Positions 1 through 64,000 of a DNA stretch of 64,000 bases are shown here, one piece after another. The stretch comes from an uncultured delta proteobacterium. GTDB taxonomy: Bacteria > Desulfobacterota > Syntrophia > Syntrophales > Smithellaceae. The stretch spans positions 58,577 to 122,576 of the forward strand of contig CAIVQG010000072.1 in NCBI GenBank assembly GCA_903907985.1, given 5' to 3'. Within the stretch, counting starts at the first letter, position 1; each line of letters opens with the position of its first letter. The notes under the pieces were generated by a model. It saw only the letters and a program-made list of their open reading frames with translations, was not told the DNA's origin and searched no databases. Made by a program: the position numbers and the translations under genes.

Positions 1-131
1 CTATTGCCTTGCTGGGTATTGTGAATCGGATAATGAAGGGCAACAATCCGTGCTAAACTTTTCATCAAACACTTCTATGCTTTCCACAACTCCCGTAAAG
101 AAATAATAGTATAGCGTTCTCCGGAATATCT

Positions 132-323
132 CTAAGCCTCATGGGCCTTTTTCGCATAAACTCTCTCATACGCCGCGCAGTATGGACAGACGCCATTCTC
201 GATATTCTTGACAAACCAGTAAGCGATCCCGCGCTGTTTCTTACGGGCATAATTGCATACCGGACATTCGACGCAACGCCGGGCCATTTGTTTATCTTTT
301 TCGGTTACAGAAGTTGATTTCAT
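132..323 (-). CDS. Small zinc-ribbon-like protein (paired CxxC motifs)
   Basis: 63 aa ORF with CVECPVCNYARKK...NGVCPYCAAYERVY; Cys pairs typical of a zinc ribbon. Confidence 0.6.
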   Translation of the reverse strand: MKSTSVTEKDKQMARRCVECPVCNYARKKQRGIAYWFVKNIENGVCPYCAAYERVYAKKAHEA

Positions 324-360
324 CTACAGCCCCCTTTTATTAATACAACTGCCTCTGCAA

Positions 361-915
361 TTATTTCATATTTCTCCGGCCCTCTTTTCCTTTTTCTTCG
401 TTTATGGTTGGCGATGGATGCGAGACGGACGGCACATCATCCCGCAGAGCATCGAGAATGTTTTGAAACGCGGCCCGGTTCTTATCATTCAGATCACAGA
501 GAATACGATGGGAATTATAGAGGGTTTTGGCCAGTTCGTCTCGATTCTCGTCACAGACGGCAATTCTTTCCATTTCGCAGGCCATTTGAAGATCGCTGTG
601 GATGATGTTGAAAACGGCAGGGAACCCGACTCCTTCGAGAATGCGGTCAATATCATCATGGAGGGAAAAGATCGTCGCCTTTCTACCGAAACGGTCATGG
701 ATGTAATTGGCGATTCTGGCCAGAAGGCCGAGACAGGTGCTGTCAATCATCCTGGTTTCCGTCAGATCGATCAGAATATCTTCAAAGTCTCCCCGGGCAA
801 AAAGATGATCGAGGTAATCGTCCAGAGATGCACCCATCTGATAGCGGACTTTGCCCGTCAGTTTGAGGATAACTACATTGCCTGTCCTGGCGAAACAAAC
901 AGTCCCCCGTTCCAT
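361..915 (-). CDS. STAS-domain anti-sigma factor antagonist-like protein
   Basis: 184 aa; VVILKLTGKVRYQMGASLDDYLDHL...ILIDLTETRMIDSTCLGLLARI is STAS-like with a candidate phospho-acceptor Ser in IDST; start abuts upstream response regulator stop. Confidence 0.8.
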   Translation of the reverse strand: MERGTVCFARTGNVVILKLTGKVRYQMGASLDDYLDHLFARGDFEDILIDLTETRMIDSTCLGLLARIANYIHDRFGRKATIFSLHDDIDRILEGVGFPAVFNIIHSDLQMACEMERIAVCDENRDELAKTLYNSHRILCDLNDKNRAAFQNILDALRDDVPSVSHPSPTINEEKGKEGRRNMK

Positions 916-2159
916 TATCCGGCCCTCCTGCTGATGAGAAGTATGGCAATATCATCGGGTGGGCCGACGATATTATCTAGTCCCAGCTTTTCCGCGATCC
1001 CCTCAACTGTTGGATTGTCGCTGCCCGTAAGAAGCCCCGCTAGATATTCTTCCTTCTCCTTCAACGTTTCATGGGGAAGAATTTCCATAATGCCATCGGA
1101 AAAGAGAGCCAGATCGAATCGCTCCGGGAGGGAAATGGTCTCGGCATGGTATTCGGCATAAGGGAAGAGGCCTACCGGAACGTTTTTGCCCGCAATGAAT
1201 ACCGATTGTGTTCCATTCCTGAGAATGGGACTCGGCGCCTGGCCACCGTTGGCGTACAGGAGCGTGTTATCCTTTATGGACAGAACGCCATAGAAGATCG
1301 TCGCATATTTGCCAATTTTTTCACTGAGCAGGGCCCGGTTCAAAATATCGAGCAGGATGGTTGGTTTCAGGATGTCGTATTCCCTTCCCTGGGCAAATCG
1401 TCGGAGATAGCGGTTAATATGGCTGCGCAGAAGAACGGTCACAATCGCCGAAGACACGCCATGGCCGGAAACATCAACCATGTAAAAACCGGTATGTTCG
1501 TCGTCAATGATGAAGTAATCGATAAAATCCCCGCTCAGGTAAAGGGAAGGATAAAGGACGCGGCTGAAGCGATATGGTCCCCGTTCCTGGTGGTTATCGG
1601 GAAAGAGATGAAACTGCATTTTCCGGGCTGCCGATTCGCCTTCTTCAAGTCTCCGGAGACTCTCCGTCAACTGCCGGTTCGCTGTTTCGAGATGCTCGAG
1701 GTGTTCCCTGTTTTCCCTCAACAGACGGGCGCGTTCCAGAGCTTTTTCGACGGCGTGCTTTATGACCATGATACCTTCAACGGGTTTGGCGATATAATCC
1801 CAGGCACCCAATTTGAGGGCCTTGATCACATCGTCTATGATACCCGTTCCCGTCACCATGATGATGGGCATTTCAGGATATTCTTCAGTCACTGTCTGCA
1901 GGACCTGCATCCCGTCGATCTCCGGCATGCGTACATCACACAAGACAAGATCGGGATGTTCCCGGCGGCACATGTCAATACCGATACGGCCGTTTCCGGC
2001 TTCAATGACATCGTGGCCGATAATTTTCAGAAAATCGGACAGAACCGCCCGCACGGAATCATCATCGTCAATGATCAGAATCCTGGCCTTTGTTCCCATA
2101 GGATCTCCCTGATGATCCCCTGAAGAGCCAATGTGCGGGCAATTCACCTTCCCGCACAT
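915..2159 (-). CDS. Response regulator with C-terminal PP2C/SpoIIE (RsbU-type) phosphatase
   Basis: REC domain (ILIIDDDDSVRAVL...LVLCDVRMPEIDG...KP) followed by PP2C-type GDFIDYFIIDDEHTGFYMVDVSGHGVSSAIVTVLL...LFSDGIME. Confidence 0.9.
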   Translation of the reverse strand: MCGKVNCPHIGSSGDHQGDPMGTKARILIIDDDDSVRAVLSDFLKIIGHDVIEAGNGRIGIDMCRREHPDLVLCDVRMPEIDGMQVLQTVTEEYPEMPIIMVTGTGIIDDVIKALKLGAWDYIAKPVEGIMVIKHAVEKALERARLLRENREHLEHLETANRQLTESLRRLEEGESAARKMQFHLFPDNHQERGPYRFSRVLYPSLYLSGDFIDYFIIDDEHTGFYMVDVSGHGVSSAIVTVLLRSHINRYLRRFAQGREYDILKPTILLDILNRALLSEKIGKYATIFYGVLSIKDNTLLYANGGQAPSPILRNGTQSVFIAGKNVPVGLFPYAEYHAETISLPERFDLALFSDGIMEILPHETLKEKEEYLAGLLTGSDNPTVEGIAEKLGLDNIVGPPDDIAILLISRRAG

Positions 2160-2489
2160 CCGTAAGCATTTCCCTGTATACAGCCGCCGATCCTATTCAT
2201 CCCCGCCAATAGGACTGCGAGCTTTATTATACACCTTTTTTTAAAAAAAATGCTGCAATATTTCCGGAGAATTTCTTCCAATTTACTGGATAAGAACTTC
2301 CTTTGTGTGATAAAAAAACATAGCAATATCGGCCTTGTGCAATAGCGACCAGTCCGGCATGACCAAACAAACGTGAAATGTTTAGTAACATCAACTATAT
2401 CCGTGTTAGACCATCCGCTCGCAGAAAATTTTCATTAAATCTGCACCTGCTAAACTTCTTCCCAAAAGCTTCTTCATGAACCAAGCGGA

Positions 2490-3617
2490 TCAGGCCAAAA
2501 GCGCCGCACCGATCCTCTCCTGCCGCGTCAGCAGCCGCCGCTGGCTGAGAGAACAAAGGGCTGCAAGATCGGTCTGCAATCGCTCCTGCTCCGGATCGGG
2601 ATCAATTCTTAAGCGTGCCAGGATCGCCCTCAAGCGTTCCGGAAGCGTAGCGGTGAGGTGCATCCAGGGAATAAGTATCGACAGAGAGACCGGCGCCTCC
2701 GGGCACTCCAGATCATCAGCTGCCTTCCCCGCCAGGACCTGCAACATCTCGATCAAGGCATGCACATCTCCCAGCTCTTTTTGCAACGGGCGGTCCGCCA
2801 CAGCCCCATGACGGCGGAGCGCCTCAATAGTAAGCACCTCCAGCCGGGCCAGCGCCCCTAAGATCGGTCCCGTCATCATCAGATCTTCATAACTGCTGAA
2901 TGGGATCACCATCGTCTCGTAGGCATTCCCTTCCTCGCCCAGAATAGCCGTTACCGGGAGGGAACAATCGGCAAGCACTATGCCGCCATGGGGCGACGGC
3001 TTGAGAAATGGCAAGGGCGAAGCTGCTGCCATGGCCAGCCCAGCAGTTTCCCGTGGCACTAGAAAGGCAGTGAATCGCTTTTTCCCCATTACTTCGGATG
3101 TAACAGCAATGACAATGTAGAGATCGGCGATGGGTCCGTTCGTCAGATAGGCCTTTTCGCCGTTTAGGAGAAAGCGGGTACCGTCGCGTTGTGCTTTTGC
3201 GGCCAAGTGTTTGGGATGAGCCCCATGGCCGGACTCCGAGACGGCAAAGGAAACAGTCAGATTTCCCCGGGCCATCTCCGGGAGAAGACGCTGCCGCTGT
3301 TCCTCATCGCCAAATCCGGAAATGAGAAAACGGGCCTCGACCTGTTGAACCAGCCAGGAGAGCGCCAGGCCAAGGTTATGGCCTTCGGCAACGAGTGCTT
3401 CACCGGCCACGATCAGGTCTCGCCAGTTCCCGCCGCATCCGCCGTAAGTTTCCGGAATGCCCACCTGGAAAAGGCCCCGATCCCCCATCCGCCGCCAGAG
3501 ATCGAGGGGGAAAGATTCTGTGCAGCCAAGATCATCACGGCGGGCAATATTTTCTCCTGCAAACAACACAAAGCGGTCCCGCAGGAGTCGATTTTCTAAA
3601 TCCCTATGCTCGGTCAT
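2490..3617 (-). CDS. Acyl-CoA dehydrogenase family protein
   Basis: 375 aa; GIPETYGGCGG...VSFAVSESGHGAHPKHLAAKAQRDGTRFLLNGEKAYLTNGPIADLY. Confidence 0.88.
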   Translation of the reverse strand: MTEHRDLENRLLRDRFVLFAGENIARRDDLGCTESFPLDLWRRMGDRGLFQVGIPETYGGCGGNWRDLIVAGEALVAEGHNLGLALSWLVQQVEARFLISGFGDEEQRQRLLPEMARGNLTVSFAVSESGHGAHPKHLAAKAQRDGTRFLLNGEKAYLTNGPIADLYIVIAVTSEVMGKKRFTAFLVPRETAGLAMAAASPLPFLKPSPHGGIVLADCSLPVTAILGEEGNAYETMVIPFSSYEDLMMTGPILGALARLEVLTIEALRRHGAVADRPLQKELGDVHALIEMLQVLAGKAADDLECPEAPVSLSILIPWMHLTATLPERLRAILARLRIDPDPEQERLQTDLAALCSLSQRRLLTRQERIGAALLA

Positions 3618-3618
3618 A

Positions 3619-5004
3619 TTACATCACCAATTCCTCGATGAAACTTATCAACTGGTTCAGATTCCTGCAAGGACGTACTTCATGACAATAGTGACTATAT
3701 GTGAAAATCTCACTGTCCGCCGTGCCCCATATTGCTTCCGGCTCGGGATTGAGCCAGATCAACCGGCGACAGCGATCCCGCATTTCCCCCAGAATCGAAT
3801 CCTCCGGATTAAGGTAATTGGAGCGCGCGTCACCGACAATAATCAGCGTCGTCTTCTTCGTCAGTATCTCCATGGAGTTCCGCTTGAAATGTCGGAAGGT
3901 CTCACCGTAGTCCGTCGTACCATCATAATTGACATCCGCTTTCTTAAGAACAATCTCGATGGCCTCGTTGATATCGTTTTCCTCAAATGTTTCAGTTACC
4001 TCCGTCAGACGGTCGACAAAAACGAAACTGTTCACCCGGTCGAAGCAATCCTGCAGGGAATACAAGAGATTCAGCATGAAATGCGCGGCCGACCATACAG
4101 AGCCGGAAACATCGCAAAGGGTAACAATCCGGCTCTTCCGGAGCGCCTTGCGCCGGTATTTCAATTCGAGGGGAACGCCGTTGTAGCGTGCCGCGGCCCG
4201 GAGCGTCTTCTTGACATCCAGATTTCCCCGGTTCCGGACGGCAAAGCGGCGGCTGCTGATGTTCTGGAGTTTGCGCACCAAAACACCGATGGCCTCGCGC
4301 ATCTCCAAAGTCTCCTTGGCCGTGAAGGACGAAAATGGCTTCTCGCCCAGTTGTTTGAGTCTTTCTCCCGCCTCGTCGCTTTTTCTTAAGCCCTGCTGAT
4401 CTGAGAGCGGCTCGAACATCAGCAACTGCTGTGCCCGGGCGAGGCGTTCCTCAAAATGCCTGGCCAGCAAAAGCCGGCTCGGGGCATCAATCCCCTTGGA
4501 ATTCTCTTTGATGAGCGCTTGGGCAGCGGAACCAGCGCGCACAATCTGCATCAGAATTTTCAGGCGGTTTCCCAACGGAGTCAGGTTGAACCTAACGGCC
4601 TGGGGTGAATCGTCGGACTCTGTCCGGATGCGATGCAACTCCTTCAGCAGAGAATGGGGGTCCCCCACCAGGAAATCTATAATGGCCTGATAATCGGCAT
4701 CCGTAGGAGAATCCTGCTTGAGGAGGTTGGTCACTTGCCGAATCTGCTCCCCGATCTGCCCGGCCTGATCCATGTCGGCGGCATCGAGCCTCAGTTCGTG
4801 GAAGAAAAGGTGATAGAGGTGGTTAAAGTGATTAAGTTCCCGTATGCTCTTCGCGAAGTTCGCCCGCAGGGCCGCCCGGAATTCCGGTTCGCAGGTGCAA
4901 TCGATCCGCTCCAGGTGACGTAGGCAGTCCAGGACCTCGGAAGTCGAGATCCTCATGCCCGACGCGCGGCATGAGGAAATAAATTTCAGTACAAGATTAA
5001 CCAT
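3619..5004 (-). CDS. VWA-domain (CoxE-like) protein
   Basis: 461 aa; MIDAS-like VTLCDVSGSVWS; followed by a MoxR ATPase gene upstream on the same strand. Confidence 0.85.
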   Translation of the reverse strand: MVNLVLKFISSCRASGMRISTSEVLDCLRHLERIDCTCEPEFRAALRANFAKSIRELNHFNHLYHLFFHELRLDAADMDQAGQIGEQIRQVTNLLKQDSPTDADYQAIIDFLVGDPHSLLKELHRIRTESDDSPQAVRFNLTPLGNRLKILMQIVRAGSAAQALIKENSKGIDAPSRLLLARHFEERLARAQQLLMFEPLSDQQGLRKSDEAGERLKQLGEKPFSSFTAKETLEMREAIGVLVRKLQNISSRRFAVRNRGNLDVKKTLRAAARYNGVPLELKYRRKALRKSRIVTLCDVSGSVWSAAHFMLNLLYSLQDCFDRVNSFVFVDRLTEVTETFEENDINEAIEIVLKKADVNYDGTTDYGETFRHFKRNSMEILTKKTTLIIVGDARSNYLNPEDSILGEMRDRCRRLIWLNPEPEAIWGTADSEIFTYSHYCHEVRPCRNLNQLISFIEELVM

Positions 5005-5015
5005 AATGGACAGCT

Positions 5016-5924
5016 TTAGAGAAGGACTTTATCGAGATTTTTTCGTACCTTTTCGATGTCGCTCTGATACTTGCAGACAACATTTAAAGTGTCGGACACG
5101 ACATCCGGAGACAGCGTTGCGGCCTGGAGCACCAACAGCGACTGTGCCCAATCGATGGATTCGGAGATGCTGGGATTCTTTTTCAGGTCCAGTGCGCGGA
5201 TCCGGCGAATCGCTTCGACCAGGCCCTGCACAAGTTTCTCCTCGATCCCCGGTACCTTGAGCCTCACGATGCGGATCTCCAGATCCCGTTCCGGATAGTC
5301 GATGTACAGATGAACACAACGGCGCTTCAAGGCGTCGCTCATATCGCGGTAGTTATTGGACGTAAGCAGAACAAAGGGAATGTGTACAGCCTTGCGCGTG
5401 CCCAACTCGGGGATGGAGACTTGAAAATCACTTAACAATTCAAGAAGGAAGGCCTCGAACTCGGGATCGGATTTGTCGACTTCGTCCAGCAGGAGAACTA
5501 CGGGTTTTGCCGAACTGATCGCCTGGAGGAGTGGCCGGGGCAAAATGAAGCGGTCGGAAAAAAAGGCGTCTTCCTGAGCAGCGATACGGTCCACCGCCGC
5601 GGTCAAAGTATCGGCGTCTGCGATTATGTCGTTGATCCGGCCCTTGACCATCTGGGTGTAAAGGAGCTGTTTGGCGTATTCCCATTCGTACAGCGCCTTT
5701 GACTCGTCCAGCCCTTCGTAGCACTGCAAGCGGATCAGCTCCCGATCCAGGCTGCGGGCCACGGCCTTGGCAAGTTCCGTCTTGCCGACGCCAGCGGGAC
5801 CTTCCACCAGAATCGGCTTCTGTGTCGCCTCTGCCAGAAAAACCACCGTCGCGATCTCGCGTGAAGGAATGTATCCGGCCGCGGTCAGTCGCACCTGAGC
5901 ATCGTCCACACTTTTATAATCCAT
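5016..5924 (-). CDS. MoxR-family AAA+ ATPase
   Basis: Walker A EGPAGVGKTELAKA, Walker B VVLLLDEVDKSDPEFEAFLLELLSDF; SD-like AAGGAAG upstream. Confidence 0.92.
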   Translation of the reverse strand: MDYKSVDDAQVRLTAAGYIPSREIATVVFLAEATQKPILVEGPAGVGKTELAKAVARSLDRELIRLQCYEGLDESKALYEWEYAKQLLYTQMVKGRINDIIADADTLTAAVDRIAAQEDAFFSDRFILPRPLLQAISSAKPVVLLLDEVDKSDPEFEAFLLELLSDFQVSIPELGTRKAVHIPFVLLTSNNYRDMSDALKRRCVHLYIDYPERDLEIRIVRLKVPGIEEKLVQGLVEAIRRIRALDLKKNPSISESIDWAQSLLVLQAATLSPDVVSDTLNVVCKYQSDIEKVRKNLDKVLL

Positions 5925-6175
5925 AAAAAACTTCCTTTTTTCTAGGGTCTTATATCAATCAGCCGCAGAGGTCAAGAAATTCAGGGTAAGCGGCTGTGCT
6001 AAACATGAATCAAAACATCAACTATGGATAATAAGAGAAACTTCGTTCCCAGGTATTTTTTTTAAAGCCTGTAATACTAATAAGTAAGAACTTCTCTTCG
6101 CCATCTCCTTTGCAAATTCGATTAATTATGGTAATTTTCGTTTATGAAAATCAGATCGCACATACCGGAGGTGTT

Positions 6176-6328
6176 ATGATAAGACGCTTCTAACTGCTCT
6201 GTATAGCGCTCATTCTGATTACCATGGGAGTGACCTCCGCAGTGCCTGGCATCAATGCTTCACCGCCCAAATACAGTCCACGTCAGGCAGCAACACCCTG
6301 GCAATCACACGATTGTTTCAATCAGTAA
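6176..6328 (+). pseudogene. Small signal-peptide-like ORF interrupted by an in-frame TAA at codon 6
   Basis: Translation MIRRF*LLCIALILITMGVTSAVPGINASPPKYSPRQAATPWQSHDCFNQ*; GGAGGT SD-like sequence upstream. Confidence 0.45.
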
Positions 6329-6365
6329 AGAATAAATAAATTTAATAAATGACGGAGATTGCTTT

Positions 6366-8222
6366 TTGAAAAAATTAACACTTAAACTTGTATCCATCCA
6401 CATTAAGGACTCACCTCAGGCTGTCCCTCTGGCTGCAGCAGCACTTAAAGCACAGCTCGATTCAGTTGACTCCATAAACCGGAAGCTGGATGTATCATTT
6501 CATGATTACACTATTGATAACTCTGCTGATTTCATAGCGGAGGACATCTGCAGACATATTCCGGATATGATCGGTTTCTCGACATACCTGTGGAACAAGC
6601 ACTTGGTAATGGAAATCTGCCGGATCATCAAAGAGAAATTCCCGGCTGTATTACTCTTCGCCGGTGGCGCAGAGGCAACAGCACTTCCTTTAACACTGAT
6701 CGCCAGCGCACCATTTGACTTTATCATTAAAGGTGAAGGTGAGATCGTCCTGACCCAAGTAATGAAAAGGCTGCTGAACGCAGATCAACTCGACGGCATA
6801 CCCGGGGTATTTTTAAAAGGCGCAAAGCTTAATCCGGGAAAAGACCAGCAGCCCGTCATGGACTTAAACTCCCTGCCCTCGCCTTTTCTTTCCGGAACAA
6901 TGGACCCCAGCCGTTATTCCGGCTTATGGTGGGAACTCTCCCGCGGATGTCCTTTTAAATGCGGTTTTTGTTTCGAATCAAGGGGGGTGGCAGGCGTCAG
7001 GCAAATTTCGTCAGAACGCATCCGGAGAGAACTGGAGCTCTTCGAAGAAAAAAAAGTGACCCAGATCTTTGTGCTAGACCCGACTTTTAACTGTGATATA
7101 AAGCGCGCCAAAAACATTCTGCGTATGATACGCAAAACGGCTCCGCTTATTCATTATACTTTTGAAATAAGGACAGAGTTTATCGACCGTGAAATCGCCG
7201 GACTATTTGCTGCACTTCACTGCAGCCTCCAGGTTGGACTGCAGAGCGCTCATCCTGAAGTGCTCGCCCACGTCAACAGAACCATCGACCCCGTTAAATA
7301 CGCTAAAAAAATAGCGCTGCTGAACCAAGCCGGCGCCATCTTCGGACTGGACCTGATCTACGGGCTGCCGGGTGATACACCCGATGGATTTCAAGAGAGC
7401 CTGAATTATGCTCTGAGTCTGCAGCCGAACCATCTCGATATTTTTCCGCTGGCTGTTATACCGGGGACAGCACTTTATGATCAGGCGGAATCCTTCTTGC
7501 TGAACTGTCTAAAAGACGCGCCTTACACACTGATCTCCTCGCCGGGTTTTTCCGAAGAAGGAATGTCGCAAGCCGAAGATCTGAAAAATGCCTGTGAAAT
7601 ATTTTACAACCGCGGAGGCGCTGCGGGCTGGATGTTCATGGCATTGGAAACACTGGCCATTGATCCTGCTGACTTTCTTTCCGATTTTGCAGTATATATA
7701 TCTTCCTGGAAAGAAACGTTGAAGCTCACAAGAGAGGAGATTACTGTTCTGCAATCCTCTTTTGTCGAAGAGCAGTTCACCAAAAATAACAAGAAAAAAC
7801 TCTTTCCTGTAATGGATGATATAATAAAAATTCATGGTGCGCTGAACCGTTCGCTTTATGCCGGACCGCAAGTAAAGGCAGTCAGCAGCAGTTTTACTGA
7901 TGAAGCCGTGTTTAGTTTATCACCCGGAACTATTTCTCTTTCCTTAAAATATGATTTTGATGACCTTATGACTGTCGGCGAACTTACCTTTGAAGAGTTC
8001 CTTGATTCCTATTCCCCGCAGAAATCATACCTGGTTGTTTATAATTGCGGCGGCGCTGTTAAAACACTGACAATAGATATCACTTTAAGCAGGCTGCTGC
8101 GCTCGTTTACAGGTAGCGATTCCCTCCGGCAAATCTGCGGCAGAAATAAAATAGAAACCCGAAAGAAGATTTATGAATTTCTGAATTATGCAGTTAAAGA
8201 ACAGATAATCCAGATCCGGTAA
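6366..8222 (+). CDS. B12-binding-domain radical SAM protein
   Basis: 618 aa; N-terminal cobalamin-binding-like region, radical SAM motif CPFKCGFC, GLPGDTPDGF. Confidence 0.9.
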   Translation: MKKLTLKLVSIHIKDSPQAVPLAAAALKAQLDSVDSINRKLDVSFHDYTIDNSADFIAEDICRHIPDMIGFSTYLWNKHLVMEICRIIKEKFPAVLLFAGGAEATALPLTLIASAPFDFIIKGEGEIVLTQVMKRLLNADQLDGIPGVFLKGAKLNPGKDQQPVMDLNSLPSPFLSGTMDPSRYSGLWWELSRGCPFKCGFCFESRGVAGVRQISSERIRRELELFEEKKVTQIFVLDPTFNCDIKRAKNILRMIRKTAPLIHYTFEIRTEFIDREIAGLFAALHCSLQVGLQSAHPEVLAHVNRTIDPVKYAKKIALLNQAGAIFGLDLIYGLPGDTPDGFQESLNYALSLQPNHLDIFPLAVIPGTALYDQAESFLLNCLKDAPYTLISSPGFSEEGMSQAEDLKNACEIFYNRGGAAGWMFMALETLAIDPADFLSDFAVYISSWKETLKLTREEITVLQSSFVEEQFTKNNKKKLFPVMDDIIKIHGALNRSLYAGPQVKAVSSSFTDEAVFSLSPGTISLSLKYDFDDLMTVGELTFEEFLDSYSPQKSYLVVYNCGGAVKTLTIDITLSRLLRSFTGSDSLRQICGRNKIETRKKIYEFLNYAVKEQIIQIR

Positions 8223-8294
8223 TTTGGTCATATCATCCCGCCATGATAAATAATCACAATTAGTGGATGTCATGTTTTTTTGCTTATTTATTGT

Positions 8295-10436
8295 TTATTT
8301 TTGATGCGTCTTCTTCCGCCTCTCCTTTAAAAACAGCACCCTATCTGACAGCATTTTAAAAGCCCTTATGGCGCGACGCGGAGAGACGAATACCGGAATA
8401 CTATTCATTTCCAGTGCTTTCGTAAATTTATCTATAACTTCCTGATTTCCCCCCAGAAAAGCCCCAAACATTGGTTTTTTCGGATGAGCTTTTCTAATAG
8501 GTGCGATTATTTCGATCGGATCGAAGTCTGACTCCGGGATGAGAACAAAAACGAGTAAAATGGCATCAATGTTGTTTTGCTCGATAATTGCCTCGCTGAT
8601 AACTTTATAAGCCTCCGCTCCACCGGCTTTTTCAATGGCCGACCACATATCAACCGGATTTCTCAAAGGTGCCCAAGGGGGAGCTATCGTCCTGATTCTT
8701 TTTTCGGTCTCTGGTGTCAGCGCAGGCAAAATAATTCCGTATTCCGCAGCGGCATCTGCCGACATCACACACCCGACGCCGGTAATCGAAACGACTCCGA
8801 GACGATTCCCCTCTGGTAGCGGACAGAAGGAGAACACCTTTGCTGCTTCAAGAAGGTCCGGGAAATCATCTACTAGCGTCGCGCCACATTTTTCCAAAAC
8901 AGCGTTATAGACTGCGAAATCACCTGCCATTGTTCCTGTATGACTGGCAGTGGCCCTGCTCCCCTCAGTAGTCCGCCCTCCTTTTAAAACGATGAACGGC
9001 TTAGCGGCTGCCGCCTCGCTCGCCGCTTCAATGAACGCCGCCCCGTTGGCGGTGCCTTCAAGATAAGCAGCAATCACCCGTGTTTTCTTATCCCGCGTAA
9101 AATATTTAAGCAGATGTATTTCGTTAACATCGGCCTTGTTGCCGATGCAAGCTACTGCCGAGAGACGGAAATTTTCCCGCGTCGCTACAATATCCGCAGT
9201 TCCACTGGCGAAGACACCCGTCTGACCAAAAAGCGCAATGTCGCCTGATTCAAGCTTGTGCAGGGTCGTTATAGAAGTAACAAGTCCCAGAATCGGCGTT
9301 ATAGTTCCGATTGAGTTTGGCCCCAATACTCTTACACCAGCCTTTCTTGCTTTCTCTATGATTTTTGCCTCCAGCAAAGCGCCGTCAGCGCCTTGGTCGG
9401 AAAAACCTCCGCTGGCAATTATTATATTTTTCACACCTTTATCGATGCATTTTTTCAATTCCTTCTCGACAGCAATATTTGGAATAATGAATACGACGAG
9501 TTCAGGAACCTCTGGCAATTTGTCTATTGTCGCGAATGACTTCAATCCGCACACATCAGATCCGTGGGGATTAATAGGATATATTTTCCCCTTATAGTCG
9601 AATGTTAAAAGATTTTTAACTATGATATTGCCACCCTTGTGAGGCGAAGAACTAGCGCCAATTACAGCTATCGATCGCGCTTCGAAAAACCGAGATATGT
9701 CGGTAGAATAATCTTGCAGAACCGCTTTCTTCTGCTCCGTTTTTTGAAGAGTAACCAGTGCGTCAACTGCGCAGACTCCATCTTCGTTGGCAAATAGAGG
9801 ATTGATTTCAATTTCCCTGATTCGCCCGTCGGACTCGTATGCTGAAATCATTTTTTCAATTGTTTTAAATAGTCCCCTTACGTCAATCCCCTTCTTCCCC
9901 CTTGCTCCGAAAATCAGCTTAGCCCCTTTCAGAGTCTTAATCCGGTCAACAAAATCCGCGTAACCAATTGGAGGTATCAGAATAATCTTATCCGACAAGA
10001 TCTCCGTAAATATCCCTCCTATTCCAATTAAAGCTATCGGTCCGAAAACAGGATCGCGAACGATGCCGGCTATTAATTCCAATGACGGGAACTCCTGCTT
10101 CTCAATTAAAAACTGAGCGTCAGCAAGCCCGGTATTTTTTCTTATTCTCTTCAAGGCTTCGATCAGCTTTTTCTCGCTGTCGATTCCTGCCTCGATTCCC
10201 CCGCTGTCACTTTTATGCAGAAGGTTTTCTGATGAAATTTTTACTACAACCGGCATGCCAATTTTTCGGGCACACGCAAGGGCTTCCGCCTGATTTTGGC
10301 ACAGTCCACCATCAGGCACATTTATTCCAATTTCTCGCAAAAGCAACTTGGACTCATATTCGCTTAATGCTTGCCTGCCCTCATCAACATAACTATTAAT
10401 TATCTTACCAACTCGATTAATTTTAGACATCCTCAC
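8295..10436 (-). CDS. ADP-forming acyl/acetyl-CoA synthetase, fused, ATP-grasp domain N-terminal
   Basis: ATP-grasp (GMPVVVKISSENLLHKSDSGGI) then CoA-binding (SIAVIGASSSPHKGGNIIVKNLL) and ligase domain (RATASHTGTMAGD); ATG at 10430 is an alternative start. Confidence 0.9.
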   Translation of the reverse strand: MRMSKINRVGKIINSYVDEGRQALSEYESKLLLREIGINVPDGGLCQNQAEALACARKIGMPVVVKISSENLLHKSDSGGIEAGIDSEKKLIEALKRIRKNTGLADAQFLIEKQEFPSLELIAGIVRDPVFGPIALIGIGGIFTEILSDKIILIPPIGYADFVDRIKTLKGAKLIFGARGKKGIDVRGLFKTIEKMISAYESDGRIREIEINPLFANEDGVCAVDALVTLQKTEQKKAVLQDYSTDISRFFEARSIAVIGASSSPHKGGNIIVKNLLTFDYKGKIYPINPHGSDVCGLKSFATIDKLPEVPELVVFIIPNIAVEKELKKCIDKGVKNIIIASGGFSDQGADGALLEAKIIEKARKAGVRVLGPNSIGTITPILGLVTSITTLHKLESGDIALFGQTGVFASGTADIVATRENFRLSAVACIGNKADVNEIHLLKYFTRDKKTRVIAAYLEGTANGAAFIEAASEAAAAKPFIVLKGGRTTEGSRATASHTGTMAGDFAVYNAVLEKCGATLVDDFPDLLEAAKVFSFCPLPEGNRLGVVSITGVGCVMSADAAAEYGIILPALTPETEKRIRTIAPPWAPLRNPVDMWSAIEKAGGAEAYKVISEAIIEQNNIDAILLVFVLIPESDFDPIEIIAPIRKAHPKKPMFGAFLGGNQEVIDKFTKALEMNSIPVFVSPRRAIRAFKMLSDRVLFLKERRKKTHQK

Positions 10437-10505
10437 TTCACCTCTTTGCGAAAGACGTTGATTCTAATCTATTTGATTGATGATAACTTCCTTTTTGTGG
10501 TGGAA

Positions 10506-10534
10506 ACTATAGGAAACGCGGTTTTGCATGTCAA
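10506..10534 (-). promoter_or_regulatory. Sigma70-type promoter TTGACA-N17-TATAGT (family member A)
   Basis: Minus strand TTGACATGCAAAACCGCGTTTCCTATAGT, upstream of the acyl-CoA synthetase. Confidence 0.8.
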
Positions 10535-10654
10535 GGGAATCTTCTTTAACTAATGTTGGTACGGATGCTTGTCATGGGTTGTGAATTGCGTTTATTACCG
10601 ATTGAAGCCCGAAGCGGCAGCGCCGAATCAAACCGGACTGACCTCAGATCGGTA

Positions 10655-12007
10655 TTATTTTAATTCCAGTTGATTCGCCTTGTTATACTCAACACGTTCT
10701 TCATTATATTTGCCGAGAGCATGATAAGCCATACCGCGGCATTTATAAGCATATGCATTTGGGGGATTCAGTTCGATTGATTTAGTGTACTCAACAAGCG
10801 CTTCATTATATTTGCCAAGAGCATGATAGGCCATCCCGCGGTTGAGATAAGCATCTGCATATTTGGGATTTAGTTCAATTGATTTATTGTATTCAAAAAG
10901 CGCTTCAATATATTTACCAAGTATGTGATAGGTGACTCCGCGACTGTTATAAGGACCTGCATCCTTAGGATTCAGTTCAGTCGATTTATTATAATCAACT
11001 AATGCTTCATTATATTTACCAAGCACATGATAAGCCATCCCGCGGTTATTATAAGCATCTGCATATTTGGGATTCAGATCAATTGCCTTGTTGTATTCAA
11101 AAAGTGCTTCAATATATTTACCAATTATATGATAGGTAATTCCACGACTGTTATAAGGACCTGCATCTTGGGGATTCAGTTCAGTCGATTTATTGTAATC
11201 AGCGAATGCTTCATTATATTTACCAAGCACATGATAAGCCATCCCCCGGTTGTTATAGGCATCTGCATATTTGGGATTTAGTTCAATTGCTTTGTTGTAA
11301 TCAACAATTGCTTCATTATATTTACCGAGCAGATGATATGTAACGCCGCGGTTGTTATAAGCTAAATCAAACTTCGGATTTAATTCAATTGCTTTGGTGT
11401 AATCAGCAATTGCTGTTTTGAAATCACCTTGAATATGATTTTTATATCCACTTTCCAGCCATTCAAATGCAGAAAGTTCTTTTATTGACTTATCATATCT
11501 TTTTTGAACCTGCTGTTTTGCATTACCCTTTGCCAGTGCCAGTTCCTCTCTCAGTTTCTTGTTCTCTTCCAATATAGCATCTGCTCTCTTCTTGGTTTCC
11601 TCCAGTTCCCGTGATTTATCACGGTCTTTACGGAGATTGTCTATTGATTTGATCACATCATTTTCATCTGCGACGATCTTTGTTTTTATCCAATATTTTT
11701 CACCATTCCATTTTTCATCTATAATCTCAGTCTTTACTATACCTGCTGTTAATGAGGTAATCTGATCTTTTGTAAGTTGAAAATTCTTCACTTCAGTTAT
11801 ACTTTCCAGATATGTTCCCAACTCTTCCAAGAGTAGTCTTTTCACTTCTCTCATTGCAGTAACACGACTGGAGTTTCTGCTATCATCTTCACTTGCCTGA
11901 TAGGTGTATTCCTTGATGAATATCTTTGTTTCGGCAAAAGCACAATTTGGAATTAATAAGATAAGCAGAAAAGAGATCAATGTACTGCGTGTTAGTCTGG
12001 ATTTCAT
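10655..12007 (-). CDS. Exported TPR-repeat protein
   Basis: Signal peptide MKSRLTRSTLISFLLILLIPNCAFA; about eight 34-aa TPR units (YNNRGMAYHVLGKYNEALVDYNKSTELNP etc.). Confidence 0.9.
   Translation of the reverse strand: MKSRLTRSTLISFLLILLIPNCAFAETKIFIKEYTYQASEDDSRNSSRVTAMREVKRLLLEELGTYLESITEVKNFQLTKDQITSLTAGIVKTEIIDEKWNGEKYWIKTKIVADENDVIKSIDNLRKDRDKSRELEETKKRADAILEENKKLREELALAKGNAKQQVQKRYDKSIKELSAFEWLESGYKNHIQGDFKTAIADYTKAIELNPKFDLAYNNRGVTYHLLGKYNEAIVDYNKAIELNPKYADAYNNRGMAYHVLGKYNEAFADYNKSTELNPQDAGPYNSRGITYHIIGKYIEALFEYNKAIDLNPKYADAYNNRGMAYHVLGKYNEALVDYNKSTELNPKDAGPYNSRGVTYHILGKYIEALFEYNKSIELNPKYADAYLNRGMAYHALGKYNEALVEYTKSIELNPPNAYAYKCRGMAYHALGKYNEERVEYNKANQLELK
10840..11275 (-). repeat. 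204-bp higher-order tandem repeat (two 102-bp TPR units per period)
   Basis: The block beginning gcttcaatatatttacca recurs 204 bp apart (about 10903 and 11107) with near-identical flanks. Confidence 0.8.
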
Positions 12008-12332
12008 TGATATGAACCTCTCTAAAATAATTATATTTTAATACATCTTTGATAAAGACGTAGCAAGGTATTTAATGATTGTCGTTCGAAAGGACACCTG
12101 GCAGCAAAAATCCCGCCTGTTCTATTTCAGGAAGGACCGAACAAAATTTAATCACTGATTTTTCAAAATCACTGAACCGGCGGAAACGCTTACTGCACTC
12201 ACAATCAAACGAAAGGCGAGCGGCATATCCAACCGACAAATTGCTATTTAGTCGGCAATGGGGACACCTGGTTCTGGCACGATTCTGTTATATAGCCTGT
12301 CCCTACATTGCTATTGCAGAGCGTGAAGTGGA

Positions 12333-12677
12333 CTAGGGTATATTGTGTACTTGGCCGTCCGTATCGTAACAAGTAAGTTCTCCCGAAAATGAGCTTCCGT
12401 CCGCCGGGTAACACGTCCAACATTTGCCCTTGCAATCTGAGGCATACTTCTCATTACACTCGTTGGCATATTTGGCATAATTCGTATGTTTGCAATCATC
12501 ACATCCCAACGGAAAATAAAAGCATTGCCCCATAGATACTTTGCCCGCGCTGTTTTTGGAACCTCTGTCTTTCATGCAGTGCAATGTTTTATCTGAGCAT
12601 TCGGCGTAACTATAAGGTCCACAAAATACAGTAACAAAAGCCAAAACAATAATTAGACATCCAAATAATCTTTTCAT
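12333..12677 (-). CDS. Cys-rich exported hypothetical protein
   Basis: Signal peptide MKRLFGCLIIVLAFVTVFCGPYSYAE followed by many Cys residues. Confidence 0.6.
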   Translation of the reverse strand: MKRLFGCLIIVLAFVTVFCGPYSYAECSDKTLHCMKDRGSKNSAGKVSMGQCFYFPLGCDDCKHTNYAKYANECNEKYASDCKGKCWTCYPADGSSFSGELTCYDTDGQVHNIP

Positions 12678-12741
12678 TTTCGTTCTCTTCTGTAGGGGCA
12701 GAGCACTATGTAGTCACCAAGGTCCATCATTTTCTATATTC

Positions 12742-13128
12742 TTAATCTGCTACTTTCTCAAGATAGCCTATTCCTTCGCAGGTCGCAAGATCAATATCTA
12801 CGACACAGCGGAGGTTAACGGAATTTAATTTAGTATCACCGACTAAGCGCACCTTACCTCTGGCTGTTTCAAAATTCCCATTAGAAAAGATGCAGTACCG
12901 ACGATCCAGTTGAACACTTACTTCTGTACCAGTGCTCTTAAACGTTACATGGACATAGTCTCTGCCGATACATTCTTTTAGCGCTTTCGCTGTTTTTTCA
13001 GGCCGTACCGTTTCTATAGTTTGTGGTAGCTTCAGTCTTTCTATCAGCAAGTCCAAGGCAAAGCCAGAGAGGGAGAAGCTGCAACAAAATACGCATATCG
13101 CCAGAAGGGAAAGAACTTTGATTTTCAC
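12742..13128 (-). CDS. Exported hypothetical protein (start revised to GTG at 13128)
   Basis: Signal peptide VKIKVLSLLAICVFCCSFSLSGFA; GAGGAG SD just upstream; a promoter at 13177-13205 lies inside the longer ORF call, arguing against 13239 as start. Confidence 0.65.
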   Translation of the reverse strand: MKIKVLSLLAICVFCCSFSLSGFALDLLIERLKLPQTIETVRPEKTAKALKECIGRDYVHVTFKSTGTEVSVQLDRRYCIFSNGNFETARGKVRLVGDTKLNSVNLRCVVDIDLATCEGIGYLEKVAD

Positions 13129-13176
13129 AATGAACTCCTCGCATGATTTCTTTAAGAACTTCCTTTTGTGGGATGA

Positions 13177-13205
13177 AGCATAAGAAACGCCCTTTCGTAT
13201 GTCAA
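13177..13205 (-). promoter_or_regulatory. Sigma70-type promoter TTGACA-N17-TATGCT (family member B)
   Basis: Minus strand TTGACATACGAAAGGGCGTTTCTTATGCT then CCCACAAAAGGAAGTTCTT. Confidence 0.78.
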
Positions 13206-13332
13206 GGTAATCTTGTGCGTAATGCGTGCAGGTGCACAAGAATGTGTGTTAAAAAGTATTAGATGAAAAGCCCGGCTTGGCCTGGGGCAGCAAATTGACG
13301 GTAATTCCAGGTATTGCTACCCAACGCCAGGA

Positions 13333-13830
13333 TCAGCGGGCCACGCAACGGACTGCATAGCAGGGGTTATAGCGATTGGCCTGGGCACTGCCGCCGTTAC
13401 AGTTGTATGCATCGGCATTGTCCCATCCTTCGTTGAATGAGCCGGACCAATAATACTCCCCGTGAAAATTCGGCAGGACTATCCGCCGACCTCCATCATT
13501 ACAATTATGAAAATCCTGTTTTGATGGCAAGGTACCACCCAACTTCGCACAGATTTGCATACCGTCAAATTGGCTGGCAATGGTGATGCGATCGCCCCAG
13601 ATCACTCCATCCGGCGCCCTCCATGCCTCGCCGAAACCGGAACGCTCAACGCGTTCGAAGATCCACCAATTCTCTACACTGCATCTGAAGCCAACTGCTA
13701 CGGTACGAAGGTTGACATTATGGCAATCCGGAAGACTCGAGGCCGCCCACGTTGAACTCTGGCTCACGCTCAACAAGAATGCCGCCAGGATTACTGTTAG
13801 CCCTAGTCGAGTTGATATCGTCTTATTCAT
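13333..13830 (-). CDS. Exported hypothetical protein, DUF1566/Lcl-C-like
   Basis: Signal peptide ...VSQSSTWAA; LPSKQDFHNCNDGG...GEYYWSGSFNEGWDNADAYNCNGG. Confidence 0.6.
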   Translation of the reverse strand: MNKTISTRLGLTVILAAFLLSVSQSSTWAASSLPDCHNVNLRTVAVGFRCSVENWWIFERVERSGFGEAWRAPDGVIWGDRITIASQFDGMQICAKLGGTLPSKQDFHNCNDGGRRIVLPNFHGEYYWSGSFNEGWDNADAYNCNGGSAQANRYNPCYAVRCVAR

Positions 13831-14090
13831 AGGTCTCTCCTTTGAGGTCGCTTTCCTAATTCAATTACCAATTTCCCAAGATCGTCGAACGTGCTGATCA
13901 GAGGCGGCTGAGGCTGTCCGTTGCCTAACATGTTTACGAGAGGTACTCCATCAATAATTCAATACATCCCGTTGTTCATCAACTTTTTCCTTGATGATTG
14001 TAAATCCATAACAACGCTAATGGCGGCGGGAAATGGAATAGAGGGTGGCGGAATGATACGATCAGCCCGACTGGTTGCCGGAGGAATAAA

Positions 14091-14993
14091 TCAGCTTTTC
14101 ATCCCTGCTACAAGCCTGATCTGGGCGCTGAGGTTGGTGAGGTAGGCGTTCCGCTCCTGCTTGATGACGCCGCGTTCGTCGTACTCCTTTCTCACCATGG
14201 TCAGGGTGGCCTGCTCAATGTCGCTATTGGCCTGGTCAAGATAAGACTCGATGAGCGTGCGGAAGGCCGGCGTGGCGGCCAGCGAGCTGCGGATAAAGTC
14301 AGCTGCATCGTCATCCGTAAGAACACAGCCGTGGCCCAGGCAAAGGTATTGTGGCTGGAGTGAAATGATCTTTTCCAGGGACGCGAGGTAGTCGTCATAG
14401 GAGGTGAGGAAGCAAGCCTGGATGCCATTGCCTTCCTTGCCCTCGGGAAGACCGGCTGCCTCGCCCGCGAAGATGGTCCTGATCTCGGGGAAATAGAAAG
14501 CGAGTGAATCCTTTGTGTGGCCCGGCACCTCGTAGACATGGCAGGTGAGCCCGCCCAGGTCTATCTCGTCGCCATCCTTCAGTATATGCTCGGTCTCCAT
14601 GGTTGTGATGGTGACATCCTCGTCAGCGGTGATGTCCTTGAAAAAACCGCGCTGCACATCACTCAGACGGTTCATCATGGCAATGACCGAATCTTTGCGC
14701 ATGAGTGCGCTTACGCGCTCGTGTGCACCGAGACCGAGTCCGGGTATCATGCGCTTCAGGTATGGGGCCGCGCCCAGGTGGTCGTAGTGGGAATGGGTAA
14801 CGAAGAGAAAATCGAGCTTCTGCGAATCTCCCAGGATAGTGCTGACATCTTTCATATAGAGAGGACCCATGAGGTTCATGCCTGCCTCGATCATGAGGCT
14901 CTTCTCCCTGCCCCGCATCACATAGCCGGGATAGTACGGATTTCCTGCCACATGGATGTGGTCATTGATGCGTCCTGTTGCGAGCTGCTTCAT
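14091..14993 (-). CDS. MBL-fold metallohydrolase
   Basis: VTHSHYDHLGA, VPGHTKDS, LCLGHGCVL metal-binding motifs. Confidence 0.9.
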   Translation of the reverse strand: MKQLATGRINDHIHVAGNPYYPGYVMRGREKSLMIEAGMNLMGPLYMKDVSTILGDSQKLDFLFVTHSHYDHLGAAPYLKRMIPGLGLGAHERVSALMRKDSVIAMMNRLSDVQRGFFKDITADEDVTITTMETEHILKDGDEIDLGGLTCHVYEVPGHTKDSLAFYFPEIRTIFAGEAAGLPEGKEGNGIQACFLTSYDDYLASLEKIISLQPQYLCLGHGCVLTDDDAADFIRSSLAATPAFRTLIESYLDQANSDIEQATLTMVRKEYDERGVIKQERNAYLTNLSAQIRLVAGMKS

Positions 14994-15426
14994 GGCATTC
15001 TTTCTCCTGGAGGAATTATCATACGGAAATCGGTACCATATTCACATGGATTTCATCAAGGTGAGAATTCTAAAGACTGAGGATATCTAGATATTAAGTT
15101 GCTATATTCTGGATATGTAATTTCGGCGGAAGCATATAAGACTTGATTTATCATGGCATGCATTTTTACTTCATCAATCTAACTGTTAGCTATTTCTACA
15201 GCATAATTGACACAAAATAAAGTACCTGTTATTGATCAGTTCGTAATGTTGCCTGCTGATAAAAGTGTGAAAAAAACGACATGACAGCAAGACATTCATG
15301 ATGTTGGACAAATTAATACACTTTTACTGTACAAAATAAGCCTGACCAAACTTCAGTATAAATCCGGTCCCCTAGATATATTCCTCATGCCGGAGGCTAA
15401 CCTTTGCGTAATGCAGGTATATTTGT

Positions 15427-16500
15427 CTACAATTTTTCGTTTCCGCACATCCACCTCGGAGGTGATGGAAAATACGGCACTTCATTTAGCTTCAGATCAT
15501 ATCCGAGTATCGATCCCTCATTTTTGATTTCCAGTTGCGTTTTGCAGAAAGCACAATATTCACCGTAGAGTCTACTGATCTTTTCATATCCAGGCTGGTT
15601 TAGAAGTGTCTTCCCGGCAGGAGCACCTCCCATCCGACATGCATAGACGACAGGTATGCCGACTACCGTGAGACCGTCAGCGATCTGCACAAGAGAAACC
15701 GTGCCATAATCGATGCCGATTCCCAAGCCAACATTTGTGGGCATCGAAACGAACGAACTCCGGAATTCATAAAATTTCTCCTGGAAGACCTTGTGACAGA
15801 GATCGGCGGTAGTGATCGTATAATAACCGGCATCTTCACCGGAGAAAAAATCTGGGAAAAAGGCGAGAATACCGTCGCCGGTAAATTTATCAAACACGCC
15901 GTAATGTTCCTTGACGATAGATTCAAGGTCTTTACATAGTTCTGTCATAAAGTGTGCATATTGATATGGACTCCGGGCCTTGAACATTAGTTCCGTAGAC
16001 CGCCTGATATCAGCTGACAGCACAAAAGCATTGCATTCCTCGGCCTCCAGGAACTGCTTCTGGAACTCACCGGACTCGAGAAGAAGCTTTTGTGCAAATT
16101 CATTTACCCGTGTGAGAAGAAAGCTCAGCCTTTCCTTCTCGGAGAGTTGACATATTGTTGATTGCAATTCTTCAATGGCTTTGGTTCTTTTCTCGTTGTT
16201 TCCGACAATGTCAAGTATTTCCGATGCCTTGTCTTCTACCGAGCGGCGTAGGTGGGCGATTGCCTCATCAAGTTTACGAGCCTTGGCGACAATTTCCCCG
16301 TCGAAATGATTTATCTTAGAGGTTGGATTGATATTCTGTAGGTAATTGACGAGATTTTGTCTTATATTAAAAATCAAGTCCTTCCTAGCATCGAATTCAA
16401 CAATCACCGACAGCAACTGCTCTACGGCGCTTTTTCCTCTGTGAGAGGATTTCAATGTACTTGCCCCTTCTTTTGTATATTCAACTAAGTGATCCACCAT
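15427..16500 (-). CDS. Class III adenylate/guanylate cyclase-domain protein
   Basis: AFVLSADIRRSTELMFKA...GVFDKFTGDGILAFFPDFF typical of class III cyclase catalytic cores. Confidence 0.8.
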   Translation of the reverse strand: MVDHLVEYTKEGASTLKSSHRGKSAVEQLLSVIVEFDARKDLIFNIRQNLVNYLQNINPTSKINHFDGEIVAKARKLDEAIAHLRRSVEDKASEILDIVGNNEKRTKAIEELQSTICQLSEKERLSFLLTRVNEFAQKLLLESGEFQKQFLEAEECNAFVLSADIRRSTELMFKARSPYQYAHFMTELCKDLESIVKEHYGVFDKFTGDGILAFFPDFFSGEDAGYYTITTADLCHKVFQEKFYEFRSSFVSMPTNVGLGIGIDYGTVSLVQIADGLTVVGIPVVYACRMGGAPAGKTLLNQPGYEKISRLYGEYCAFCKTQLEIKNEGSILGYDLKLNEVPYFPSPPRWMCGNEKL

Positions 16501-16743
16501 ATATATCGATCTCTCTTTATGTGTTTATGCCATTATTATTGAAAAAGCATTTACGAACCTTCACTGCAACTTGGTTAAGAATAATTCCTAACGGGGGCGA
16601 TAATTATTTCAGTTAGTGAGGCCGAATTTATTGAAAAAGTCAATATAAAAAGCCCATTGATATCCATTTGAAAGGATGCATGAAAGTCAGAATTGTCACA
16701 TGCTTGACTTCAAGGAAGGAAGAAATAGATCATTTGCCGTACT

Positions 16744-17805
16744 TTATTGCTTAGCAGGTATCCGTAAATCCCTCTTCAAGAATCCATCCACCAGCTCTCT
16801 GAGCTTATCCGACTCGCAGAGGAATGCCAGATGCCCGCAATCACCGGTCAGTTCCGCTGTTTCAGCTTTCAGGAGCCGGGCAAATGTCCTGGCGGGCTCC
16901 GGGTAGATGATCTGATCCTGTGTGGTCGAGATGATCATGGCTTCAGCATGCACGGCTTTCGCCGCCCTTTCTGATGAGCCATCAAATTTCTTAAGAATGT
17001 CCTGATTCATGATGGCCTTCACCTGCCAGGCCCAGTCGGTAGGATTGTATTTAAGGAAGCTCTTTTCCAGATTGCTAAGAAACTCGGGAACCGCAGCGGG
17101 CCTGGTTGCCGCTACGCGGAAACGGGGGGTCCATAAAAGCAGGGCATGCATCGGAGCCAGAGCTTTCATCGCGGAATGTCCATTTTGGCAACTACGGACA
17201 TTCTCGATAACAGCCAATTCGGCGGACCAGACAAGCAGGTCATTGGAGGTCATCCAGGGCGACCCGGCGATCGGAATTACCTTGTCCATAAAATCAGGAT
17301 ATAAAACCATCCACTGGAAAGCCTGCATCCCGCCCAGTGACATTCCGATCACAGCGTGCAGGCGGTGGATATTCAGATGCCGGGTCAAAAGTAAATGTTG
17401 AGCACGGACTATATCACTTATGGAGAATTGAGGGAAAGCCCGGTCCGGTTGCATAGCACTGTTGGAGGGAGATGACGATACGCCATTGCCCAACGAATCG
17501 ACGGCAATTATGTAATACTTGGAACTGTCGATTACTTTTCCGGGGCCAATGATTCCCAGATCGATAAGTTCTTGCGAAGTTCCTGCCAGCCAGGTCGGAA
17601 TCAAAATCGTGTTGGACTTTTGCGGGTTAACTTTCCCGAGGATGCGGTAGGCCAGCCGGCATTCCTTGATGACCGCTCCGTTCTCCAACTGAAAATCACC
17701 CAGATCTGCATGACGAAGGTTTTCATCGCCCCAGACGGCGCCCCATATCAAGAGCAGCATTGCACTCACAAGGATAATCTGAATCCGTCTTTTTTTAAGC
17801 AGCAT
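16744..17805 (-). CDS. Exported alpha/beta hydrolase, homoserine O-acetyltransferase-like
   Basis: LHAVIGMSLGGMQAFQW nucleophile elbow; N-terminal signal/TM segment; GDCGHLAF catalytic His. Confidence 0.8.
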   Translation of the reverse strand: MLLKKRRIQIILVSAMLLLIWGAVWGDENLRHADLGDFQLENGAVIKECRLAYRILGKVNPQKSNTILIPTWLAGTSQELIDLGIIGPGKVIDSSKYYIIAVDSLGNGVSSSPSNSAMQPDRAFPQFSISDIVRAQHLLLTRHLNIHRLHAVIGMSLGGMQAFQWMVLYPDFMDKVIPIAGSPWMTSNDLLVWSAELAVIENVRSCQNGHSAMKALAPMHALLLWTPRFRVAATRPAAVPEFLSNLEKSFLKYNPTDWAWQVKAIMNQDILKKFDGSSERAAKAVHAEAMIISTTQDQIIYPEPARTFARLLKAETAELTGDCGHLAFLCESDKLRELVDGFLKRDLRIPAKQ

Positions 17806-17886
17806 ATTGGCATCCCTATATTTGATCTGACAATTCCATCCCGAATGATTATAAATTCAGAACGTTCTTTAAGTGAAGTTCAAGGC

Positions 17887-17926
17887 GGTAGAAACTTGCG
17901 ACTTCGAACTGGTAAAAAATTGCGAC
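17887..17926. mobile_element. IS21-like terminal repeat remnant
   Basis: Two copies of GGTA(G/A)AAA(C/A)(T/A)TTGCGAC-like sequence with 24-bp period: ggtagaaacttgcgac / ggtaaaaaattgcgac; no transposase ORF nearby. Confidence 0.45.
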
Positions 17927-17998
17927 ACAAGGTCAGTTACAGAAAAAACTGCTTACCGACTCCATCAAACACTCCATGCAACTAAAGCGGAAGTGAGA

Positions 17999-19933
17999 TC
18001 ATTTCGCCAATGGCGCAAAAGTAACCAGAATTTGCGGACTGTATTGATCATCGTAAAACTTTATAATCCTGTTAAACGTGCTATCCGGCTTCGGCGTTCC
18101 GTCAGACATCAATTGGCGTGAGGTCATCTCCGCCTTGATCAAGGAACTCTTTACCTTTTCCCCCCTCAGTTGGTATATCACCAAGCCATCTCCAGCAAAC
18201 TTCTGTGTCTCTTGTTGATCTAAGGGTGTAGTTGCTATTTGGATTAATGTTTTCACATCGCTTATGCCTTCTTCGATGTAGTACTCTTCAATCTTCAGAT
18301 TCAGAATGCTTTTTCCGTCCGCTGCAATAGCGCCCTCGACTTTCAGAGTGGCACGTTTATTTACACCGTTTACGAAACCTTTCCCCTCGACAAGGGCTGA
18401 AAAAGCGTTCCCGGCCCATTTAAGAAACTTTTTCTCTACACCAGGCTGTGCGAAGAATAACATGTGCGGGACATGAATGTTTTCCCAGAGTTTCCGGGTC
18501 TCTCCTTTGCCTGAAGTCTGCATGATGGGACCGTATGCATTTACTCCTAACCGTACCGTCGCCTTCAGTTTTTGCAGAATTTCCACGCTTAACCCATCAA
18601 AGTCTGTCTTATCGGCCGATGGAACATCATCGGCTTTGGCCGCAGATGTTGTCATGGCGTACTGGAGATCTGGAGCACCGTAATTGCCGATTGTCTCCAA
18701 CTTAAATTTGCAGGCCTCCCCTGATCCCTTGATGCGCCAGGGCTGCGTTGATGATGCCTGCCCTGCAGCTATACTGGGTATTTTTTGAATTGCCTGTTGT
18801 GGATCAACCGGACAGTCCGCGGAGGTAAGGCGGGCTTCTATATCGCGAAATTCCGCATTTCCCTTATTCGACACCTTTCCTCGTACAACAAGGTACTCAC
18901 CTTCCTGCGTTGATTCAATCGACGGCCTGATGGCAGTCAGAGATGCACGCCATACCGTTGCCACCGCCTGAATGGCGTTATTGATAGCGGGTTCGGGGTT
19001 ATCAAAATAACTTGTTATGCGGGAATATGTTTCCGTAGCTGAAGACACGGTCAGTCTCCGCACTTGTTCGGCCTGAGACATCCAAGGTTTATCGAAGGTT
19101 TTCGGGGCATTCTTCCATGAAGGATCATAACCGGAAAGTCCGGTACCAGTGTGGCCTATCGTAGTTTCCCATGCAATGTGACTTGAGGTTTCCGACATGG
19201 CCAATTCGGTGTCGCCGTTGTAGTACCAAGGGTCAAACCAGTCTTCGTTAGATTTGGTGAGATACCGGGTCACTTCCGTATTGAAATTGTTGCTGAGAAA
19301 TTTCACCGGCGTCAGGTATGCAAGCTTTACCGAGCCCTTGATTTCATCCGGAAGATAGATGCTGTCCTTGTGCTTCGTATTCTGTTCTTCGTAGATGGCC
19401 TGAATCGTTGCCCGGTCGGCTCCTATCACATGATATGGGCAGAACATATCGGACAGGTAATGGGCACCCCATGCAGCAGCCTTAGGCAAGGCTTCTTTTT
19501 TTGAGGTCAAAATACCTTCGGCAAGGTAACGGTAGTAACGGCTGATCGAATCCGGCGCACCACCCCTTCCCAGTTTCGGATTGTAGTAATGCTCAGAAAA
19601 ACTTGATGCCCCTCTGCTGTCCGGTCCGGGGCCGGAAAGAACGTTGTAATCAACACCAAGACCGATATAACCTTCGCCCGTCCACTTGTATCGCGCCCAC
19701 ACAACACCTTCGTGATTGATGATTTCCTCGAGGGTGGGAAATAGTTTTGGATCAAAGGCAGGATCGGCACTCAGCTTCTTATAGGCCTGCTGGAGGATGT
19801 ACTGGTGAGTCTGCGCTGGTGCGAGTGATCCCCAGGCATGTGCTGCAACGGGAACAAGGAATGTCATGAGCATAAATATACAGAAGAGAATAATTACAGT
19901 TTTCCCGAAGTTAATTATGAAATGCTTTTTCAT
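17999..19933 (-). CDS. Exported zinc-dependent phospholipase C / S1-P1-nuclease-like protein
   Basis: Signal peptide ending AAHAWGSLAPAQTHQYILQQA; AAAWGAHYLSDMFCPYHV His/Asp motif typical of zinc-dependent PLC fold. Confidence 0.7.
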   Translation of the reverse strand: MKKHFIINFGKTVIILFCIFMLMTFLVPVAAHAWGSLAPAQTHQYILQQAYKKLSADPAFDPKLFPTLEEIINHEGVVWARYKWTGEGYIGLGVDYNVLSGPGPDSRGASSFSEHYYNPKLGRGGAPDSISRYYRYLAEGILTSKKEALPKAAAWGAHYLSDMFCPYHVIGADRATIQAIYEEQNTKHKDSIYLPDEIKGSVKLAYLTPVKFLSNNFNTEVTRYLTKSNEDWFDPWYYNGDTELAMSETSSHIAWETTIGHTGTGLSGYDPSWKNAPKTFDKPWMSQAEQVRRLTVSSATETYSRITSYFDNPEPAINNAIQAVATVWRASLTAIRPSIESTQEGEYLVVRGKVSNKGNAEFRDIEARLTSADCPVDPQQAIQKIPSIAAGQASSTQPWRIKGSGEACKFKLETIGNYGAPDLQYAMTTSAAKADDVPSADKTDFDGLSVEILQKLKATVRLGVNAYGPIMQTSGKGETRKLWENIHVPHMLFFAQPGVEKKFLKWAGNAFSALVEGKGFVNGVNKRATLKVEGAIAADGKSILNLKIEEYYIEEGISDVKTLIQIATTPLDQQETQKFAGDGLVIYQLRGEKVKSSLIKAEMTSRQLMSDGTPKPDSTFNRIIKFYDDQYSPQILVTFAPLAK

Positions 19934-19960
19934 ATCTGATCCGTCCTTTTTGTAGTAGAA

Positions 19961-19989
19961 ATTATAGGAAACGCCGTCTTGTATGTCAA
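19961..19989 (-). promoter_or_regulatory. Sigma70-type promoter TTGACA-N17-TATAAT (family member C)
   Basis: Minus strand TTGACATACAAGACGGCGTTTCCTATAATTTCTACTACAAAAAGGACGG. Confidence 0.85.
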
Positions 19990-20081
19990 GGCAATAGTAC
20001 CGGCATTACGGCTGGTCAATTTCAGCGCAAATAAAAAGCAAAACAGAAATGGGAAGCGCGCATCAATTTACCAGATCGTTA

Positions 20082-23000
20082 TTATTGTATCTGATACAGC
20101 GGATAATCCTTGCCGAAATTAATAATCAGCGGGGTCTGGCTGTGGCCTATTTGTTTTGAAATATCAGTAGTTGCCTTTTTCGTGTGTTCTCCCAGACTGA
20201 TTACGCTTACTTCATTGCCCTTACCGCCTGTGGCCTGACGGTTGTTATTCAAACCGTTTAGCAGATTATAGGTGAAAAGACCATTGCCTTTGAAGCCATC
20301 GAGCGCCGTTTGTTTGTCGTTAGCCGAGGCGTAAATATGCAGTCCCATTTTTTTTGCCAGCACGGAAATGCGTGCGTCGTAAAGACCGCTGACAATGTAA
20401 TCAACTCCGCCAGCATGGCATGTATCGAAAATCAGCAGTTGGTTCAAGGATTTTATTCTTTTGGACATCTCAACAATTTCATTGGAGCTAATCAGGATTT
20501 TTTCGTTTACATCGCCCTGATAATCATGAGTGAGCATATAATACTGATTATGCAGAAGAACGCCGTGGCCAGCCACAAAAAGGATAAAACCATCACCCGG
20601 TTTAATAATGTTCACCAGTTCATCAATTTTACCGATGATGTTTACCTTTGTTGCGTCATTGTCGGCAATCAGCCCCGCATGGATATTTTCCGGCCGATAC
20701 AGGCCCGCAGATTGCCTCACCAGCATATTTCTTATATCATCCGCATCTTTTTTCGCATATTTCAAATTAATTTTGTTGTCCAGATATTTGTCAATACCGA
20801 CGGCCAGAATATAAAGATGAGGGACCTGAGGCGGCAGTGATGAACGGAAACTGACCGATTTCATCACGCTTTGCACTGTATTGTTGCCGTTAAAGGACGA
20901 GATGCTAATTTCATTTTCGCCCGGCACAGCGTCTATTTCTCGGCAGGCTTCGTAAATATCGCCTTTGAGATTACTTTTTATCGGGCTGGGCGCATCTTTT
21001 CCCTTAATTTTTATACTGCGCATTTCCGCATATATCGCCTTGCTGTTAACGGCGGCAATTTGCATTTTGGGAGCTGTTTTAGCGGCATCACGGTAGAAGC
21101 CATCGGAGTGAACCAGTTTGCCGTTATGAAACAAGCGAACCTCGCCGATACCGCCACCCGTATTGTTTATCTGATAACAGGCCTTGACGCGTTGCTCATG
21201 AGCGGGGAAACCGGCATTGGTAAATTGCACATCCGGGGGCGGATTTTTAACGGCTTCGGCGATTGTCAGTGTAATCAGGGCGCTAATATCTTCACCCTTT
21301 AATTTTGCGGCGACAATATCCGGACGATAGAAAACATCATAAAACTGATCTATACCGAAAATGCTGTTGCCCATACGCAAACTTAAATGTTTGTGACCGT
21401 TAGGCGATGAATTGTAATAGCCTTCGGGAGTAATGACAACCCATTCTCCATCTTTAAAACCAATGAACTTTGCCAGTTCGCGACCGCTGGCGATATCCCA
21501 TATTCTGGTTGTCGCGTCAAAAGCGCCGGAGATAATTTTCGTTTCATCAGGCGAAAATGACGCCGCATTGACCCAGGCCGTATGTCCGATAAACGTCTTG
21601 ATTTCTTTCCCGGTCTGAACATCCCATAATTTAACCGAATAGTCTCCGCAGGCGGATAGGATCATTTTGCCGTTTTTGGAAAAAACGACCGAGCTGACGC
21701 TTCCCGTATGGCCGGTGAGCGTTTTCAGCTCAGCGCCTGTGGCAACATCCCACAGGCGGATTGTTCTATCGGAACTTCCGGATACGATGTATTTTCCATC
21801 CGGCGAAAATGCGGCACAGAAAATAGCGCCCGAGTGACCCTTAAATATTTTTATTTCTTTTCCGGTCTGTACATCCCATACCCTGATGGTGCTGTCTTTG
21901 TTGCCCCATGCTTTGCCGCCCGCCGAGAGGGCGTATTTGCCATCCGCGGAGAAAGAGACGGCGTTGATTTCACTTTCATGTCCGGCAAATCTCTTCAATT
22001 CCTTCCCCGCAGCAACATCCCAGATTTTTACCAGTTTGTCGCCGCCGCCCGAAATAATTAATTTTTCATCGGGAGAAAATTGCACAGCGTGGTTTCCGAG
22101 GAGAAACTTTTCGTCAATAAAATATTTTTTCACTTTTCCATCCGCGGCATTCCAGATGATAATTGCACCTTTTTCACCTTCCGCGCGTGAAAGCACACTA
22201 CTACCGTCACGGGAAAATAATGCATTTTTAACTATACTTTTCAAATATTCATAGCGTTCCTTTTCCTCTTTAGAGTCAATAGTCCACCGGAAACGGAAAC
22301 CGGACGTTTGTTTGCCTGTCTCGATATCCCAGAGTTTAACACTCCTGTCTTCACTGACGGACAGCGCCTGTTTGCCTGCGGGAGAAAATGACGCCGCATA
22401 AACCCAGGAGGTATTGCCGGTGAGGGTTTTGAGCTGGATGCCGGTCGCCGCATCCCAGACTTTAATAGTGCGGTCTTCACTTCCGGAGACAAGGTATTTG
22501 CCGTCGCGGGAAAATGACGTGTCATAAATAAGAATGGAATGGCCGGTAAATGTCATAATTTCACTGGCGGAAAAAACATCCCAGAGGTGGAAGATGCGGT
22601 CTGTTCCCACAGTAAGCACCCGGCGGGCATCCGGCGAAAAAGCCACACGGGAAACTTCATCAGGTTTAACAGAATATGATTGGATTTGGCGGCCGGTAGC
22701 TTTTTCCCAGACACTAATGTAAGTTTTTTCATTGACCGCCATAACATATTTGCCGTCCGGTGAAAAAGCAACTGCCTTCGTCCAGCCGGGCTTGCCTTGA
22801 TAAGCTATAATTTCTTTGCCGGTCTCTACATCCCAGAGCCGCAAAATACCGTCCTTGGAAGCGGACAAAATATTTTTTTCATCGGGAGAAAAAACCAAAC
22901 CGGTAACCGCTTCAACATTGCCGTTAAGAGCGCGAATTTCCCGCCCCGATGCGGCATCCCAGATTTTGATAGTTTTATCGGAGCTTCCCGTTATAACGAT

Positions 23001-23774
23001 TTTCCCATCCGCGGAAAAGACGGCTTTGTTCACATAGTCGTTATGGCCTTTAACCGTCCAGAGATTCACGCCGGTTTCCAAATTGCGCATTTTCAGTAAG
23101 CCCGTCCAGCCGCCGGTGATGAAAAATGATTCATCAGGGGAAAAGGCAAAGATACTGATATTGTCATCAGCATCGGAAAAAGACCTTATTTGCTTGCCTG
23201 TTTCCACATCCCAGAGATTAAGAGTTTTGGCTACAGCGCTGGAAAGCAGGAATTTTCCCGAAGGCGAGAAGATAACGCGGCTAACGCCGGAAGGATTGCC
23301 GGTTTGCACAATAATTTCCGTATCGTCGGATATTTTAGTCGGCGGTACTCTTACGGTCACTGGTTTTTCCGTCTGCGGCAGTGTTGCAAATTCTCCCAGC
23401 AGGAATATTCTTTCCCCTCCGCGCATGACGTTCAAGGATATTTTTTCTCCCGGTTTTCTATCACTAACAAGATTGGCAAGATCGGCGACATGGTTAAGCT
23501 TGTCACCGTCGGCTGTATAAATTATATCGCCTCTTTGCAGGCCCATCTTTTCAGCCGGGCTGTCTTTGGATACCGAAACGACGATCAGGCCGCCCGCTGC
23601 CACAGCTCTGCCGCTTCTGCCGCCTGCAGAACTATCGGCCTGTTGTGTTCCACTGATGCTTTGTACCTGCACGCCCAGCCATGCTTTGTCCTGAGCAAAT
23701 AAGAAAAAAGGAGTTAGGCAAAATAAAACAATTACAAGCAAAATAAGCGATTTACTTGCTGGTGATTTGAACAT
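20082..23774 (-). CDS. Exported PDZ / 14xWD40 / caspase (peptidase C14) fusion protein
   Basis: Signal peptide MFKSPASKSLILLVIVLFCLTPFFLFAQ; PDZ-like SPAEKMGLQRGDIIYTADGDKL; 14 WD motifs (e.g. IRLWDVATGAEL); C-terminal FVAGHGV...LLIFDTCHAGG His-Cys dyad. Confidence 0.92.
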   Translation of the reverse strand: MFKSPASKSLILLVIVLFCLTPFFLFAQDKAWLGVQVQSISGTQQADSSAGGRSGRAVAAGGLIVVSVSKDSPAEKMGLQRGDIIYTADGDKLNHVADLANLVSDRKPGEKISLNVMRGGERIFLLGEFATLPQTEKPVTVRVPPTKISDDTEIIVQTGNPSGVSRVIFSPSGKFLLSSAVAKTLNLWDVETGKQIRSFSDADDNISIFAFSPDESFFITGGWTGLLKMRNLETGVNLWTVKGHNDYVNKAVFSADGKIVITGSSDKTIKIWDAASGREIRALNGNVEAVTGLVFSPDEKNILSASKDGILRLWDVETGKEIIAYQGKPGWTKAVAFSPDGKYVMAVNEKTYISVWEKATGRQIQSYSVKPDEVSRVAFSPDARRVLTVGTDRIFHLWDVFSASEIMTFTGHSILIYDTSFSRDGKYLVSGSEDRTIKVWDAATGIQLKTLTGNTSWVYAASFSPAGKQALSVSEDRSVKLWDIETGKQTSGFRFRWTIDSKEEKERYEYLKSIVKNALFSRDGSSVLSRAEGEKGAIIIWNAADGKVKKYFIDEKFLLGNHAVQFSPDEKLIISGGGDKLVKIWDVAAGKELKRFAGHESEINAVSFSADGKYALSAGGKAWGNKDSTIRVWDVQTGKEIKIFKGHSGAIFCAAFSPDGKYIVSGSSDRTIRLWDVATGAELKTLTGHTGSVSSVVFSKNGKMILSACGDYSVKLWDVQTGKEIKTFIGHTAWVNAASFSPDETKIISGAFDATTRIWDIASGRELAKFIGFKDGEWVVITPEGYYNSSPNGHKHLSLRMGNSIFGIDQFYDVFYRPDIVAAKLKGEDISALITLTIAEAVKNPPPDVQFTNAGFPAHEQRVKACYQINNTGGGIGEVRLFHNGKLVHSDGFYRDAAKTAPKMQIAAVNSKAIYAEMRSIKIKGKDAPSPIKSNLKGDIYEACREIDAVPGENEISISSFNGNNTVQSVMKSVSFRSSLPPQVPHLYILAVGIDKYLDNKINLKYAKKDADDIRNMLVRQSAGLYRPENIHAGLIADNDATKVNIIGKIDELVNIIKPGDGFILFVAGHGVLLHNQYYMLTHDYQGDVNEKILISSNEIVEMSKRIKSLNQLLIFDTCHAGGVDYIVSGLYDARISVLAKKMGLHIYASANDKQTALDGFKGNGLFTYNLLNGLNNNRQATGGKGNEVSVISLGEHTKKATTDISKQIGHSQTPLIINFGKDYPLYQIQ

Positions 23775-23790
23775 GACACACCTCATAAAA

Positions 23791-23922
23791 TTAAACGGTT
23801 TTTGAAAATTTAATGATGTCTTTCCTGCCGGTCAGATAATCTGTAATATGGTCAACATGTAAAATCCCGGCTTTTACGAGATCAATATCATCTTCGGAAA
23901 ATTCTCTGCCGGCGAGTTCCGA
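23791..23922 (-). pseudogene. C-terminal coding remnant of unknown protein
   Basis: Minus strand open frame SELAGREFSEDDIDLVKAGILHVDHITDYLTGRKDIIKFSKTV* preceded directly by an in-frame stop and no start. Confidence 0.4.
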
Positions 23923-24128
23923 TCATTCCATCCGAAATACTATTCTGTCTAATAAATCGAGCATTTATTATCGGCAACGCCAAGTAGTCATTTTTTGTTT
24001 TGCAGAAGGCCTCTTAGCATAAATTTACTAATAAGGATAGGAATGGAAAAAGCTGCTGTAAGCCGGCTTTAGCCTGACAAGAAAGGCATCTTCAATAATT
24101 TCGGTCAAGGCAATTCAGAGGAAGAGCG

Positions 24129-25955
24129 CTATTTACCCTCCGGAATTACAAACATCATGCATTGCCGGCAGTCAAATTCCAGACGATAAGCATGATGACT
24201 ATCCCTGAGCCGGAGAGGCTCTTTGACGGGATGACCAGAACCTTGCATCCCGGAACACATGTCCAATTGATGCCGGATGCAGTACCGGGTGGTCATGACC
24301 GTTTTTCCCGTCGTGTCGGAAAGGACTTCAAAGGCCGGCTCAGTAACGACTGCACCGTGGCGTTCATAGAATCGCCGGGCAAGATCATTGAGTACATTGG
24401 CACGGAAGTCGAGATTTTTTTCCGGGTAAGAGGCGTCGTTGGGCGTAAACTGGATGTTTTGGCGGGGATATTTTTCTTGCCTGATTCCGGTAAGTATCTC
24501 CAAAACATCACGTCGGAGACCATTCAATGTGCTCGCGGGAAGAAAGCCCGGCTGTGGGGGATGAATCGTCAATCTTGCCGTCTGGTAGGGTGTGTTGCCG
24601 GTACGGGCAAGGTGTTTCTCAATCTGCTCTCTGGCTCGTTCCGGATCACGGGGTGGCTCCAGCAAAACCTCCTGGACCGTCTCGGCCTCATTGCCGTCTT
24701 CGTCTCGCACCGCCAGACGGATTAATGTATCCTCTTGAGTGAAATTCATTTCCACGGCTATGCGACGGTTGGCTGACGATTTCTTCAGTATTTTTGCAAG
24801 CGCCATGTCATGGTTGCGATACAGCGATGTGCCGATCTCCAGACCTTTCATATTATTAGGGTAGATTTTCCCCTTATCCACCCGGTCCACACGAAATCCG
24901 GCCAGATCGTTTTTCCTGGTAAAAAAGCAAAGTCCATCTCCGTTTTGCAGATCATTGCAGGCCAGGCAAAAATAATCATTTCCTACTTCGGCGATTTCAC
25001 CGATATGCTGCCCGATGGATTTCTGCGTGTCCAGGGATGCAACTTTTTCTCTCCTGCCATAAAGGAAGTATCGGGTATAGCCGCGGTTAAAGGTCTTTTC
25101 CGGGGCAGGCAAAAAGGTCAGTGAGCTCACGCCGGAACTGCTCTTTCGGTAATCGGAATGCCCGCTGATGAATCGGTCGATGGCCTGCCGGAAAGCGGCC
25201 GTTACATTCTTAACATACTCAATCCCCTTGTATCTTCCTTCTATTTTAAAGGAGGTAATCCCGGCCGCAACCAGCTCCGGTATGTCATTAATCAGATTCA
25301 GGTCTTTGAGGGAAAGGAGATATTTGTTCTGCCGGATAACGTTGCCGTCGCCATCAGTCAAGGTGTAATGGGATCGACAGGGCTGGGCGCAGACGCCGCG
25401 ATTGCCGCTCCGGCCAGTGACGGCCTGACTCATATAACATTGCCCACTGTAGGAAACGCATAATGACCCATGCACAAATGCTTCCAACTCTATTTTGGTT
25501 TTAGAACGAATGTCGACAATTTCATCACGTGAGAGCTCTCTGGCCAGAATCACTCGCTTGAAGCCCACGGCCTCCAGGAACTGGACCTTTTCAACGGTGT
25601 CGTTGTGCATCTGAGTGCTGGCAATAAGAGGAATCGGCGGGAGAGGGAGCTCCAGCAACACCACATCCTGGAGAATCAGGGCATCGGCACCCAATTCATA
25701 GACCTCTTGGATGATATCGAGAGACTCGGCAAGTTCCCTGTCCGTCAGGATGGTATTGAGCGCCACATAGACTTTGGCGTAATAAAGGTGCGCATGCCGT
25801 ATCAGACGGGCAATGTCGGCGACGCCCACTCCAGCCTCGGCCCTGGCGGAAAATTTAGGAGCGCCGATATATACGGCATCTGCACCGTGGTCGATGGCGG
25901 CGATCCCGATGTCGGCGTTGCCGGCCGGTGATAAAAGTTCCAGCGATGTTTGCAT
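24129..25955 (-). CDS. U32-family peptidase (YhbU/RlhA-like)
   Basis: ELLSPAGNADIGIAAIDHGADAVYIGAPKFSARAEA; ELEAFVHGSLCVSYSGQCYMSQAVTGRSGNRGVCAQPCR. Confidence 0.93.
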   Translation of the reverse strand: MQTSLELLSPAGNADIGIAAIDHGADAVYIGAPKFSARAEAGVGVADIARLIRHAHLYYAKVYVALNTILTDRELAESLDIIQEVYELGADALILQDVVLLELPLPPIPLIASTQMHNDTVEKVQFLEAVGFKRVILARELSRDEIVDIRSKTKIELEAFVHGSLCVSYSGQCYMSQAVTGRSGNRGVCAQPCRSHYTLTDGDGNVIRQNKYLLSLKDLNLINDIPELVAAGITSFKIEGRYKGIEYVKNVTAAFRQAIDRFISGHSDYRKSSSGVSSLTFLPAPEKTFNRGYTRYFLYGRREKVASLDTQKSIGQHIGEIAEVGNDYFCLACNDLQNGDGLCFFTRKNDLAGFRVDRVDKGKIYPNNMKGLEIGTSLYRNHDMALAKILKKSSANRRIAVEMNFTQEDTLIRLAVRDEDGNEAETVQEVLLEPPRDPERAREQIEKHLARTGNTPYQTARLTIHPPQPGFLPASTLNGLRRDVLEILTGIRQEKYPRQNIQFTPNDASYPEKNLDFRANVLNDLARRFYERHGAVVTEPAFEVLSDTTGKTVMTTRYCIRHQLDMCSGMQGSGHPVKEPLRLRDSHHAYRLEFDCRQCMMFVIPEGK

Positions 25956-25989
25956 TTATCTCTCCCAAGAAACTTCACTCTCTAAAGCT

Positions 25990-26079
25990 TCCCCGCCCCT
26001 GGTGGGCGGGGATTGAGGGGCGGGGGGGCCTTCCCTCTCACTCTCACTCTCCCTGAATCCCTCCCATCGAGGGAGGGAC
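25990..26079. repeat. G/C-rich palindromic intergenic element
   Basis: CCCCGCCCCTGGTGGGCGGGG hairpin followed by ATTGAGGGGCGGGGG, and at the far side CCCTGAATCCCTCCCATCGAGGGAGGG in opposite orientation. Confidence 0.7.
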
Positions 26080-26121
26080 GTAAAGTCTATTCCATGAACA
26101 ACACCTATACGTATCAACAGG

Positions 26122-26592
26122 TTAGTTACTCCTCGTAGAACCGGTGATTCCTGCAGCGGTTTTTCTGATGAATTCCTCCATGATTGTTTCGGCTTCTTTT
26201 ATGGTGAAATATGCAGATGTCTGTATCCCGGGGCTGCCGGCGATCATAGCGGACAAGGGACGCCCCGGCATTTGCCGCCGGAGGCATAAGACAGGCTTCT
26301 TTAATGCCGTGGCCCACCCCAGCTCATATCCCACCCCCAGAGACGGTACCGTGACTTCGGCCACCACGAGATCGCTCGATGAGAGCCAGGCCATGTCCCT
26401 GTCGTGGATATAGCGGTCGCTGGGTCCGTCGTCGCCTGCTTCCGTAAGAGCGGTGTCGCCCACATGCTCGGTCAATACTTCCCCGAAAGATTGTAACCAT
26501 TTGATCATGGCTTCATATATTGTGGCGTCGTTCCGTCCTGCCCGGATCGCTCCGGCAAAATAGATTTTCATGTATTCCTCATCCGGTAGCAT
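26122..26592 (-). CDS. Nucleoside 2-deoxyribosyltransferase-like protein
   Basis: MKIYFAGAIRAGR...IHDRDMAWLSSSDLVVAEVTVPSLGVGYELGWA. Confidence 0.85.
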   Translation of the reverse strand: MLPDEEYMKIYFAGAIRAGRNDATIYEAMIKWLQSFGEVLTEHVGDTALTEAGDDGPSDRYIHDRDMAWLSSSDLVVAEVTVPSLGVGYELGWATALKKPVLCLRRQMPGRPLSAMIAGSPGIQTSAYFTIKEAETIMEEFIRKTAAGITGSTRSN

Positions 26593-26675
26593 GGAGACAA
26601 TTTCGCTATTGTTACCACTGAATCATTGGCGGGTTCAACAAATTATCCGACAAGAACTACGCTATAGTGCAGGAG

Positions 26676-26704
26676 ATCATAGGTAGCACTGTATGGTGAG
26701 TCAA
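26676..26704 (-). promoter_or_regulatory. Sigma70-type promoter TTGACT-N17-TATGAT
   Basis: Minus strand TTGACTCACCATACAGTGCTACCTATGAT upstream of the nucleoside deoxyribosyltransferase gene. Confidence 0.65.
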
Positions 26705-26801
26705 GACAATCTTGACAAAAAGCGGCGGGTATTGACCATGCTCGTCGCAGCTAAACTCTCTGTTCCAACATGGTCACCGTATATTGCCCGTCCATGTCAA
26801 T

Positions 26802-27194
26802 CTAAGCCACTTTCATGCCGCCCTTACCTAAATCGTAGATCTCTTCGATTTTTAATTTGACAGCCGCTTTAGGTGGAGTGGGCATCTTCATAAGCTCACT
26901 CAGCTTGATCGCTTCTTCATAAAGCGGGCCGGAGGTGATTATCTCGGCTTTGCCTTCGAACCGATAGCCCTTGATTTTGCTTAAGTCGGCTACAGCGAGC
27001 GCTACCCAGGAATTCTTCTGTATGTTAGCCCAAGTCCTGTTACCAACCATCTCGAAATATACAAGATGTTCATCATCAACTATCTTGGCGCTGCCTTTTA
27101 TAGCCAAGTTAGCTTTCCCGTCAGCACCACTTGTAGCTACCCAGCATGCCTGTCCCGTTAACATTGCCTTCATTGCATCCGCCAACTTAGCCAT
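26802..27194 (-). CDS. Pyridoxamine 5'-phosphate oxidase-like flavin-binding protein
   Basis: 130 aa; CWVATSGADGKANLAIKGSAKIVDDEHLVYFEMVGNRTWANIQKNSWVALAV. Confidence 0.75.
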   Translation of the reverse strand: MAKLADAMKAMLTGQACWVATSGADGKANLAIKGSAKIVDDEHLVYFEMVGNRTWANIQKNSWVALAVADLSKIKGYRFEGKAEIITSGPLYEEAIKLSELMKMPTPPKAAVKLKIEEIYDLGKGGMKVA

Positions 27195-27346
27195 AAATTT
27201 CTCCCCCTCTCTGTAACATATTTTTTTCCAGTGACGACTGAAGCGTAATACAAGCCGATTTTTGTGTCAATACGATAGTTACCGATTACAAATTGAAGGG
27301 GCGGATATATTGCAAAATCATTATGCACTTTGATACAGGATGGAGT

Positions 27347-27742
27347 TCACTTTTTATTATTGATGGCTATTGTGCAGCGTGATGTGCAAATCATATTTCC
27401 GTTTTCATCAGTAATTCGGATATCCCATACACTGACAGTATGACCAATATGCACAGGTGTTGCCGTCGCCGTGATAATACCTTCTCTCTTAGGCCGGATA
27501 TGGTTGGCGTTTATTTCAAGGCCGACAGCAAACTGTTTTTCCTGGTCTATGTTCATAACAGCGCCCATGGTTGCTGCCGTTTCCGCAAGGACAACGGATA
27601 CTCCGCCATGCAGAGATCCCCATGGGTGATGAGTCTTTGGAGTTACAGGCATGGTTAAAACAATCTTTTCCTTCGTTACTTCCCGGTGTTCTATGCCTAG
27701 AAGTTCCATTACGGTTCCTTTGAAGTTCTTAAAATCCGTCAT
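27347..27742 (-). CDS. PaaI-type hotdog-fold thioesterase
   Basis: HHPWGSLHGGVSVVLAETAATMGAVMNI...GLEINANHIRPKREG. Confidence 0.88.
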   Translation of the reverse strand: MTDFKNFKGTVMELLGIEHREVTKEKIVLTMPVTPKTHHPWGSLHGGVSVVLAETAATMGAVMNIDQEKQFAVGLEINANHIRPKREGIITATATPVHIGHTVSVWDIRITDENGNMICTSRCTIAINNKK

Positions 27743-27972
27743 TATCCCTCCTTTTGTTCACCCTCAGTTAAATAAGAATTCCTACCACTATTACTTGGCC
27801 CGGCGCTTTGTTGATACATAACACAACTACTCGGGAAATAACATCCCTCATTACTGAAACGGATGGTTTCTCGGAAGGGAAATTGCAACATTCTCCCTGT
27901 GAATAACAGCAGTAATCTGATCTAAGGTGTGGTATATTATAGGTGATGGTCACCTCGACGCAGGAGTAAATA

Positions 27973-30360
27973 ATGGCAGTCATCGAGCAAATTGATCGTT
28001 TTAAGATCATTCGGGAGCTGGAAAGCGGCCCCGGCAGCATCGCTTATCTGGCTGAAGATCCTCTCCTGCTCCGTAATGTAGCGATTAAGACAGTTGCGCA
28101 TTCCCTGTCACCGGAACAGGGAAGCTATCTCATGGAAGAGGCAAGGATAGTCAGCAAACTCAAACATCCCAATATTGTCTCTGTTTATGAGGTAGGCGAT
28201 TTTGATGGTAAGCCCTACGTAGTATTTGAGTATGTGGAAGGAAAGTCCCTGCGCGATATAATGAAGCAGGAAAAGGTAATTGTAGTTCCCAAAGCAGTAT
28301 CCTTGATGATCCAGATATTGGATGGTATCGCCTATGGCCATCAGATGGGGGTCATCCACGGTGATTTGAATCCGTCCAACATCATAATCGACCACAATGG
28401 CGTACCCAGAATCATGGATTTTGGCCTGTCGAGCATAATCGGAAGAAGGTATTGGGATGGCCAACTTTATGTTGCCGGCATACCGAATTACATAGCCCCG
28501 GAACATTTTTTCAAGACAGCTCTCACACCGCTGACGGATATCTTTTTTATCGGGAGCTTGTTTTATGAAATGGTCGTAGGCCATCCCGCTTTCAGCGGAA
28601 CGGACCTATCATCCTTGATGTACCGGATCGCTCATGATGCCCCTGATCCCCCTTCTCAGCATAAGAAGGTTATCAATCATGATATCGACCAGATCATCAT
28701 GAAGGCCATGGAAAAGAATGCCGAAGACCGTTACCCTGACGCCCTGGTAATAAAAAAACTTTTAGAGGACTACCTGAATCCGTCAGATCAGCATGATGGG
28801 GTAGGCCAGGTTCATGGAACGGTTGATTTTATCATGAGGCGCATGCGCCTGAAAGGTGATCTGCCTGCTTTTTCCGGCAACATAATCGAGATCAGCTCAA
28901 AGCTCTCGTCACTGACAGCAATCAACTTTTCCTCCGCAGGCGATCTGGCCAAGATAATCCTGCGGGACTTCTCGCTCACCAATAAGCTCCTTAAAATCGT
29001 TAACTCTGCCCTCTATGCGAACCTTTCGGGCAAGGTGACGACTATTTCCAAGGCAGTGTTTCTCCTCGGTATTGAAAAGGTGCGGATGATGGCTGCCTCG
29101 CTGATGATTTTTGATCATCTCCAGAATAAATCGCAGGCAATAGAGTTGAAAGAGGAGGCTATGCTCTCCTTCATGAGCGGTCTTGTGGCCATCGGTGTTG
29201 CCGAAAACCTGAAACTCAGCGGGAAAGAGGAAATCTTCATCTGTGCCATGCTCCATAACCTGGGCAAGATGCTGGTAATCTGCTATTTTCCCGAAGAATA
29301 TGCAGAGATCAAGAACCGCAAGCTCCAGATGGGGCTCGATGACACCAAGGCGTCCAAATCCGTTCTGGGAATCACATACAACACCTTAGGGATGGAAGTA
29401 TCGCGATCCTGGAATTTTCCTGACAAAATTGTCCACAGCATGGAGGATATTTCCCCCACTGTGATCGAACAGCCAAAAACAGAACAGGAGACGCTGCAGA
29501 TACTCTCCAGCTATTCCAATGAGTTGCTGCACCTGGTGATGAACTCCGAAGAAGCTGATCGGCCGGCCGTCCTTTCCGATATGTCGAAACGCTATCAAAA
29601 TAGCATTCCCATCCCTGATGAACAGATGGAATCCCTGATAGAGTCAGCAGTATCAAAAAGCGACACCTATAAAGATATCGTCCAGATTGATAAGCAGACG
29701 AGTACGATGATCAAAAAAATGTTCAAGTCCGACCAAAAGCAGGCGCACGAATCGCCGGAGTCTAAAACCACTGTGCTATCGCAACGAACAGTTCTGGCAG
29801 AAGAAAATGCTCATAAACTGGCCCGGCCCGGTGTCGCTCTGACAGATCAACAGATCAGCATCTTTACTAATGCTCTCCATGAGATCAACGACGTCATGAC
29901 CGGCAGCGCCAACCTGAGCGATGTGATCTACATGATTCTCGAAACGATGTATCGCGGACTTGAATTTAACCGTGTGATCTTCTGCATGCGGGATGTAAAA
30001 CAGGCCCGGATGGTGGCCCGTTTTGGACTGGGAGAAAATGCCGATGAGATTGTCAAACATTTCCAGTTTCGGATCAGTCAGTCCCCAGACATCTTTAATA
30101 TTGCAATATCCAGGGAGCAGGGGATCATCATCGATAATGCCGCAGCCCACAATATCGTCAGTAATCTTCCCGAATGGTACCGGAATATTATTTCCGCACA
30201 GTCCTTTCTTGTTTATCCTTTGATTGCCGCAGAGGGCTGTATTGGCTTGTTTTATGCCGATAAGAAAGAAAAAGGGACCATGCTAACCGAGGACCAAAAG
30301 AACTTCATAGAAACACTGCGTGACATGGCCATTCAGGCAATGACACACAAACACAAATAA
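27973..30360 (+). CDS. Ser/Thr protein kinase - HDOD - GAF fusion
   Basis: Kinase motifs VAIK, VIHGDLNPSNIIID, IMDFGLSS, YIAPEHF; HDOD-like region MRLKGDLPAFSGNIIEISSKL...ICAMLHNLGKML; C-terminal GAF-like region. Confidence 0.9.
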   Translation: MAVIEQIDRFKIIRELESGPGSIAYLAEDPLLLRNVAIKTVAHSLSPEQGSYLMEEARIVSKLKHPNIVSVYEVGDFDGKPYVVFEYVEGKSLRDIMKQEKVIVVPKAVSLMIQILDGIAYGHQMGVIHGDLNPSNIIIDHNGVPRIMDFGLSSIIGRRYWDGQLYVAGIPNYIAPEHFFKTALTPLTDIFFIGSLFYEMVVGHPAFSGTDLSSLMYRIAHDAPDPPSQHKKVINHDIDQIIMKAMEKNAEDRYPDALVIKKLLEDYLNPSDQHDGVGQVHGTVDFIMRRMRLKGDLPAFSGNIIEISSKLSSLTAINFSSAGDLAKIILRDFSLTNKLLKIVNSALYANLSGKVTTISKAVFLLGIEKVRMMAASLMIFDHLQNKSQAIELKEEAMLSFMSGLVAIGVAENLKLSGKEEIFICAMLHNLGKMLVICYFPEEYAEIKNRKLQMGLDDTKASKSVLGITYNTLGMEVSRSWNFPDKIVHSMEDISPTVIEQPKTEQETLQILSSYSNELLHLVMNSEEADRPAVLSDMSKRYQNSIPIPDEQMESLIESAVSKSDTYKDIVQIDKQTSTMIKKMFKSDQKQAHESPESKTTVLSQRTVLAEENAHKLARPGVALTDQQISIFTNALHEINDVMTGSANLSDVIYMILETMYRGLEFNRVIFCMRDVKQARMVARFGLGENADEIVKHFQFRISQSPDIFNIAISREQGIIIDNAAAHNIVSNLPEWYRNIISAQSFLVYPLIAAEGCIGLFYADKKEKGTMLTEDQKNFIETLRDMAIQAMTHKHK

Positions 30361-30497
30361 ATCCCAGCCTTTCCTTCATCATAAACAAGTTATCCTGATT
30401 GTAATCGGCCGATGCAGCAAGAAATATCATTTCCCCGTTGGACACTGCCAAATTTTCGCTTGCAAAATTCGTTTCCATTATCTATAAAATAAGTCAG

Positions 30498-30566
30498 TCA
30501 GCAACTGGCGTTCTAGGTGGAAATGACCATCGGGAAGCTCCCTTCTTTTGTTGTGCGCCTGGGCAA
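30498..30566 (+). ncRNA. ZTP (pfl-type) riboswitch candidate upstream of glyA
   Basis: caactggcgttctaggtggaaatgaccatcgggaagctcccttcttttgttgtgcgcctgggca matches the conserved ACUGGCG ... hairpin ... CGGGnAGC ... CGCCUGGGCA pattern. Confidence 0.8.
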
Positions 30567-30598
30567 AAGAAAACCTTGAAAAAATCAGGAGGAGCCCT

Positions 30599-31942
30599 AT
30601 GGTCACGAAAAAGCAAAACACATCCATCCCCAAAACATCTCTCCAAAACCCCAAATCAGCGCCAAAACAATTTATCGACCGTAATTGGAAAAGCCTTAAA
30701 AAAAACGATCCGGAAGTCTTTGGTGCTATTTCAGGAGAAGAACAAAGGGAGCGCAAAGGGATTGAGTTGATCCCGTCCGAAAATTATACCTATGCGGAAG
30801 TTCTGGCCGCCAACGGGTCTATCTTTACCAACAAATATTCGGAAGGCTATCCGGGAAAACGCTACTACGGCGGGCAGGAATATACCGACTGCATTGAGAC
30901 AATTGCCATTGAGCGTGCGAAGAAAGTTTTCCGGTGCGAACACGCCAACGTCCAGGCGCTTTCCGGATCGCCGATGAATCAGGCCGTCTATCTGGCTTTT
31001 CTTAAACCCGGTGATACAATTTTAGGAATGGATCTGTCTCATGGCGGACACCTGACGCACGGTGCTGTGGTGTCGCATATGGGGGCTCTGTTCAATTTTG
31101 TCCGTTACAAGACTGATCCGGAAAATTCTGGCCAAATCGACTTCGACGCCCTCATGAAAACTGCTAAAAGAACCAAACCCAAAATTGTTCTTTGTGGCTA
31201 TACTTCTTATCCCCGGGATTACCGCTATGAGGATTTCAAGCGAGTGGCCGACGCAGTCGGCGCCATTACAATGGCGGATATCTCTCACATCGGCGGATTA
31301 GTGGCGACAGGCGTGATGAGCAATCCGTTTGACAGTGGATTTGATATTGTCACGACAACAACGCATAAAAGTCTGCGGGGTCCCCGGGGCGCTTTGATTA
31401 TGTGCAAATCGCAGTATGCCGGGAGGATCGACAAATCTGTATTCCCGGGACTTCAGGGCGGCCCGCATATGCAAACGATCGCGGCCATCGCCGTTACACT
31501 GGGCAAAGCGCTCCAGCCTCAGTTCAGGGACTATGCCGTGCAGATATTAAAGAACGCGAAGGTGCTGGCGGAAACGCTCATGAAAAACGGTGCCAAGCTG
31601 ATCACCAATGGAACAGACAATCATATGATGGTGATCGACACAGTCAAAAGTTTCAATCTGGACGGCAAGCAGGCGGAAGCGATTCTGGATGCGGTCTCCA
31701 TCACCACCAATAAACAGATCATTCCAGACGATCCCAACCCGCCCTTGAAACCAAGCGGCATCCGCCTGGGAACCCCCGCAGCCACTACCCGCGGAATGAA
31801 AGAACCGGAAATGGTTAAGATCGGAAACTGGATCAGCCGGACGCTCGCAGGCACACAGGATGAAAAACTGCTCCGCGCAACAAAGAAGGAAGTGGAAAAA
31901 CTCTGCCTGAAGTTTCCGGTGCCGGGACTGATCTTATCTTGA
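30599..31942 (+). CDS. glyA: Serine hydroxymethyltransferase (start revised from 30548)
   Basis: GIELIPSENYTYAEVLAANGSIFTNKYSEGYPGKRYYGG; THKSLRGPRGALIM PLP-Lys; AGGAGG SD 7 nt before ATG 30599. Confidence 0.95.
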   Translation: MVTKKQNTSIPKTSLQNPKSAPKQFIDRNWKSLKKNDPEVFGAISGEEQRERKGIELIPSENYTYAEVLAANGSIFTNKYSEGYPGKRYYGGQEYTDCIETIAIERAKKVFRCEHANVQALSGSPMNQAVYLAFLKPGDTILGMDLSHGGHLTHGAVVSHMGALFNFVRYKTDPENSGQIDFDALMKTAKRTKPKIVLCGYTSYPRDYRYEDFKRVADAVGAITMADISHIGGLVATGVMSNPFDSGFDIVTTTTHKSLRGPRGALIMCKSQYAGRIDKSVFPGLQGGPHMQTIAAIAVTLGKALQPQFRDYAVQILKNAKVLAETLMKNGAKLITNGTDNHMMVIDTVKSFNLDGKQAEAILDAVSITTNKQIIPDDPNPPLKPSGIRLGTPAATTRGMKEPEMVKIGNWISRTLAGTQDEKLLRATKKEVEKLCLKFPVPGLILS

Positions 31943-31978
31943 TTATTCCGGCGGACAGCCAGGCGATTCGGTAATCAT

Positions 31979-32010
31979 GAGGGTTGCAGGTCATAAGCCT
32001 TGCAACCCTC
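31979..32010. terminator. Hairpin between convergent glyA and MFS gene
   Basis: GAGGGTTGCA ... TGCAACCCTC 10-bp perfect stem, no clear U-tract on + strand. Confidence 0.5.
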
Positions 32011-32050
32011 CCGGATGCCAGCAAAGGTAGCGCCTGAAGTGGAATTGGAA

Positions 32051-33229
32051 TTATGTTTTTTTCCGGTAATGGCGCACGAAGAGTAAACCGGAAAATCCGG
32101 CACAAAGCAGGCCGCCCACAGACCAAGCGCCAATGCCGATGGCTGCGGGAACGAGATAGAGGGTGGCGGCACCGCAGGCCGGACCGATAAACAGGCCCAC
32201 CCCGATCATCGCCTCATGCAGACCCGCGTTGGAACTTTGATTCTCCGTTACATTCATGGAATAGTAGAGGGATGAATAATAAATGAGCCCGATCGACAGG
32301 CCGAAACCGACTTGCGCGACCAAAAGCAAGGAGATCGATTGCGCCATGAGAAATCCGAAAAAGCTGACGATCATCAGCAGAAAAGACAGCGTCAGCCATC
32401 GGAAATGGTAATGCCAACCCTTCCATTGCCAGAATATCCCAAAAGCAGCCAACCGGACAAACATCCAGAGAGAGCAGACAACGCCCGCCATGCCTGTGGA
32501 AAGGTCAAACTTTTCCGCAAGGGAGGGAATCAACGGAAGGACGGTGTTAATCGCCACATAAGAAAAAGGGTTAGCGATCCAGGCCATCAGCAGGAAGCTT
32601 TTGCCGTCAGCCAATGATGCCGCCGGAGTCAAAGATTCTGCAGAATATTGACCAGCAATTTCTCTTTTTCGCCATCTTGCGGCAAGAGGCAACAGGGCCA
32701 ATTCGACAAGAGTAAGCCCTAAGGGCAGCCAGAACAAGCTGAGCATGCCCAATTTTTCAATCAGGATGCCCGCCGTGAAGTATCCGACCGCCGCGCCGCC
32801 CGCCCAGGTAACGTTATAGATGCCGACCATCTTCGACAGTTGCGTTCCCGGCCGTTCACTGATCAGCGTCTCGAGGGCAGGCCAGATGAAACAAACCCCC
32901 ACTGTCCACAAACAAAACACCGTAACTTGCGCCGCGGGAGTGGGAAATGCCATGCCCAGAGTCAGCGCCATAATTACGCCGCATAAGCCCAGACCTAGTA
33001 TCCTGATGCAGCCATAGCGCTGGGCCAATTTGCCGCCCTGCCACGCCGCAAATACATAGACAAATCCGCCGAGGGCCGCCGTCAGCAGATTCTCCACCTC
33101 ACCGAAGCCGAATGTGCGCCGCAGGTAAAAGAAAAGAAAATTGGAATAGTAAACGGCGGCGTAACAATTTATTAATTCAATGAGATATAATAATGCTTTT
33201 GCAGGACTGATCATGATCAACTTTCCCAA
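32051..33229 (-). CDS. MFS transporter
   Basis: 392 aa, multiple TM segments, MFS-like GKLAQRYGCIRILGLGL. Confidence 0.88.
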   Translation of the reverse strand: MGKLIMISPAKALLYLIELINCYAAVYYSNFLFFYLRRTFGFGEVENLLTAALGGFVYVFAAWQGGKLAQRYGCIRILGLGLCGVIMALTLGMAFPTPAAQVTVFCLWTVGVCFIWPALETLISERPGTQLSKMVGIYNVTWAGGAAVGYFTAGILIEKLGMLSLFWLPLGLTLVELALLPLAARWRKREIAGQYSAESLTPAASLADGKSFLLMAWIANPFSYVAINTVLPLIPSLAEKFDLSTGMAGVVCSLWMFVRLAAFGIFWQWKGWHYHFRWLTLSFLLMIVSFFGFLMAQSISLLLVAQVGFGLSIGLIYYSSLYYSMNVTENQSSNAGLHEAMIGVGLFIGPACGAATLYLVPAAIGIGAWSVGGLLCAGFSGLLFVRHYRKKT

Positions 33230-33236
33230 ACAGAAA

Positions 33237-34514
33237 TTATTCTTTCACCGAGTCACCGGTACTGCCGGGCAGCAGGAAACTCAGAAGCACCATTGCAACA
33301 TTGGCAAACCCAAGCCACATCAAAGCCTGCGCGGCGTTGTTCCCCAGGCTTTTATATAATTCACCGATAATGCTCGGCACAGTGCCGCCAAGACACCACG
33401 CCCAGCCCATCAGGATCGCCGATACAATACTCACATTTTCCCGCGGAGCAATCCGTTGGCCGAACGCAACGCCCAGCGGGTTCACCGTCCCCAAAAACGC
33501 CCCGCCGATAATGCACAGCAGGATAAATGACGGCACCGGCAGTGTCAAGCGGACGATTGCCTGATAACTCAAAGCCGCAAGAATTACCATCGACATCAGT
33601 GTCCTGCGCCTGCCGATGCGGTCGGCCAGATGGCCAATCGGCACCATGAATAAAGTTGCCCCGAAGACAATCAAACCGAAGGCCCCGCCCTGTCCAAGCC
33701 AGGCCGGATAACCCTTCTCTTGGGCAAATTCCGGCAGGAGGAAGAACAGACCGCTCAGCACTCCGCTCGAGATTGCCAGTATGAGGAACAAACAAAGGAT
33801 CGGACCCGCCACCGGGCGAAGAGAGCGCAGAGAGGCGATGACGGAAATTCTCCCGGCACTGGAAACTTGGGCAGGCCGGCAGCGCATCCAGACAAACACC
33901 CAGAGAATTGCCACCGGCAGAAAAAGGATTTCGGTGTGATGGCCGAAGTTGTTGTAAGCAGTGCGGAACCCGATCTGGCTCAAACCGAAGCCTATGCTGC
34001 CGACGGCAATAAACACGGCAAGAAACATCGAACCACGCCGAGCGGAAAAGCTGCCCGCGAGCCCCGCTCCCGCAGGATGGAACATATCCTGTCCGAGACG
34101 GCCGGCGGCCAGAATCGCAAATACAATGAGATAAAAACCACTAAGTCCGAACATTGTCGGCAATAGGCGGTCCAGTGTCTCCCGCTGATCGGCAAGAGGA
34201 CCGAGCAGCAAAGCAAACGAAGTCAAGAGCACTCCCAGCAGGATAACCCGCCGCGGCCCGAAACGGTCGGCGATTGAACCAAACAGCGGCTGCAGTGCAG
34301 TTCCGCTCATGGCGATGACTGTGGCAATCCATCCGGCCTTCACGACATCCAAACCGGCCAATGTTTTGTAGACCGGCCACACACTCATGCCCATAAAATC
34401 TACCATGACATGCGCAACGGCTATAGCGACAAACGTACCCACAGCGGCTGATCCACCCTTGGAAAGCACTTCTGCTGAGGCGGCTGAATTGTTTTCTTGA
34501 CTGTATTTGTCCAT
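33237..34514 (-). CDS. MFS transporter
   Basis: 425 aa, multiple TM segments, LFGSIADRFGPRRVILLGV and GHLADRIGRRRTLM motifs. Confidence 0.9.
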   Translation of the reverse strand: MDKYSQENNSAASAEVLSKGGSAAVGTFVAIAVAHVMVDFMGMSVWPVYKTLAGLDVVKAGWIATVIAMSGTALQPLFGSIADRFGPRRVILLGVLLTSFALLLGPLADQRETLDRLLPTMFGLSGFYLIVFAILAAGRLGQDMFHPAGAGLAGSFSARRGSMFLAVFIAVGSIGFGLSQIGFRTAYNNFGHHTEILFLPVAILWVFVWMRCRPAQVSSAGRISVIASLRSLRPVAGPILCLFLILAISSGVLSGLFFLLPEFAQEKGYPAWLGQGGAFGLIVFGATLFMVPIGHLADRIGRRRTLMSMVILAALSYQAIVRLTLPVPSFILLCIIGGAFLGTVNPLGVAFGQRIAPRENVSIVSAILMGWAWCLGGTVPSIIGELYKSLGNNAAQALMWLGFANVAMVLLSFLLPGSTGDSVKE

Positions 34515-34572
34515 GTACTAACTCACATTTGTCATCACATCTGCGCCCATGCAATGACCTCTCGACTATCAA

Positions 34573-34605
34573 TAAAAAACCCGCCTAGTCTATCCATGGC
34601 GGGTT
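34573..34605 (-). terminator. Intrinsic terminator/attenuator upstream of the MFS pair
   Basis: Minus strand AACCCGCCATGGATAGACTAGGCGGGTTTTTTATT: GC-rich stem followed by T-run, between leader ORF and MFS start. Confidence 0.8.
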
Positions 34606-34632
34606 GATATTTGCGACTTGGATTATGAATTG

Positions 34633-34728
34633 TTAATGTTCTTCTCCTCGCGCATGCACCCTGCCGCAGCCCGCCTGCGGGGCGGCCGTTCTTTTCATTA
34701 TAATTGCCGAATGGATGAATACGCTCAT
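34633..34728 (-). CDS. Candidate leader peptide ORF (31 aa)
   Basis: MSVFIHSAIIMKRTAAPQAGCGRVHARGEEH*; purine-rich GAGGAAGAGAAAGAAGC upstream; overlaps hairpin GCCGCCCCGCAGGCGGGCTGCGGC. Confidence 0.5.
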   Translation of the reverse strand: MSVFIHSAIIMKRTAAPQAGCGRVHARGEEH

Positions 34729-34858
34729 GGTGCTTCTTTCTCTTCCTCTAAGTTGATTTGCAAATACTCCTGAAAATTGGAAGTGTCAATCTTTTTTTAT
34801 AAATGGAGCATAAATATGGAAAGCGCCCTATTCATGCCCTTAGCCGGTACTCTGCCGG

Positions 34859-35040
34859 TCAGATGAAGGTTACCGCCGTCTTGACGGCCCGGTTCGCTGA
34901 TTTACGCATATTGACTTCAATCATGTCCTGATAACGCGCCAGCGGAAACTTGTGGGTTACCATTTCGTGAAGATGAACTTTTCCCGCAGTGGCACCAACA
35001 TAATTGGCAGTTCCGGGAATAGCAAATTCCTTCGACAATG
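34859..35040 (-). pseudogene. C-terminal remnant of a zinc-dependent (MDR) alcohol dehydrogenase
   Basis: SKEFAIPGTANYVGATAGKVHLHEMVTHKFPLARYQDMIEVNMRKSANRAVKTAVTFI*; no upstream ORF body. Confidence 0.6.
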
Positions 35041-35092
35041 CCTTACAATAAAAGGGACTGTTGTCCCATTTATCCCCAAAAATCTGTGGCCG

Positions 35093-35551
35093 TTATTGTG
35101 GACAGAAGCCCCAGGCAGGATTCCCTTTTTTGGGACATATCTTCAGTCTGATCTCCTGCGTCGAACATGGACTGTCCGGGAATGCGAACCAACCTTCCCA
35201 GTCGGTCCCATCACATCTCCGCGACTGGAGGCCCTGGGATCTCGGGGGATTGCCGGGGCCCATAAAACCACCCGGATAATACATACAGTAGCCCTTGACG
35301 TAAAAGAGAGGGGTTGTCCCGTTGTTGCTCGATGTCCACGTATAACTCTGTCCCGATTGGAGAGTGACCGTGTAGTTTTTCTGATCTGTATCAAAAAAAC
35401 TCACGGTGCAAGAGCCAAACAACCTCCCTTCGGGATAGTCGTATGAGGAATGCTGCACCGTCCACTTAAAGGCCGAGGCCGGAGCGGCGAAAAGAAGTAA
35501 ACAAAGCGACACGGCGCAGAGCAGGCAAACTCTTCTGGTGAATAAGATCAT
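35093..35551 (-). CDS. Exported hypothetical protein
   Basis: Signal peptide MILFTRRVCLLCAVSLCLLLFAAPASA; 152 aa mature region rich in aromatic residues. Confidence 0.55.
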   Translation of the reverse strand: MILFTRRVCLLCAVSLCLLLFAAPASAFKWTVQHSSYDYPEGRLFGSCTVSFFDTDQKNYTVTLQSGQSYTWTSSNNGTTPLFYVKGYCMYYPGGFMGPGNPPRSQGLQSRRCDGTDWEGWFAFPDSPCSTQEIRLKICPKKGNPAWGFCPQ

Positions 35552-35573
35552 ACTATTTTTCCTTCTACATTTC

Positions 35574-36797
35574 TTATGATATTTCTTCAATACCGAGCGG
35601 ATATTTCGACAAGACCTCGCAGCCGCCTTTGACGATCACGATATCGTTTTCATAACGGAAGCCGATATTTTCTTCCGGCGCGGCATACTGCATCGCACAG
35701 ACGACCATTTCGTTTTCCGAGTAGACGTGATCCTGATCCGTCCAGTAGGGAAGATCGGGATTAACGATGGAGCCGATTCGCCACTCATCGCCAAAAAGAC
35801 CAATCCCGTGTTCACAAGCAGGCTGAATAAAATCACCGCAGCCACGCGCTTCGGCAAAATCCATCATCAGGGCGGCCAGCGTTCCGGGCGTTGTCCCGGC
35901 GCGGTAATTATCAATCACTTTCTGAATAATCGCGACAAAATTATCCGCATGCCAGCGCTGACGTTTTGTTGCCGGCCCGATCAGATAATTGTGCGAGTGA
36001 TCGCCCAGCGCCAGTTTAAACATCGCGTGAAAATCCAGCATCAGCGGTTCACCCGCCATAATCTCTTTGGTTGTGGGCGGAGTGCAGGCGCCCAGTCCCG
36101 TGCGAAAGCCGCTGGATATTTCGTTTAAGCCGGCAAAATTCCATTCCGACACGCTGCCCGCTTTGCGCATGGCCAGCGCCGCGATACCGGCAATCACGGT
36201 TTCCGTCATGCCCTTGTAACCGCCATTCTCCAGCGCGGCGCGCGCCGCCTTGTGTCCTTCATCGACAATCAGCGAGGCGGTGCGGAAGCGTTCAATCGTG
36301 CCTTTGTCTTTGATCAGCGAAAGGGCATCAACGATATCGTGCGAGTTGATCCATTCAAAACCGGGCAGCGCATCTTTAAAATGGGTGTATTCCCAATGGG
36401 AAAGATTTCCTTCAGCCGTGTAGGTGGATATTCCGTCCTCGTAACCGAGGCGTCCCTTTTGAATGCCGAGTTCATCCTTGATAAAATCAGTAATTGCGGA
36501 GACCTGATCCATGCCGCCCATCGGTCCATAGGCGCGAACATGATCGCCGTCCAGCCAGGTTTCGTCGCCGACACGCAGCGCATCAACCACAAACGTAAAA
36601 AAGGTGGGCTGTCCTGCGGCCGGAATAATCAGATAGCTTCGCCACGGGCAGAAGGTGTCCAGCACAAAACTCATCGTCCGGATGCGCGAACCGAGATACA
36701 CGTCGATGCCCCGCTTCTGCATTTCGGCCTGTATCGCCTTAACGCGTGCCGGGTTGTCTATAAAATATTTATCATTGGGGTCCAATATCCTGGTCAT
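35574..36797 (-). CDS. M24-family metallopeptidase (Xaa-Pro dipeptidase-like)
   Basis: LMLDFHAMFKLALGDHSHNYLIGP; FIQPACEHGIGL; ENEMVVCAMQYAAPEENIGFRYENDIVI. Confidence 0.87.
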   Translation of the reverse strand: MTRILDPNDKYFIDNPARVKAIQAEMQKRGIDVYLGSRIRTMSFVLDTFCPWRSYLIIPAAGQPTFFTFVVDALRVGDETWLDGDHVRAYGPMGGMDQVSAITDFIKDELGIQKGRLGYEDGISTYTAEGNLSHWEYTHFKDALPGFEWINSHDIVDALSLIKDKGTIERFRTASLIVDEGHKAARAALENGGYKGMTETVIAGIAALAMRKAGSVSEWNFAGLNEISSGFRTGLGACTPPTTKEIMAGEPLMLDFHAMFKLALGDHSHNYLIGPATKRQRWHADNFVAIIQKVIDNYRAGTTPGTLAALMMDFAEARGCGDFIQPACEHGIGLFGDEWRIGSIVNPDLPYWTDQDHVYSENEMVVCAMQYAAPEENIGFRYENDIVIVKGGCEVLSKYPLGIEEIS

Positions 36798-36816
36798 ATT
36801 TTTATCTCCCTTCAGT

Positions 36817-37218
36817 TCAATATTGAGTTGGTATCTTGGCCAGAACTTTGTTCAGACGGTCGGATACGGCGGCCAGCTTGAGAGCTTTGGCCAGATTGCC
36901 CTTGAGCTTAAGTTTCCCGGTCATCAGGGCCTTTTGCGCACCGAGTTCCGCGCGGGATATTTTGGCAAAAGTTTCATAATTGCCGATAATGCGGAATTCC
37001 CCCTGGGGAGGCTCGCCTACCCCCGTTTCCACGCGGGTTACCTTCCCTTCTTTGCATTCCACAAAGAGAAACATTTCCGCGCCGCCGGGACAGTTTTTAT
37101 AAATGTTGGACATTGATGTGGTGACGTTGTTCATTTTGTCCGGCGTTAGTTCCGTCTGGAGTCTTTTGAGCGCTTCATCGCGCCAGGACGTGCTTAAATA
37201 CGCGTGCAGATCTGACAT
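36817..37218 (-). CDS. SCP2 sterol-binding-domain-like protein
   Basis: 133 aa; FRIIGNYETFAKISRAELGAQKALMTGKLKLKGNLAKALKLA. Confidence 0.8.
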   Translation of the reverse strand: MSDLHAYLSTSWRDEALKRLQTELTPDKMNNVTTSMSNIYKNCPGGAEMFLFVECKEGKVTRVETGVGEPPQGEFRIIGNYETFAKISRAELGAQKALMTGKLKLKGNLAKALKLAAVSDRLNKVLAKIPTQY

Positions 37219-37330
37219 GTTGATACCTCCTTTTTTATCTTGTTTGGTGGGAATATCAGTAACAGTTACCTATATAAAATGTCATGCCGAACGTGGAGAC
37301 TGTGTTGCAATGAAAAAAATTGCCGTTTAA

Positions 37331-37454
37331 TGTCCTCCGCTGGCGGAGGTGTCACGCAGTGACGGAGGTGGACAAAGTACTGCCAAAATGCAACTTGTGA
37401 CTATTATGGCTGCTTTAAAAATATCCACCCCCTAACCCCCGCCAGCGGGGGACA
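37331..37454. repeat. 124-bp imperfect inverted-repeat element (MITE-like)
   Basis: Left TGTCCTCCGCTGGCGGAGG...GGAGGTGGA; right end reverse complement TGTCCCCCGCTGGCGGGGG...GGGGGTGGA. Confidence 0.75.
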
Positions 37455-37518
37455 CTACGAGTAAACTTCAATCATCGTTTGTCAAAGACATGGCACACCG
37501 GCAATTAAAAACCGCAAT

Positions 37519-37570
37519 TGTCATGCCGGACTCGATCCGGCATCCAGTTAAATTAATTCTGGATTCCTGC
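37519..37570. repeat. REP-like palindromic element
   Basis: GCCGGACTCGATCCGGC hairpin then ATCCAGttaaattaattCTGGAT hairpin. Confidence 0.7.
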
Positions 37571-37641
37571 TTTCGAGACTGTGTTGCAATGTCAGGCGTT
37601 ACCATAAAAATCTTCATACCGGCGAAGAAGACCTTCATTTG

Positions 37642-38037
37642 CTATTGAGAGGAAGCCAAGAACCCCTCCAGTGACACCACTGTGGGAATCCAGGTTGCAT
37701 GCGTCCATTGTAATTTGACGCCATTCCCTCTGTCTTTCGTCTGAATAAAAGATGTCCTTAACTTTATAACCTGAGAAACTAATGATCCGTATGGCTTCGG
37801 AACAGCTATTCGGGCTATCAAGGCTTCGAGGTCCCTGGCAGCTTTAAGCATCCACATCTCCTGATGTGCTATATAGATTGCCGGTCCGATCTTCCCTTTC
37901 CCGTTATCAAACTTTGTTACTCCACCCGTCGTCTGATCCTCCTGCTCGGTCGCATACGCCATTTGCGCTCCCGTCGCTATCAAGGCAACTAATACCAATA
38001 CCATCAATTTCTTTTTCATGATTTCCTCCTTATTCAT
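37642..38037 (-). CDS. Exported hypothetical protein
   Basis: Signal peptide MKKKLMVLVLVALIATGAQMAYA; SD AGGAGG-like upstream of ATG. Confidence 0.55.
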   Translation of the reverse strand: MNKEEIMKKKLMVLVLVALIATGAQMAYATEQEDQTTGGVTKFDNGKGKIGPAIYIAHQEMWMLKAARDLEALIARIAVPKPYGSLVSQVIKLRTSFIQTKDRGNGVKLQWTHATWIPTVVSLEGFLASSQ

Positions 38038-38247
38038 GTTAAAGTTCTCATGGTTTTTGCCGCAGATGACTATATATTATACATGGCTAATTACAGTAAG
38101 CAACAAACATAAACACCAGGAATAATGTAAACAACTTTTTGAAAACACATTGAGATTGAATTTGCAAAAAGTATTTGGGCAACAGGCCGTCAAGACCTGC
38201 CCCTATTGTTCCAACTTAATCCTACGCCGTCCGTATTTATATCATTT

Positions 38248-38937
38248 TTACCGGATACCGTTCACTACTCCGTAAAGATAGGCGAAGGTATTGGCCGGAG
38301 TGCTCCAAATGGAGAGAGCTTTATTGCCGTACTTCGAGTTGAGTTCCTTCTGGGGATACCAGGGATCGGGTTGAACAGTGACAGGCTTTGCAGGAGAGTT
38401 CAGCGCCACGGCGGGGCTGAACCAATCGGGTCTCTCGCCCGGTTCATATACTTTCCAGGATTGCTGATCAGTCATAAAAACAATCTGATTATTGGCATCG
38501 ACGGCAATAAGCATTAAACCGAAACTGCCGCCACGGCGGCCGCCCACAGTAAAAACATCGCCGTTCTTGATGATTGCCTGAGCTTTAAATGCCGGTTGGG
38601 GCGCTTCATCCGGACGAGTTTTGAAGGAAGGCTGATAGTTTCTGAGCGGTTTCCCGTTGAGATAAACGTCGGCATCATCCGCCATATGCCAGTAGATGGT
38701 TACAGCCTTTCCCTGCGCGTTGGAAACCGTGTTGGAATCAACATTGCCCTTAAAGCCGGCATCTTTGGTTTCATCTGCCGGCGGCGGAGAGGTCTGTTTT
38801 AATTTTCCGGAGTTGATGATCTTGACCCACTCTTCCATGGTTACCTTGCCATCACCGGCAGCACAAAAACCCGGGGCAGTAAAAAGAAAAAATAAAAAGA
38901 AGACGACAGTTGCGATAGTCAAATTGCGGAACTTCAT
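38248..38937 (-). CDS. Exported hypothetical protein
   Basis: Signal peptide MKFRNLTIATVVFFLFFLFTAPGFCA; SD AAGGAG upstream; promoter at 38970-38998. Confidence 0.6.
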   Translation of the reverse strand: MKFRNLTIATVVFFLFFLFTAPGFCAAGDGKVTMEEWVKIINSGKLKQTSPPPADETKDAGFKGNVDSNTVSNAQGKAVTIYWHMADDADVYLNGKPLRNYQPSFKTRPDEAPQPAFKAQAIIKNGDVFTVGGRRGGSFGLMLIAVDANNQIVFMTDQQSWKVYEPGERPDWFSPAVALNSPAKPVTVQPDPWYPQKELNSKYGNKALSIWSTPANTFAYLYGVVNGIR

Positions 38938-38969
38938 AATTAACTCCTTGGGCAGATATATTGGGGCTA

Positions 38970-38998
38970 TTTATACGAAGATTTATCCCGGATGTCAA
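38970..38998 (-). promoter_or_regulatory. Sigma70-type promoter TTGACA-N17-TATAAA
   Basis: Minus strand TTGACATCCGGGATAAATCTTCGTATAAA. Confidence 0.7.
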
Positions 38999-39027
38999 TG
39001 GAACCATCCCAATTATCCCCATTTCTT

Positions 39028-39342
39028 TTAAGCCGCTTTCAGAGGATGAATTCTCTTTATTTCAGATTGATGCGATTGCTGCGCGTTCCAGAGATCATAA
39101 GCGCGCTGTGCGTTTAGCCAGAATTCAGCGGTATTACCGAACAAACGGCTCAGACGCAGCGCCATGAGAGGTGTTAGCGCGCGACTCTCCCTTAACAATT
39201 CATTCACTGTTTGACGCGAAACACCAAGCGCTTTGGCAAAACCGGTAACATTGAGATTATAATCCGGCATAAAATCTTCTCTCAGTATTTCACCCGGATG
39301 CGTTGGCTTTACTTTTCTTTTTCCATTATATTTTATGCTCAT
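39028..39342 (-). CDS. HigA-family antitoxin / addiction-module HTH protein
   Basis: THPGEILREDFMPDYNLNVTGFAKALGVSRQTVNELLRESRALTPLMALRLSRLFGNTAEFWLNAQRAYDLW. Confidence 0.9.
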   Translation of the reverse strand: MSIKYNGKRKVKPTHPGEILREDFMPDYNLNVTGFAKALGVSRQTVNELLRESRALTPLMALRLSRLFGNTAEFWLNAQRAYDLWNAQQSHQSEIKRIHPLKAA

Positions 39343-39477
39343 ATTTCCACCTCTTTTTGCTGTTGTTAATGCTGCCTAATTATCCGATAGTTAAGTATAC
39401 TGTCCACGGAATTCCAGCAAAACGAATAAATAATCCATTTATCCTACCTGTCCTTTAAGTGATAATGGCTTAGGTTA

Positions 39478-39927
39478 TTATAACGGTAATAATTTAGTTG
39501 TAAATTCTTGATCGGCCCGCTTAACTTGCAAAATAATCGGTTCATTCTCGAAAAACAAATTTATTATGGTTAGATCATTATTCCATGTGTCCGGTTCTTT
39601 TCCGTTGATTGAGAGTATTTTATCGCCTTCTTTTAAACCGGCTTTTTCAGCTTCTGATTGCGGCCTGACTGATTTTATAGTCATGTGGACAGTCTGGCCC
39701 AAATCGCGCTCGTTTTTAGGCAAATAATATTCCGTGGTAGAAGCGAATGTTATTCCGCGTGCCGATTCGACCGTCTTTTGTCTTGTTTTAAGAATTTTAA
39801 TTTCGTTCTCAACGTCGCTTACCATTAACGGCACTAATAACAGCTGTATGCAGCCAGTTAAAAGAAAAATACTTAACAAATTCGCTAATAATATTTTTTT
39901 CATAATTAATTTCCTTTCAGGCGGCAA
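39478..39927 (-). CDS. PDZ-domain lipoprotein-like protein
   Basis: Lipobox-like SIFLLTGC; PDZ-like PQSEAEKAGLKEGDKILSINGKEPDTW. Confidence 0.7.
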   Translation of the reverse strand: MPPERKLIMKKILLANLLSIFLLTGCIQLLLVPLMVSDVENEIKILKTRQKTVESARGITFASTTEYYLPKNERDLGQTVHMTIKSVRPQSEAEKAGLKEGDKILSINGKEPDTWNNDLTIINLFFENEPIILQVKRADQEFTTKLLPL

Positions 39928-40333
39928 TTGCCGATCCGCAGTGTTTGCATTTAATTGCTTCTATCTTGATTTCTTCGGCACAGAATGGGCATTTTTTTAT
40001 TGTGTGATTATTTCCGGCCGCTAAAGGTTTCGCATCCAGAGGAGTGTTTTTTGCAAGTGCGCCGCAATTAGGGCATTTGTATTTATTCCAGCCCCAGGCA
40101 ATAAAAATCAATCCTGGTATGATATAGCATATTAACAATACTATGGAGACAAATATTGGCAATCCGTGATTTGAGAGCCATGTTTTCATTTTCCCTTCAT
40201 ATCCGCAGGCCAGGCATTTCCGGTCTGCGCCGGGAATTATTTTGGGTCTCTTTTTTCTTGTTGCGACTGCCCAGATTATGAAAGCTATAAGTGCAATAAC
40301 GACTACAGCAACAATAAAAGTTTCCATCCCCAT
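39917..40333 (-). CDS. Membrane-anchored zinc-ribbon protein
   Basis: N-terminal TM; CLACGYEG, CPNCGALA, CPFCAEEIKIEAIKCKHCGSAI. Confidence 0.7.
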   Translation of the reverse strand: MGMETFIVAVVVIALIAFIIWAVATRKKRPKIIPGADRKCLACGYEGKMKTWLSNHGLPIFVSIVLLICYIIPGLIFIAWGWNKYKCPNCGALAKNTPLDAKPLAAGNNHTIKKCPFCAEEIKIEAIKCKHCGSAIAA

Positions 40334-40351
40334 CCTTTTTGTTGGAATATT

Positions 40352-40801
40352 TTATTTAGCTATCTTTTTCTTTGTCCCCGCTTTTTTTATGACCAGTTTG
40401 GATTTTGTTTTCCCTGCAGGTGTTTTGCCCGGCTTCAACTCCCTGCCCGCGGCAAAAGCTTTTCCTGCTGCCGTTTTCCCGAATCCCGCTTTTTTGGCGG
40501 GTACTTCTTTGTATGCAGCTGGTTTTACGGCTTTATAATATCCGATTTTTGCATCCCTAGATAATTCCATGGCCCTTATAGCTTCAGGGCTTGTTGATTG
40601 CATCTGTTCTAATTGCGCAGTCCAGGATTTAATTTTATATTTATCTGCTTTATCGCCTAGAAGCAGTTCTTTGATTAATTTGGATATTATATCTTTTTCT
40701 TTTTTTGATGAGGCCAATTTTTTGAAATATGTGAGTATGGGTTTGAGGACATCGATTCCTATTTTAACCGCTGTGAGTGTAGTTGAAACTGGATCTGTCA
40801 T
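40352..40801 (-). CDS. Hypothetical protein with Lys/Ala/Gly-rich C-terminal tail (start revised)
   Basis: MTDPVSTTLTAVKIG... from ATG 40801 with AAGGAGG SD; tail KKAGFGKTAAGKAFAAGRELKPGKTPAGKTKSKLVIKKAGTKKKIAK. Confidence 0.6.
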   Translation of the reverse strand: MTDPVSTTLTAVKIGIDVLKPILTYFKKLASSKKEKDIISKLIKELLLGDKADKYKIKSWTAQLEQMQSTSPEAIRAMELSRDAKIGYYKAVKPAAYKEVPAKKAGFGKTAAGKAFAAGRELKPGKTPAGKTKSKLVIKKAGTKKKIAK

Positions 40802-40886
40802 ATAAATCCTCCTTGTATTCGATAGTGATTTATTAACTATTCCCTGAGGAATCATCAAATAATCGATCATTCCCTAAAAAATTAAT

Positions 40887-40930
40887 GGGAACGGTTCTAT
40901 TATAATATCTACGGATAATAGAACCGTCCC
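40887..40930. terminator. Long hairpin upstream of the hypothetical gene / downstream of none; possible repeat-derived terminator
   Basis: GGGAACGGTTCTATTAT aatatctacgg ATAATAGAACCGTCCC, about 15-bp stem with one bulge. Confidence 0.55.
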
Positions 40931-40966
40931 TAATTACAACTAATTATCAAAAAACAAACCGGTGCT

Positions 40967-42151
40967 TTAAATCCTTTCCAATATCGTAGCGATCCCCTGG
41001 CCGCCGCCGATGCAGATGGTTACAAGAGCGTATCTTCCGCCTCTTCTCTTCAATTCATTCAATGCCCCGAGCACCAATCTGCCGCCGCTCATCCCGTTCG
41101 GATGACCGAAGGCAATGGCGCCACCGTTCGGATTCCATTTTTCCGGATCAACTTTGTGGCCCTGCTTTGCCAGCTCTTTCATGACAGCCAGTGTCTGGGA
41201 GGCAAATGCCTCGTTGCATTCGATTACATCCATATCTTCCAGTTTCAAACCGGCACTCTTCAGGGCTTTGGGCGTCGCATAGGCCGGTCCGATACCCATG
41301 TACTTTGGTTCAACGCCGGCAAGCGCACAGGACAAAAAGCGCCCCATGGGCTTCAGATTGAGCTCCTTGCACTTCTCGCCGGACATGACAAGTACCGCAA
41401 CTCCTCCGTCGTTCATGCCGGAAGAATTACCGGCCGTTACGGTCCCGCCCTTTTTAAAGGCCGGATTCAAAGCCGCCAGTTTTTCCAGAGTGGTCCCACG
41501 GGGATGTTCGTCCCGGTCAAAAATAATGGGATCGCCTTTCTTCTGGGGAATAGGTATTGGAACAATCTCCTCTTTAAAATATCCGGCTTCGATTGCTTTT
41601 ATCGCCTGCGTCTGGCTTCTCAGGGCAAAGGCATCCTGCTCTTCCCGGGAAACACCCCACTCCTCAGCTAATGTCTCCGCAATGATTCCCATCGGCACAT
41701 CGGTTTCTTTTGTCGGGCCGGTACTCTTACCAATAAAAGCGTTCGGCGCGAGGGAAAAAGGAACTTTCTGGCGTTCCATTAAATATGGGGCAGTGCTCCA
41801 GCTCTCGCATCCGCCGGCAATATACGCCTCTCCCATTCCGGAAAGAATTAATGCAGCGGCACTGTTGACCGTCTGCAATGCCGACCCGCACTGCCTTTCC
41901 ACCGTCTGCCCCGGGACGCTAACCGGGAATCCTGCTTTCAGGACTGCCCATCTGGCGATATTTACTGCGGCATTATTGGTGCAGGCATGTCCGATGAGAA
42001 CGTCATCCAGAATAGCCGGATCAATCTTGGTTTTTTCGATTAATCTTTTCAGGGCAAATGCAGCCAGTTCTTCGGGCCGAAACCCGGAAAGGGCTCCACC
42101 CATTCTTCCAATCGGCGTTCTCACACCATCAACAATAAATACTTCTCTCAT
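40967..42151 (-). CDS. Thiolase / acetyl-CoA acetyltransferase family
   Basis: [48 protein letters not shown]. Confidence 0.95.
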
Positions 42152-42397
42152 TTGCAGTCTCCTTACAGTTTTAAATAATTGTTGATTATCACTATCCCTA
42201 ACCGCTTTTGATACGTGGCAAATGATACTACTACGCTACACTTCGGGGATAATTCAACTTACAAGTTTCATTAACTATTTTTGAAATACATTGCAAGAAG
42301 AAACAATCAGTTGGCCGTTTAAAAAGATTACTTTGCCTGCAATGTAAAGGGATATGTTTAAGATGTCTCCCTATGGTCCGACATGACAAGTACATCT

Positions 42398-42425
42398 CTG
42401 GATTCCAGCCTTCGCGGGAATGACA
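42398..42425. repeat. REP-like repeat fragment
   Basis: CTGGATTCCAGCCTTCGCGGGAATGACA, sharing blocks with the elements at 37519 and 60833. Confidence 0.55.
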
Positions 42426-42573
42426 GAGGAACTTAATAATCGCGAAATTAGTAACAGGGCGCTGCGCCTAATCGGCAGTTTTTTATTTGGACAATATCCA
42501 AAGTTATGTAATAATCTTTTACGAAGGCTGAAGACTGAGGGCTGAGGGCTAAAAAGAGAAGGCTTAGTATCAA

Positions 42574-44076
42574 ATGATTAAAGCTGATGTCATTATTATT
42601 GGCGGAGGCGCCACCGGATGCGGCATTGCCAGGGATCTGGCACTGCGCGGCATTCCTCATTGTCTCATTGAAAAAGGCGACTTCGCGGCGGGAACCACCG
42701 GGGCCTGCCATGGCCTGCTGCACAGCGGCGGACGGTATGCCGTTAACGACCCGATAGCCGCCAGAGAATGTTATGATGAAAACCAGATCCTCCGGAGAAT
42801 CGCCATAAAATGCGTCGAGCAAACGGGGGGACTGTTCGTGCGCCTGCCCGGTGATTCCAAGCGTTTCCGGGAATTATTTCTGCGCAGCTGTGGAGAAGTC
42901 GGCATCCCTACGGAAGTTATTTCCTCGACCAAGGCTCTTGATCTGGTTCCTAATCTGAATCCCGAAATAGAAGAAGCAATCAAGGTTCCCGATTGTTCCA
43001 TTGATCCGTTCCGCCTGTGCATGCTTAATATTCGAACTTCGCAGCTGCGGAACAACCTAATTTTCACCCGGCATAAAGTTACGGAAATTATCAAATCACA
43101 CGGCCGTTGTATCGGCGTTAAAGCCACCGATCAGTCGACCGGTGAAGCGAGGGAAATCCACGCCAACATAATTGTTAACGCAACCGGCGCATGGGCAAAT
43201 ATGATTGCTTCCCTGGCCGGTTGTGAAGTGCCGATGACGCTGGCCAAAGGCTCTCTGGTCATTACCAATCACCGCTTGACCAATATGGTAATCAACCGAC
43301 TGCGACCGCCATCCGACGGCGACATAATAGTGCCCAATGAGGCCGTTTGTCTGGCCGGAACAACGTCGCTGGCCGTGGAAAATCCGGATAAAATCGGCAT
43401 TGAAGCCGCAGAGGTAGATACTATCATCAGCGAGGCGGGACGGATGATTCCGCATTTTAATAATACCCGTATTATCCGCGCTTTTTCTGGTGTCCGGCCG
43501 CTGCTCAAATCTCAGAAAATGGACAGCCATGAAATTTCGCGTGGTTTCCGGATTATCGATCACCAAAACGGTATGTATAGTATTGTGGGAGGGAAACTGA
43601 CAACTTTTCGTCTGATGGCGGAAAAGATGGTCGATACCATTATGGCTTCTTTCAATCTCAAGAGAGCCTGTGAAACTGCCGCAATACCGCTGGACGGACA
43701 GGAAGAACTCAGCGGCTACCCGCTCTCCAAACGTCTGGCGGACATGAAAGATATTGTCTGCGAATGCGAGCTGGTGAACAGAAAAGAAGTGGAGCGGATT
43801 ATCAATCAGACCGGCACAAGAAATGTCGGCGATATCACGCACCGGACACGCCTGGGCATGGGGCCATGCCAGGGTGGTTTCTGCACTTTTCGGGCACTGG
43901 GAATAATGAATGATATGAGTGTTGTATCGCCTGAACAATCGATGGCGATGCTCCGTGACTTTCTCCAGCGGCGGTTCCGGGGAATAAGGTACGCTCTCTG
44001 GGGTGATCAGCTCCGAGAAGAGCAGCTTGTGGAATATATCTATCTGGGCATCCTGGCGCTGGAGAAACCAAAATGA
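42574..44076 (+). CDS. glpA: Anaerobic glycerol-3-phosphate dehydrogenase subunit A
   Basis: FAD-binding DVIIIGGGATGCGIARDLALRGIPHCLIEKGDFAAGTTG; C-terminal Cys cluster CECELV...RTRLGMGPCQGGFC; followed by glpB and glpC. Confidence 0.93.
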   Translation: MIKADVIIIGGGATGCGIARDLALRGIPHCLIEKGDFAAGTTGACHGLLHSGGRYAVNDPIAARECYDENQILRRIAIKCVEQTGGLFVRLPGDSKRFRELFLRSCGEVGIPTEVISSTKALDLVPNLNPEIEEAIKVPDCSIDPFRLCMLNIRTSQLRNNLIFTRHKVTEIIKSHGRCIGVKATDQSTGEAREIHANIIVNATGAWANMIASLAGCEVPMTLAKGSLVITNHRLTNMVINRLRPPSDGDIIVPNEAVCLAGTTSLAVENPDKIGIEAAEVDTIISEAGRMIPHFNNTRIIRAFSGVRPLLKSQKMDSHEISRGFRIIDHQNGMYSIVGGKLTTFRLMAEKMVDTIMASFNLKRACETAAIPLDGQEELSGYPLSKRLADMKDIVCECELVNRKEVERIINQTGTRNVGDITHRTRLGMGPCQGGFCTFRALGIMNDMSVVSPEQSMAMLRDFLQRRFRGIRYALWGDQLREEQLVEYIYLGILALEKPK

Positions 44077-45269
44077 GCGTTACCGAATACGATGTCATTA
44101 TCATCGGAGCCGGAGTAGCAGGCCTGACAGCGGGAGCTCTTCTGGCCTCGCGCGGTTTCCAGGTCGCCTTAGTCACCGCCGGTGAGCCGACAGCCTGTCT
44201 TTCCACCGGCTGCATTGACGTTTGCTCCGGCAATCATAATCCTCTTGCCGGCATTAAGGAACTGCCCGATGCACATCCCTTTCACCTTGTCCCCGAAAAA
44301 ACAATCACAGAGTCACTGGATAATTTTCTAAAAGCCATGCAGGAAATGGGAATTCCATATACCGGAACTCTCGCCGAAAATCGCCTTGTCCTTTCCGCTC
44401 TGGGCACGTTTAAAACTTCCTGCCTCGTTCCTTCCACAATGAAAGCGGCGCCGCAGGATACCAGGGACAGCATCCACATCATCTCCTTTGCCGGACTCAA
44501 AGATTTTTATCCCGGCTATATCATCTCCCGGCGCCCGAATACTGAATTTTCCGTATACGATGCCGGAGTTGCAAGCACCATGGGTATCGCCGCGCATTTC
44601 GAGGAAGAAGATTGTCTCGAACGCTTCATCAGCTGGCTGAAAGGACAAAATGTTAGCGCCGACAGGATTGCCTTCCCTGCCGTTCTCGGTCTGGAATCGG
44701 CGGATAAAATTGTCAAAATGTTAGCGCTACGTATCGGGAAGCCCGTCTTTGAAATCCCCACCATTCCGCCATCCATGCCCGGCAGAAGGTTGTTCAACGC
44801 TCTGAAAGACTATTTCCGCAAAAAGGGCGGCACTATCTACTGGGGGTGGCCGGTTAGCGGCGTGGAAAAATCGGGAAAAATCATTGAGGGGGTAACGACG
44901 GCGTCTAAAGGAAGGCCCAATAGCCTGAACGGGAAATCATTCATTCTGGCAACCGGATCATTTGTCGGTGGCGGTCTTGTGGCCGGGCGGGAAACAATTA
45001 CCGAAAATATTTTCCATCTGCCGGTACACGTTCCCGGTGCGCGAGAGACATGGTTCGAGAATGATTATTTTTCTTTCAGCCACGGTATTGGCCGGGCGGG
45101 AATAATAGTGGATTCATCTTTGCGTCCTGACGGATCGCCGCTGGAAAACATTTTTGTGTGCGGGGGCATCCTGGCTGATACAGAGATATTGAAAAACGGT
45201 TGCGGTCACGGCCTGGCGATAGCAACAGGACAAAGGGCAGCGGAATCCTGCATGGAGTGTCTGCGATGA
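44073..45269 (+). CDS. glpB: Anaerobic glycerol-3-phosphate dehydrogenase subunit B
   Basis: DVIIIGAGVAGLTAGALLASRGFQVALVTAG; ATGA overlap with glpA. Confidence 0.92.
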   Translation: MSVTEYDVIIIGAGVAGLTAGALLASRGFQVALVTAGEPTACLSTGCIDVCSGNHNPLAGIKELPDAHPFHLVPEKTITESLDNFLKAMQEMGIPYTGTLAENRLVLSALGTFKTSCLVPSTMKAAPQDTRDSIHIISFAGLKDFYPGYIISRRPNTEFSVYDAGVASTMGIAAHFEEEDCLERFISWLKGQNVSADRIAFPAVLGLESADKIVKMLALRIGKPVFEIPTIPPSMPGRRLFNALKDYFRKKGGTIYWGWPVSGVEKSGKIIEGVTTASKGRPNSLNGKSFILATGSFVGGGLVAGRETITENIFHLPVHVPGARETWFENDYFSFSHGIGRAGIIVDSSLRPDGSPLENIFVCGGILADTEILKNGCGHGLAIATGQRAAESCMECLR

Positions 45270-46459
45270 ATTTCGAGCACTGCATACGCTGCACTATCTG
45301 TGTAGAGAATTGTCCGGTATTGCTGGTCAACCCGGATTTTCCCGGACCCAAGCAGGCGGGACCTGATGCTCAGCGTTTCCGGTCGGACAGAGAAAAGTCA
45401 TTTGACGAATGGGTGCTTCTTTGCAGTCAATGCAAACGCTGTGTAATATCGTGTCCGTGCGGCGTGGAGCCGGCGGAGATTATTTTAAAAGCCCAGCAAA
45501 TATATGGACAAGGACACCCCCGATCGGCGGCTCACCTCCTTTTCGCCAACAACTACTATTTGAGTGCATTGGGTTCTTTGCTCGCCCCTGTGGCCAATTG
45601 GTTTGCGGCAAGTGAGATCGGAAAAAAGATATTACGGTCTCTGGGTATTGCAACTTACATCCCCTTCCCGAAATTCCGTTTCCGGACTTTGCGCAACGAA
45701 AAAAAATCACGAACAAAAGGAATAAAGAAAGTTGCCTTTTTCTATGGATGCTACACTAACTTCTACCGCCCGGATATCGGAAGAAAAATTATTCGCTTGC
45801 TATCATCCTTCAACATCGATGTTGTTTTACCCCGTCAGTGGTGCTGCGGCCTTCCCGCTCTCGGCAACGGTAACCTGACGCTTGCCCGCTCTTTCGCGCA
45901 GAAGAATGCCGCTTCTTTATCCAACTATATTGATGCAGGATACGATATTGTTTATAGCTGCACATCCTGCGGCCAGGCCATTTTACATGATTATCCAAAC
46001 ATTCTGAAAATTCCGCAGGCAAAAAAGATCGCGGAAAATACTTATAACGTCCATGAATACATAGTTAAACTGATGGACGAAGGATATATCAAGCCACAAT
46101 TTCAGGAAGTGCGCCGCAAGCTTGCTTATCACATTCCCTGTCATCTCCGGGCACTGGGAATCGGCTACCCGGCGGCAAAGCTGATGTCTTTAATCCCCGC
46201 CCTGGAATGTGATATTCTCGATGACGCCTGCTGCGGGCTTTCCGGCAGTTACGGATTTAAAAAGAGTAACGAGCATACCGCTATGCAGATCGGGAATCGT
46301 GCTGTAGCTCACATCAAAAAAACCGGTGCGGAGGCCATTGTTTCCGATTGCGGCTCCTGCCGGATGCAATTGGGAGGACTCTCCGGCCTTATGACTCTCG
46401 ATCCGGCGGAAGTCCTCAGCGAAGCATTGGGTATTACAGAAATTATGGACCGTAAATAA
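45266..46459 (+). CDS. glpC: Anaerobic glycerol-3-phosphate dehydrogenase subunit C (start revised to 45266)
   Basis: Two [4Fe-4S] motifs CIRCTICVENCP, CSQCKRCVISCPC; CCG-type motifs GCYTNFYRPD..CCGLPALGNGN and DACCGLSGSYG; ATGA overlap with glpB. Confidence 0.92.
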   Translation: MNFEHCIRCTICVENCPVLLVNPDFPGPKQAGPDAQRFRSDREKSFDEWVLLCSQCKRCVISCPCGVEPAEIILKAQQIYGQGHPRSAAHLLFANNYYLSALGSLLAPVANWFAASEIGKKILRSLGIATYIPFPKFRFRTLRNEKKSRTKGIKKVAFFYGCYTNFYRPDIGRKIIRLLSSFNIDVVLPRQWCCGLPALGNGNLTLARSFAQKNAASLSNYIDAGYDIVYSCTSCGQAILHDYPNILKIPQAKKIAENTYNVHEYIVKLMDEGYIKPQFQEVRRKLAYHIPCHLRALGIGYPAAKLMSLIPALECDILDDACCGLSGSYGFKKSNEHTAMQIGNRAVAHIKKTGAEAIVSDCGSCRMQLGGLSGLMTLDPAEVLSEALGITEIMDRK

Positions 46460-46482
46460 ACAGAACCGTCCCGTTTATTTTT
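46454..46482 (+). terminator. Terminator after glpC
   Basis: AAATAAAC agaaccgtccc GTTTATTTTT. Confidence 0.6.
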
Positions 46483-46509
46483 CCGCACACAAAGTGACGC
46501 AGGTGATCA

Positions 46510-47130
46510 ATGAAAGCAAAACAGGAAAATAAAATTTGTCGTTGCCCCTGGGTTGATTTATCCAAGCCCGACTATATTGAATATCACGACAAAGAATGGG
46601 GTGTTCCGGTTTATGATGACCGGTTGATATTTGAATTTATTTCTCTGGAAGGCGCCCAGGCCGGTTTGAGCTGGTACACCGTTTTAAAAAAAAGGGAGAA
46701 TTACCGGATTGCCTTTGAAAATTTTGAACCGGAAACAATCGCCAAATTTAATCAGGCCAGGATTGAAAAACTTTTGCAAAATCCCGGGATCATCAGAAAC
46801 AGGCTGAAAATTGAATCCACCGTCAATAATGCCCGCAGGTTTCTGGAAGTGCAAAAATCCTTTGGCAGCTTTTCGCGATACATCTGGAGTTTTGTCGGAA
46901 ATCAACCCCAAATAAATACCATCCGCAATTTATCCGACTATCCCGCAACAAGCCCGGAGTCGGACGCGTTGAGCAAAGACCTCAAGAAAAGAGGTTTCAA
47001 ATTTATGGGCTCAACGATTTGCTATGCGCACATGCAGGCGACAGGAATGGTCAACGATCACAGCATTGATTGTTTCCGAAGAAAAGAGGTTATGAACCTC
47101 GTCATTCCGGAACCAGTCGGAATCAAGTAA
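46510..47130 (+). CDS. tag: DNA-3-methyladenine glycosylase I
   Basis: CPWVDLSKPDYIEYHDKEWGVPVYDDRLIFEFISLEGAQAGLSW; MGSTICYAHMQATGMVNDHS. Confidence 0.93.
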   Translation: MKAKQENKICRCPWVDLSKPDYIEYHDKEWGVPVYDDRLIFEFISLEGAQAGLSWYTVLKKRENYRIAFENFEPETIAKFNQARIEKLLQNPGIIRNRLKIESTVNNARRFLEVQKSFGSFSRYIWSFVGNQPQINTIRNLSDYPATSPESDALSKDLKKRGFKFMGSTICYAHMQATGMVNDHSIDCFRRKEVMNLVIPEPVGIK

Positions 47131-47206
47131 TCATCTGCACTATTTCTTGTTTTTTTGTCTAAAGATGGAACGTTGGAGGCGCACTTGACTGCTATGAAAA
47201 CAAACA

Positions 47207-47244
47207 AGTCTGCCTTTGACGTGTTGCAACGTCAAAGGCAGACT
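47207..47244 (-). terminator. Perfect 16-bp-stem hairpin between convergent tag and Rh channel gene
   Basis: AGTCTGCCTTTGACGT gttgca ACGTCAAAGGCAGACT; followed by TTGTTTGTTTTC on minus strand. Confidence 0.8.
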
Positions 47245-47258
47245 CCATCCTCTTGATT

Positions 47259-48440
47259 CTACTCAGCGGACGCGAATTCGTCCTGATCCTCATAGACCAT
47301 CGCTTTCGAACCGAACGCCCTGATGATGTATCCACCGGCAGCGCCACAGGCATAGGCAAATACAACAGTTACCGCAATGCCGGCAAGCTGTGCCGTTGCG
47401 ATGCCGGGAACAACAAATATCGCTATCAGGCCGCCGAGCAAGCCCGGCATTCCGTGCAGATTGTGTACGCCGCATGTATCGACAATTTTAAGCATTGCTT
47501 GAAGCCTCGGCTGGATCACAACATAGCCGATAACGCACAGTGCGCCGGCAAGAAGGCCTATCCCGAAGGCTACGGGCGTGGTGACCAGATTGCAAGTCGC
47601 GCCGATAGCTACGCCGCCGGCCAGAGCCGCGTTAGCCATGTCGGCGATAGACGGCCTGCCTTTCCGGAGCGCCGCGCTCAGAATGTAGGTCATGACTGTC
47701 GCGCCGCAAAGCGACATCACCGTGTTGACAATGGTCTGCTGGAACTGTTCGGCCGGTACAACCGCGCTGCAGAAACTCGGCCAGAAGAGCCACAACACCA
47801 TCGACCCAATCATGGAAAAACGGTCGGAAGTATCATCGCTTTGGACCGCAACATTCAAATGCTCTGTTTTGGTAAAAGCCATCGCCAGACCCAGCCCGAA
47901 ATAGGCGCCGAAGGCGTGAATAATAATCGAACCCGCCGAATCCTGAAAGCCTTTCGTGATTCCCAGGCCGCCGTCGAGAACAAGCCACTCATTGATCATA
48001 TATGCAGGTACGATTACCAGAGCAAGAAGCGCATACTGGTATAGTTTGAGCCTGCCGAGCACTGCGCCCATCGCAATAAGGGCTGCGGCAACGGCAAATT
48101 CGGCAAAAAGAAGCGATTTGATGGTATCTGCCGGGAAAGCCTCTGAAGACAATACACCGGTGGAACGAAGAAGCATATAAGCCGGCAAGCCCAGAGCCAC
48201 TACCAGGTAGGTGCCGGTTGTCGCACTGTATCCGTATTTTTTTACGAATACCATCAGGAACCCGAAACCGACCAGAAGCATGGCGAGGATATGGATTGAA
48301 AAATTATACTGCTGAACCTGCCGCAAACCGTCGGCCGCGGCCATATTGGCAAATGCACCAGCGGGATACAATAGAAGAACTGCCAGGGAACACATCAGAA
48401 ACAAATGAGATTTTTTCAAGACGAAGACTCCTTTCAACAA
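47259..48440 (-). CDS. Rh-type ammonium/CO2 channel family protein
   Basis: IIIHAFGAYFGLGLA, MIGSMVLWLFWPSFCSAV, DTCGVHNLHGMPGLLGG, which are Rh-type rather than AmtB-type signatures; multiple TM segments. Confidence 0.88.
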   Translation of the reverse strand: MLKGVFVLKKSHLFLMCSLAVLLLYPAGAFANMAAADGLRQVQQYNFSIHILAMLLVGFGFLMVFVKKYGYSATTGTYLVVALGLPAYMLLRSTGVLSSEAFPADTIKSLLFAEFAVAAALIAMGAVLGRLKLYQYALLALVIVPAYMINEWLVLDGGLGITKGFQDSAGSIIIHAFGAYFGLGLAMAFTKTEHLNVAVQSDDTSDRFSMIGSMVLWLFWPSFCSAVVPAEQFQQTIVNTVMSLCGATVMTYILSAALRKGRPSIADMANAALAGGVAIGATCNLVTTPVAFGIGLLAGALCVIGYVVIQPRLQAMLKIVDTCGVHNLHGMPGLLGGLIAIFVVPGIATAQLAGIAVTVVFAYACGAAGGYIIRAFGSKAMVYEDQDEFASAE

Positions 48441-48495
48441 TAGGTTTGCAGGGCCTATATATTAATAGTCAGTCTTCGTCAAAACATTATAACTC

Positions 48496-48837
48496 TTAAT
48501 CCTCCTTGTCGGGCGTATCTTTGCGTACTTCGGCAATCCACTCGTTGACACTCTTATTTTCTTGCCTGGCGGCTAAAGCTATCATGCTGTGAAGTGCTGA
48601 ACTAACACGCACAACAGAGCGGCCAGTAAAAGGCTTTTCCGGTTCTTCGTTTTTTTCGGCACAGCTCTTAAGATAAAAGTCAACGGCTTCCTCAAAGGCT
48701 TGTTTAATTTCCTTCACAGAATCAGCATGAAAAGTTATGATATGGCGAATATCGGAAACACGGCCAATAAGACATTCGTCTTTCTCACTGTATTCAATCT
48801 TTGCGGTATAGCCTTTATACGTCATTGGCTTGTTCAT
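48496..48837 (-). CDS. HicB-family antitoxin-like protein
   Basis: MTYKGYTAKIEYSEKDECLIGRVSDIRHIITFHADSVKEIKQAFEEAVDFYL; C-terminal RHH-like SSALHSMIALAARQENKSVNEWI. Confidence 0.88.
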   Translation of the reverse strand: MNKPMTYKGYTAKIEYSEKDECLIGRVSDIRHIITFHADSVKEIKQAFEEAVDFYLKSCAEKNEEPEKPFTGRSVVRVSSALHSMIALAARQENKSVNEWIAEVRKDTPDKED

Positions 48838-48954
48838 GGTTTCATCTCCGGTTGTTCCATAAATCTACACGCAGTTCCTACATGGCTTAACTTCCAACAG
48901 AAACCCACTGTATTTTTCTAGTGGGATTCTTCTATTGGTGTATGAACGTACTAT

Positions 48955-49185
48955 TTACCGGTTGGTTCCCAATTCTTTGACAATTGGTTCCAGCTGAATC
49001 ATGAGTTCATTAAATACCGCCGGTGGAACATCAAGTCCCAATTGCTTGAAATATTGTTCGCCTTTAGTCCTGATTTCCTTCAATGTTGCCAAAGGATCAG
49101 CAGCTTCCAAACAAGCATTTAAAACTTCTTGAGCTGCCAGTAACGTCAGCTTCTTTTGTTCCTTCTTCATTTGCCTTTTCTTCAT
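48955..49185 (-). CDS. Hypothetical protein
   Basis: 76 aa ORF with SD-like GGAGAAA upstream; no recognised domain. Confidence 0.4.
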   Translation of the reverse strand: MKKRQMKKEQKKLTLLAAQEVLNACLEAADPLATLKEIRTKGEQYFKQLGLDVPPAVFNELMIQLEPIVKELGTNR

Positions 49186-49323
49186 TTATTTCTCCTTTAT
49201 CACTTATAAACTTCCTATTTCTCCCGACGCTGTAGGTTGAGATTTGTTTTCTCCGTTTACCTGTTCGATATAATACCACCAGAACCCATACTGCCGTAAG
49301 AAAAAGGAATTATTATGTTTACT

Positions 49324-49650
49324 CTATTCGATATTGGCACTGACAACAGATCCCATTTGCATCATATCGATTGTCTGACCTTCTTTTAACTTTGTAAGAT
49401 CGGTTACTTTTCCAGTCTTGTTGGTAGTGTTGGTGTTGTTAAATATTTTAATTAATTTAGCATCAGCCACAATATTCTTGCCGGCATTTTCTGGTTTACC
49501 ATTGATTGTTTTGGTTTGAAGTTTGTTTGCCTTGATGTAATCCCACAACTTTTTGGTTATTTCAGTGCGAGGGAGTGAGCTAGCTCCCAGGAATGCCGCC
49601 AAGTCCGCTTTCAATTTTACCGGTTTATTCAATCCTTTTTCTTCTGCCAT
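49324..49650 (-). CDS. SWIB/MDM2-domain protein
   Basis: LAAFLGASSLPRTEITKKLWDYIKANKLQ...KNIVADAKLIKIF. Confidence 0.85.
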   Translation of the reverse strand: MAEEKGLNKPVKLKADLAAFLGASSLPRTEITKKLWDYIKANKLQTKTINGKPENAGKNIVADAKLIKIFNNTNTTNKTGKVTDLTKLKEGQTIDMMQMGSVVSANIE

Positions 49651-49939
49651 GGTTATGCCTCCATTCTTTAGTTTGATCAGATATTGCGGCGGATGTATAC
49701 GAACATTCAGTATTGTATGTCAAGGAAATCTTGACCACCGTCAAATGCTGCTTATCACTTCAAATCAGCAACTTTAATCTACCATGCCAATATGTGTGTT
49801 ACAAAGCAATTTCATATCTTTAAAGATGCACTATTTTATAAGCAGCATACTAAGCACTTAAAAACTGCTTGGATGTCTCTATGATCAGTGATATTTATAA
49901 AAACATCCTGATCTGAAGACTCGATTATTTGTGAGCATC

Positions 49940-50005
49940 ATGAAAGCAAGATTTATAACGTTTGCAGAAGAAGCAGAAGATGATCTGCGTTTAAGACAAT
50001 TCTAA
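49940..50005 (+). CDS. Candidate mini-ORF (21 aa) upstream of radical SAM gene
   Basis: MKARFITFAEEAEDDLRLRQF*; 47 nt before the radical SAM start; no strong SD. Confidence 0.2.
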   Translation: MKARFITFAEEAEDDLRLRQF

Positions 50006-50052
50006 AAAAAGCCTGCGGGTAGCCCTATCCTTTTAAAATAAATGGCAGGATT

Positions 50053-51075
50053 ATGTTCGATTCCATAAAACAATTTTTAAATGAACAGCCACCCCGGTTG
50101 CAATGGCTGCAGATAGAAGTGACCTCTCGCTGCAACGCTTCTTGCGTCTACTGCCCGCGTACTGTTTATCGTAAGAACTGGATCAACCGAGACTTCCCTC
50201 CTGATCTTTTCAAATCGCTTTATCCATCCCTGGGTAAAGCCAGGATCGTGCATTTGCAGGGGTGGGGCGAGCCTTTTCTCCACCCTGAAATCTTTTCAAT
50301 GATCCGCATGACAAGACAGGTGGGATGCAAAGTCTATACAACCACTAACGGCACACTCATGACGGATAATGTCATAGAAGAAATAATTAATTCCGGCCTC
50401 AGTATGATATCATTTTCCCTTGCTGGTTTTGGTGAAACTAACGCAAGAATCAGACCAGGCACCGACAGTGAAGAGGTAATAAACTCTGTTGAAAGAATCA
50501 ATATGAAAAAGAGGGAGCTCGGAAAGAAATACCCGAAAATTCATCTTGCCTATATTCTTCTGAACTCAACAATTCAGGATGTCAGACTAATACACGAGAA
50601 GTTAGCTGGAACTGGAATCGAAGAAGTCATAATAAGCACACTTGATTTTGTACCGGAAGAAAATCTTCAGATTGAGGCCATCCGCCCGGGAATTGATTCA
50701 AATTACTCATATATATTGAATGAACTGAACCTGGCTTCAGAGCTTTGCAGCAAGGCCGGGCTGAAGTTATATTACAGGCTGCCCTATCCTGACATATTAA
50801 ATCCCCTGTGCACTGAGAAGGTTTTGAAATCTGCGTATATCGGATCAGGAGGGGATGTTTTCCCGTGCGCATACATGGCCTTGTCGGCCAGAGACGTTTC
50901 ACATATGTCTGACGGGGGGATGGTTCCTTATAAAGGGTTTTCGACAGGCTCTCTCAGGGAAACATCTTTTCCGAAGATATGGCATGGAAATGATTCACGC
51001 CAATTCCGGAATTCTTTTTTTACCGGCGGATACTTCCCTATGTGCAGAGCCTGCCCGAAAAGAATGGAAGAATAG
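50053..51075 (+). CDS. Radical SAM protein with C-terminal SPASM-like Cys cluster
   Basis: EVTSRCNASCVYC; C-terminal CTEKVLKSAYIGSGGDVFPCAYMAL...CRACPKRMEE. Confidence 0.88.
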   Translation: MFDSIKQFLNEQPPRLQWLQIEVTSRCNASCVYCPRTVYRKNWINRDFPPDLFKSLYPSLGKARIVHLQGWGEPFLHPEIFSMIRMTRQVGCKVYTTTNGTLMTDNVIEEIINSGLSMISFSLAGFGETNARIRPGTDSEEVINSVERINMKKRELGKKYPKIHLAYILLNSTIQDVRLIHEKLAGTGIEEVIISTLDFVPEENLQIEAIRPGIDSNYSYILNELNLASELCSKAGLKLYYRLPYPDILNPLCTEKVLKSAYIGSGGDVFPCAYMALSARDVSHMSDGGMVPYKGFSTGSLRETSFPKIWHGNDSRQFRNSFFTGGYFPMCRACPKRMEE

Positions 51076-51169
51076 ATTATAAATTGCATTTGTATCGTTT
51101 CAATAAATAATCAAAGATTTATATTTACAATCATCAAATATTATTTTTTACCAATAAAAAGGATAAAAC

Positions 51170-51439
51170 ATGCGAACCGATGAATATGAAATTTCAATAT
51201 ATAGAGAAATCGATGTGTGTAAAAGAATGATTATCGGATTAAAAAATACCCTTGCCGTGATAGAAAACAAACACAATCAAAGCAGTAATATTTTTTCTAA
51301 AGAACATGAATCTGGAACTGATCATGGTTGTAAAGAGGATTGCAGAGAATGGAAAGACAATTATGACGCCTTGAAAAGATGGGAGGAAAAACTGGCGCAG
51401 TATGAAAAACTATACAGGTCTGATAAAATAAATAGTTAA
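51170..51439 (+). CDS. Hypothetical coiled-coil-like small protein
   Basis: 89 aa following the radical SAM gene on the same strand. Confidence 0.45.
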   Translation: MRTDEYEISIYREIDVCKRMIIGLKNTLAVIENKHNQSSNIFSKEHESGTDHGCKEDCREWKDNYDALKRWEEKLAQYEKLYRSDKINS

Positions 51440-51543
51440 ATCAATATATTCCAATCATAACAACATCGCTTCGATAAAATGCCTTTCACTTTACTTGAGT
51501 GATCTTTTAAAATATTTTAGAATCATTTTAGGGGATAATTGAT

Positions 51544-52473
51544 TCATGCGGCAACGCTTATGGCTTGGGCAAGCAGACCGGAAACGATTTTTTCTGCCTC
51601 TGCCAGGGCCTGATTGGTTTGAGCGATTTCAAGATCCGCCGAGTGGTCGAAAGCCTGATGCAGATGTTGTTCTTGCTGCTTGGCCAATAGTTTTAGCTGG
51701 GCAACTAAAATGCGCACTTCCTGGGCAAACTTCCGGTCGGCGTCGGCAGCTGCGGTGTTTGAAGAAATTTCAGATGCATTGTTCTGTATATCTGTTATCA
51801 ACTTTTGCCTCTGGGTATCTTTCTGATCTTCTCGTGTATTTTTTTCCTGCACCGCGTCTGTTGGAGTCTTCGATGTGATGTCCGGCGCAGCGCTTTCGCC
51901 GTTTTCTCCCTTTTCTCCGGAGGCAGCAAGTTCACCAGAAACAGTCGCTGCAGATACTGCCAGCGACGCTACGGCGCCACCAGCCTTGCCATCGTTTTGG
52001 GCTGTAGTTGATATATTCGTATCGATAGAGGTGACGGCCGCTGCCGCACTATCAGGGGATGATTTGACACCTGCGGCACCAGATGAATATTCGCGTGCTG
52101 CCACAGCCAGTTCCTTGGACAGTTGGGCAATCTGCTTCGCGATCATTTTGGGATCGCCTCCCATCATTTTCAGCATCTTTATTTGTTCTTTAATGCGCCT
52201 GACTTTTTCTTCCGCCGCTGCTTTTGCCGACTTCGCCATGTTACTCTTGCTGGAACGCAATTGAGTTATAACCTCGTTAGCCTCATCAATTTGCTTTTTA
52301 AGGAAATTGGCTTTTTCGGGGTCATTCTGTTTAATAGAGTCCAGAACGATTTGTTGCGACGTGTTTGACTTTCTGCCGGACAGCATTGGAGCGACAGAGA
52401 AATAGAAATCTGTTTTAGCGGCTACGATCACTGGCGAAGTCCTTGTTGTTGTTCTTATGATTTTAATCGGCAA
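51544..52473 (-). CDS. Hypothetical Ala-rich coiled-coil protein
   Basis: 309 aa; long helical segments (KANFLKKQIDEANEVITQLRSSKSNMAKSAKAAAEEKVRRIKEQIKMLK). Confidence 0.55.
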   Translation of the reverse strand: MPIKIIRTTTRTSPVIVAAKTDFYFSVAPMLSGRKSNTSQQIVLDSIKQNDPEKANFLKKQIDEANEVITQLRSSKSNMAKSAKAAAEEKVRRIKEQIKMLKMMGGDPKMIAKQIAQLSKELAVAAREYSSGAAGVKSSPDSAAAAVTSIDTNISTTAQNDGKAGGAVASLAVSAATVSGELAASGEKGENGESAAPDITSKTPTDAVQEKNTREDQKDTQRQKLITDIQNNASEISSNTAAADADRKFAQEVRILVAQLKLLAKQQEQHLHQAFDHSADLEIAQTNQALAEAEKIVSGLLAQAISVAA

Positions 52474-52613
52474 AATTGGCTAGAACTTAAATGATTGAAT
52501 AAATAGTGACGGCGCTCTATTTACAGTAGTGGTTGTTTAATCGAGCTCCATAATTTCATTTCTGTGCCATGTACGCACTGCTTTTTTCAATAAACCATCT
52601 ATCCAACGCAGAG

Positions 52614-53084
52614 CTATTTAACGCATTTATCGATTGAATGATCTTTACACGTCGCCCCGTCTGTCCAGATCGCCCCGATCAGTATTGCCGCCTCCAAATG
52701 TGTGTTGGTGAGGTTTGCCCCTTTCAGATTTGCGTTCATGAACCATGCTTCCTGTGCTATTGCGCTAGTCAGGTTTGCCCCTTGTAAGTTTGCATTGTTG
52801 AGCTTTGTTTTTCTCATGATGGCGAGACTCAGGTTTGCCCCGCTTAGGTTTGCCTTCTCCAGGTTTGTCTCGGTCAGCTGTGCTCCGGTCAGGTTTGCCC
52901 CTTGCAGATTTGCCCCAACGTGTTCTTGCCAACGTATATCTACATAGCTCAGGTCGCAACCGGGACATGAATGTGTCAACACAAATTTCAGCCAGTGCTC
53001 ACGATCAAAAGCATGCGCCCCGCTAACCGATAAAATCACGACCATCAAAACCGCCATAAATGCTAATGTCGTAAACTTTTTCAT
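52614..53084 (-). CDS. Exported pentapeptide-repeat protein
   Basis: Signal peptide MKKFTTLAFMAVLMVVILSVSGAHA; repeats GANLQGANLTGAQLTETNLEKANLSGANLS. Confidence 0.85.
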   Translation of the reverse strand: MKKFTTLAFMAVLMVVILSVSGAHAFDREHWLKFVLTHSCPGCDLSYVDIRWQEHVGANLQGANLTGAQLTETNLEKANLSGANLSLAIMRKTKLNNANLQGANLTSAIAQEAWFMNANLKGANLTNTHLEAAILIGAIWTDGATCKDHSIDKCVK

Positions 53085-53265
53085 TTTAAATTTTCCTTCA
53101 GAAGAGCATTTTTCTCTTATGTAAATATTCAATGTGAAACTGAGGGACAGTTGTCACTCATACATCTTACCTCTTAAAATAGATAGGTTGCCACAGAGCG
53201 CGAGGTGCTCCTCGCAGTGACAACAATGTGGGCAAAGGAAGCGCGACACGGGGAAACGGAATAAA

Positions 53266-54561
53266 TTAATATTGCGTCTTTGCCGCCCTGTTGGCCGTAG
53301 CAATTGCCTGATGCGCCAGATCAATGGACTGCCCCAGCGTGTTTAACGTCTGATCGGGATTATGGAAGCCCATACTGTTTTCCGCCGCGATAAAATCCCA
53401 GTACCACTGAGCCTTACGGACAAGTTCACGCGCCTTCTCCAGTTCTCCCTTGTTGACCCCGAAGGCGGTACCGGCCTTGCCAATCACTTCATGAGCGCGG
53501 GCTACCTTCTGCCCGGCTATCCGCTGTAATTGGAAAACATTGTTTTGAGTTGATTTGACACGATCCAAAAGCCATTGTTCATCCTGTGTATGGCAGGTGC
53601 GGCAGGAGGCTTGAACATGCTTCATCGGCGAGGTTACCCAGTGCGAAGTGTACTTGCGTCCGGCTTCTCGCATATAGGGCATATGGCAATCAGCACAGGA
53701 GACGCCGGATTTTCCATGAACACCATTGCTCCATAATTCAAAATCAGGATGCTGGGCTTTGAGCATTTTTGCCTGAGAATCCGGATGCACCCAGTCCTGC
53801 TCAAAACCGGCCGGTTTACCAGCATAATACGCATAAGTCTGCTCTGCGGTCATGCCTTTATCCCAGGGGAAAACGACACGCTTTGTTTCCGGTTCAAAAT
53901 AATATTCCGCATGACACTGTCCGCAGACATAGCTGCGCATATCCAGGCGCGATGCTTTGGCGACGTCGATGCCGCGTTTTTTCATGGCCTCAGTAAAGGC
54001 GGGATTGATAACCCGCAGTTTCATGGTAACCGGTTCATGACAGTTGGCACAAACAATGGAATGCTTGATCTTCGGCATTAAATCACTTAGTCGTGTTTTG
54101 GCGTAATTCCAGCCCATCTCTTTGTAAATATCGCGCAGGTTGGCCGTTTTACAGGTCATGCACGATCCGGGTGTAGCCGGCCCGATACGTTTTGTTTCTT
54201 TCAAATCCTCCATTGCATAGGGGTGGCCGCGGTCTTCCGCATAATCCTTGCTGAAGGGCATGCCCTTGAAGTTCACCAGAACTTCCGGCTCTTTGGTGGA
54301 TTTCTGATATTTTACGGAACCGCCGAATCCTGTCGGGGACGCCGTCATTTCTTTATTCTTTAAATAGCTGTTGTATTCCAGAGGATAATCTCTGCCCCAA
54401 AAAGCAGGATCATACTCCGTGTCGGGAATGGCCGCCATTTTTATTGTACTGTCCGGAGGCAGTAAATACAGCCGCACCAGAATGATTATGGAAACGATTA
54501 AAAAAATCCCCAGCAGACCTTTTAAAATGATATTATTACTTTTCAACTTTAATACCTCCAT
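53266..54561 (-). CDS. nrfA: Ammonia-forming cytochrome c nitrite reductase catalytic subunit (start revised)
   Basis: Heme motifs CMTCK, CANCH, CGQCH, CADCH, CRTCH; adjacent nrfH. Confidence 0.95.
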   Translation of the reverse strand: MEVLKLKSNNIILKGLLGIFLIVSIIILVRLYLLPPDSTIKMAAIPDTEYDPAFWGRDYPLEYNSYLKNKEMTASPTGFGGSVKYQKSTKEPEVLVNFKGMPFSKDYAEDRGHPYAMEDLKETKRIGPATPGSCMTCKTANLRDIYKEMGWNYAKTRLSDLMPKIKHSIVCANCHEPVTMKLRVINPAFTEAMKKRGIDVAKASRLDMRSYVCGQCHAEYYFEPETKRVVFPWDKGMTAEQTYAYYAGKPAGFEQDWVHPDSQAKMLKAQHPDFELWSNGVHGKSGVSCADCHMPYMREAGRKYTSHWVTSPMKHVQASCRTCHTQDEQWLLDRVKSTQNNVFQLQRIAGQKVARAHEVIGKAGTAFGVNKGELEKARELVRKAQWYWDFIAAENSMGFHNPDQTLNTLGQSIDLAHQAIATANRAAKTQY

Positions 54562-55012
54562 CGTCTTGTCCTCTGCCGTGAACCAGATACCGGTGACACT
54601 GCAAACAATCAACGTTTTTTTGTATCATCTGAGTGCCGGAAATGGTTGAAGCATGACAGCGAAAACAGTTTCCATTAATGATTTGACGACCCTGGAAGGT
54701 TAGCCCGATGCCTGCCGGATAATCGCGCGTCGTTTCATGGATAAGATCGTTCAGGCCGGCGCGTGTTTTATAGATTACTTTACCGGCAATATGTGTGTCC
54801 GGCAGATGACATTCAATGCAGTCAAACTGATGATGATTGGATATTTGCCAGCGGGTGTGCACAAGTTTCATGCTGTGACACGATCCGCAAAACCGGGCAT
54901 CGCCGGACTGATGATACGCCCCAACAGCGATTGCCGTCACAACAATACCGATTATAATACCGGGAATTAGTACTTTGAATGTTATTCGTTTGCGGTCATT
55001 TCCGATAATCAT
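54536..55012 (-). CDS. nrfH: NapC/NirT-type tetraheme cytochrome, NrfA electron donor
   Basis: N-terminal TM; CGSCH, CIECH, CFRCH, CLQCH. Confidence 0.92.
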   Translation of the reverse strand: MIIGNDRKRITFKVLIPGIIIGIVVTAIAVGAYHQSGDARFCGSCHSMKLVHTRWQISNHHQFDCIECHLPDTHIAGKVIYKTRAGLNDLIHETTRDYPAGIGLTFQGRQIINGNCFRCHASTISGTQMIQKNVDCLQCHRYLVHGRGQDDGGIKVEK

Positions 55013-55195
55013 AATCTCTGCACCGTGCCTGGTTAATTGTGCGGTTGATGTTTACTCAACAGTCTAACTGAAAATTGATTTTAAAGATTAACTTAAAACA
55101 AGTCAATGAAAAATATAGGTGGATGAGAAACAGAAATGCTGATCACTGTCCAAAGACAGCGCCGCCGCACCCAGTATTTAGCGGGTACGATTGTC

Positions 55196-55224
55196 TTGAC
55201 TTACCAAAGCGCGTTTCCTATACT
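55196..55224 (+). promoter_or_regulatory. Sigma70-type promoter TTGACT-N17-TATACT (family member G)
   Basis: TTGACTTACCAAAGCGCGTTTCCTATACT upstream of enoyl-CoA hydratase gene. Confidence 0.82.
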
Positions 55225-55348
55225 GCATTCCATCAAAAGTAATATCTTATCAAACGGGCGCCCGAAAAGGTATGCGTTGGAAGTTGAATTTCTTCATTAA
55301 CATCAATCGTGAGTGATCAATTGCGGCTTGAAGAAGGGAGACAGTTTT

Positions 55349-56146
55349 ATGAAAGTACTAATGGAAAAACAGGACAACGTCTGCACAATAATTATCAACA
55401 GGCCGGAACGCCGAAATGCTGTGGACAGGGAAACAGCAGAACAGTTTGTCAAGTGCTTCGATGATTTTGAGAACGACGATACGCTTCTGGCTGCCGTTTT
55501 ATGGGGAGCCGGGGGTAATTTTTGCGCCGGTGCAGATCTGAAGGCTGTCTCCGGGATAAATGAGAACAAGGCCAACAACCTGAACGTGGACATGTCCAAA
55601 CCTGGGCCGATGGGTCCCAGTCGCATGAAGACGTCCAAACCGGTTATAGCAGCAGTATCAGGTTATGCCGTGGCCGGAGGTCTGGAATTGGCCTGCTGGT
55701 GTGATCTGCGTGTTGCCGAGCGGGATGCGGTTTTCGGGGTTTTTTGCCGGCGTTTCGGAGTTCCCCTGATCGACGGCGGCACTCAGCGCCTGCCCCGACT
55801 AATCGGCATGAGCCGCGCTCTGGACATGATCATCACCGGACGTGCCGTAAGCGCGGAAGAAGCCCATGCCATGGGGCTGGCCAACCGGGTTGTGGAACGG
55901 GGCAAAGGCCGCAGTGAAGCCGAAGCGCTGGCTGCTCAAATCGCTGCTTTTCCCCAATCCTGCATGCGCAGTGACAGAGAGGCCGTTTATCGCGGTTTTG
56001 ATCTGCCTATAGACGATGCCATGGCCCTTGAATTCCGACTGGGTATGGACGTGATAGCGGGAGGAGAAACTCTCGCCGGTGCGAAAAGTTTTGCGTCCGG
56101 CCTCGGAAAGCATGGCCGATTCGGAGAAAAATCGGAAGGTAATTAA
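55349..56146 (+). CDS. Enoyl-CoA hydratase/isomerase family protein (start revised)
   Basis: IINRPERRNAVDRETAEQF, AAVLWGAGGNFCAGADLKA, AAVSGYAVAGGLELACWCDLRVA. Confidence 0.93.
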   Translation: MKVLMEKQDNVCTIIINRPERRNAVDRETAEQFVKCFDDFENDDTLLAAVLWGAGGNFCAGADLKAVSGINENKANNLNVDMSKPGPMGPSRMKTSKPVIAAVSGYAVAGGLELACWCDLRVAERDAVFGVFCRRFGVPLIDGGTQRLPRLIGMSRALDMIITGRAVSAEEAHAMGLANRVVERGKGRSEAEALAAQIAAFPQSCMRSDREAVYRGFDLPIDDAMALEFRLGMDVIAGGETLAGAKSFASGLGKHGRFGEKSEGN

Positions 56147-56220
56147 GGGGACAACGGTTCTAATTAATTCTTTTTTCGGCGATCTATCTTAATCAAAGAT
56201 AACCTTCCCTATAATTGCGA

Positions 56221-56667
56221 GGCACTGATCTTGCGGTAAAGGAGTTTGAACAGGCGGCAGGATTGGCGCCGGATTGGCCGGAGATTTATTACAACCTGGG
56301 GAGTGCGCAGTCCAAATCCTTTGATTATACATCGGCAATGAAAAGCTACCAGCGCTACCTGGATATGGCGCCGCAATCGCCGGTCTGATACAATAATATA
56401 CAGCGGTTGGAGCAGCGGTGCTGCAGGTGCTTCTACCGCTGAACAGGGCATGGAGCGGGGCTTTAACCGAATTGTTGAACCACCCCAGGTGATTTTTCTT
56501 CGCTGCTCTGGTAGCACGCTGGTTTGATGCGGACGGACTGATGCTGCAAAAATTGGTTCACCCCCCCCAATTACGATGACATCCAACTTCATTCCGCTTT
56601 TGCCAAGGATATGCTTAAATTAATTATCCAGTACCGCACCCGCGTGGAGGAAATAGCGGCCAGGTAA
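56221..56667 (+). pseudogene. Frameshifted TPR-containing protein remnant
   Basis: GTDLAVKEFEQAAGLAPDWPEIYYNLGSAQSKSFDYTSAMKSYQRYLDMAPQSPV*YNNIQRLEQR, another frame GAAGASTAEQGMERGFNRIVEPPQVIF, then back in frame YDDIQLHSAFAKDMLKLIIQYRTRVEEIAAR*. Confidence 0.75.
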
Positions 56668-56753
56668 AACGGTCAGGACCATCAGTGGACATGGGGACGA
56701 TAGTAAACAAGGAATTCCGAGGGACGCTTTTTCCGCGTCACTCTCTCTTCGGT

Positions 56754-57029
56754 TCAAGTCATATCGATGGTGTGGATCTTCAGCAGAAACTCTTTGAACT
56801 GCTGTTTTGTCGTCTCTTTGATGGACTCGAGTTTAACAATCACTGCTTTATTGTAAAATGTATATCCATCTTCGATCATTTCCGGATCATTGTCATCGTC
56901 AATGAAGCGCTCCATAAACTTCATGGTGTACTTTTTCGCCTCAGCTTCGTCTTTGGCAGTGACTAAATAATGATGCTGTTCCACCTCCTCATCTTTAGTC
57001 TCGCTGATTTTAACCCTGTAGTCAGGCAT
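56754..57029 (-). CDS. Hypothetical protein
   Basis: 91 aa; MPDYRVKISETKDEEVEQHHYLVTAKDEAEAKKYTMKFMERFIDDD; GGAGAGA SD upstream. Confidence 0.55.
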   Translation of the reverse strand: MPDYRVKISETKDEEVEQHHYLVTAKDEAEAKKYTMKFMERFIDDDNDPEMIEDGYTFYNKAVIVKLESIKETTKQQFKEFLLKIHTIDMT

Positions 57030-57410
57030 GGTCTCTCTCCTATTATTAATATTTAATTCTATTTCTGATTTATATAACTCTTGTAATTATGGACAGCGCC
57101 CTGGTATTTTAAAGATTAAGCTCCTTCAGCAAATCGGCAGGGAATTGTTTTCTTTTTTTCAGCTTTCCAGAAATATCAGATACCTACATGAAATGACATG
57201 GAATTTAAGTAATCAGGCTCATTGCCCTAATGCCATATCTTTGCAAAATACTCTTTCGTGTTGAAATATAAAGAACTAATAAAATAAAATCAAGGAAATA
57301 TCCTGAATGTCCACCCTGAGTTACTTCCACCCCCATCGCTATGCGACACTCCCGCTGGCGTTGGATAAGCAAAAACAACTATTTGTCGTGACAACCGACA
57401 TTTTAAACAC

Positions 57411-58130
57411 CTATCCTCCCAGATATGCTTCCTTGACGCGGGGATTCCCCGTCAATGCCTTCCCTGTTCCGGAAAGGACAATGCGGCCGGTTTCCAGAAC
57501 ATAGCCGCGCGAAGCGATGTGCAGGGACATATTGGCGTTTTGTTCGACCAGCAGAATGGTTTTCCCCGCCCGGTTGATGTCTTGAATTATTTTAAAAATA
57601 TCCCGCACCAAAACGGGCGAGAGTCCCATGGACGGTTCGTCCAGCAGAAGCATTTGCGCGTCGGTCATGAGTGCGCGGCCCACGGCCAGCATCTGCTGCT
57701 CACCGCCGGAGAGCATGCCGCCCAATTGCTTGCCGCGTTCGCGCAGACGGGGGAACAATTCAAAGACGTGTTCCAGATCGGCGGCGATTTTTGACTTGTC
57801 TTTGCGCTGCCAGCACGCGATTTTCAGGTTTTCCAGCACAGTGAGGTTGCCGAAGATGCCCCGGCCTTCCGGCACATGGGCAACGCCGGTAGCAACAATC
57901 TGATCGGCAGCAATGTTTTTTAAATCTTTCCCTGCATACATGATGCTGCCCTGGTAGGGGATCAGGCCGGAAATGGCTCTTAGTATTGATGACTTTCCCG
58001 CACCGTTGGCGCCGATCAGCGTGACTATTTCTCCGCGCGCGACATCAAAAGAAATGTCATTCACTGCCCTGATGCTGTCGTAGGAAACACTTAAACCGGA
58101 AACAGAAAGAAGGAGATTGGCGCTGGTCAT
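57411..58130 (-). CDS. livF: Branched-chain amino-acid ABC transporter ATP-binding protein
   Basis: GANGAGKSSILRAISGLIPYQG; LSGGEQQMLAVGRALM; operon with livG/M/H. Confidence 0.95.
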   Translation of the reverse strand: MTSANLLLSVSGLSVSYDSIRAVNDISFDVARGEIVTLIGANGAGKSSILRAISGLIPYQGSIMYAGKDLKNIAADQIVATGVAHVPEGRGIFGNLTVLENLKIACWQRKDKSKIAADLEHVFELFPRLRERGKQLGGMLSGGEQQMLAVGRALMTDAQMLLLDEPSMGLSPVLVRDIFKIIQDINRAGKTILLVEQNANMSLHIASRGYVLETGRIVLSGTGKALTGNPRVKEAYLGG

Positions 58131-58897
58131 GAAGCCACCTCCACGCCTAGATAGGCTTCCATCACTTTAGGGTTCTTTTGAATTTCAGACGGTAATCCTG
58201 CCGCGATAGTCGCGCCGAAATCGAGCACCACCAGGCGCTCGCAAATGCCCATCACCAGACGCATCTGGTGTTCAATCAAAATGATGGTAACGGAAAACGT
58301 CTGGCGAATCCACCGGATGAATTCCATAAGCTGGATAATTTCGTTGGGATTCATTCCGGCGGCCGGTTCGTCCAGCAGCAAAAGCGCAGGCCGGGTGGCC
58401 AGCGCCCGGGCAATCTCCAGGCGGCGCTGCAAACCATACGGCAGGTTTTTGGCTTTTTCATTGGCGGAATCGTCAAGCTTGAAGATAGCCAGTAAATCGA
58501 GTGAGAGATTAGTGATGCGTTTTTCTTCGGCGCGGAAGCGGCCGATGTGCAGGAGCGCCTCGGCGGGCGTGTAGGCAATCTGGCCATAGTGCGCAATGCG
58601 GACATTGTCCAGCACACTCAGCTCTTTGAAAATCCTGATATTCTGAAAGGTACGGGCAATGCCCGATCTCGTGATCTGATGCGGTGTAAGGCCTACCAGT
58701 TCCCGATCGTTTAGCTTGATGCTGCCTTCGCTGGCTTTATAAACACCGGTAATCAGATTGAAAACAGTAGTCTTCCCTGCCCCATTGGGGCCGATGACGC
58801 CGACAAGTTCATGCGGCTCGATGGAAAAATTGAAGTCAGAAACAGCACAAAGGCCGGCAAACCGGTGCGTGAGTCTGAATATTTCAAGCAGAGGCAT
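58127..58897 (-). CDS. livG: Branched-chain amino-acid ABC transporter ATP-binding protein
   Basis: GPNGAGKTTVFNLITGVYKASEG; LPYGLQRRLEIARALAT; ATGA overlap with livF. Confidence 0.95.
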   Translation of the reverse strand: MPLLEIFRLTHRFAGLCAVSDFNFSIEPHELVGVIGPNGAGKTTVFNLITGVYKASEGSIKLNDRELVGLTPHQITRSGIARTFQNIRIFKELSVLDNVRIAHYGQIAYTPAEALLHIGRFRAEEKRITNLSLDLLAIFKLDDSANEKAKNLPYGLQRRLEIARALATRPALLLLDEPAAGMNPNEIIQLMEFIRWIRQTFSVTIILIEHQMRLVMGICERLVVLDFGATIAAGLPSEIQKNPKVMEAYLGVEVAS

Positions 58898-59927
58898 CGG
58901 GCGCCTCCTTTTTCTTTTGCCGCCAGAGTTTTTCCGTCACCAGATCGCGCAGCGGTATAAACAGGCGGGCTTCCCTTAAGCCCATGATGCCGCGCGGACG
59001 GTAGATCATCAGCAAAACCAGCATGAGCGGCATGAGCACCATTCTCCAGATACCCAACGGACGCAGAATTTCCAGCAGGATTGTATAAATGACCGCACCG
59101 ATGATCGATCCGGAAATGGACGCGATGCCGCCTAAGTATACCATGATCAAAATATCGGTGGATTTGAGAATGTCAAACATGCGCGGATTGATAAATTGCA
59201 GCGCATGTGCAAACAGGCCTCCGGCTATTCCCGCAAAAAAAGAGGAAACGACAAAGGCGATTATTTTGACCTGGCGCGTATTGACGCTCATCAGATCGCT
59301 GGCGATTTCATCTTCGCGGATGGACAAAACGCCGCGCCCGAAATTGGAATAAACCAGGTTGCGGATCACCCAGACGGAAAGCACAGTCCAGAAAAATACC
59401 CACGGCAGGGTGGTGAGCTTTTCCATGCCCAGTAGCCCCCGCGGCCCGCCGACGGCGTCGATATTTTCCAGAACTGATTTCACAATCATGCAAAAGGCCA
59501 GTGTGACAATGGCCAGATAATCCCCGCGTGTTTTAAAAGAGGGTATCGCCACCAGAAAGCCAATAAGCGCAGCGCCGACTCCTCCGGCCAGGATCGCCAG
59601 GGGAAAAAGAATATTTACAGCGCCCGGCGGAAAGACATGAACAGTCAAGAGGGAAGCAACGTAGGCACCGACGGCCATGAAACCGGCATGTCCTACGGAG
59701 AACTCGCCCATATAACCGTTGATCAGATTCAGGCTGACGGTGAGGATAATGTTGATGCCGACGTAAATTAAAATCAGCTGAAGATATAAATCCAGAAATT
59801 CGCTGGCCGAGGCGGCCGCGCAAAATGCCAGCCCCGCGATTAGAAAGACCGGCCAGAAATATTTATAGCCGGTAAGCGTTTGCCAGTGCTTGAGCAGTGC
59901 AAAATAGGCGGCGGAGAGTTTTGTCAT
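58884..59927 (-). CDS. livM: Branched-chain amino-acid ABC transporter permease
   Basis: NLINGYMGEFSVGHAGFMAVGAYVASLL; multiple TM. Confidence 0.94.
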   Translation of the reverse strand: MTKLSAAYFALLKHWQTLTGYKYFWPVFLIAGLAFCAAASASEFLDLYLQLILIYVGINIILTVSLNLINGYMGEFSVGHAGFMAVGAYVASLLTVHVFPPGAVNILFPLAILAGGVGAALIGFLVAIPSFKTRGDYLAIVTLAFCMIVKSVLENIDAVGGPRGLLGMEKLTTLPWVFFWTVLSVWVIRNLVYSNFGRGVLSIREDEIASDLMSVNTRQVKIIAFVVSSFFAGIAGGLFAHALQFINPRMFDILKSTDILIMVYLGGIASISGSIIGAVIYTILLEILRPLGIWRMVLMPLMLVLLMIYRPRGIMGLREARLFIPLRDLVTEKLWRQKKKEAPDASA

Positions 59928-59929
59928 GG

Positions 59930-60805
59930 CTACACCTTTTGCGGCTGGGGCTTACCCAGGATGCCGTAAGGCCGAACGATCAGCAAAATCAACAGAAGCG
60001 TAAAAGCCACAAAGTCGCGATAAGTGGACGGAAAAAATGCGGCCACCATAATTTCCACCGCGCCCAGAATAAACCCGCCGATCATTGCACCGCGGATATT
60101 GCCGATGCCGCCAACCACGGCGGAAATAAACGCCTTCCAGCCCACCATGATGCCCATGTAAGGATCAATCACCGGATAGGCCAGCGCATACATCATTCCG
60201 GCAGCGCCACCGAGTCCCGTACCAATGGCAAATGTCAACGAGATTATTTTATTCACCGGTACGCCCATAAGCGGGACAATGGTCTTATCCCAGGAAATGG
60301 CGCGCATGGCCATGCCGGCCTTGGTTCGCTGCACGATAAAATCTAAAATAAGCATCAGAACAAGCGAAAGGACAATGACAATTATCTGCAATGAAGAAAG
60401 GGAAAGCGAACCCACCGTCCAGGTCGTGTTTTCCAGAAGCGGTGGAATATGTTTGGGATAGGGACTAAGCGCCAGTGTGAAGTTCTCTAGAAAGAGGCCT
60501 ACGCCCAGCGCGGTAATGATCGCCGACACCCGCGGTGCCTTACGCAGCGGCTTGTAGGCCAGCCGTTCGATAATCACACCCAGACAGGCCACACCGAGCA
60601 TGGATAAAAGCAGTGTCGGGACAAAGGACAGCTTAAGATAAAAAGCAATCAGGAAACAGAAAAAAGCGCCGATCATGAACAAATCGCCGTGGGCGAAATT
60701 GATCATGGTCAAAATGCCATAGACCATCGTATAGCCCAGGGCAATCAGGGCATAGATGCTGCCCAGCTGCAGGGCGTTGAGAGCTTGTTGAAATACATAG
60801 ACCAT
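59930..60805 (-). CDS. livH: Branched-chain amino-acid ABC transporter permease (start revised)
   Basis: ALQLGSIYALIALGYTMVYGILTMINFAHGDLFMIGAF; longer ORF start lies inside a repeat element. Confidence 0.94.
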   Translation of the reverse strand: MVYVFQQALNALQLGSIYALIALGYTMVYGILTMINFAHGDLFMIGAFFCFLIAFYLKLSFVPTLLLSMLGVACLGVIIERLAYKPLRKAPRVSAIITALGVGLFLENFTLALSPYPKHIPPLLENTTWTVGSLSLSSLQIIVIVLSLVLMLILDFIVQRTKAGMAMRAISWDKTIVPLMGVPVNKIISLTFAIGTGLGGAAGMMYALAYPVIDPYMGIMVGWKAFISAVVGGIGNIRGAMIGGFILGAVEIMVAAFFPSTYRDFVAFTLLLILLIVRPYGILGKPQPQKV

Positions 60806-60832
60806 AGAGTGGTTAAATGTCTTCCTTTGTTC

Positions 60833-60925
60833 TGTCATTCCGGCCACCGAGCCGGAATCAAGAAATTATATTGTTAACACTGGATTCCCACCTCCGCACC
60901 CTGAAGGGCAAAAGCGGGAATGACA
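60833..60925. repeat. 93-bp inverted-repeat element between livH and livK-like gene
   Basis: TGTCATTCCGGC ... GCGGGAATGACA ends; internal GGATTCC block shared with elements at 37519 and 42398. Confidence 0.75.
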
Positions 60926-60935
60926 ACTTAGATAA

Positions 60936-61055
60936 GGCTTGGTCAAATGTCCCAGAGACAAGGCGCGCGAAGCTTTAGGAATGCGGCCTACTTTTGCGTA
61001 GGCCGCAGTGACTGAAGCTGAAGCGCAACGCTGTATATGGGCATTTTAACAAGCC
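60936..61055. repeat. 120-bp inverted-repeat element abutting the livK-like stop codon
   Basis: GGCTTGGTCAAATGTCC ... GGGCATTTTAACAAGCC ends; internal hairpin GCGGCCTACTTTTGCGTAGGCCGC at 60983-61006. Confidence 0.75.
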
Positions 61056-61056
61056 G

Positions 61057-62223
61057 TTATGGTTTAGCGTTCGCAAACCAGCTGAACTTCCCATCCTTGA
61101 TTTTTAAAATTACGGCGCTCTTGACCGGGTCGCCGGAACCTTCTTTAAATTGCATGTTACCTGTCACGCCGTCGTAGAGCGGAATTTTAGCCAAAGCGTC
61201 ACGCACTGCCTGGCGATCGTTTTTTCCGGCTGTTTTCAGTGCCTGCCACAAGAGCCCGAATGAATCATAGGTCAGAGCGGCCACATCATCCGGTGTGGTT
61301 CCATATTTGGCTTTATAACTGGCGATAAATTTCTTCGTCGCATCTGTCGAGGCATCGGCTGCATAATGAGTACTGAAATAATAATCGTTGCAGTCTTTAC
61401 CGCAGAGCTTAATCAGTTCTTCAGAACCCCAGGAATCGGAACCGATAAACGGGACGGTGATGCCCAGTCGCTTGGCCTGCTGAATCTGCAGGGGTACTTC
61501 GCTGTAATAGTTGGGCAGGAAAATAACTTCCGGCGCAGCCTGTTTGATTTTAGTCAACTGGGAAGAAAAATCCTTATCGTTGGTGGTATAGGTTTCAAAA
61601 GCGACGACCTTGCCGCCGTTTTTCTCATAGACGTCCTTGAATATTTCAGCGATGCCTTTGTTGTATTCGGAAGCAACGTCATAGAGGACAGCCGCTTTTT
61701 TCAGTTGGAGATTGCCCAGCGCGAATTTGGCCAGCACACCTCCCTGAAACGGATCGATAAAGCAGGCGCGGAAGACATATTTTTTGGAAGCGCCTGTTTT
61801 GGAATCCAGAGTGGCTTTCGGCGCGGTGGACCAGGGGGTGATCAAGACTACTTTGCCCGATTCTGCAATTTCCGCAGCTGGCAATGCATAGCGGCTGGCG
61901 TTGGGGCCGACAATCGCCGTAACCTTTTGCTGAGTAATCAACTTTTGCGCGGATGATGCCGATTGGTCTGCCTTCCCGGCATTATCCTCGATAATTAATT
62001 TGATTTTATATTTCTTGTCGCCCAGTTGAATGCCACCCGCATCGTTGACTTCGGCAACAGCCATTTCTGCGGCATTTTTGCAGGAGGCGCCCACGGCCGG
62101 GACATCGCCGGTCAGCTCAGCAATGACGCCGATTTTGATCTGCGATGAATCATCTTTGCTGCAACCACAAATGCCCAGAGAGAGGATCACCAAAAGAACA
62201 ATAAATATTGCCGATTTTTTCAT
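61057..62223 (-). CDS. livK: Branched-chain amino-acid ABC transporter substrate-binding protein (start revised)
   Basis: Lipobox MKKSAIFIVLLVILSLGICGC; IKIGVIAELTGDVPAVGASCKNAAEMAVAEVNDAGG. Confidence 0.92.
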   Translation of the reverse strand: MKKSAIFIVLLVILSLGICGCSKDDSSQIKIGVIAELTGDVPAVGASCKNAAEMAVAEVNDAGGIQLGDKKYKIKLIIEDNAGKADQSASSAQKLITQQKVTAIVGPNASRYALPAAEIAESGKVVLITPWSTAPKATLDSKTGASKKYVFRACFIDPFQGGVLAKFALGNLQLKKAAVLYDVASEYNKGIAEIFKDVYEKNGGKVVAFETYTTNDKDFSSQLTKIKQAAPEVIFLPNYYSEVPLQIQQAKRLGITVPFIGSDSWGSEELIKLCGKDCNDYYFSTHYAADASTDATKKFIASYKAKYGTTPDDVAALTYDSFGLLWQALKTAGKNDRQAVRDALAKIPLYDGVTGNMQFKEGSGDPVKSAVILKIKDGKFSWFANAKP

Positions 62224-62261
62224 AAAATGTCTCCTGTTTTGCTTCCATATTTTGCCCACAG

Positions 62262-62290
62262 TTTATAAGGGAAGGCAATGGCCATGTCAA
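62262..62290 (-). promoter_or_regulatory. Sigma70-type promoter TTGACA-N17-TATAAA
   Basis: Minus strand TTGACATGGCCATTGCCTTCCCTTATAAA upstream of livK-like gene. Confidence 0.75.
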
Positions 62291-62451
62291 TGTAAATATG
62301 TTGTCCCCATCCCTAATAAAGGCGCTTTCCCTGTCGGCATCAGATTGCCCGGCGGGGAATTATTTTGCTCGAGATCAATTTAATAATTCATGATTTGCTT
62401 ATTCCGAAAGGTTGAACCGGCATCGACGATTAAATCGAGGAAAGCCGATTG

Positions 62452-63591
62452 TTAAACGATCAGTTCCAAGCGATTGCGGCCGGATTTTTTTGCAAGATAA
62501 AGAGCCTCATCAGCCCGGGCAATCATTTTACCGATGTCTTCCCGAACATGATATTCCGTCAGACCTAAAGAAACTGTAATTCTGACATCCGTTCCCAGAT
62601 CAGGAAACACGCTCCGTTCAATACTGGAACGGACACGTTCGGCACAGATCATCGCCGCGTTAATATCTGTTTGTGTCAGGACAAGCAGAAACTCATCGCC
62701 TCCATAGCGGCCGCAAAAGTCGGTGCTGCGAAGGGCATTCCCAATAGCTTTGGTGACTTTTCTTAATACTTCATCTCCGCTAATATGGCCATATTTATCA
62801 TTTACATCCTTGAAGTTGTCAATGTCCAGCATGACAATCGCAAACAGGGCGCCGCCGCGTGATGCCCTGTTCTTCTCATATTCAAGAAGATCCATGAAAT
62901 GGCGACGGTTATAAACACCGGTAAGTTCATCACGGATGGACAATTCCCGGATGGTCAAAATTGATTTTTGCAGATTAGAACGACTGATGCTCAAGTGTTG
63001 TCGAAGAGCGCTGATATATCCCCCAATGACGGAAAAAGCAACCAGGACAAGGGCCAACACAAACCATTGTAGATATTCTATGTGAAAATTGACTCCATCA
63101 GGACGAAAGTAATGGAGCAGAGCAATATCACCTCCGTACGTCAGCAGCGTGAAAAGACTGACATATAAAAAATGGCGGTAATTAAGGCGGAAGATGCCGA
63201 ATAGAAGAATAATTATATAGACCAGCAACAGGACGCCGCGGGACTCATTGGCATAATACATTCCATACATAGTGACAAGGATACCGGCACAGATTTGTAT
63301 GGACGTCAGACTGGGATCAGACATTCTCAGATTAAGTCCGGTGCGAAAAACAATGTATAAGATAATATTGATGATGGGAATAATGATCAGGAAGCCGGCA
63401 ATCGCCTGCCACTCCATAACGCCCACCAGATATGAGCAATAAGCCAGAATAACGCAGAGAACATAGACGGTCAAGGCCATAAAGAAGCGACGGATGCGCA
63501 GCACCTGCTTCGGATCGTTCTCAGGAAAGATGTGAATATACTTAAGTGCTTTCAAAAATGGATTGTCCTTTATCCTAGCTGCCACAAGCAC
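62452..63591 (-). CDS. Membrane diguanylate cyclase (GGDEF)
   Basis: Multiple TM segments; DELTGVYNRRHFMDLL...GRYGGDEFLLVL. Confidence 0.93.
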   Translation of the reverse strand: MLVAARIKDNPFLKALKYIHIFPENDPKQVLRIRRFFMALTVYVLCVILAYCSYLVGVMEWQAIAGFLIIIPIINIILYIVFRTGLNLRMSDPSLTSIQICAGILVTMYGMYYANESRGVLLLVYIIILLFGIFRLNYRHFLYVSLFTLLTYGGDIALLHYFRPDGVNFHIEYLQWFVLALVLVAFSVIGGYISALRQHLSISRSNLQKSILTIRELSIRDELTGVYNRRHFMDLLEYEKNRASRGGALFAIVMLDIDNFKDVNDKYGHISGDEVLRKVTKAIGNALRSTDFCGRYGGDEFLLVLTQTDINAAMICAERVRSSIERSVFPDLGTDVRITVSLGLTEYHVREDIGKMIARADEALYLAKKSGRNRLELIV

Positions 63592-63627
63592 CTTCAGCGA
63601 TTAATTAATATTCCCACTTAGTTAATG

Positions 63628-63656
63628 AGTATAGGGAAACATCCGTTGTCTGTCAA
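63628..63656 (-). promoter_or_regulatory. Sigma70-type promoter TTGACA-N17-TATACT (family member K)
   Basis: Minus strand TTGACAGACAACGGATGTTTCCCTATACT upstream of the GGDEF gene. Confidence 0.8.
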
Positions 63657-63988
63657 CGAAATATCCGTTAAAAATGTAGAAATATCCTTGGTTTCACTAT
63701 CCTTATAGTTCTAGGGGCACTAAAGATAGAGCCGGAGCACATTTCGTTTATTCTATTTATTTTGAGCCGTTTTTATATTGTTTTTCACATTTCGTTCAAC
63801 CCATTTGAACATTTCATTTAAAGAAACAGAGAAGATGAGGGCAAGTCATATTTATCCGGGCTGCCCATCAGCGATTATTGTCCTGTATTATCATGATGTT
63901 ATAAAGAATTGTTTGATCTTCTGGTTTTTGGCACGATACTTCCAATAGAATAAGGCAAAACAAACAGACTCTCAGGAGGTCACAGATC

Positions 63989-64000
63989 ATGAAAAAGACT
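63989..64000 (+). CDS. Start of a CDS truncated by the window edge
   Basis: AGGAGGT SD then ATGAAAAAGACT at the end of the window. Confidence 0.5.

Follow-up and report, generated by a model that had tools for sequence, protein, structure and literature searches.

The Module and Its Copies in the Window

Four strong copies of a promoter-like module lie upstream of genes in the window (the whole stretch of 64,000 nt considered here), and these are listed in Table 1 with their downstream genes, their weaker relatives and other features. All four have the form TTGACA-N17-TATANT, with GCGTTTCC preceding the -10 box (GCGTTTCT at 13.2 kb), as a sequence-only reading of this DNA had noted. Four of the five promoters grouped together by that reading therefore stand, while the fifth, 5' of a GGDEF gene, is a partial match with neither leader nor upstream homology, and its membership in the family appears doubtful. 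The leader claimed to be common to three of the loci is exact only at 10.5 kb and is present as variants at 13.2 kb (TCATCCCACAAAAGGAAGTT) and 19.95 kb (TTTCTACTACAAAAAGGACGG); that at 55.2 kb has diverged (CCATCAAAAGTAATATCTTATCAA). The leader continues to TTCTTATCAA, where the repeat has a sharp edge, and conservation is found upstream of the -35 box as well (CCACATTTTGTGG...AAGATTTCC). At 19.95 kb, the leader text AAAAAGGA falls about 10 nt 5' of the ATG of the downstream gene, for which it may provide a ribosome-binding site.

The window was also searched with R1, a model of sequence alone built from an alignment of 23 copies. Two weaker copies came to light beyond those previously listed. 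The one at 49.7 kb has upstream text (GATTTGAAGTGATAAGCAGCAT) in common with the copies L097 and L098. A decayed leader reported near 2290-2320 is indeed present and is possibly the remnant of a right end (as defined below), though R1 gives it no score.

Table 1. Copies of the module and other features of the window, with tandem partial ends found elsewhere. Positions are those of the window unless a contig or locus is named; scores of copies are from R1, the E-values of which are rough.
Feature	Position	Strand	Score	Sequence	Downstream gene or remark
Right-end copy, 10.5 kb	10476..10545	-	64.0 bits, E 5e-19	TTGACA 10534-10529, N17, TATAGT 10511-10506; leader extends to 10476	ADP-forming acyl-CoA synthetase-type (by Pfam), ORF 8295-10436
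Right-end copy, 13.2 kb	13151..13216	-	55.4 bits	promoter 13177-13205	short exported hypothetical, GTG start ~13128
Right-end copy, 19.95 kb	19942..20000	-	53.6 bits	promoter 19961-19989, perfect TTGACA-N17-TATAAT	ORF 17999-19933
Right-end copy, 55.2 kb	55184..55254	+	60.1 bits	promoter 55196-55224	enoyl-CoA hydratase/isomerase, ORF 55313-56146
Decayed right-end copy, second subfamily, 49.7 kb	49673..49736	-	24.5 bits, E 1e-6		short ORF, presumably resembling a SWIB-domain protein (judged by eye)
Decayed right-end copy	26649..26716	-	21.1 bits, E 1e-5		
Promoter-only match (doubtful member)	63627..63663	-	15.9 bits, E 5e-4	promoter 63628-63656	GGDEF gene
Leader-only remnant (possible)	2295..2308	-		ACACAAAGGAAGTT, continuing CTTATCC; 1 mismatch	
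Tandem partial end	G000:C51:154552-154667	-			
Tandem partial end	C6:26-135	-			
Tandem partial end	L160, about 2000-2035				
ZMP/ZTP riboswitch RF01750	30491-30571	+	40.3 bits		barely above gathering score
Protein of many WD40 repeats	20082-23786	-			1234 aa
TPR-repeat protein	10655-12007	-			

Distribution of the Family

To place these copies in a wider context, the whole 3.4-Mb genome (G000; 83 contigs, with contamination estimated at 4.5%) was searched for a 29-mer with 23 fixed bases, allowing at most three mismatches, and the reversed pattern served as control. The pattern was found in 27 places and the control in none, and so the association of GTTTCC with these promoters, questioned as a possible effect of chance, holds up. 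R1, with its rough E-values, found 115 places at E<=1 and about 80 at E<1e-3, the best copies having E near 1e-18. The observation is real, genome-wide and far larger than the five loci originally noted; statistics within the genome rest on 70 loci.

Among 99 genomes of this order, 96 have R1 matches, as many as 49 or more in a single genome. For a sample of 297 genomes from the phylum, the number with matches is 78; Desulfosarcina and other named genomes gave either no matches or weak ones only. Since matches are absent or nearly absent in three of the 99 members of the order that were searched (G055, G071 and G073), the module is not a general feature of the order's sigma-70 promoters.

Edges and Structure of the Right End

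When 82 copies are compared in pairs, their homology reaches as far as about 300 bp upstream and ends at +58 to +62, counted from the start of TTGACA. Conservation is rigid from -28 to +59, leader included, and in an alignment anchored on AAAAGSAAGTTC the information remains high as far as TTATCAA, beyond which it drops from 1.56 to 0.2 bits. A sharp 3' edge of this kind is what the terminus of a mobile element looks like. The terminus reads, in order, CCACAtttTGTGG, AAGATTTCC, TTGACAYACAAGA, N, TATACT, AAAAAGGAAGTT and CTTATCAA, and there it stops. Two short hairpins are kept within it, CCACA-N3-TGTGG and CTTG-ACAYA-CAAG. The -35 box lies inside the second, which explains why the ACAAG part of the spacer is conserved; the GCGTTTCC part, which differs from one intact element to another, is the mark of a subfamily that is abundant in G000. 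The conserved spacer, earlier put forward as a possible signature of a regulator, is on this evidence attributable to shared ancestry and to the hairpin containing the -35 box.

Ordinary sigma-70 promoters, alike by chance or through the preferences of RNA polymerase, would also have the canonical -35 and -10 boxes seen here. The length of the conserved region, with its leader and sharp 3' edge, the empty control search and the genomes in which the module is all but missing speak against this explanation, and the extended homology among copies refutes it, leaving it next to no probability.

Rfam has no match at the module. A riboswitch or other RNA structure in the leader was considered and rejected: there is no conserved pairing, and hairpins occur only upstream of and at the -35 box.

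Tandem partial right ends, in which an extra -10 box and leader form a "tail" directly after a complete end, were encountered three times (Table 1); they might be the product of repeated insertion or of incomplete rolling-circle rounds. There is also a second subfamily of right ends, consisting of L097, L098, L120 and window positions 49673-49760, that has in common the upstream text GTTGCTGATTTGAAGTGATAAGCAGCATCTG, which is absent from the profile of the IS91 3' region. This subfamily is possibly a non-autonomous derivative.

The Parent Element

The module is found in relatives attached to a transposase gene. At L160 (genome G276) it follows a 451-aa protein that matches PF04986 (Y2_Tnp; E 4e-21) and PF14319 (Zn_Tnp_IS91; E 2e-20), and the proteins at L175 and L176 likewise have Y2_Tnp and IS91 zinc-binding domains. 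Inspection of the L160 protein reveals NPHCH at 178-182 and RYYGYYSN near 319-326, the HUH motif and the predicted catalytic tyrosine region, respectively. Its relatives occur in 54 of the 99 genomes, many as fragments with stops. When the places of transposases and modules were compared, the module was repeatedly found 164-200 bp 3' of the transposase gene and on the same strand (G036:C440, G009:C160, G012:C94, G019:C31, G036:C57, G061:C4, G009:C14, G036:C374 and G067:C215).

Aligning near-intact copies yields an element of about 1.7 kb. Its left end (CTTGACAAYAGAACGnnCGTTCTACTA) carries the transposase promoter, the gene follows, and the right end reads TTGACAYACAAGA...TATACT...AAAAAGGAAGTTCTTATCAA. 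In intact elements, ~165-190 bp separate the gene from the module. The two ends differ from each other, the one with the two hairpins being the 3' end, downstream of the transposase. Pairwise homology sets the left boundary at CTTGACAAYAGAACG; the right boundary, relative to the first base of the -35 box, falls at +58 to +62, ending ...GGAAGTTCTTATCAA. Complete outward -35 and -10 boxes are present in the intact ends of L160, L176-L179, L181, L182, L193, L196 and L197. Position and sequence identify the module as the 3' (oriIS-side) terminus of a rolling-circle insertion sequence of the IS91 family, with which the element shares transposase domains, HUH-like and YY-type motifs, and asymmetric ends with hairpins. 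This bears out, and makes specific, the earlier suggestion of a dispersed mobile promoter repeat.

Insertions of IS91 adjoin GTTC/CTTG-type tetranucleotides, without target duplication. The right end considered here closes with TTATCAA, apparently not with such a simple neighbor, and the left end begins CTTGACAA; a search for an empty site that would separate target from element found none.

The left end puts the transposase behind a GAACN4GTTC palindrome (L160, L175-L178 and L182). The same promoter layout stands in relatives before genes for Y-family polymerases (PF00817) and LexA-like proteins (PF00717) (L205-L214), the LexA-like N-terminus of the latter being judged by eye. Because the layout is common to all three kinds of gene, SOS control probably extends to the transposase.

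Orphan Ends

Domain and protein searches of the window's own genome found no transposase, neither a match to PF04986 nor a protein match, and hence no sign here of an active parent. The copies in the window are orphan ends, not elements, and most copies, in contrast to typical IS91, consist of the last ~60-300 bp alone, without transposase. Remnants of the transposase 3' region nonetheless persist, in collinear order, at some copies in this genome. A profile of that region, excluding the module, was run against the DNA upstream of the copies and found a match at L113 (216 bp; E 2e-39) and also at L110, L123, L106 and L100, as compared to one match with E=1 for the reverse-complement control. 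At L107 (E 4e-5) and weakly at L230 (E 0.014), C-terminal codons of the transposase adjoin the promoter, a layout that suggests what a deletion would leave. Across the 99 genomes, copy number rises with presence of the transposase (rho 0.40, p 3e-5; Fisher p 0.001), a relationship that phylogeny may confound. Synteny between window positions 8000-20900 and three congeners was too poor for comparison with empty sites.

The genome has at least 27 right ends and, at comparable strictness, no left ends. Miniature elements (MITEs) were considered as well and ruled out, since the copies share the right end alone.

The interpretation that I consider very probable is that the copies are orphan oriIS-side ends of IS91-family elements, which lost the transposase and were domesticated as sigma-70 promoters of the genes downstream. 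The transposase presumably reads the two hairpins of the right end, and because the second contains the -35 box, the right end would work as a sigma-70 promoter directed outward. Members of the family would have inserted many times within the order, and with the loss of transposase genes from this genome about 80-115 right ends would have been left as orphans. These may have arisen when the remainder of an element was deleted, when an insertion was truncated, or from non-autonomous copies, of which L097, L098 and the copy at 49.7 kb are perhaps examples. Nearly all of these lie before a gene in the direction of the promoter, for which they would now act as promoter, transcription starting at the copy, and the hexamers are retained as the hairpin arms and other positions drift.

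Evidence for Use as Promoters

Domestication may be set against the idea that the copies are neutral relics, leftover ends that carry promoter-like text by accident and without function. Their IS origin is indeed clear, and the purging of insertions into coding sequences would enrich for intergenic sites. Neutral relics, however, would be expected to point toward a gene in about one case out of two. The orientation of the copies is strongly biased: 55 face a co-directional gene among the 58 intergenic copies for which a downstream gene was called by a home-made caller (p=2e-13). Neutral decay would also not favor the hexamers over other positions, yet in decayed copies the -35 and -10 positions are kept at 93-94%, as compared to 79-80% under score-matched neutral decay (P<0.0005), while positions belonging only to the hairpins are kept at 63-64% against an expected 74%, with other positions likewise below expectation. 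Unrelated promoters may be present among the weak copies, and a second run limited to copies with leader, intended to exclude these, gave the same outcome. Neutral relics are thus highly improbable. Since the hexamers are kept even in decayed copies, the copies have most likely been recruited as gene switches.

A different view of the same conservation is that the module defines a host regulon, as the sequence-only reading had proposed in one of its alternatives: spacer, leader and upstream palindrome would be bound by a transcription factor, and a host promoter of this kind would have been captured at the end of the IS91 element. The CCACA-N3-TGTGG palindrome does lie at a plausible position for an activator, and the mimicry of a host LexA-type promoter by the left end gives a precedent for capture of host regulation. 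Comparison with G003, of the same genus, provides evidence in both directions. Three modules (three shared orthologues among 30 loci) precede orthologous genes in the two genomes, one for an Fe-alcohol dehydrogenase with 95% amino acid identity and two others with 78% and 84%. Identity within the pairs is 94% for the hexamers, 82% for the leader and 62% for upstream DNA, and this conservation of the leader in vertically inherited copies exceeds what promoter function alone explains. Most copies within the genus, on the other hand, precede different genes, as expected from turnover, and the downstream genes are functionally mixed. Homology in some copies extends 200-300 bp upstream, into IS sequence, and the CTTG/CAAG arms are lost in older copies. 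I regard a regulon of this kind as very unlikely, as much so as neutral relics, and prefer domesticated IS91 ends.

The leader may still matter in another way. It is conceivable, though on the doubtful side, that the oriIS end is the order's standard promoter cassette and that its leader AAAAAGSAANNTCTTATCAA (+38 to +59 from the start of the -35 box) confers some common post-transcriptional or regulatory property. If so, an insertion sequence would have built a real co-regulated gene network.

Three genomes belonging to one genus (G018, G046 and G024, with loci L130, L142 and L143, respectively) have the module at the same gene, for a TPR protein. Module and flank are 94% identical between L142 and L143, and the three are an example of vertical retention.

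Relation to Known Mobile Promoters

In ISCR1, a relative of IS91, two outward promoters in the oriIS region (PCR1-1, TAAACG-N17-TAAGAT, and PCR1-2, TTCGGA-N18-TTTATA, together termed POUT) raise expression of adjacent genes 13- to 15-fold (PMC6218425), and complete outward promoters have been attributed to ISCR-like elements in general in a review (PMC9330008). The principle is therefore already known. The module resembles POUT in being a predicted outward sigma-70 promoter in the oriIS end, 3' of a rolling-circle transposase gene and directed toward the neighboring gene. It differs from it in that ISCR1 is a single type of element driving recently captured resistance genes, whereas here dozens of orphan ends per genome precede chromosomal genes throughout an order, and in that its near-consensus promoter is set within a terminal hairpin that is conserved. 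A limited literature search found no description of an order-wide stock of chromosomal promoters supplied by orphan IS91 ends, nor of a -35 box embedded in a terminal hairpin, and both the scale and the embedded -35 box look new relative to ISCR1. The transposases of ISCR1, ISCR2 and ISCR8 are under SOS control via a LexA box at the terIS end (PMC13393415). A LexA-type box is similarly placed in the transposase promoter of the present element, but it is GAACN4GTTC, matching the promoters of the relatives' host LexA-like and Y-family polymerase genes.

Promoters repeated before unrelated genes have been termed mobile promoters by Matus-Garcia et al. (2012, as cited in PMC8049555). The module is like these putative mobile promoters in that a single genome has it in front of many unrelated genes, and unlike them in that the vehicle is identified, the copies are often 65-80% alike, and they are spread order-wide.

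Insertion sequences are known for activating single neighbors, often on resistance plasmids, and here the putative promoters number in the dozens per genome across an order. Their signature of domestication can be measured (hexamers kept, transposition hairpin lost), and they offer a countable system for the birth of bacterial promoters from mobile DNA. They also call for caution, since a motif that emerges from promoter mining may reflect transposon ancestry and not a regulon.

Other Features of the Window

Three further features of the window are listed in Table 1. The riboswitch match is marginal. The WD40-repeat protein is of a size unusual for a bacterium, and congeners yield several WD40-like DNA matches. 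The TPR-repeat protein shows strong internal repetition and has related copies in congeners.
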